This document shows, one piece after another, positions 1 through 26,257 of a stretch of 26,257 nt of DNA (position 1 is its first letter; each line of letters starts with the position of its first letter). Where the stretch lies: the IMG/VR virus record IMGVR_UViG_3300045999_004258, positions 1 through 26,257 of that record. One strand, written 5' to 3'. Made by a program: the position numbers and the translations under genes. Below the pieces are notes generated by a model, which saw nothing but the letters and a program-made list of their open reading frames with translations, had not been told where the DNA came from and did no database searches. Source of the stretch: a virus.

Positions 1-1
1 A

Positions 2-172
2 ATTACACATTCTATTTATAGAGTTAAACCAAGTGGTAAAGTTTATGAAGGAGAATTTGAAATTGCCAAAGATGAAGAAGATTTAGTTAAATTCTTAATC
101 GATGATGATAACCAAGATGAGTTAATCACTCTTGAAGGAAAATTAAAAACTAAAAAACTAGCTGCTGTTTAA
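2..172 (+). CDS. 3' end of an unidentified small protein
   Basis: The frame is open from the window edge and ends in TAA at 170-172, giving the last 56 residues of a longer protein. The visible part is rich in Asp, Glu and Lys: it begins ITHSIYRVKPSGKVYEG, has an acidic middle (KDEEDLVKFLIDDDNQDE) and a basic end (KLKTKKLAAV). I recognise no domain and its start is outside the window. Its stop codon lies in the loop of the hairpin at 153-185, so the gene and the hairpin overlap. Its position just before structural genes makes a virion-related or capsid-region role possible, but nothing in the sequence shows this. Confidence 0.7.
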   Translation: MTHSIYRVKPSGKVYEGEFEIAKDEEDLVKFLIDDDNQDELITLEGKLKTKKLAAV

Positions 173-185
173 GTGGCTAGTTTTT
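153..185 (+). terminator. Hairpin with T-tract overlapping a gene end
   Basis: AAAAACTAGC (153-162) pairs perfectly with GCTAGTTTTT (176-185) around a 13-nt loop that contains the stop codon of the upstream gene. The five T residues at the 3' end make it look like an intrinsic terminator, although they are part of the stem. The next start codon is only 14 nt downstream with no room for a promoter, so it probably acts as a leaky attenuator or a 3'-end stabiliser rather than a full stop. Confidence 0.6.
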
Positions 186-198
186 AAAAATATAAAAT

Positions 199-930
199 AT
201 GATACCAGTAGATAGTTTATTATATAAGATTGACCAACGTCTAAATAAGCTATCAACTAATGAGCATCAACAGATTCAGCTTGAAGATAAAATCTTAGCC
301 CTTAATGAAGCTCAGATTAAGTTGATAAAGCAAAAAGTTGATAACATTAGTACTGTTAGTCAAATGGGACTTGATTCATTCAAGAAACGATATGAAGATT
401 TACAAAGTCTAATTATTGCTTATAATGGTGGAACATTACCATTAACATTAAAAAACAAAGAACTAAATCAGTGGAAAGCTAATATACATGCTTTAGAACC
501 TAAATATATGTTTTATATAGATTCATATGTTTTAGCTGATAAAGGGATTTGTAAAGATAGAAAGATTTGGATTAATAGAGATTTAGCTAAGCATGGTGAT
601 TTACAGTTTATTTTAAACAATACACATTATAAACCAAGCTTTGAATATCAAGAAACATTTAACTTTCTATCCTCTGATGAAATAAGCATATTTACAGATG
701 GTACATTTACACCAAAAGAAATATGTATAAGTTATATGAGATATCCAGTTTACATTGATAAAACAGGATATGTTAAATTTGATGGAACAGATTCTACAGA
801 TGTAGACTGTGAATTAGAAACATATTTAGAAGATGAATTACTAGATTTGACAGTTCAAAATCTAGCAATGTTTACAGAAAATCAAAGTGCAGTACAAAAT
901 GCACAATATAGAATACAAACAAACGAATAA
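199..930 (+). CDS. Putative phage structural / head-tail connector-type protein
   Basis: A 243-aa protein that starts MIPVDSLLYKIDQRLNKLS. Residues about 5-70 are heptad-like and Gln/Glu/Lys rich, suggesting a helical or coiled-coil N-terminus. The remainder looks mixed alpha/beta: a stretch with ISIFTDGTF and ICISYMRYPVYID, then an acidic CELETYLEDELLDLTVQNLAMF helix-like segment and an NE ending. I remember this layout (a YxxYP-type strand, then an acidic helix near the C-terminus) from conserved virion proteins of Bacteroidota phages, but I cannot name the family. It sits between a hairpin at 153-185 and the 400-aa gene at 957, 26 nt away, so the two are probably cotranscribed. The start was chosen because it follows the upstream hairpin immediately and has an A/T-rich leader. 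A scaffold or connector role is a guess. Confidence 0.6.
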   Translation: MIPVDSLLYKIDQRLNKLSTNEHQQIQLEDKILALNEAQIKLIKQKVDNISTVSQMGLDSFKKRYEDLQSLIIAYNGGTLPLTLKNKELNQWKANIHALEPKYMFYIDSYVLADKGICKDRKIWINRDLAKHGDLQFILNNTHYKPSFEYQETFNFLSSDEISIFTDGTFTPKEICISYMRYPVYIDKTGYVKFDGTDSTDVDCELETYLEDELLDLTVQNLAMFTENQSAVQNAQYRIQTNE

Positions 931-956
931 TTTTTAACACTTAATAAATAAATAAA

Positions 957-2159
957 ATGGCTGATTTTTCATTAAACACGCTTTTTGTAGTTCCTGTTGG
1001 CAGTACTATTGCTAGAACAGGTTCTACACAAAATTTAACAGCAGGTAAAGTAGGTTTCTTTAATGCTGATTACACTGTAATTGACCCAGGTGCAGTTACT
1101 GTCGCAGCTACAGGAAAGTATTTTTACGTAGCTCAAGGTAGAGAAAACACGTATTTACAAGGAACAAAACGTTCTGACAAAATTGGAGTACGCACATTAG
1201 ATCTTACAGGAGCTGCTCAAACAGTTACTCCTTTAAATTCTAATGTAACTGAATTTTACAAAATTTCTGGATGTCCAACTCCTGTAACGCAAGTTACTGA
1301 TGTTAATGGTTGGAATGTACATTGTGGTGATGTTGTAACAATGACATTACGTGCTCACTCTTCTTATTTGGATACATTGTATTTCAATGGATTTACACGT
1401 TCAGTAACTGTACAAGCTCCTTGTTGTGATTGTGGTGGTGATCCTTGTGATACAGTAGATGTACCTGCATTAATTGATGCTTTCATCTTGAAACTTACTC
1501 AACAAGCTCCTGGTATCAACCCTGATAACATTAGTTTGAACAATTTCTATCAATTCCAAAGAATTGGTAATGATGCAAATGCTATTCTTCGTATCTCAGG
1601 AAAACCATTAACTATCTATGGACAACCATGTGATGTTGCTGCTTTCCCTTTTGAATTTGACAGAATGTATTTTAGAACTTTTGTATACAGTGGTCCTGCA
1701 ACTACAGCTGACTTTATTGTTGCTGACAATTGTAACATTGTAGCTAATGCAACAGTTACACAACGTGCTAATTATGCAAAAGGAACTAGTGCAGAAATTA
1801 TTCAACTTGAGAAAAACTTCTATAGCTACCAAGCTGGTTACTTAAAACACCTATACAGAATGGTTGGGTACAATGGTAACTTTGAAAGCTGGGTTTCTGA
1901 TGGTACTAACTACACTACTTATTACATTAAATTTAATGAGTATGATAGAGAAGCTTACCAATGGGGTGATTACATCGAGCAAAACTCTCAAGTAATTATT
2001 GCAGTACCATCAAATAGTGGAGCTGAAACATCTATTGATACTTTAATTACAGCATTATTAGGAACTCTTGTAGATGAAGCTGGAACTTGTATTACTACAA
2101 CTTCTACAACTACTACTGTATGGCCAACTACTTCAACAACAAGTACGTTGATTCCTTAA
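957..2159 (+). CDS. Unidentified abundant-type virion protein with Cys cluster and Thr/Ser-rich tail
   Basis: A 400-aa protein with no sure family. It begins MADFSLNTLFVVPVGSTIA and contains a compact Cys cluster at residues 156-164 (CCDCGGDPC) that could bind metal or form disulfides. The middle has aromatic segments (YLKHLYRMVGYNGNFESW), and it ends in a Thr/Ser run from about residue 378 (TTTSTTTTVWPTTSTTST). The codons look more regular than in the downstream adhesin genes, and the gene is closed by the strongest terminator of the window, 22 nt after its stop; both fit a highly expressed product. Candidates are a capsid or head-decoration protein. A major capsid protein is not excluded, but I see nothing that proves an HK97 fold. 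The start is preceded by AATAAATAAATAAA, typical of Bacteroidota phage leaders. Confidence 0.65.
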   Translation: MADFSLNTLFVVPVGSTIARTGSTQNLTAGKVGFFNADYTVIDPGAVTVAATGKYFYVAQGRENTYLQGTKRSDKIGVRTLDLTGAAQTVTPLNSNVTEFYKISGCPTPVTQVTDVNGWNVHCGDVVTMTLRAHSSYLDTLYFNGFTRSVTVQAPCCDCGGDPCDTVDVPALIDAFILKLTQQAPGINPDNISLNNFYQFQRIGNDANAILRISGKPLTIYGQPCDVAAFPFEFDRMYFRTFVYSGPATTADFIVADNCNIVANATVTQRANYAKGTSAEIIQLEKNFYSYQAGYLKHLYRMVGYNGNFESWVSDGTNYTTYYIKFNEYDREAYQWGDYIEQNSQVIIAVPSNSGAETSIDTLITALLGTLVDEAGTCITTTSTTTTVWPTTSTTSTLIP

Positions 2160-2181
2160 GAACTTTTTTAATAAATAATCT

Positions 2182-2225
2182 ATACCAGAGGAGAGGATAT
2201 TCCACATTCCTCTGGTATTTTTTTT
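2182..2225 (+). terminator. Strong intrinsic terminator
   Basis: ATACCAGAGGA (2182-2192) pairs perfectly over 11 bp with TCCTCTGGTAT (2208-2218). The last T of the stem runs into a tract of eight T (2218-2225). This is a classic rho-independent terminator right after the 400-aa gene. The next start codon is at 2234, so expression of the tail-adhesin genes must rely on read-through or on a promoter inside the preceding gene. Confidence 0.88.
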
Positions 2226-2233
2226 AAATTTAT

Positions 2234-2803
2234 ATGGACGAATTAATATTAAATATAACAATTGTTCCTACCTTTGATGTACAGAGTTTATCTGTATTAG
2301 ATATATCTGATTATCCTATACCATCAGGACCTGGTCCTAGACCAGTATATACATTTGAAATAACAGTTCCAGGATTTGAAACTGTTACTGTACCTTTTTA
2401 TCAATTATATCTAAATGTATACTTTTCAGATACATTAGGGATAACTGAAACAGGAGTACAACAACCTCTTCCTGATGGAATATATTGTTTTAAATACAGT
2501 GTAGATATAGTGGGAGTTCCTCCTGCAGAAAAAACTATAATGCGTGTAGATAGACTTCAAGCAAGATTTGATGAAGCATTTATGCAACTTGATATGATGG
2601 AGTGTGATCAAGCTATTAAAACACAGAGCAAAGTAGAACTCTCTACAATATATTTCTTTATTCAAGGATCAATAGCTGCAGCTAATAACTGTGATCCACT
2701 TACAGCTAATAAACTATATAATAGAGCTTCCAAAATGTTAGATACTTTTATCAATAACAACTGTGGATGTTCTGGAACTAATTATCTGGTTAACTTTAAT
2801 TAA
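2234..2803 (+). CDS. Conserved phage structural-type protein, beta N-terminus and helical C-terminus
   Basis: A 189-aa protein of two visible parts. Residues about 1-100 look all-beta (IVPTFDVQSLSVLDISDYP, YTFEITVPGFETVTVPFYQL, then DGIYCFKYSV). Residues about 105-189 look helical (RVDRLQARFDEAFMQLDMM and IQGSIAAANNCDPLTANKLYNRASKMLD) and end in a Cys pair (CGCSG). I recall proteins of this build, followed by a tiny Cys-rich peptide, in late regions of Bacteroidota and crAss-like phages, but no biochemical role is known to me. Here too the 41-aa Cys peptide follows 8 nt later. A virion or assembly role is inferred from context only. Confidence 0.6.
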   Translation: MDELILNITIVPTFDVQSLSVLDISDYPIPSGPGPRPVYTFEITVPGFETVTVPFYQLYLNVYFSDTLGITETGVQQPLPDGIYCFKYSVDIVGVPPAEKTIMRVDRLQARFDEAFMQLDMMECDQAIKTQSKVELSTIYFFIQGSIAAANNCDPLTANKLYNRASKMLDTFINNNCGCSGTNYLVNFN

Positions 2804-2811
2804 TAAATAAT

Positions 2812-2937
2812 ATGGCAACTTGCAGTAAATGTGGGACACAAGTAGGGTGTGGGTGTCAACTAAGACAAGGACTTTGTGGTGCTTGTTATTCTTTAGTACA
2901 TAAAATAAAAACTTTTTGTTTAAATGTTATATCCTAA
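2812..2937 (+). CDS. 41-aa Cys-rich zinc-ribbon-like peptide
   Basis: A short gene starting MATCSKCGTQVGCGCQ and ending CLNVIS, TAA at 2935-2937. Its cysteines are at residues 4, 7, 13, 15, 22, 25 and 36, in the order CxxC, CxC, CxxC, which suggests a small zinc- or disulfide-stabilised fold. The start sits 8 nt after the previous stop behind AATAAATAATATG, and the stop overlaps the next start (2924) by 14 nt, so it fits tightly into the operon. Similar tiny Cys proteins with a GCGCQ-type core are, as I remember, common beside structural genes of Bacteroidota phages. The function is unknown; an assembly cofactor or a small virion component are options. Confidence 0.72.
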   Translation: MATCSKCGTQVGCGCQLRQGLCGACYSLVHKIKTFCLNVIS

Positions 2938-4549
2938 ACAAACCAATTGTTCATGTGCAGAAAATGGAAATATTGATTCATTAATATCTTCCATAGACTG
3001 TAGACTTTCTAAATTAGCAAACACTATGTTTAATAATACAGTGTTTATGCTAAATAAAACTATTTCTGGTACAGAAATATTTGATTTAATACAATACAAA
3101 AGAATTCTATATTACAAACAAATCAATCCTGATTATGTAGATTGTTTTTCTGTAAATCAAATTGTTTCACAAGTAAAAAGATTTACAGCTAATTGTACAG
3201 GTAACTGTAATGATAGCAATATTTTTCCAGCTCCTCCAATAAGAACAACTACAACAACTTCTTCTACATCAACAACAACAACTACCACTTCCTCAACAAC
3301 TACTACTACTACTACTGTTACTCCTTCTACTAATTATAGTGTAATAGGATGTGATATACCTGAATACCATGTTATAACGTATACTGGTGGAGGTGTATTA
3401 TTTGGAGGAGATATTGTAAGTAATAATAATTCTGAATGTTGGTTTATACTTGAGGAAACAATAGCTCCAGCAGATATTGGAACTGTTGATACTATATATG
3501 ATAGTTTTAATTGTGAACTTTGTATAAGTTCTAATACAACTACCACCACAACTACAACAATTCCCCCCACTACTACTACAACAACTACAGTTGAAATAGT
3601 TAATTACATTTATAGAATAGGACTATTTACTTGTGATACATGTGAACCTAATGGATCACTTCTAATATCATATGAAGAATCTTTAAATGTTGGACAATTT
3701 TATTATGATGCTTTTATTGGACAGAAAATTCAAATATTAGAATTTATTAGCACATCAAATATTCCTACTACTTTTAATATAAATACAGCAACAGAAGAAT
3801 CTACTTGTGAGGCAGTAGTATGTCCTCCAACAACAACAACCACAACTACAATAGCACCTACTACAACTACTACCACAACAGTAACACCTACTACAACAAC
3901 AACTAGTACTACTTCAAGCACAACTACTACTACTACCACAAATGTTTGTTGTCAATTAGAAGATGTAACAATAGGAACACAAACTTGGACAGCGTGTAAT
4001 CTTAGTGTAACCACCTACAGAGATGGTACTCCAATACCTCAAGTGACTGACCCTGATCAATGGATAAATTTAACTACAGGAGCTTGGTGTTACTATAACA
4101 ATGATCCTGCTACTGAGTGTACATATGGTAAACTTTATAACTGGTATGCTGCAGCAGGAATACATGACAATGACCCTGGTACTGGAAATAAAATACTTGC
4201 TCCAATTGGGTATAAAGTTCCTTCACGTTTAGACTTTGGTATTTTATCAGTTTTTCTAGGAGGAGATGCAGTTTCAGGAGGTCCATTAAAAGAAGCAGGT
4301 TATGATCACTGGATAGCTCCTAATCTAGCTGCAACAAACACTACTGGCTTTACAGCTCTTCCTGGAGGGGCACGTAATAATTTTACTGGGTTATTTAGTG
4401 GTGTTAATTATTGGGGTTACTGGTGGACTAAAGAACAAACAAGTAGTACAAAGGCTTACAATCGTGTACTAAGCTATGGTGATGATGGTTTTAATATTAA
4501 TAATCTAGACAAGAGATTTGGATTTTCAATAAGATTACTAAAAGATTAA
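2924..4549 (+). CDS. Modular tail adhesin: N-terminal anchor, Thr linkers, Cys module, FISUMP domain
   Basis: A 541-aa mosaic. Residues 1-107 form an anchor-like domain (IDSLISSIDCRLSKLANTMF, LIQYKRILYYKQINPDY) that probably attaches it to the virion. Linker 108-135 is Thr/Ser. Residues about 137-204 are a small domain with GGGVLFGGDIVSNNNSECWF. Linker 205-222 has eight Thr, IPP, then seven Thr. Residues 227-300 are the Cys module shared with two other genes (LFTCDTCE start, STCEAVVC end). A long Thr/Ser linker follows. Residues 342-541 are a FISUMP (Fib_succ_major, PF09603-like) domain with DVTIGTQTWTACNL, YRDGTPIPQV, GAWCYYNN, GKLYNWYAA, GFTALPGG and a GFSIRLLKD end. FISUMP domains are found in secreted Bacteroidota and Fibrobacter proteins and are thought to be C-type-lectin-like. 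It overlaps the Cys peptide gene. The likely role is binding host surface glycans; that is inference. Confidence 0.8.
   Translation: MLYPKQTNCSCAENGNIDSLISSIDCRLSKLANTMFNNTVFMLNKTISGTEIFDLIQYKRILYYKQINPDYVDCFSVNQIVSQVKRFTANCTGNCNDSNIFPAPPIRTTTTTSSTSTTTTTTSSTTTTTTTVTPSTNYSVIGCDIPEYHVITYTGGGVLFGGDIVSNNNSECWFILEETIAPADIGTVDTIYDSFNCELCISSNTTTTTTTTIPPTTTTTTTVEIVNYIYRIGLFTCDTCEPNGSLLISYEESLNVGQFYYDAFIGQKIQILEFISTSNIPTTFNINTATEESTCEAVVCPPTTTTTTTIAPTTTTTTTVTPTTTTTSTTSSTTTTTTTNVCCQLEDVTIGTQTWTACNLSVTTYRDGTPIPQVTDPDQWINLTTGAWCYYNNDPATECTYGKLYNWYAAAGIHDNDPGTGNKILAPIGYKVPSRLDFGILSVFLGGDAVSGGPLKEAGYDHWIAPNLAATNTTGFTALPGGARNNFTGLFSGVNYWGYWWTKEQTSSTKAYNRVLSYGDDGFNINNLDKRFGFSIRLLKD
3602..3823 (+). repeat. 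74-residue Cys module, copy 1
   Basis: Residues 227-300 of the 541-aa adhesin. It shares with copies 2 and 3 an aromatic start, a C-x2-C pair (CDTC), an FYY or FYQ motif and a C(E/I)xxxC end directly followed by a Thr linker. The protein-level similarity is clear but the DNA has diverged. Confidence 0.75.
3829..3942 (+). repeat. Longest Thr-codon linker tract
   Basis: A low-complexity stretch of ACA/ACT/ACC codons with interspersed IAP, VTP and Ser codons, joining the Cys module to the FISUMP domain. Similar tracts lie at about 2092-2155, 3245-3325, 3536-3592, 5755-5820, 6123-6146, 6372-6395, 6869-6892, 7215-7235, 15175-15225, 15454-15477, 16287-16360, 16791-16815 and 17515-17587. Synonymous Thr codons are mixed, so perfect trinucleotide repeats are rare. 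Confidence 0.85.
3947..4549 (+). repeat. FISUMP domain copy 1 (paralogue of 15481-16041)
   Basis: About 200 residues. Both copies share CCxLxDVTIGTQxWTACNL, TYRDGTPIP, NLTTGAWCYYNN, GKLYNW, TGFTALP and a RLxKD end. The first 75 residues are close; the stretch between GFTALP and the C-terminal GF differs in length and sequence. Confidence 0.82.
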
Positions 4550-4570
4550 TAAAAATAAAATATATATATT

Positions 4571-5686
4571 ATGTCTTGTACAAATTGTTTTAATGGATGT
4601 ACAGAAATTACATCAGATAAATGTGTTAGATACACAGGAGCAGATATTCCTGCATTAGGAATTCAAAATGGAGATACGTTACAGTTTGTAGAACAAACTC
4701 TAGCACAATTTCTTATTACTACATTAAATGGGACAGGTATTAAACCTATTGTAGATTTACAAGGAGTTTGTTCTGTAATAGCAAATAACCTTCCTGTGTG
4801 CGTAGGATGCACAGGTCCAACATTAAATGATTTATTACAAGCTCTTGTTGATTCAGCTTGTGATTTACAAAGTTTAATTAATGGTGTTGTAGGTAATATT
4901 GAAACCTTAGAAGGTCCTTATAATGAAGAATGTTTGACAGTTGTAGATACAACTTTTTCTAATACACATAATGTTCTTCAAGCTGTAATAGATAAACTGT
5001 GTGAATTACAAATAGATTTTGATGCATTAATACTTACACTCCCCTCTACTTATGTATTATCAAGTGAAATACAAAATATAATTATCACTACATTAGAAAA
5101 TGAAGGAATTATAGGACCAGTTACAAAGCAATATACTAAAATGGTTCCTTATACAGTAATTCCATGGTTTGCCCCAGCTTCTTACTTTACAGGAAAATTT
5201 GATGGCACAGGAAGAGGACTAGATGCAGGAGAGTTTCAATACATTTATTTATGTAATGGAGTAAATAACACTCCTGATATGCGAGGAAGGGTTCCTGCAG
5301 GATTAACAGATGGAGGAATGTTTGGTCTTACAATGGACGCAGCTGTAAATCCAGCATCAAGTTTATTAAATCCTACTTATAGTTTAGAAACAAAATATGG
5401 TAATAATTATGTAACATTACAAAAATCTGAAATGCCTGTTCATACACATGCTAATACTATACAATTCAATGATCCAGGACATAATCATGCTAATGCCCCT
5501 GGAAACGCAATACTATCAGATGGTTTACCTAATTATCTTTCTGGGTATGGTAGTAATGGTTCTACAGTTTTTAATACTACAGGAATAACAGTTGGTATAA
5601 CTAACGTTCCTGAAGGAGAAAGTCTTGCACATAATAACACACAACCAACAATTGGTTGTTACTATATAATGTATATACCAGTATAA
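4571..5686 (+). CDS. Tail fibre with phage tail-collar type C-terminal domain
   Basis: A 371-aa protein. The N-terminus is Cys-rich (MSCTNCFNGCTEITSDKCV) and continues with a YTGADIPALGIQNGD segment that I associate with virion-attached fibres of Bacteroidota phages. Residues about 75-180 look helical and probably trimerise. The C-terminal part (about 190-371) has the collar pattern: YLCNGVNNTPDMRGRVPAG at about 226-244, then EMPVHTHAN (H291, H293), DPGHNHAN (H304, H306) and a terminal NNTQPTIGCYYIMYIPV. The paired HxH motifs recall the metal-binding histidines of short tail fibres such as T4 gp12. It is expected to be a trimeric receptor-binding fibre at the tail end. It follows the FISUMP adhesin by 21 nt and is only 1 nt from the next gene, so all are likely one transcript. 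Confidence 0.8.
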   Translation: MSCTNCFNGCTEITSDKCVRYTGADIPALGIQNGDTLQFVEQTLAQFLITTLNGTGIKPIVDLQGVCSVIANNLPVCVGCTGPTLNDLLQALVDSACDLQSLINGVVGNIETLEGPYNEECLTVVDTTFSNTHNVLQAVIDKLCELQIDFDALILTLPSTYVLSSEIQNIIITTLENEGIIGPVTKQYTKMVPYTVIPWFAPASYFTGKFDGTGRGLDAGEFQYIYLCNGVNNTPDMRGRVPAGLTDGGMFGLTMDAAVNPASSLLNPTYSLETKYGNNYVTLQKSEMPVHTHANTIQFNDPGHNHANAPGNAILSDGLPNYLSGYGSNGSTVFNTTGITVGITNVPEGESLAHNNTQPTIGCYYIMYIPV

Positions 5687-5687
5687 T

Positions 5688-6599
5688 ATGTTTACAGGGT
5701 TTATAAAGTGTGATTGTAATGGAGTGTGTGTAGAAGTTAATCCTTTTATATGCACTACCAGTACTAGTACCAGTACTACAACAAGTACTTCTACAAGCAC
5801 CACTACAACCACAACTACTATTGCTATAACTTCTATATGTTTTTGTATTCACTTAGAAGGTGGGGGCTGTGCATATCAAGTAGAATTACCAATATTAGGA
5901 AATGCACCTTTTCAAAATGGTAGACCTGTTTACAACATTACAGGAGATGCAAATGGTACTGTATATTATAATGGTACTCAATGGATTTATGCTTCTGAAG
6001 AAAATGCTCCTTTATTACAACCATTACTTAATTCTAGTTATTATCCTATTGGTACTTATTCTGAATGGGGTGAAGTAGATACAACATTTTTTATGAACTC
6101 AAGTACATCAGGACCATGTTCTACTACAACCACTACCACAACTACAGCATGTAATAGATGGCAATATGAATATCTTTCTTACACTTGTACTACATGTGAA
6201 ATTATAGAATATAGTTCTTTATATAACTCAAACCCTTTAACTTTAGATAATTTTTACCAATATGGGGATATAGTTATAACTCCTTATGCATATTTAGGAT
6301 GTGATACAGGAATAAGTGATGCATCTATTCCTGATACAGGAGTGGCAACTTGTGAAGAAATTAATTGTAATACTACTACAACCACCACTACAACAAGACC
6401 TAAAATTTGTGGAATTGTTAGTATGCAAGCATCGATAATAGAAGGGGGAAGCTGGTCTGCATTAGATTGTTTAGGAGAAAGTGTAGGAGGGTTTATACCT
6501 TCACCAGATACAATAGATACACCCTGTATTGAACTTGATACACTTGTATTAGTAGATGCTTTTGAAAAAGGAATAGTTGATTGTGACACACCAACATAA
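5688..6599 (+). CDS. Modular Thr-linked tail adhesin with Cys module
   Basis: A 303-aa mosaic. A short Cys-containing head (MFTGFIKCDCNGVCVEVN) leads into a Thr/Ser linker at about 23-45. Residues about 48-144 are a domain with NGRPVYNITGD, YYNGTQWIYAS and a GPC end; I do not know its family. An eight-Thr linker (146-153) leads to the shared Cys module at 155-227 (CNRW start, SYTCTTCE, EEINC end). A second Thr run (229-236) precedes a last unidentified domain of about 65 residues (GSWSALDCLGESVGGF). The start is set by the ATG one base after the previous stop, which suggests translational coupling to the collar fibre. The protein lacks the anchor of the 541-aa adhesin, so it may dock through its short N-terminus. 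A receptor-binding role is inferred. Confidence 0.75.
   Translation: MFTGFIKCDCNGVCVEVNPFICTTSTSTSTTTSTSTSTTTTTTTIAITSICFCIHLEGGGCAYQVELPILGNAPFQNGRPVYNITGDANGTVYYNGTQWIYASEENAPLLQPLLNSSYYPIGTYSEWGEVDTTFFMNSSTSGPCSTTTTTTTTACNRWQYEYLSYTCTTCEIIEYSSLYNSNPLTLDNFYQYGDIVITPYAYLGCDTGISDASIPDTGVATCEEINCNTTTTTTTTRPKICGIVSMQASIIEGGSWSALDCLGESVGGFIPSPDTIDTPCIELDTLVLVDAFEKGIVDCDTPT
6150..6368 (+). repeat. 73-residue Cys module, copy 2
   Basis: Residues 155-227 of the 303-aa adhesin: CNRWQYEYLSYTCTTCE start, SNPLTLDNFYQYGD middle, YLGCDTG and a CEEINC end. It is flanked by eight-Thr runs on both sides, so it looks like a cassette. Confidence 0.78.
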
Positions 6600-6644
6600 A
6601 TATAAAAACATGGATAATTGTTTTTAAATAAATAAATTAATAAT

Positions 6645-6863
6645 ATGACAGTATTTATAACATTAACAACAGCAGGAGCAGACAGTGGTCCTTTTAATTT
6701 ATATTCAGATTTAGATGGGTTTGTTACACCATTTGAGGTAGGAGTATCTAAACTAGATTTAGAAGCTGGATACTCAACTGGATTAGCTCCTGATTTTACA
6801 TCAGTGGTTAGAGTATTATCAACTTCTCAATATTGTATTAATTATGTTGATATAATCTTAACT
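6645..6863 (+). repeat. AGxxxGPF domain copy 1
   Basis: Residues 1-73 of the 198-aa adhesin. Shared pattern with 17599-17814: (I/F)xLTxAGxxxGPFxxxxx, a Leu-x-x-Gly turn, and an LxST(S/G)xxC motif near residue 60. A domain placed first in both proteins. Confidence 0.7.
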
Positions 6864-7241
6864 GAACCAACAACTACCACGACTACTACTATTACTGTAC
6901 CTTTTGGAAATTCATTAGGGTTTCCAGGGCCAGATACTTGTACAAGTGTTACAGTTACTTCTGGGTTTACAGATGGTGGGGGTACTTTAACTCAACGAGG
7001 GATATGTTATAACACAACTGGAAACCCAACTATTGCTGATTCTATATTTATTGGACCAACTGTTACAGGTATTTCAAGTGTTACTGTTACAGGTTTAACT
7101 CCTAGTACTACGTACTATTGGAGAGCATATGCTATTAATGAAATTGGTGTTGGTTATTATCAAACTGTTTTAGCTGATCCAACAGGATTTAGTTTTTCAA
7201 CAGACCCTTGTCCTACTACAACAACTACTACAACATTATAA
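6645..7241 (+). CDS. Modular adhesin: AGxxxGPF domain, Thr linker, fibronectin III-like domain
   Basis: A 198-aa protein. Residues 1-73 carry the pattern FITLTTAGADSGPFNLYSD, which recurs at the N-terminus of the gene at 17599. A seven-Thr linker follows (EP then T x7). Residues about 87-188 look like the fibronectin type III-like repeat of Bacteroidota surface proteins: GTLTQRGICYNTTGNPTI, VTVTGLTPSTTYYWRAYAIN and a final FSTD. The protein ends CP, seven Thr, Leu: a linker with nothing after it. The gene is followed directly by tandem hairpins and is the last of this transcript. The probable role is host-surface contact or display as a short decoration protein; the trailing Thr run may be a relic of a lost domain. 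Confidence 0.75.
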   Translation: MTVFITLTTAGADSGPFNLYSDLDGFVTPFEVGVSKLDLEAGYSTGLAPDFTSVVRVLSTSQYCINYVDIILTEPTTTTTTTITVPFGNSLGFPGPDTCTSVTVTSGFTDGGGTLTQRGICYNTTGNPTIADSIFIGPTVTGISSVTVTGLTPSTTYYWRAYAINEIGVGYYQTVLADPTGFSFSTDPCPTTTTTTTL

Positions 7242-7307
7242 AACTCTAAAGTTTGTTGGTTTTCTTTGAGTTTACTCCCAAGTAATTTATTTGTTTGGGA
7301 GTTTTTT
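7241..7307 (+). terminator. Tandem hairpins, the second an intrinsic terminator
   Basis: The first hairpin pairs AAACTC(T)AAAG (7241-7251, one bulged T) with CTTTGAGTTT (7264-7273). The second starts at the next base and pairs ACTCCCAA (7274-7281) with TTGGGAGT (7295-7302), followed by a T tract at 7302-7307. The second is a standard rho-independent terminator and ends the adhesin transcript. The adjacent first hairpin may stack on it. Confidence 0.82.
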
Positions 7308-7325
7308 ATTATTTAATAATATATA

Positions 7326-7359
7326 TTTGTGTATTCAAATTATTTTTTTATACCTTTAC
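7326..7359 (+). promoter_or_regulatory. Candidate Bacteroidota-type promoter
   Basis: TTTG at 7326-7329 and TACCTTTAC at 7351-7359 lie 21 nt apart. This resembles the vegetative promoter pattern of Bacteroidota (-33 TTTG and -7 TAnnTTTG), with one mismatch (A for G) in the second box. It lies just after a terminator and 27 nt before the start codon at 7386, the only place in the window where a terminator is followed by real promoter space. The region is very AT-rich, so a chance match is possible. Confidence 0.42.
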
Positions 7360-7385
7360 GTTATTTTAATTAATACAAATTTCTT

Positions 7386-8594
7386 ATGGCTGAAAATAAT
7401 GTATTGTTATATCAATTAGAAAAATTGTTATCTCAAAAAAGAAGTAAAAAGTTTTATGCTGAAAAACTTGGGATAACTGAACAAGAGGTAGATGAGCTTT
7501 TAACAGAGCTTAAAAGTAAAGAACCAGAAGGAATACTTAAAAACTATATAGGAGAAAAGAAAGTAAACATTGAAAAAGGTACTTTAGAAAGCATTGTTAT
7601 TTCTGACTTTGAACCTAAAGATGATATAGAGTTAGCAAAACTTCATAAAATAAATTTAGACAAATACGTAATTACAAATTATTGGTCTAAAATGCTTCCT
7701 TCAGGAAAATTTACTTCTTCAGTATTTAGCAAATTAAAACAGTCTAAAGATTATTCTCCAGAAGACTTTGCTAAATTTTTAAAAAACTACAACCCAAAAG
7801 AAATCAAATTAAATTTAATACAATCTCCCATCAATACAGAAACTATTGATTTAGAGATATCAATAGCTGATTTTCATTTAGCTAAGAAAACATTAGAAGG
7901 AGAAAGCATTCAAACTAAAAAAATACAGTTTTTAAATGTATTAACAGATTTACTTACTAAAGTAAAATCTTCTTTTGATATAAAAACTATTGTATTTCCA
8001 ATTTCTAATGATTTCTTTCACACAGATAATTATCAAAACCAAACTACAAATGGTACTCCTCAAGATGTTCTTACAGGATATGATAATGAATATGAAGAAG
8101 GGTTTGATTTACTAGTTGCTGCTATATCAATATTAAATGCACATGCAGATAATGTAGAAGTTATACTTGTACAAGGTAACCACGATAGAACTAAATCATT
8201 TTATTTGGCACATGCTTTGGATGTATATTTTACAAACAGCCTTAATATTACATTTCAAAGAGAACACTCAACAACAAAAGTTGTACTATTGGGCAACACA
8301 TTTATTGGTTATCATCATGGTAATTGTAAAATAGAAGACTTGCCTTTATTATTTGCTACAGGCAAAAACAGTGAAGCATTTGGTTGTTCTATATATAGAG
8401 AAGTACATACAGGAGATAAACACCATTATATGGCTAAGGAAGTTAAAGGTGTTAGGATTCAACAGATGCCTAGCTTGTCTGGAACAGATAGATGGCATTT
8501 AGATAATAATTATATTAATAACATTAGAGCTGGAATTGCTACAGTGTATCATCCTATTAAAGGACGCATTGCAGAGTTTGAATCTCGTATATAA
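7386..8594 (+). CDS. Calcineurin-like metallophosphoesterase with HTH-like N-terminus
   Basis: A 402-aa protein. Residues about 19-42 (KKFYAEKLGITEQEVDELL) fit a helix-turn-helix. The catalytic part begins near residue 155: D-x-H at D162/H164 (IADFHLAKK), an NDFFHTD segment in place of the usual GD motif, GNHDR at 264-268, a GYHHGN segment, and TGDKHH near 342-347 where the family normally has GHxH. These motifs bind two metal ions in phosphoesterases of the Mre11/SbcD and calcineurin type. The likely substrate is DNA or a nucleotide, which is inferred. It is unusual among tail genes and begins a new transcript after the terminator at 7307. Replacement of GD by ND and of the first His of GHxH by Asp may alter metal binding. 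Possible jobs are DNA end processing at packaging or a regulatory nuclease. Confidence 0.82.
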   Translation: MAENNVLLYQLEKLLSQKRSKKFYAEKLGITEQEVDELLTELKSKEPEGILKNYIGEKKVNIEKGTLESIVISDFEPKDDIELAKLHKINLDKYVITNYWSKMLPSGKFTSSVFSKLKQSKDYSPEDFAKFLKNYNPKEIKLNLIQSPINTETIDLEISIADFHLAKKTLEGESIQTKKIQFLNVLTDLLTKVKSSFDIKTIVFPISNDFFHTDNYQNQTTNGTPQDVLTGYDNEYEEGFDLLVAAISILNAHADNVEVILVQGNHDRTKSFYLAHALDVYFTNSLNITFQREHSTTKVVLLGNTFIGYHHGNCKIEDLPLLFATGKNSEAFGCSIYREVHTGDKHHYMAKEVKGVRIQQMPSLSGTDRWHLDNNYINNIRAGIATVYHPIKGRIAEFESRI

Positions 8595-8602
8595 TACAAA
8601 AC

Positions 8603-9331
8603 ATGTCAACAGGAAGAAAATTAGTATCAGATGTTAGAGCAACTCATAAGTTGCTTTCAACTGATTCTTTAATAACAGACAGAGCTATACTAAGTGAAAT
8701 AAGAAACAATTCTTTATTGTTAATCAAAAGAGAAACAAATCTTAGAAAACTTTGGGCTACAGATACATTATTTACAACAATTCCTTGTTTAGAAATGACA
8801 GAAGTTCCTTTATCTGAATGTTGTGATTATGTAGACGAATGTACAATAGCTAGGAGCAAAGAAAAACTTCCAAGGATATCAGAAGGTAATTATCAATATG
8901 TTATTCAAGGAGTGTACTCTATTAATGCCCTAGGGGGTAAGGCTACAAAGTTTAAAGAAATATCTGTTAATAGATATACAAATCTTTTAAAACTTCCTAT
9001 AATTAAAAAAGAAGCTTATTTCTGGATATCAAATGGATATTTATATATAAGTAATCCACTATTACAAGCTGTTAGATTTGTTGCATTTTTTGAAGAAGAT
9101 ATTCCTAATAGTATTATGTATTCAGAAGATTGTAATTGTGGAAGAAATTATACAGAAGATGATATATGTATAAATCCTTTAGATAAGAAGTTTCCTCTTC
9201 CAGGATATCTAGAACAACAAGTGTTACAACTAACATCACAAAAATTATTATCTACATATTTTTCAATAAAAACTGATATAACTGCAGATGGTGTAGATGG
9301 TCAAGCACCTAACACTAAACCAACTAGTTAG
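8603..9331 (+). CDS. Putative tail ring / connector protein (crAss-like type)
   Basis: A 242-aa protein, beginning MSTGRKLVSDVRATHKLLST. The first 60 residues look helical with a conserved-looking IRNNSLLLIKRETNLRKLW segment. A central beta-type part follows (VIQGVYSINALGG, KEAYFWISNGYLYIS), then a Cys stretch (SEDCNCGRNYTEDD) and a C-terminal helix (LPGYLEQQVLQLTSQKLL). This is the build I remember for a ring or tail-tube protein of crAss-like phages located just before the HU/IHF-like gene and the muzzle. It is the only gene in the window ending in TAG. The next gene starts 1 nt after its stop, suggesting coupling. A structural tail role is likely; the exact ring number cannot be told from the sequence. 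Confidence 0.65.
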   Translation: MSTGRKLVSDVRATHKLLSTDSLITDRAILSEIRNNSLLLIKRETNLRKLWATDTLFTTIPCLEMTEVPLSECCDYVDECTIARSKEKLPRISEGNYQYVIQGVYSINALGGKATKFKEISVNRYTNLLKLPIIKKEAYFWISNGYLYISNPLLQAVRFVAFFEEDIPNSIMYSEDCNCGRNYTEDDICINPLDKKFPLPGYLEQQVLQLTSQKLLSTYFSIKTDITADGVDGQAPNTKPTS

Positions 9332-9332
9332 A

Positions 9333-9818
9333 ATGGCAAGAGTAAAGGTGGAGTTCAGGTCAGCAAGTAAAGATAACTATACAGCATTTTGTAAAGCTTA
9401 TCCTGAAATAAACCTTTCATATAATGACTGGAGAATCATAGTATATTCTTTTAATGAAGCATTTAGAGATTATATCCTTGAGACTGGAGAAAAAATAAAA
9501 CTCCCTTGTGGCTTTGGAGAGTTTTCCATTAACAAGAAAAAAAGAAGGAAGATGAAGAGTAATGGAACAAAAGAGTTTATTAATCTTCCTATTGATTGGC
9601 AAAAAACTAAAGAAAAAGGAAAAGTTATATACAACTTTAACTACCATACAGAAGGATTCTTTTTTGGTTGGCATTGGTTTAAAGACCCTGCTAGATTTAG
9701 ATTTTCAAATTTATGGTATTTTAAACCACTAAGAACAACTTCAAGATTACTATCACACTATATTAAAACTGATAATAAGTATCAACATATTTATTGTGAG
9801 TGGAATATTAAAAAATAA
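9333..9818 (+). CDS. HU/IHF-like protein of the tail module
   Basis: A 161-aa protein from ATG 9333. An in-frame ATG at 9297 would lie inside the previous gene and add 12 residues; I prefer 9333 because it is 1 nt after the TAG and begins a conserved-looking MARVKVEFRS. Residues about 28-72 match the HU/IHF pattern: a helix (NDWRIIVYSFNEAFRDYIL), then TGEKIKLPCGFGEFSINKKK with the GFGxF turn at 60-64 and basic residues after it. Residues about 103-142 (NYHTEGFFFGWHWFKD, YYFKP-like WYFKPLRTTSRLL) are an extension not found in bacterial HU, and I associate it with the IHF-subunit family annotated in crAss-like genomes. In those phages such proteins sit among tail genes and may be structural tail components rather than nucleoid proteins. 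Confidence 0.78.
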   Translation: MARVKVEFRSASKDNYTAFCKAYPEINLSYNDWRIIVYSFNEAFRDYILETGEKIKLPCGFGEFSINKKKRRKMKSNGTKEFINLPIDWQKTKEKGKVIYNFNYHTEGFFFGWHWFKDPARFRFSNLWYFKPLRTTSRLLSHYIKTDNKYQHIYCEWNIKK

Positions 9819-9823
9819 AAACA

Positions 9824-10789
9824 ATGAGCTTCTATTATAAGTATAATTTTATTAGTCCTGAGCCAGTTTACTCAACAGTTAAAGAAGAGCTCAAGAGCTA
9901 TTTTGACACAGGTGCAGTAGATGATTTGCTATTCCCTACATACTTAGACAAGTGTCTAAAGAAACTAGGAAAGTCAAGTTATGTTATAGCTGAGACAGCT
10001 CTTCATATAGAAGACTTTGAAGCACGTCTTCCTGATAACTTTTATGCTGTAAGAGAGGCTTGGATGTGTGCAGAAATACCTTTACTACCATATCAATCAG
10101 CAAATTCTTTTTATTCTCAAACAGGAACTACAACAATACAAATAGCACCTATTACATTCAATGGAACTCCATGTACAAATTCAGGTTGTACAACAGGATG
10201 TACAGAATGTATGCCAAATATTGTACAAGCTGTATACAAAACTAATACACAACAAGCAAGATCATACAAACAAGCTTATTTACTTAAACCTGGTAACATA
10301 TCTACAAGACACAATTGTGATGTTAATTACAGTAGTAATTTAGATTTGTATGGACAACATCATAATGCTACAGGCAATGTTCCTTTTGGTTCTGCATATG
10401 ATTCTTTTGATGTAAGAGGTAATAAATTTGTTACAAACTTTAGGACAGGGGTTGTTCATTTAATTATGTATGCTACAGATTATGATGAAATAGGAAATCA
10501 ATTAGTTCCTGATAACTATCGTATTAGAGAATATGTTGAGCACTTCATTAAATACAAAGTTTTTGAAATGTTAACTAATCAAACTAATGATGAAACATTT
10601 AATCAGTTACAACAAAAACTTCAATACTATAAATCTTTAGCAGATGAAGCTTACATAATGGCTGAAATGGAAATTAAAAAGCAAGATGTGTATACAAAGA
10701 TGAATAGAATGAAACAGCAATTAAATAAGTTTAATATGTATGAACTTCCCAATCGTACAAATAGATATGGTAGAAGACGTAATAATTAA
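9824..10789 (+). CDS. Putative ring / tail-stabilisation protein (crAss-like)
   Basis: A 321-aa protein. The N-terminal half has the pattern VKEELKSYFDTGAVDDLLFP, KCLKKLGKSSYVIAETALH, and LPDNFYAVREAWMC, which I recall from the tail-stabilisation-like (P22 gp4-like) or ring protein of crAss-like phages. A Cys-rich loop (CTNSGCTTGCTEC, about residues 118-130) interrupts it and could bind metal. The second half ends in helical, Gln/Lys-rich sequence (FNQLQQKLQYYKSLADEAY) and a basic tail (RTNRYGRRRNN). It lies between the HU/IHF-like gene and the muzzle, spaced 5 nt from each. It is expected to form part of the ring stack joining portal and muzzle. The family call rests on pattern memory and context. 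Confidence 0.72.
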   Translation: MSFYYKYNFISPEPVYSTVKEELKSYFDTGAVDDLLFPTYLDKCLKKLGKSSYVIAETALHIEDFEARLPDNFYAVREAWMCAEIPLLPYQSANSFYSQTGTTTIQIAPITFNGTPCTNSGCTTGCTECMPNIVQAVYKTNTQQARSYKQAYLLKPGNISTRHNCDVNYSSNLDLYGQHHNATGNVPFGSAYDSFDVRGNKFVTNFRTGVVHLIMYATDYDEIGNQLVPDNYRIREYVEHFIKYKVFEMLTNQTNDETFNQLQQKLQYYKSLADEAYIMAEMEIKKQDVYTKMNRMKQQLNKFNMYELPNRTNRYGRRRNN

Positions 10790-10794
10790 TCATT

Positions 10795-13700
10795 ATGGCA
10801 GACGAATTAGATCAAATTAAAAAAATACTTGGTGGTGATCAAAGTAATGTAAACCAAGAATATAATACAGCTTCTTCAGGCCTTAATATGGATCAATCTG
10901 TTAATCAGATTCCTAAAGGCTCATTAACATATGCTCTTAATGCTAATATGGAAAACTTTGATGCTAACTCAACTAGCTATCAAAATGAACCTGGTAATGA
11001 GTTTTGTTTACAGTTTCCTTCAGACTATGTTCTTATAGGAAGTCATTTTATACAAGAAAAAAGTAAACATATATTTTTTATTACTAATCCATTAACTAAT
11101 GATTCCCAAATTGGTTACATGGATAACAATGATTGTATTTATCGTATTTTCATATCTGCACCTTGTTTAAATTTTAATGTTAAATATCCTATCAATAAGA
11201 TTGTACATAAGATTACAAATTGTACAACAGAAATTTATTGGACAGATGGACTTAATCCTAGAAGATATTTAGACTTAAACCCTGATACTATTCCTTATAT
11301 ACTTTCTTCTTTTTCAGATGAATGTAATCTTGTATTTACAGATGAAGTTGATTGTAATCAATTAAAGTTACAACCAAACTTTAATATACCAAATATTGAT
11401 GTTTTTGATGTTGTTAGTGGAGGAAACTTAACAGCAGGAACTGTACAGTTTGCTATTCAATATGCTGACTCATCTGGTAATCCATATACATCATACTATT
11501 CAGTTACTAATCCTTGTCCTATTGCTGATATACAATTAACAACCCCAAACTTTAATTATAATGTAGGGAAGTCTGTTATTCTAGAGATATCAAATTTAGA
11601 CTCTACAGGACAGTTTCAATATTACAACATGGCTGTTATTAAAACAGTGAATGCCATATCATCTGTAGAACTAATAGGAACATACTTTATAAACAACCCT
11701 GTAGAAAGACTTACATACACAGGACAAAATGTAACTAACATACGTTTAACTATAGCAGATATATTTGAAAAACAACCTTACTATGATATTGCTAATGATT
11801 TAACTTCTGTACAAGATATATTAGTATGGAGTGATCTTACAACTATAAGTAAAGTGAATTATCAATCTATAGCAAATCAAATAGATCTTCAATGGGAAAC
11901 TTGGAGAATACCTGCTACAGAAAATTATTCTGATGAATTAAACGCAACAAACCTTAGAGGGTATTTAAGAGATGAAGTTTATGCTTTTGAAATAGTTTTC
12001 TTATTAACAAATGGAAGACAAACAGAAGGATTTCATATTCCTGGAAGACAAAAAAATTCTAGTGAAGCCTACCCTGATGTACCAACTACTAATGATGATT
12101 TTATTGGTAATCCTGAATCTTATAACTCAGCAGAAACAATAGGATATAGTCCTTATTGGAAAATATATAATACAGGGTATGTTATAGGAACTTCTGGTGG
12201 ATATAATTCTACAGAATCATATAAAGGTCCATATAAGTATGGAGGGTTTGCTTACTGGGAGTCTGAAGATTTATATCCTTGTGTAGAAGAAATTTGGGGA
12301 GATTTAGCTGGAAAACCAATTAGACATCACAAATTCCCAGATGTACTTGTAAGTCCAATATTTGAAGAAGATCAATTTGGTGGGCTTAGTAGTATGCAAA
12401 TGGGCCCCAGAGCTATATTTCCTATGGGAGTAAAAATTGATGTTGGGCAAATTGCAAACATAATAAACTATTCCTCACTATCTACAGAACAAAAAAATGA
12501 CATTGTAGGGTTTAAAATAGTAAGAGGAGATAGAGGAACAAATAAATCTATTATTGGAAAAGGTATTCTTAGAAATGTAGGAGAATACAAAAGAGAAGAA
12601 CAATCATTCTATTTTCCAAACTACCCCTATAATGATTTAAATGAAGATCCTTTTCTTACAGATACAAATAACAAATTTGGAGACGTACCATTAGTATGGC
12701 TTATATTATGTTCAATATCAGGATTTTATGAGTTTACAAGCACTGTAACAGGTCTTCCTATTAAAAAAGAAATGTTTGCTGGACAAAATTATGAAGAGTG
12801 TTCTTTAACAAAACCTACATCTTTATCTGGAAGAGCTTGTATTGGTCCAGGAAACTTTGATGCATATTATATTAATAATTGCTCTTTCGAAACAGATTTT
12901 TACGCAGGAAATATTGTAAAGTGGACTTGTAATAATACTGCAGAGAGAGAATTATCTACAATTGTTTGGCAATATGGCACTATTAGATGTTTTAATACCT
13001 ATCTCTCAGGATTTAATCCTGGAGATAAAATTATTAATACTGCCACAGGTAGTATTGTTCCAGGAGCATTCCTTCAAGAATCTGTAGAATGTGATTATGG
13101 ACAATTACCTAATCCTAGTTTAACGTGGAACTACCAGACAAAAGGTAGGAGATCAAAACTTGTTTCTTGTAAAAAACCAGAGGCTTTACAAGCCAATGCT
13201 AATGAAGAAACAAAATATAGACAAATATTTAATTCTCCAGAAACATCTTTTGGTCAACCATTTCTTGGAAATGTTTTAAAACTAGAAAATGTTATTTATG
13301 GAAAGGGGCAAGATCATTTTATACAAGTTAGAGATAATGCTAAATATAGGCTGCTCTCTAAAGAAGCGCAAAAAGATGCATTAGATAGCAGTTTTGGTTT
13401 AGGTGGAGGTACAAATTATACTGCAGTGTTTACAGCATACCAAGCATATTTAACTATTTATATTAATGGTATAACAAGAAAAAATTATGCTTATTCGTAT
13501 AACTCTAGAGCTGATTATAATTATAAAGCTAATATTGATAATAATTTAGGAATAAAACAAAGAGAAATTGATTTAATTTCTTATTTAATTCCTGGAGTAC
13601 AAAGTGTTGGAGACAATTATAATATTAATAATTTTCAAAGAGAGTCTTCTGTTTTTATTAAAACAATAGAAGATAGAGTTGTTAATAATAATCCAGCAAC

Positions 13701-16041
13701 AACAGTTAATGCATTAAAGTTTCCTAGTCAAGTTCCAGATATGCTTAACACTTCTGGCCAACCTATTGTTGTAGATAAATCTAGAACTACAATTTCTTTA
13801 AGTGGTAGATGCGAGACTCCTGCTAAAGAAGATGATATTCAAGTAGTTTCATATTACGCTTCTTTAAAAAATGTTATACCAAATCAATGGGGACAGATAT
13901 ATACATATAAAACAATTGACACAGGTTTTCAAAGAATTAATTTTAAAAATGGTTCTGAATCTGCTACAATTTTTGGAGGGGATACCTTTATATCAAGGTT
14001 TGCTTTTAAAACTAAACTACCTTTTTTTATTGATAATAGAGTTAATGCCCCTGATGATTCAGATATATTTTATGATGAAATAGGTAATGTAGCTTATCCA
14101 AAATATTGGCATTCTGCAAGATCTATTCTTGAGTCTTATATTAGTATGAAAAATATTATTTCATATAAAGCTACTAATTTTGACTGTCCTAATGTTCCTG
14201 GGAATATAATAGGACAAACAGGGGTAGCAGGAACATATAGAACGTATTATGATGGATATTTTTATTTATTTGCTTATGGTGTTCCTAATTTTTATTGTGA
14301 AACTTCTTACAATTTAGATTTAAGACAAGCTTTTAATAATAAAGAAGGAGATTTTTGGCCACATGTATCTACAGGTATTCCTGATGACTGGGTACAAGAA
14401 AATTATGTATCTATAGCAAATGATAATACATATACATACAATACAACATTCTCAAAACAAAATACAGAAAATGTATTTACACATCTTCCAGATGATTTTA
14501 AAGATGAGTTTTGTTTAACAAACTTTCCTTTTAGAGCTATATATTCAGAGTTACAAAATACAAACGCTGATAGTAGAATTAATAATTGGTTGGTTTATAA
14601 ACCATTATCATTCTTTGATTTTCCTCAAAACTATGGAAAGCTTACATCATTAGATGGTATTCAAAACAAAGCTGTATTAGCAAGGTTTGAAAACAAATCA
14701 TTGTTATATAACAATCTATTGACAGTGGATACAAGTAATCCACAATCAGCATATTTTGGTAATCCTTCATTATTTAAAGGAGCACCACCAATAGATTTTG
14801 CAGAAACAGATCTTGGATATGTAGGAAGCCAGAATAAGTTTTTATTAAAAATTCCTCAAGGACAAGTAACAGTTGATGCAAAAAGAGGACAAGTGTTTCT
14901 TATTGAAGGAACACAAGTAGCAGATCTTTCAGCATTTGGTTCTGGAATGAATAGATTCTTTACAGACCATCTAGCATTTGAAATGCTTAGATATTTTCCA
15001 GAAGTTCCTACAGATAATCATTTCACAGGAATTGGTCTACATGGAGTGTTTGATAGTAAGTTTGAAAGAGTTATTATAACCAAACTTGATTATATTCCTA
15101 TAGATAAAGATGTAAAATATGATGCTGATAAGAATGAGTTTTATATAGAAACAATTACATATATAGATGCTGCTACAACTACTACATCAACTACATCAAA
15201 TTTAACTACAACTACTACCACTACAATTTGTACATCTTGGAGATATTCAATAGATTGGATTTATTGTGAAAATTGTACACTATCAGGACCAGCAGTTATA
15301 ACTAATTCTGAACCTTTAACATTGTATAAATTCTATTATCTTAATGGATTTAAAATAGGAATAAAAGAATATTTAGGATGTACTAACACTGTTGCTGAAT
15401 ATAATATATTAAATTCTTCACAAGAAGATGTTTGTATTGATGTAATATGTCCTACAACCACAACCACTACTACAACAAATTGTTGTACACTTCCTGATGT
15501 AACAATAGGTACGCAGATATGGACAGCATGTAATTTAGATGTAAGTACATATAGAGATGGTACACCTATTCCTGAAGTTCAAGATCCTACAGAGTGGGTT
15601 AACTTGACAACAGGCGCATGGTGTTACTACAACAATGTAGATGATAATTGTTATGGCAAATTGTACAATTGGTTTGCAGTTAATGACTCTCGTGGTTTAG
15701 CACCAGTAGGATATCATATACCATCTAAAGCTGAATGGGATACATTAGAAGCATTTTTACCTGCTCCAGAAGGAGGAAGTTTAAAAGAAGTAGGAACTGC
15801 TAACTGGAATCCTCCTAATGCTTTAGCAACAAATAGTACAGGGTTTACAGCTCTTCCTAGTGGCACTAGAGATGAAGTAGGTAACTTTGATTGGGAAGGA
15901 GATTATGGTAATTGGTGGACAACTACAGCATCATCTAGTACAAATGCATGGACTTATTATACATATACACTTGGAGGAGGACTTCCTGCAACAACTACTA
16001 GAAAAGTTAGAGGATTTGCAGTTAGACTTATAAAAGATTAA
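10795..16041 (+). CDS. Muzzle-type tail protein, N-terminal part, fused to Cys module and FISUMP domain
   Basis: A 1748-aa protein. Residues 1 to about 1460 resemble the large muzzle protein of crAss-like tails: an opening with SGLNMDQSVNQIPKGS (28-43), ALNANMEN (47-54), NEPGNEF (64-70), then a beta-rich body ending GIGLHGVFDSKFERVIITK. In the usual single-chain form the next conserved element would be the FCNKSWTxS and WxSFHSYxPNxY region, but here that is in the next gene. Instead the chain continues with a Thr/Ser linker (1461-1477), the shared Cys module (1479-1552), eight Thr, and a FISUMP domain (1563-1748; DVTIGTQIWTACNL, GAWCYYNN, GFAVRLIKD end). The FISUMP domain is paralogous to that at 3947. 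The muzzle forms the distal tail and controls DNA exit; the added domains probably contact the host surface. Confidence 0.8.
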   Translation: MADELDQIKKILGGDQSNVNQEYNTASSGLNMDQSVNQIPKGSLTYALNANMENFDANSTSYQNEPGNEFCLQFPSDYVLIGSHFIQEKSKHIFFITNPLTNDSQIGYMDNNDCIYRIFISAPCLNFNVKYPINKIVHKITNCTTEIYWTDGLNPRRYLDLNPDTIPYILSSFSDECNLVFTDEVDCNQLKLQPNFNIPNIDVFDVVSGGNLTAGTVQFAIQYADSSGNPYTSYYSVTNPCPIADIQLTTPNFNYNVGKSVILEISNLDSTGQFQYYNMAVIKTVNAISSVELIGTYFINNPVERLTYTGQNVTNIRLTIADIFEKQPYYDIANDLTSVQDILVWSDLTTISKVNYQSIANQIDLQWETWRIPATENYSDELNATNLRGYLRDEVYAFEIVFLLTNGRQTEGFHIPGRQKNSSEAYPDVPTTNDDFIGNPESYNSAETIGYSPYWKIYNTGYVIGTSGGYNSTESYKGPYKYGGFAYWESEDLYPCVEEIWGDLAGKPIRHHKFPDVLVSPIFEEDQFGGLSSMQMGPRAIFPMGVKIDVGQIANIINYSSLSTEQKNDIVGFKIVRGDRGTNKSIIGKGILRNVGEYKREEQSFYFPNYPYNDLNEDPFLTDTNNKFGDVPLVWLILCSISGFYEFTSTVTGLPIKKEMFAGQNYEECSLTKPTSLSGRACIGPGNFDAYYINNCSFETDFYAGNIVKWTCNNTAERELSTIVWQYGTIRCFNTYLSGFNPGDKIINTATGSIVPGAFLQESVECDYGQLPNPSLTWNYQTKGRRSKLVSCKKPEALQANANEETKYRQIFNSPETSFGQPFLGNVLKLENVIYGKGQDHFIQVRDNAKYRLLSKEAQKDALDSSFGLGGGTNYTAVFTAYQAYLTIYINGITRKNYAYSYNSRADYNYKANIDNNLGIKQREIDLISYLIPGVQSVGDNYNINNFQRESSVFIKTIEDRVVNNNPATTVNALKFPSQVPDMLNTSGQPIVVDKSRTTISLSGRCETPAKEDDIQVVSYYASLKNVIPNQWGQIYTYKTIDTGFQRINFKNGSESATIFGGDTFISRFAFKTKLPFFIDNRVNAPDDSDIFYDEIGNVAYPKYWHSARSILESYISMKNIISYKATNFDCPNVPGNIIGQTGVAGTYRTYYDGYFYLFAYGVPNFYCETSYNLDLRQAFNNKEGDFWPHVSTGIPDDWVQENYVSIANDNTYTYNTTFSKQNTENVFTHLPDDFKDEFCLTNFPFRAIYSELQNTNADSRINNWLVYKPLSFFDFPQNYGKLTSLDGIQNKAVLARFENKSLLYNNLLTVDTSNPQSAYFGNPSLFKGAPPIDFAETDLGYVGSQNKFLLKIPQGQVTVDAKRGQVFLIEGTQVADLSAFGSGMNRFFTDHLAFEMLRYFPEVPTDNHFTGIGLHGVFDSKFERVIITKLDYIPIDKDVKYDADKNEFYIETITYIDAATTTTSTTSNLTTTTTTTICTSWRYSIDWIYCENCTLSGPAVITNSEPLTLYKFYYLNGFKIGIKEYLGCTNTVAEYNILNSSQEDVCIDVICPTTTTTTTTNCCTLPDVTIGTQIWTACNLDVSTYRDGTPIPEVQDPTEWVNLTTGAWCYYNNVDDNCYGKLYNWFAVNDSRGLAPVGYHIPSKAEWDTLEAFLPAPEGGSLKEVGTANWNPPNALATNSTGFTALPSGTRDEVGNFDWEGDYGNWWTTTASSSTNAWTYYTYTLGGGLPATTTRKVRGFAVRLIKD
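15229..15450 (+). repeat. 74-residue Cys module, copy 3
   Basis: Residues 1479-1552 of the muzzle fusion: CTSWRYSIDWIYCENC start, SEPLTLYKFYYLNG middle, YLGCTNT and a CIDVIC end, closest in pattern to copy 2 (PLTL.xFY, YLGC). Thr runs lie on both sides. Confidence 0.78.
15481..16041 (+). repeat. FISUMP domain copy 2 (paralogue of 3947-4549)
   Basis: About 186 residues at the C-terminus of the first muzzle gene. It lacks the insertion of copy 1 (AAGIHDNDPGTGNKI region) and has its own variable loop before GFAVRLIKD. Both copies are at the protein C-terminus. Confidence 0.82.
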
Positions 16042-16043
16042 TC

Positions 16044-17594
16044 ATGGAACAAGAAGGTAAAATAAAAATTGTAACAAGAACTCCTGTTAGTTTAACAGAT
16101 CCAGAATTTTTCTGTAATAAATCTTGGACTGTTTCATTTAACATGAATACAAAGACTTGGACATCTTTTCACAGCTACATTCCTAATTGGTATATAGGGG
16201 ATAATAATTTCTTTTATTCAGGTCTTAATAATTGTTGTAACGATATAGACGCTGATTTTACAGCATTAGTTGGTAGACTTGATAGAACAATTACCACTAC
16301 TACTACAGCAGCTCCTATTCCTCCTAGTACTACATCAACATCTACAACTATATTTACAGTAGACTGTACATTGATTGGAACAGCTTTTGAGGTATCTTGT
16401 GATTTAACTGGTACAGGAATAATAACAGTACCTCCAACTACAACAACAACTTTATGCCAAAGACCTTCTTGGTTAGTGTCTTATACATTATATAATGGAT
16501 ATGAAATAACAGGAGAAACACCAGTAATTACTTCTTCATCTTTTGAAGTATTATGTGAATCATTCCCTATTATATTAGCTCCAACAGAAAAAACATTAAC
16601 TAGTTTTACTGCTATGTCTACAAACTCAGATAGCCTAGAAGTGGGACAAGTATTATATAATACTGATTATCTAACAGATTGTTCTTTAGTTGCAGATGGT
16701 TGGTATTTTGATTTAAACAGTTTTATTAATAATACCACTTATCATGTAGTAAATGGTGTAGTTACTGAAATTGTAAATTGTGATTGTGGAACTACCACTA
16801 CTACAAGCACTACAATATTTATTCCTGAATGCTGTGGAGTGGTGATATTATCAAATGATGATATGTACTTATTGAATACACTATCAGGATATACTACATC
16901 TATATTAAACATTCCAAATTTTATGGCTGCAAATGGTTTAGCAATGACACCTTTATTTATATGGAGTGTAGATAATACAGAGTTTAGACAATGGGATATA
17001 ACATTAGATCCTTTCACTGCAACATATAATAGAGAAATAGCTTTCCCAATGGGATATGTACCAGGACCAATAACTGCTTTAAATAATGATGTATTGATTT
17101 GTGTAGATAATGCTAGTGCTCCAGTTAGTGTTGACATTGTTGAGATGGATGTAACAGATGTAATAGGAGTTAGTACACTAATACTTTCAATACCAGATAT
17201 AACAATAATTTCAAATTTATTATATACCTTTGAAGGTAAATTAATATTTGCTAATCAAGATTTAATATCTGGAGATACATATATATCTCAGTATGATTAT
17301 GCCTCTACAACTCTTGAACTTTATATCAATCTAGGTTCTACTGTTGTAACTTCTATGTTTGAGTGTGATTGCGCTATATTCTTTACAGATGATAACAATA
17401 TAGCATACAACATTAGAAGAGAAAGTCCTTATGATATTACAGAAGTGGGAACTATAACTATTCCAGTTATTTCAGCTACACAACCTAACAGTTGTATTCC
17501 TAATAATTTAGAACCTACTACTACTACGACAACAAGCTCTTCTACTACCACCACAAGTTCGTCTACAACAACAACCACTACTACAACTCCTTAA
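16044..17594 (+). CDS. Muzzle middle fragment fused to Thr-linked domains and a propeller-like domain
   Basis: A 516-aa protein starting 2 nt after the previous stop. Residues 1-81 carry the conserved middle of muzzle proteins: SLTDPEFFCNKSWTVSF (16-32), WTSFHSYIPNWY (39-50) and FFYSG (56-60). Then come a Thr linker (82-106), a tiny Cys module (VDCTLIGTAFEVSC), another Thr run, a domain of about 110 residues ending LVADGWYFDLNS, YHVVNGVVTEIVNCDC, a Thr linker from residue 250, and residues 263 to about 483 that look like a beta-propeller (FRQWDITLDPFTATYNREI, ALNNDVLICVDN, LLYTFEGKLIF). The chain ends in Thr/Ser runs and a Pro with no domain after them. It cannot form a muzzle alone, so it is expected to assemble with its neighbours. 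The added domains suggest sugar or protein binding. Confidence 0.78.
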   Translation: MEQEGKIKIVTRTPVSLTDPEFFCNKSWTVSFNMNTKTWTSFHSYIPNWYIGDNNFFYSGLNNCCNDIDADFTALVGRLDRTITTTTTAAPIPPSTTSTSTTIFTVDCTLIGTAFEVSCDLTGTGIITVPPTTTTTLCQRPSWLVSYTLYNGYEITGETPVITSSSFEVLCESFPIILAPTEKTLTSFTAMSTNSDSLEVGQVLYNTDYLTDCSLVADGWYFDLNSFINNTTYHVVNGVVTEIVNCDCGTTTTTSTTIFIPECCGVVILSNDDMYLLNTLSGYTTSILNIPNFMAANGLAMTPLFIWSVDNTEFRQWDITLDPFTATYNREIAFPMGYVPGPITALNNDVLICVDNASAPVSVDIVEMDVTDVIGVSTLILSIPDITIISNLLYTFEGKLIFANQDLISGDTYISQYDYASTTLELYINLGSTVVTSMFECDCAIFFTDDNNIAYNIRRESPYDITEVGTITIPVISATQPNSCIPNNLEPTTTTTTSSSTTTTSSSTTTTTTTTP

Positions 17595-17598
17595 TACT

Positions 17599-17814
17599 AT
17601 GCCAAAAGTTGCAACCATAAAATTAACAAGAGCTGGATCTACTGCAGGCCCTTTTACTATATCTACAGAATATGGAGATGTGTTAGCAACTAATGTTTCT
17701 AGAAAATCTTTAATATTGGGAGTTAATTATATTGTAGATGATAATGTAAAATTTATAGTTTTAGAATCTACAGGAAAATGCAAGATTAAAAAAATATTTC
17801 CTTTAGAAATAATT
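17599..17814 (+). repeat. AGxxxGPF domain copy 2
   Basis: Residues 1-72 of the third muzzle gene, matching the start of the 198-aa adhesin. Here it is joined directly to muzzle sequence without a Thr linker. Confidence 0.7.
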
Positions 17815-18465
17815 AGTATATATCAATATCAAGATGCTACATATACACAAACTTCTACAGCTTGCTTATGGAGACATCTTACAAACATTCAATTGTATAA
17901 TACATACTATGGAAACATAGAACCATACATTATTGAATACCCTTTTGCATATCAATACCAAGATGAAATAGTTCAGAATGTAAAAGACTATACAAAAGCA
18001 TTTGAATATCTTCCTATTCCTGATGGTGTGTTTAATGATAACACAAGAATAGAAGTTGATAACAAATGGTTTACACATGCTATTCTTTATAATGGACAAC
18101 AGAGTTCTGGATTATTAGAACTTGTTCCTAAACCAAAGAATAACTTACAAGCATATAATAAATACCCTATATACAATACAGATAGTAAAACAATAACATA
18201 TACTAAATCAGATAACTTCTATCAGTATAATACATTCTGGGCATTACAGAAAAGTCCTTACATTCCAATGTTTTTTACAAGCTGTGAAAGCTTATCAATA
18301 GATAAAGTGATTAATCAAGAGAATATGGATTATTCTACACGCTCATTTAAAAAAGCTACAATAAGAGCTAAAGAATTAAAAATAAGACATATATTAAAAG
18401 ACGATTGTACAACACACTTGGTGAGTCAGTTTATTATTTCACCATCACAAATCTCTTACAAGTAA
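17599..18465 (+). CDS. Muzzle C-terminal fragment with AGxxxGPF N-terminal domain
   Basis: A 288-aa protein starting 4 nt after the previous stop. Residues 1-72 form the AGSTAGPF-type domain (IKLTRAGSTAGPFTISTEYG, LESTGKCKI), paralogous to the start of the gene at 6645. Residues about 90-288 match what I remember as the C-terminal part of crAss-like muzzle proteins: CLWRHLTNIQLYNTYYG (89-105), PYIIEYPF (109-116), ILYNGQQSSGLLELVPKP (162-179), DNFYQYNTFWAL, IRAKELKIRHIL and a final SPSQISYK. With the two preceding genes this completes one muzzle in three chains. The gene is 1 nt from the following cargo gene. A separately evolved structural protein is the alternative; alignment of the three chains to an intact muzzle would decide. 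Confidence 0.76.
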   Translation: MPKVATIKLTRAGSTAGPFTISTEYGDVLATNVSRKSLILGVNYIVDDNVKFIVLESTGKCKIKKIFPLEIISIYQYQDATYTQTSTACLWRHLTNIQLYNTYYGNIEPYIIEYPFAYQYQDEIVQNVKDYTKAFEYLPIPDGVFNDNTRIEVDNKWFTHAILYNGQQSSGLLELVPKPKNNLQAYNKYPIYNTDSKTITYTKSDNFYQYNTFWALQKSPYIPMFFTSCESLSIDKVINQENMDYSTRSFKKATIRAKELKIRHILKDDCTTHLVSQFIISPSQISYK

Positions 18466-18466
18466 T

Positions 18467-21400
18467 ATGAAAGGAAAAGTAAATTGCACATGTGGATGGA
18501 GTTGGAACAAATCAGATTCCAGTGCTAAGGATATGTACATATGTCATGAGTGTGGAAGAGATAATTCTAACAACATGAAGAATGGTGGATGGTTAAATAG
18601 TTATCAAAATGGTGGTGATACTGATAATGAGGATTACAATATGAAAAGAGCTCTAGAGCTTGGTTACACTCCAGATGATACAGGACATTGGCCTTCAGTT
18701 GATTATGAAACAGGAGAATGGTTAAAATCTAAAAAACATCATACTAGAGGTATGGAAATGATGGCTTATGAACTTAATCCTGAGCTTCGTAATAAGTATA
18801 ATCTTATAGAAAATGAAAAAGGTGTTTTACAATATGTAGATAAAAAAGACTTTAAAAATGGTGGATGGTTAGATCAATATGCTAGTGGAGGAACAATGCA
18901 AGAATACCAAGAGAATTATAATGATTCAAAAGCTACAGCTTCTCCAGATATGGTAGGAGATGGATTCTCTAATGTAGGACGTAATTATTCTCCTGCATGG
19001 GGAGGACAGTTTGAAGATGGAGGAGAAATTCCTAATGCTCAAAAAGGAAAGAAAGTTAAATATGTAGAATCAGAAAATGATCCTAGATATAAAGCTTTCC
19101 AAGATAGTTTGTTAGCTTATACAACTCTTGATAAATATAAAAATATTCCTAAAAATATACCTTTTAAAAAAGAAGATGAAAAGAATATAAGAAAAATATG
19201 GGCAAGTAACTTAGAACCTTTAGCTCGTGATTTTAGTAATCCAAGACCTCTTACTGATAGAAGTAATGGTAATATAGAAAGAGCTGATTATTTTACACCT
19301 ACTAAATATAAAAAACCACAACAACAAGTAATAGTAAAAGAACAAGAAAAAAGAAAACCTGTAAAAACAATACAAAACAATCTACAACCAAAAGGATTAA
19401 TACAAAGTGATGCAAAATTAAATACTGATATAAAAGGATTAAAGCCACAAGTAAGACAACCTAAATATTACGATATACAAGAAAATATAAATCAACCATT
19501 TGGAGCATATCAAAATAATTATAGAATTTCTGATTTAAATAATATAACAAGTCCTGATGATTTAGGTCCTGGTAATACAAGAAAGATTACACCTCGTTAT
19601 CAAGATGGTGGTAATACAGAAGCTGCAATGCGTGGAATGATGAAGTCTAAAATAGGAATGGGTAATGCTTTTGGTCATCCTGCTATTAGAAGAATGTCAC
19701 AAGCTATGCCTAAAACAGGAATGACTCCTGAAGGAATAGGAACACATTATATGTCATCTGTAGATAATTACGCTGTACCATTATTACAAGATCTTGGTGA
19801 AGAAGAATTAATACTAGTAGATCCTGATTCTAGAAGTAGAGAAGCAATTAGATTTAACTCTCCTGAAGAAGCACAGTATTTTGCAGAGCATTATAAAGAT
19901 GTAGCTCCAATGAGTAATACATATAAAGGATTACAAGAATATGCAATGGGTGGATCTATTCCTCAAGCTCAAAATGGTAGAGCTACAAGAGCTGATAGTC
20001 TTGCTGTATTTAATAATACAAAAGCTATAGATGATTATTTTAAAAAACAAGGGTATACAAAAGAAAAAGTTAAAGATTCAAAAATTTATAAAGAAAGAAT
20101 AAAAAATTATAAAGAATGGGTTACTTCTGCTCAAAAATATTTAAAAGAAGCTAAAAATGAACCAGTTAATACTTTTTATACACAAACAGATAAAAATAAA
20201 AATATTGCAGAACAAAAAAAATTTTTAAAAGAAGCACAAAAAAGACTTTATGAGACTATTGATAAGAATAACCCAAAAAACTATATTAAAAAATTAGAAG
20301 ATTCTAAAAAAATTTTTGAAACAAAAGAAAAAGATGTAGGTAGATATGTAGATGAACAAAATAATCTTGTAGAAGGAAAACCTTCTGTAGAAAAGTTTTA
20401 TTTACCTGTAGATGAAAATAAATTTTATCAAAGAGAACAATCTCAAGGATTTTTAGATTTAAGATCACCAATGCCTCTTTATGATAAAAGAATTACTCCC
20501 CAAGATTTATCTACATTTAAATCTCCTGATTCAGTTTTAGGTGATCAGTTATTGGATAAAATAATTAAATCAAAAAACAAAAAAGAAAAAGAAGCATTAA
20601 AAAAACAAATGGATGCTCTTGTTTATTCTGACAATGTAGAAATGTATGAATACGATCCTATTGCTATAATGCCTTTTGATATGGTTCCTCCTGAACTACA
20701 AGAGGAGAGAATTAGAAAATATGGAACAGAGGGTGTACCAGCAAGTTTTATAGAACAACATCCTGATTGGGTTGCAAAACCTATAACAGATTCTGGACAA
20801 AGACAACCTATACAAGCAATACAAAACAATCTAAAACCAGAAGGTTTAATACAAAGTGATGCAAAATTAAGTGCTGATGCCTTAACCTTACGTCCAAAGA
20901 TAAATCAACCTAAATCTTTTGATGTTACTTCTCAAAGACAAACTATGTCTGGACCAAGTGATTATTATGATTATGATCAACAAGGACTTAGTGCAGAACA
21001 AGTAATGGAAATTCAAGCTAGTGCTGATAAATATAATAGAGGTGTTATAGATAAGTATGGAGAAGCAGCTAAAACAAATCTTAAAGCAAAACAAAGATTA
21101 GATCAGTTATTGCAAGATGTAAAACTAATTCCTAATTATGCAATGGGTGGATCTATTCCAGGCTCTGTAGGATTTACATATGCTAGAACTAAAGGAATAC
21201 CATCTAATGGTCCTTATGCTAAGAAAACTCTTGCTAGTGCACAGAATGGTGTTGATATGTATGGCAATCCTATTACTGCTGATTTAAAATATGATCAGTC
21301 TGTAAATAGAACAAATTATAATCCAAGAACTAATCAAATGATTTTTGGAAATGATATGCCTTATTTTGTTTCTCAAGAAAAAATAGATAAAACTCTAGCG

Positions 21401-23572
21401 CATGAAAATAGACACGCATGGCAATTTGCTAATGATAGAACTAATTTTAATATAGTACACAATCCTGAATATGCTTTTCAAGATAGATTAAAAAAGAAAC
21501 CAGAGCACCCTTCTACAGAAGAAGTGTTTGAAAATTATCATGATAGAAAACGAAGAGAAGTTGAGATAGATGTAAAAAATTTTAAATCAAACTATCCTGA
21601 ACTTTCTTTTATGCCAGATTCGTTAATTTATAAAAAATTTGTAGATCCTTTACAATACAACAATCCTAGTTCAGTAGAAGGAGAAGCACAGTATTACGAG
21701 AACACAGGAGAAAGAAGTTTTCAAAATGGGGGAGAAATGAAATTCTACCAAAATGGATTAGACTTTAAACCAAAAAGTATTAGTAGAGATGGAGGATGGT
21801 TAAATAAATATGATGTAGCACAGAATGGTAAAAAGAAATTTAAATTAAAAGATGAAAGAGAAGATGCATATACTGTAAGAGATAATATACAACCACTATC
21901 TTTAAAACAAAAAAGAGGAAATGAACTTTTAATTAAAGAAACAGAAAAAGCAAAAAAAGACAAACAAGAATTAACTACTACAGGACAAATAAAAAATCCT
22001 CGTTCTATTCGTTATAAAAAACTTGCACCTAAACAATCAGATTTAAAAACACAAACTAAATCAAATGAAGAACTAGAAGGACAATTAGGATTAGAAAGAC
22101 CTCTAGTATATTTAGCTAGTCCTGAAAAATTATTAGGAGATATAGGTGTGCCAGGAATGGAAACTTCTGAATTAGATAGACAAGCAGTAATGGCTAATAG
22201 ATTTAATCCTAATCAATCAAGAGAAGAAAGATTTATAAATAATACAAAACTAGGATTAGGGTATGTACCAGAAGCAGCAGCAAATACAGCAATGGCTGCA
22301 GCATTTATGCCTGAAGGAAGTGGAGCATTAGGATTAGTTAATGAAGCTTTAAATCCTTTAGCAGGTTTAAAAATGAGTATAGCTCCTGAGTTAAGATCAG
22401 GAGAAGAGGCAGCAAGATTTTTTAAAAAAGTAGATAATATTGATGATACTTCTGATTTAATAAAAGAAAAAGTTAATCCTTTTCAATTTGGTAAGATTAT
22501 AAATAAAAGTATAACTCCTATAGGGTATGATCCTTTTACAGTAGCAGCTGCTCCTTTAGAATTACTTACACCTAATGCATTAAAATTTAAACCAAAAACA
22601 TATGCTACTAAAAATAGACTAGATGCTTGGAAATTATATAATGGGTTAGAACCTGAATTTAATACATTTTCTAAAAATCCAGATGGCACATTAGCAATAA
22701 ATGACTTTAGATTAGATAAAAATCAATTAGAAGATATAATTAATAACCCTAAAAAATCTTTTGGTACCATGGAAATAGAATCTGAATTTAATTTTGGAGG
22801 AGTTCATGGAAATGGCTGGATCACAAAAGGTGTTGATGAACAAGGTAAAAAATTTATTGATTTTACAGACACATGGGATTTACAACCATTGAAAGGTATA
22901 AAATTTTTACCTAAAAAAGTTAAAGAGTTTGAAGTTTCATCTTTGACAGGTGGGGCACCTTTTGATTTAAAGAATAGAATTTACTATGATGATTCAGGTA
23001 AATTTTTTGATCATAACGGAAATGAACTTATTGAAGAAATTCAAAATTTTCCTAAAGGTATTGTAAAAGAAAATGAAGCAGTAGATATACCAATGCTAAG
23101 TACAGCTAACGTTGCTGGAACAAAACAAACAGATGTTTTAAATGATTGGAATAAAGCTGTAAATCAAAAATTTAAAAAAGGAGCAGCTTCTGTTGTAGGT
23201 GGTGGTGGAGCAGGATTGGCATATTTAGTAAATAAAGAAAAAGAAAAATCTAAAAAAAAGAAAGAAGGAGGAGTTATTAAAGATGATATGGGTCAGTGGA
23301 AATATCCTGGAGAAATTACTCAAATAGGTTCTAACCAAATAACAATGGAAGGAGTTCCTTATGATGTTCTTGGTATATCAGATACAGGAGATACAAAACT
23401 AATGGAGCCAGGAAAGAATTATAAATTCAAAGGAAAGAAAGTTACAGAGTTTCCAATGGCAAAGAATGGAAGAAGACAAGAACAAAAAGGTTTGGTGAAT
23501 CTAGATGATTTAACTAATTTTACTAACTATAATAAACAACAACCAGCTGGATGGTTGAGCAAATACAATTAA
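18467..23572 (+). CDS. Giant virion cargo-type protein with zinc-ribbon-like N-terminus and HENRH metallopeptidase-like motif
   Basis: A 1701-aa protein. Cysteines at 7, 9, 26 and 29 (NCTCGW, YICHECG) suggest an N-terminal zinc ribbon. A segment with ALELGYTPDDTGHWPSVDYE follows. The body is hydrophilic, Lys/Asn/Gln rich, and broken by short motifs: NGGWLNSY-type (near 18580, 18859, 21790, 23545) and GG(S/E)IPxAQxG-type (near 19020, 19950). A 62-nt stretch is repeated at 19368 and 20817. Residues 979-983 read HENRH, within LAHENRHAWQF; 1031-1033 (REVEID) could supply the third zinc ligand. Near residues 1265-1310 and 1572-1590 lie Ala/Gly-rich hydrophobic stretches. Position after the muzzle and this composition fit the internal proteins of crAss-like virions that are ejected into the cell. 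A peptidase activity, perhaps opening peptidoglycan-linked protein or the cargo itself, is inference. Confidence 0.75.
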   Translation: MKGKVNCTCGWSWNKSDSSAKDMYICHECGRDNSNNMKNGGWLNSYQNGGDTDNEDYNMKRALELGYTPDDTGHWPSVDYETGEWLKSKKHHTRGMEMMAYELNPELRNKYNLIENEKGVLQYVDKKDFKNGGWLDQYASGGTMQEYQENYNDSKATASPDMVGDGFSNVGRNYSPAWGGQFEDGGEIPNAQKGKKVKYVESENDPRYKAFQDSLLAYTTLDKYKNIPKNIPFKKEDEKNIRKIWASNLEPLARDFSNPRPLTDRSNGNIERADYFTPTKYKKPQQQVIVKEQEKRKPVKTIQNNLQPKGLIQSDAKLNTDIKGLKPQVRQPKYYDIQENINQPFGAYQNNYRISDLNNITSPDDLGPGNTRKITPRYQDGGNTEAAMRGMMKSKIGMGNAFGHPAIRRMSQAMPKTGMTPEGIGTHYMSSVDNYAVPLLQDLGEEELILVDPDSRSREAIRFNSPEEAQYFAEHYKDVAPMSNTYKGLQEYAMGGSIPQAQNGRATRADSLAVFNNTKAIDDYFKKQGYTKEKVKDSKIYKERIKNYKEWVTSAQKYLKEAKNEPVNTFYTQTDKNKNIAEQKKFLKEAQKRLYETIDKNNPKNYIKKLEDSKKIFETKEKDVGRYVDEQNNLVEGKPSVEKFYLPVDENKFYQREQSQGFLDLRSPMPLYDKRITPQDLSTFKSPDSVLGDQLLDKIIKSKNKKEKEALKKQMDALVYSDNVEMYEYDPIAIMPFDMVPPELQEERIRKYGTEGVPASFIEQHPDWVAKPITDSGQRQPIQAIQNNLKPEGLIQSDAKLSADALTLRPKINQPKSFDVTSQRQTMSGPSDYYDYDQQGLSAEQVMEIQASADKYNRGVIDKYGEAAKTNLKAKQRLDQLLQDVKLIPNYAMGGSIPGSVGFTYARTKGIPSNGPYAKKTLASAQNGVDMYGNPITADLKYDQSVNRTNYNPRTNQMIFGNDMPYFVSQEKIDKTLAHENRHAWQFANDRTNFNIVHNPEYAFQDRLKKKPEHPSTEEVFENYHDRKRREVEIDVKNFKSNYPELSFMPDSLIYKKFVDPLQYNNPSSVEGEAQYYENTGERSFQNGGEMKFYQNGLDFKPKSISRDGGWLNKYDVAQNGKKKFKLKDEREDAYTVRDNIQPLSLKQKRGNELLIKETEKAKKDKQELTTTGQIKNPRSIRYKKLAPKQSDLKTQTKSNEELEGQLGLERPLVYLASPEKLLGDIGVPGMETSELDRQAVMANRFNPNQSREERFINNTKLGLGYVPEAAANTAMAAAFMPEGSGALGLVNEALNPLAGLKMSIAPELRSGEEAARFFKKVDNIDDTSDLIKEKVNPFQFGKIINKSITPIGYDPFTVAAAPLELLTPNALKFKPKTYATKNRLDAWKLYNGLEPEFNTFSKNPDGTLAINDFRLDKNQLEDIINNPKKSFGTMEIESEFNFGGVHGNGWITKGVDEQGKKFIDFTDTWDLQPLKGIKFLPKKVKEFEVSSLTGGAPFDLKNRIYYDDSGKFFDHNGNELIEEIQNFPKGIVKENEAVDIPMLSTANVAGTKQTDVLNDWNKAVNQKFKKGAASVVGGGGAGLAYLVNKEKEKSKKKKEGGVIKDDMGQWKYPGEITQIGSNQITMEGVPYDVLGISDTGDTKLMEPGKNYKFKGKKVTEFPMAKNGRRQEQKGLVNLDDLTNFTNYNKQQPAGWLSKYN
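19368..19429 (+). repeat. 62-nt direct repeat, copy 1, in the cargo gene
   Basis: Encodes IQNNLQPKGLIQSDAKLNTD. It differs from copy 2 at 20817 at about five positions by eye; the protein similarity extends about 20 residues further (QVRQPKYYD versus KINQPKSFD). Confidence 0.85.
19940..19962 (+). repeat. 23-nt exact repeat encoding the AMGGSIP motif, copy 1
   Basis: The 23 bases are identical to 21137-21159. Both encode YAMGGSIP; a diverged form (YAMGGEV) appears at about 24848 in the next gene. Confidence 0.85.
20817..20878 (+). repeat. 62-nt direct repeat, copy 2, in the cargo gene
   Basis: Encodes IQNNLKPEGLIQSDAKLSAD, 1449 nt after copy 1 in the same frame. It probably arose by internal duplication of a larger unit. 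Confidence 0.85.
21137..21159 (+). repeat. 23-nt exact repeat encoding the AMGGSIP motif, copy 2
   Basis: Second copy of the YAMGGSIP-coding repeat, 1197 nt after the first and in the same frame. Confidence 0.85.
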
Positions 23573-23574
23573 TC

Positions 23575-26257
23575 ATGAAAGATCAAATTTTAAAAATAGC
23601 TGGTGTTAAATCTGAAAAGGAATTTTACAAAAAATATCCATCAGAGGAAGCATTTATGAAAGTACATGGTAAAGCTTTTAAGAAAGCTCAAATGGGAGCT
23701 GCTATTAGTAAAGCCCAAGGAGGAACAACCCTTGATAATAATAATAATGGTGTTCCTGATTATTTAGAATCTTCTCAAGGTGTTCAAGGTGCTTCTAGTT
23801 TTAATCCAGGAAATACTTTTATGCCTAGTGGAATTGGTGCTCCTAATGCTATGGGAGCTGCCAATCAAATGTTAACACCTTCTAATCCATTTGCTCTCTC
23901 TAATGCAGGAAATACGTGGGCTTCAAATAATCCATTACCTCAAGGTGTTACAGATACTAGTGTACCTAGTGATATAGGATATACTCCACCACAAGCATCA
24001 GGAGGGGGTATGGATATGATGCAAGGCATTCCTATTATTGGAGGAATAATGGGAGGATTTAAAGCTTTAGGTGCTCAAAAGAAAGCTAAGAAAGAAGCTA
24101 GAATGTGGAGTAAAATAACTGGTCTCCAAGCTCAAGCTGCAGAGAGTGTAGATGTAGATGCTAATCGTCCAAAGAATTATGTACGTCCAGAAGATAATCC
24201 TGTACAACCTGGTCAATTATTTCCTTCATATGGAGTGGGAACAAATGTTTTAAAACGTAATGGTGGACCTATTAGAGCTGCTTATGGTGCAGAGATTCAA
24301 AACACATATGCTCCTAATACATTATACGATGATTTAGGGTATGAGCCATTAAATGATTCAGATAATGTAAAACAATATTATAATGGAGGGGGGTTACCAA
24401 AGGCTCAAATGGGTATAGCAAGTGCTGGTGGAGAAGGGTTTGGCTCAAATCCTTTTGGAAATATGATTGGTGGAATGTTTGATAATAATGCAGGCTCACA
24501 AATTGGGGGTTCTATAGGAAGTATGTTTGGACCAGTTGGAGGAGCTGCTGGTAGTATGATAGGAGGAATGCTTGATAAAGATGGTGCTGCAATAAAAGCA
24601 GCACAAAAAAGGATACAAAGAAACCAAGGTAGAGTTATGGGTGCTCAATTTGTTAAAGGTATTCAAGGACAATATGGCAGTCATATGGAAGAGGGTGGCC
24701 AATTAACAAACCCTCAATTAATAACAAGATTTGGAGAACTTGATCAACAAGACTTTTATGACTATGCACATCAAGGAATGGATTCTTTAAGAGCAGGTGG
24801 ACATTTAAGAGAATACACACCAATCTCAGAAAGAGGAATGGAACAATATGCTATGGGTGGAGAAGTTAAAACTACTTGGGGAGGACATGCAGAAACTATT
24901 TCTCGTAATCCTTATATGCCAGGTACAGGAGAGACAATTATGTTTAGAGGAAAATCACATGATGAATCTGATGGAAATGGTCGCACAGGTATTGGTGTTA
25001 AATATGGAAAAGGAAAACATGATTCTTATACAGACTATGCTGAGTATGGAACACAAAATGCAGATGCTGATGTAGAAGTGGAAAGAGGAGAACCAGCTGC
25101 TGAGTTACAAGATGCTAATGGAGAAAAGAATTTAACAGTGTATGGTAATTTAAAAATTCCAAATCAATATGTAGATATGCTAGGAGACCCTAAAGCAAAA
25201 GGAAAGAAGTTTAAAAATTACATAGCTGAAATATCTAAAGATGAAGCTAAGCAAAATAAACTTATAGATAAGTCAACAAGTTTATTAAATGATTTAGATG
25301 TAAACAGTCCATTTGATAAACTTAAGTTTGATTCATTAACAGCAAGTATTAATGGAGCTAATATGAAACTTAAATCTATTGCTGATAAGAAAAAGAATGC
25401 AGCTTATTTACAAAATGCAATTAATGATACAGCAGAAGAAAATGGATTAGTAGCAGATGATTTAGCAAGAGGAAAAGTTAAATATGATAAAGAAGCTTTA
25501 CAAGATTATGCTGAATATGGAAAAACAATTCCTAAAGCTAAAGATGGTGATAAAATTACATTTAAATCTGAAAAAGAAGCAAGAGAAAAAGGATTTAAAA
25601 AAGGTAAAGATGGTGTTTGGAGAAAAACAACTACTGTTTCAAAAGGAAACCAAAAAGAAACAAAAGTAGTTGAAGCTATGGTTGAAATACCTAAAGGACA
25701 AAGACAAGATCCTAAAACTGGATTTTGGGGTAAAGTTACACAAAAAGAATTTGAGGAGTTAAAGAAAAATAATCCTTGGTATAACTGGGTTGGTTTTGAT
25801 CCTAAAAATGAACAACAGGTATTAAATTTTCAAGAAACATTTAATGAAAAAGCTAAAGAAGCTGGTTCTACAGCTCGTATAACTCCAGACAAACGTCTTG
25901 GGGAACAAACAGCTAGTGCAAAATTAGATTTAAATAAGAAATCAGAACCAGGAGAAAGTACTACACAAGTAGCAGAAGTTGATGAACCAGATAAAACATA
26001 TAAAACTACTGATTACAAAAGAAGTAAGTTAATGGATATAGCTAACATGATTCTTCCTTTTATCAGACCTACAGATCAAGAACCTCTTGACCCTAGACAA
26101 CTATCTGGAGAAATGTATGCTTTATCAACTAATAAAGTAGAACCTGTACAAGCACAAGGATTCCAACCTGACTTAGCTAGTCCTTATGATATTTCATATC
26201 AAGATCAAATGAATGAAATAACTGCACAAACAAGAGCAGCTCAAAGAATGGCACAAG
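23575..26257 (+). CDS. Second giant cargo-type protein, 3' end outside the window
   Basis: The frame opens at ATG 23575, 2 nt after the previous stop, and is still open after 894 codons at the window end. Visible parts: a KVHGKAFKKAQMGAAISKAQ head; a hydrophobic glycine-rich stretch at 149-166 (IPIIGGIMGGFKAL); motifs RNGGPIRAAYGAEIQ and GGGLPKAQMGIA; a glycine-zipper-like segment at 309-333 (QIGGSIGSMFGPVGGAAG and on); and from residue 457 a region with FRGKSHDESDGNGRTG, VEVERGEPAAEL, LTVYGNLKIPNQYVD and KGKKFKNYIAEI that I recall as conserved in Bacteroidota phage virion proteins. The C-terminal visible part is charged and low in complexity. It shares the GGxxPxAQxG motif with the preceding protein, suggesting a common job. 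The inferred role is an internal virion protein ejected with the DNA. Confidence 0.75.
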   Translation, partial: MKDQILKIAGVKSEKEFYKKYPSEEAFMKVHGKAFKKAQMGAAISKAQGGTTLDNNNNGVPDYLESSQGVQGASSFNPGNTFMPSGIGAPNAMGAANQMLTPSNPFALSNAGNTWASNNPLPQGVTDTSVPSDIGYTPPQASGGGMDMMQGIPIIGGIMGGFKALGAQKKAKKEARMWSKITGLQAQAAESVDVDANRPKNYVRPEDNPVQPGQLFPSYGVGTNVLKRNGGPIRAAYGAEIQNTYAPNTLYDDLGYEPLNDSDNVKQYYNGGGLPKAQMGIASAGGEGFGSNPFGNMIGGMFDNNAGSQIGGSIGSMFGPVGGAAGSMIGGMLDKDGAAIKAAQKRIQRNQGRVMGAQFVKGIQGQYGSHMEEGGQLTNPQLITRFGELDQQDFYDYAHQGMDSLRAGGHLREYTPISERGMEQYAMGGEVKTTWGGHAETISRNPYMPGTGETIMFRGKSHDESDGNGRTGIGVKYGKGKHDSYTDYAEYGTQNADADVEVERGEPAAELQDANGEKNLTVYGNLKIPNQYVDMLGDPKAKGKKFKNYIAEISKDEAKQNKLIDKSTSLLNDLDVNSPFDKLKFDSLTASINGANMKLKSIADKKKNAAYLQNAINDTAEENGLVADDLARGKVKYDKEALQDYAEYGKTIPKAKDGDKITFKSEKEAREKGFKKGKDGVWRKTTTVSKGNQKETKVVEAMVEIPKGQRQDPKTGFWGKVTQKEFEELKKNNPWYNWVGFDPKNEQQVLNFQETFNEKAKEAGSTARITPDKRLGEQTASAKLDLNKKSEPGESTTQVAEVDEPDKTYKTTDYKRSKLMDIANMILPFIRPTDQEPLDPRQLSGEMYALSTNKVEPVQAQGFQPDLASPYDISYQDQMNEITAQTRAAQRMAQ

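Follow-up and report, generated by a model that had tools for sequence, protein, structure and literature searches.

A crAss-like phage muzzle encoded by two or three neighbouring genes in a large uncultured group

The locus and its three muzzle genes

The stretch of DNA analysed here (the window) is a viral record of 26,257 bases with 31% GC. Three consecutive open reading frames, p1, p2 and p3, occupy exactly the coordinates and are separated by exactly the gaps (2 nt and 4 nt) that an earlier note on this sequence had given, and the motifs quoted there are all present. Each of the three frames ends with TAA. The order ring protein 2, HU-like gene, ring protein 1, muzzle is the order found ahead of the muzzle gene gp44 of phicrAss001 (crAss001), in which the ring proteins have been assigned (PMC10172136). 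The features of the locus are listed in Table 1.

Table 1. Muzzle genes, break sites, added domains and related genes in the window.
Feature	Position	Strand	Basis or remark
Separate Thr-linked gene ending in Cys module-Thr-FISUMP-stop	2924..4549	+	PF09603, E 3.9e-34; order as in p1 payload
Separate D-domain Thr-linked fibre-like gene	6645..7241	+	D profile, E 6.5e-6; in-genome paralogue of the domain added to p3
Ring protein 2	8603..9331	+	PF25702 CrAss_Ring_2, E 4.3e-19
HU-like gene	9297-9818		between ring protein 2 and ring protein 1
Ring protein 1	9824..10789	+	PF24228 CrAss_Ring_1, E 2.3e-9; directly upstream of the muzzle as in crAss001
p1, N-terminal muzzle chain	10795..16041	+	1748 aa; core, residues 1 to ~1456; collinear with intact muzzles
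Break-1 payload, first part	15172..15498	+	Thr linker, Cys module, Thr linker; sequence
Break-1 payload, second part	15499..16035	+	FISUMP (Fib_succ_major), PF09603; ends at p1 stop
Break 1	16039..16046	+	TAA, 2 nt, ATG; propeller beta-hairpin turn, gp44 residue ~1197/1198
p2, middle chain	16044..17594	+	516 aa
p2 head	16044..16229	+	~62 aa; sole muzzle part of the middle chain
Break-2 payload	16230..17591	+	Thr-linked modules at p2 C terminus, ~450 aa; last module ~16818-17516
Break 2	17592..17601	+	TAA, 4 nt, ATG; tight turn EFYAFK/DGKMW of gp44 (~1232-1239)
p3, last chain	17599..18465	+	288 aa
D domain (AGxxxGPF)	17599..17847	+	83 aa, added at p3 N terminus; predicted to fold alone, pLDDT ~88
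p3 core	17848..18465	+	C-terminal muzzle part

The earlier note had taken p1, p2 and p3 for the pieces of one muzzle chain, and an alignment to intact muzzles bears this out, since the three matches are collinear and abutting. With PHROG 15100, residues 28-421 of p1 align at 11-418, residues 23-62 of p2 at 1546-1585, and residues 86-286 of p3 at 1586-1781. The unsplit muzzle of phage Lbo-JY46 (1654 aa) is matched by p1 40-1452 at 24-1405 (in two main pieces), by p2 3-61 at 1397-1455 and by p3 84-273 at 1457-1638, with E-values ranging from 1e-97 to 6e-9. The p1 core, the p2 head and the p3 core are also collinear with the muzzles of phi17:2, csAssE-Sib and Fpv1. Homology therefore runs in the right order along the whole chain. 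The description of p2 as the middle of the muzzle is correct for about 60 residues, the p2 head; the rest of p2 is not muzzle.

By direct sequence match, the profiles of p1 and p3 gave no significant hit in the PDB; a PADLOC search with p1 also gave no match. The structure was therefore approached via an unsplit relative, L169. For a model of its C-terminal 484 aa, the best PDB matches were the muzzle of phicrAss001 (7qol, 7qok; E 9e-10, probability 1.0), followed more weakly by the T7 nozzle. The fold of the solved muzzle was thus found on an unsplit relative and not on the split chains themselves. When p3 was predicted alone, residues 1-80 reached a pLDDT of ~88 and the p3 core mostly 24-52; the stretch corresponding to the p3 core within L169 reached ~57-93 over most of its length. 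Because the two predictions differ in their alignments (38 and 67 rows) and chain lengths, this comparison supports co-folding but is no proof of it.

The three reading frames with their TAA stops depart from the single polypeptide chain of the known muzzles. As split muzzles make up 139 of the 155 distinct relatives sampled and are homologous over their full length, the multi-chain state was taken as a variant of the family and not as a ground for exclusion. Of the marker genes of the order Crassvirales, neither TerL nor portal nor major capsid was recognised in the window, and the listing of the closest genus in culture, Lightbulbvirus, places it outside Crassvirales.

Two long genes lie 3' of the muzzle (18467-23572 and 23551-26256, the latter running off the window end) and possibly encode cargo proteins. 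They repeat short motifs, for example GGWLxxY and MGGSIPxAQNG, and gene 18467-23572 is strongly rearranged among relatives. Upstream of the muzzle, genes 957-2159, 5688-6599 and 6645-7241 have Thr-codon linkers or Thr tails like those of p1 and p2, which suggests that the structural cluster draws on a shared pool of modules.

Break sites and added domains

The break positions were determined from an alignment of 16 sequences. Break 1 falls between ...DVYFTY (gp44 residue 1197) and KDHCLCYSE..., and site 2 follows about 45 residues later; ordinary strand sequence is kept on both flanks of each cut. In unsplit relatives, 2-10 aa lie between the anchors flanking site 2. In the L169 model, site 1 is a turn (231-232) between strands 227-230 and 233-235 with a pLDDT of ~92, and site 2 (~279-285) is a low-confidence loop, that is, a flexible turn. 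The proposal that the chain is interrupted at exposed loops is consequently upheld in so far as both breaks are predicted at turns of the propeller region, with a confident hairpin at site 1 and low confidence at site 2. The first junction, AAAGATTAATCATGGAACAAGAAGG, is identical in the relatives L009 and L002 and differs by one base in L182. This recurrence in independent contigs contradicts the possibility, considered beforehand, that the stop at 16041 is a sequencing error.

The Thr linker, Cys module and FISUMP that p1 was said to gain at break 1 are seen in the window, the match of PF09603 covering p1 residues 1569-1747 (E 3.5e-38). The Cys module is only 64% identical to that of L009, and the flanking core is ~95-98% identical at the DNA level. 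FISUMP is C-terminal and at most 5 aa away from the stop codon in 13 of 13 copies. As it was never found internally, a free end may be required for this module. The FISUMP of the separate gene 2924-4549 is ~50% identical to that of p1, and relatives without break 1 have FISUMP in other genes. FISUMP is a known type of DGR target (PMC4159848). A DGR as the source of FISUMP variation was rejected, because no RT above the cut-off was present in 21 contigs, ten of them of ~110-117 kb; in the window, no TR-like repeat of the FISUMP region was found.

The AGxxxGPF domain that the last piece was thought to acquire at break 2 is present at the start of p3 and is referred to as the D domain. Every one of the 216 break-2 loci has it on p3, and all 19 unsplit muzzles lack it; nearly all break-2 loci have a p2 payload as well. 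The D domain is also the N-terminal domain of other Thr-linked genes, among them 6645-7241. A PDB search with the p3 model yielded no significant fold for it. The propeller postulated in p2 (~259-502) could not be substantiated: profiles of the last p2 module gave nothing credible in Pfam or the PDB. Among the payload-2 regions of relatives, one of 52 matches the DUF5122 beta-propeller family (E 2.2e-46), and some p2 payloads of relatives may be propellers. For most p2 payload modules, no fold could be assigned. The statement that each break carries extra domains thus applies to both breaks of the window, but in relatives not always to break 1.

In 17 of the 139 split relatives, p2 and p3 lie more than 540 nt apart with another ORF in between, and 16 of these 17 ORFs have a D-type start. 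Coupled translation, which had been proposed on the basis of the short gaps, is therefore not needed; close spacing is general in the gene cluster and is thus weak evidence for coupling. In L010, p1 comprises 2202 aa and ~1.26 kb lie between the p1 stop and the p2 start; there may be an extra gene at site 1 of this locus, as at site 2.

Split and unsplit relatives

Three scans of viral contigs and the annotated phage records were surveyed, and distinct cores with all three anchors were counted. The resulting 155 distinct relatives comprise 16 unsplit loci, 113 that are split at site 2 only and 26 that are split at both sites; none is split at site 1 alone. The sample is biased towards split loci, as p2 and p3 supplied two of the queries; a p1-only query gave 60 split loci among 73 complete ones. 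A viral-contig scan with the C terminus of Lbo-JY46 found no relatives. Fused and split versions, for which the earlier note had advised looking, hence both exist. The core tail gate, which is one long protein elsewhere, is made by two or three neighbouring genes in a large uncultured crAss-like group, and we regard this as a genuine, clade-wide variant of the crAss-like muzzle, with two or three chains in place of a former single one. In each of ten contigs of 110-117 kb there is a single p1 core and a single full p3, so that no muzzle besides the split one was seen in these near-complete contigs.

Break 2 requires two changes on the tree, because the unsplit close relative L169 is placed in an unresolved basal fork; a smaller tree requires one change, with a support of only 79. 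Break 2 has probably a single origin. Break 1 corresponds to eight changes on the tree, and well-supported branches force six, be they gains or losses. In 18 of the 26 break-1 loci at least 150 aa are held at this site; ten of these large payloads are FISUMP and the remaining eight differ. A clade of ten loci is split at site 1, and several of its members lack FISUMP, having in its place no more than a short Thr tail, or else a different payload. In these members the break is kept, and a scar is left ahead of the p2 start: AAAGATTAA, which derives from the KD-stop codons and agrees with the FISUMP gene end of sister loci. In L023 (2403-7659), break 1 has no payload and the p1 end overlaps the p2 start; this bare break may be a clean split of natural origin, or else the assembly is wrong here.

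For the comparison of the window with three close relatives, dN/dS values were 0.04-0.09 for the last 300 core residues of p1, 0.02-0.05 for the p2 head and 0.06-0.11 for the p3 core. All pieces of the muzzle core are under purifying selection. The corresponding values for the added parts were 0.22-0.29 (payload 1), 0.11-0.44 (payload 2) and 0.23-0.33 (D domain). In 328 pairs with a core identity of at least 0.88, the median identity of payload 2 was 0.56. Judged from such comparisons, the payloads vary, are exchanged between relatives and are often swappable. For example, the DNA identity of the window and L002 drops to ~0.5 at 16435-17575 and is near 0.9 again thereafter, with the edges at Thr-codon tracts. 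The modules on either side of this exchange are homologous, so that it looks like an allele replacement. Based on a few pairs, the Thr tracts may have served as crossover points.

Origin of the breaks

The muzzle of phicrAss001 is a hexameric tail-tip gate with inserted domains (PMC10172136; PDB 7qok, 7qol). It belongs to the same family, as judged from sequence collinearity, the order of the genes and the match in structure, but gp44 is one chain of 1371 aa and has no insert at sites 1 and 2; variation of muzzle length has been reported for the crass and IG2 domains (PMC10172136). Closer homologues than gp44 are the muzzles of the Cellulophaga phages phi4:1 (gp42) and phi17:2 (Lightbulbvirus) and of the epsilon phage csAssE-Sib. 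A large in-frame insert is present at site 1 of the phi4:1 and phi17:2 proteins, and phi4:1_gp42 was confirmed as a virion protein by MS/MS. The muzzles of this set differ from the split muzzle in being single chains (2289 and 2257 aa) without D domain or breaks. The T7 nozzle and P22 gp10 (tail stabilisation) share the propeller and the ring-joining architecture, but match the structure more weakly and lack the crass fold; neither is known to be split. The long tail fibre of T4 (gp34-gp37) is a virion appendage assembled from several chains of adjacent genes. However, it consists of end-to-end rods and not of a single globular domain interrupted inside a beta-propeller. The open-access literature searched contained no earlier account of a split muzzle.

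It is quite probable that p1, p2 and p3 fold into one tail-tip muzzle subunit, whose breaks stem from the ends of fibre genes captured at two turns. Co-assembly of the three chains is likely. It is improbable that p1 alone is the muzzle and that p2 and p3 are separate virion proteins located elsewhere in the particle. The existence of three ORFs, the mostly non-muzzle content of p2 and the additional ORF that 17 of 139 relatives have between p2 and p3 would agree with such an arrangement, but the p2 head and the p3 core correspond precisely to what p1 lacks of an intact muzzle and show low dN/dS values; moreover, the ten near-complete contigs contain no second full copy, and the p3 core is predicted poorly on its own. 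A rejoining of the pieces by splicing (group I intron or intein), readthrough, frameshifting or bypassing is very unlikely. Introns, inteins and recoded stops do occur in structural genes of Zeta-group crAss-like phages (PMC7886860, PMC12386605), and the fragmented genes resemble the split muzzle in that a conserved phage gene appears as several ORFs. Those fragments are rejoined by splicing (PMC7886860), whereas the split muzzle has no intron signature: no Rfam match was found in the window or in five relatives, and the sequence in between is an open, coding one whose dN/dS stays below 0.45. Furthermore, the stops are TAA, p1 and p2 are in different frames and thus cannot be joined by readthrough of a single stop, and a whole gene lies between p2 and p3 in some relatives. 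That the locus is an assembly artefact or a decaying pseudogene has a negligible probability; although the record is a metagenomic contig and no cultured split member was found, the same junctions occur in independent contigs, 139 distinct loci are split, and purifying selection is strong.

The view that splitting is what allows the display of domains finds no support in this form from the comparison with relatives: phi4:1/phi17:2, Fpv1 and L135 hold in-frame inserts at site 1 within one chain, and several lineages keep break 1 after most of the payload has been lost, the break of L023 being payload-free. A narrower version, according to which domains captured with their native gene end bring the break along, fits better. 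The split might instead be a neutral by-product, in which the chains co-assemble without any display advantage and a stop plus start within a hairpin is rarely rejoined; this is compatible with co-assembly and rivals the display rationale only. Because breaks persist without payload, we consider it a serious possibility, albeit one with a somewhat less than even chance. The scar and break retained in FISUMP-less members of the ten-locus clade, the bare break of L023 and the in-frame site-1 inserts of unsplit relatives are in its favour. It is opposed by the large payloads in 18 of 26 break-1 loci, by the regular occurrence of the D domain and nearly always of a p2 payload at break 2, and by the strictly terminal FISUMP with its possible need for a free end.

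The D-type start of separate fibre genes and the position of FISUMP at its native stop make the splitting look like the capture of fibre-gene ends. According to this capture explanation, the three polypeptides together would be the counterpart of what crAss001, phi4:1 or Lbo-JY46 make as one muzzle chain, and ends of Thr-linked fibre-type genes would have recombined into two propeller turns. A C-terminal module, which is FISUMP in the window, would have come to site 1 together with the stop codon of its gene; the acquisition at site 2 would have comprised Thr-linked modules ending in a stop as well as the D domain from the N terminus of fibres, along with a start codon. The architecture of the loci, and not a traced event, suggests this route with native stop or start codons. 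The added modules would be located on the muzzle surface, and they probably touch the host cell by contacting glycans or proteins, as indicated by the type of domain, its position and the exchange between close relatives. More tentatively, the two propeller turns could be standing cassette sites: recombination would bring the ends of fibre genes, and occasionally an entire fibre gene, into a core virion gene, and two or three interlocked chains would hold host-contact modules directly on the gate. If so, a single subunit could couple binding to ejection.

The multi-chain muzzle illustrates that a virion protein with an essential role can be interrupted inside its fold and yet stay under selection. 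The natural pairs of fused and split muzzles can be used for testing how phages add host-contact domains. In annotation, the middle and last pieces should be named muzzle and not orphan fibre genes.

Two relatives showed further peculiarities. The recorded host of phage Lbo-JY46 (L083, PP438436) is Leptolyngbya boryana, a cyanobacterium, and its muzzle is close to those of Flavobacteriia phages; this host assignment may be questionable. The muzzle gene of L097 (1884-5996, cr109_1) contains 18 in-frame TAG codons, which is consistent with the known stop recoding of crAss-like phages.
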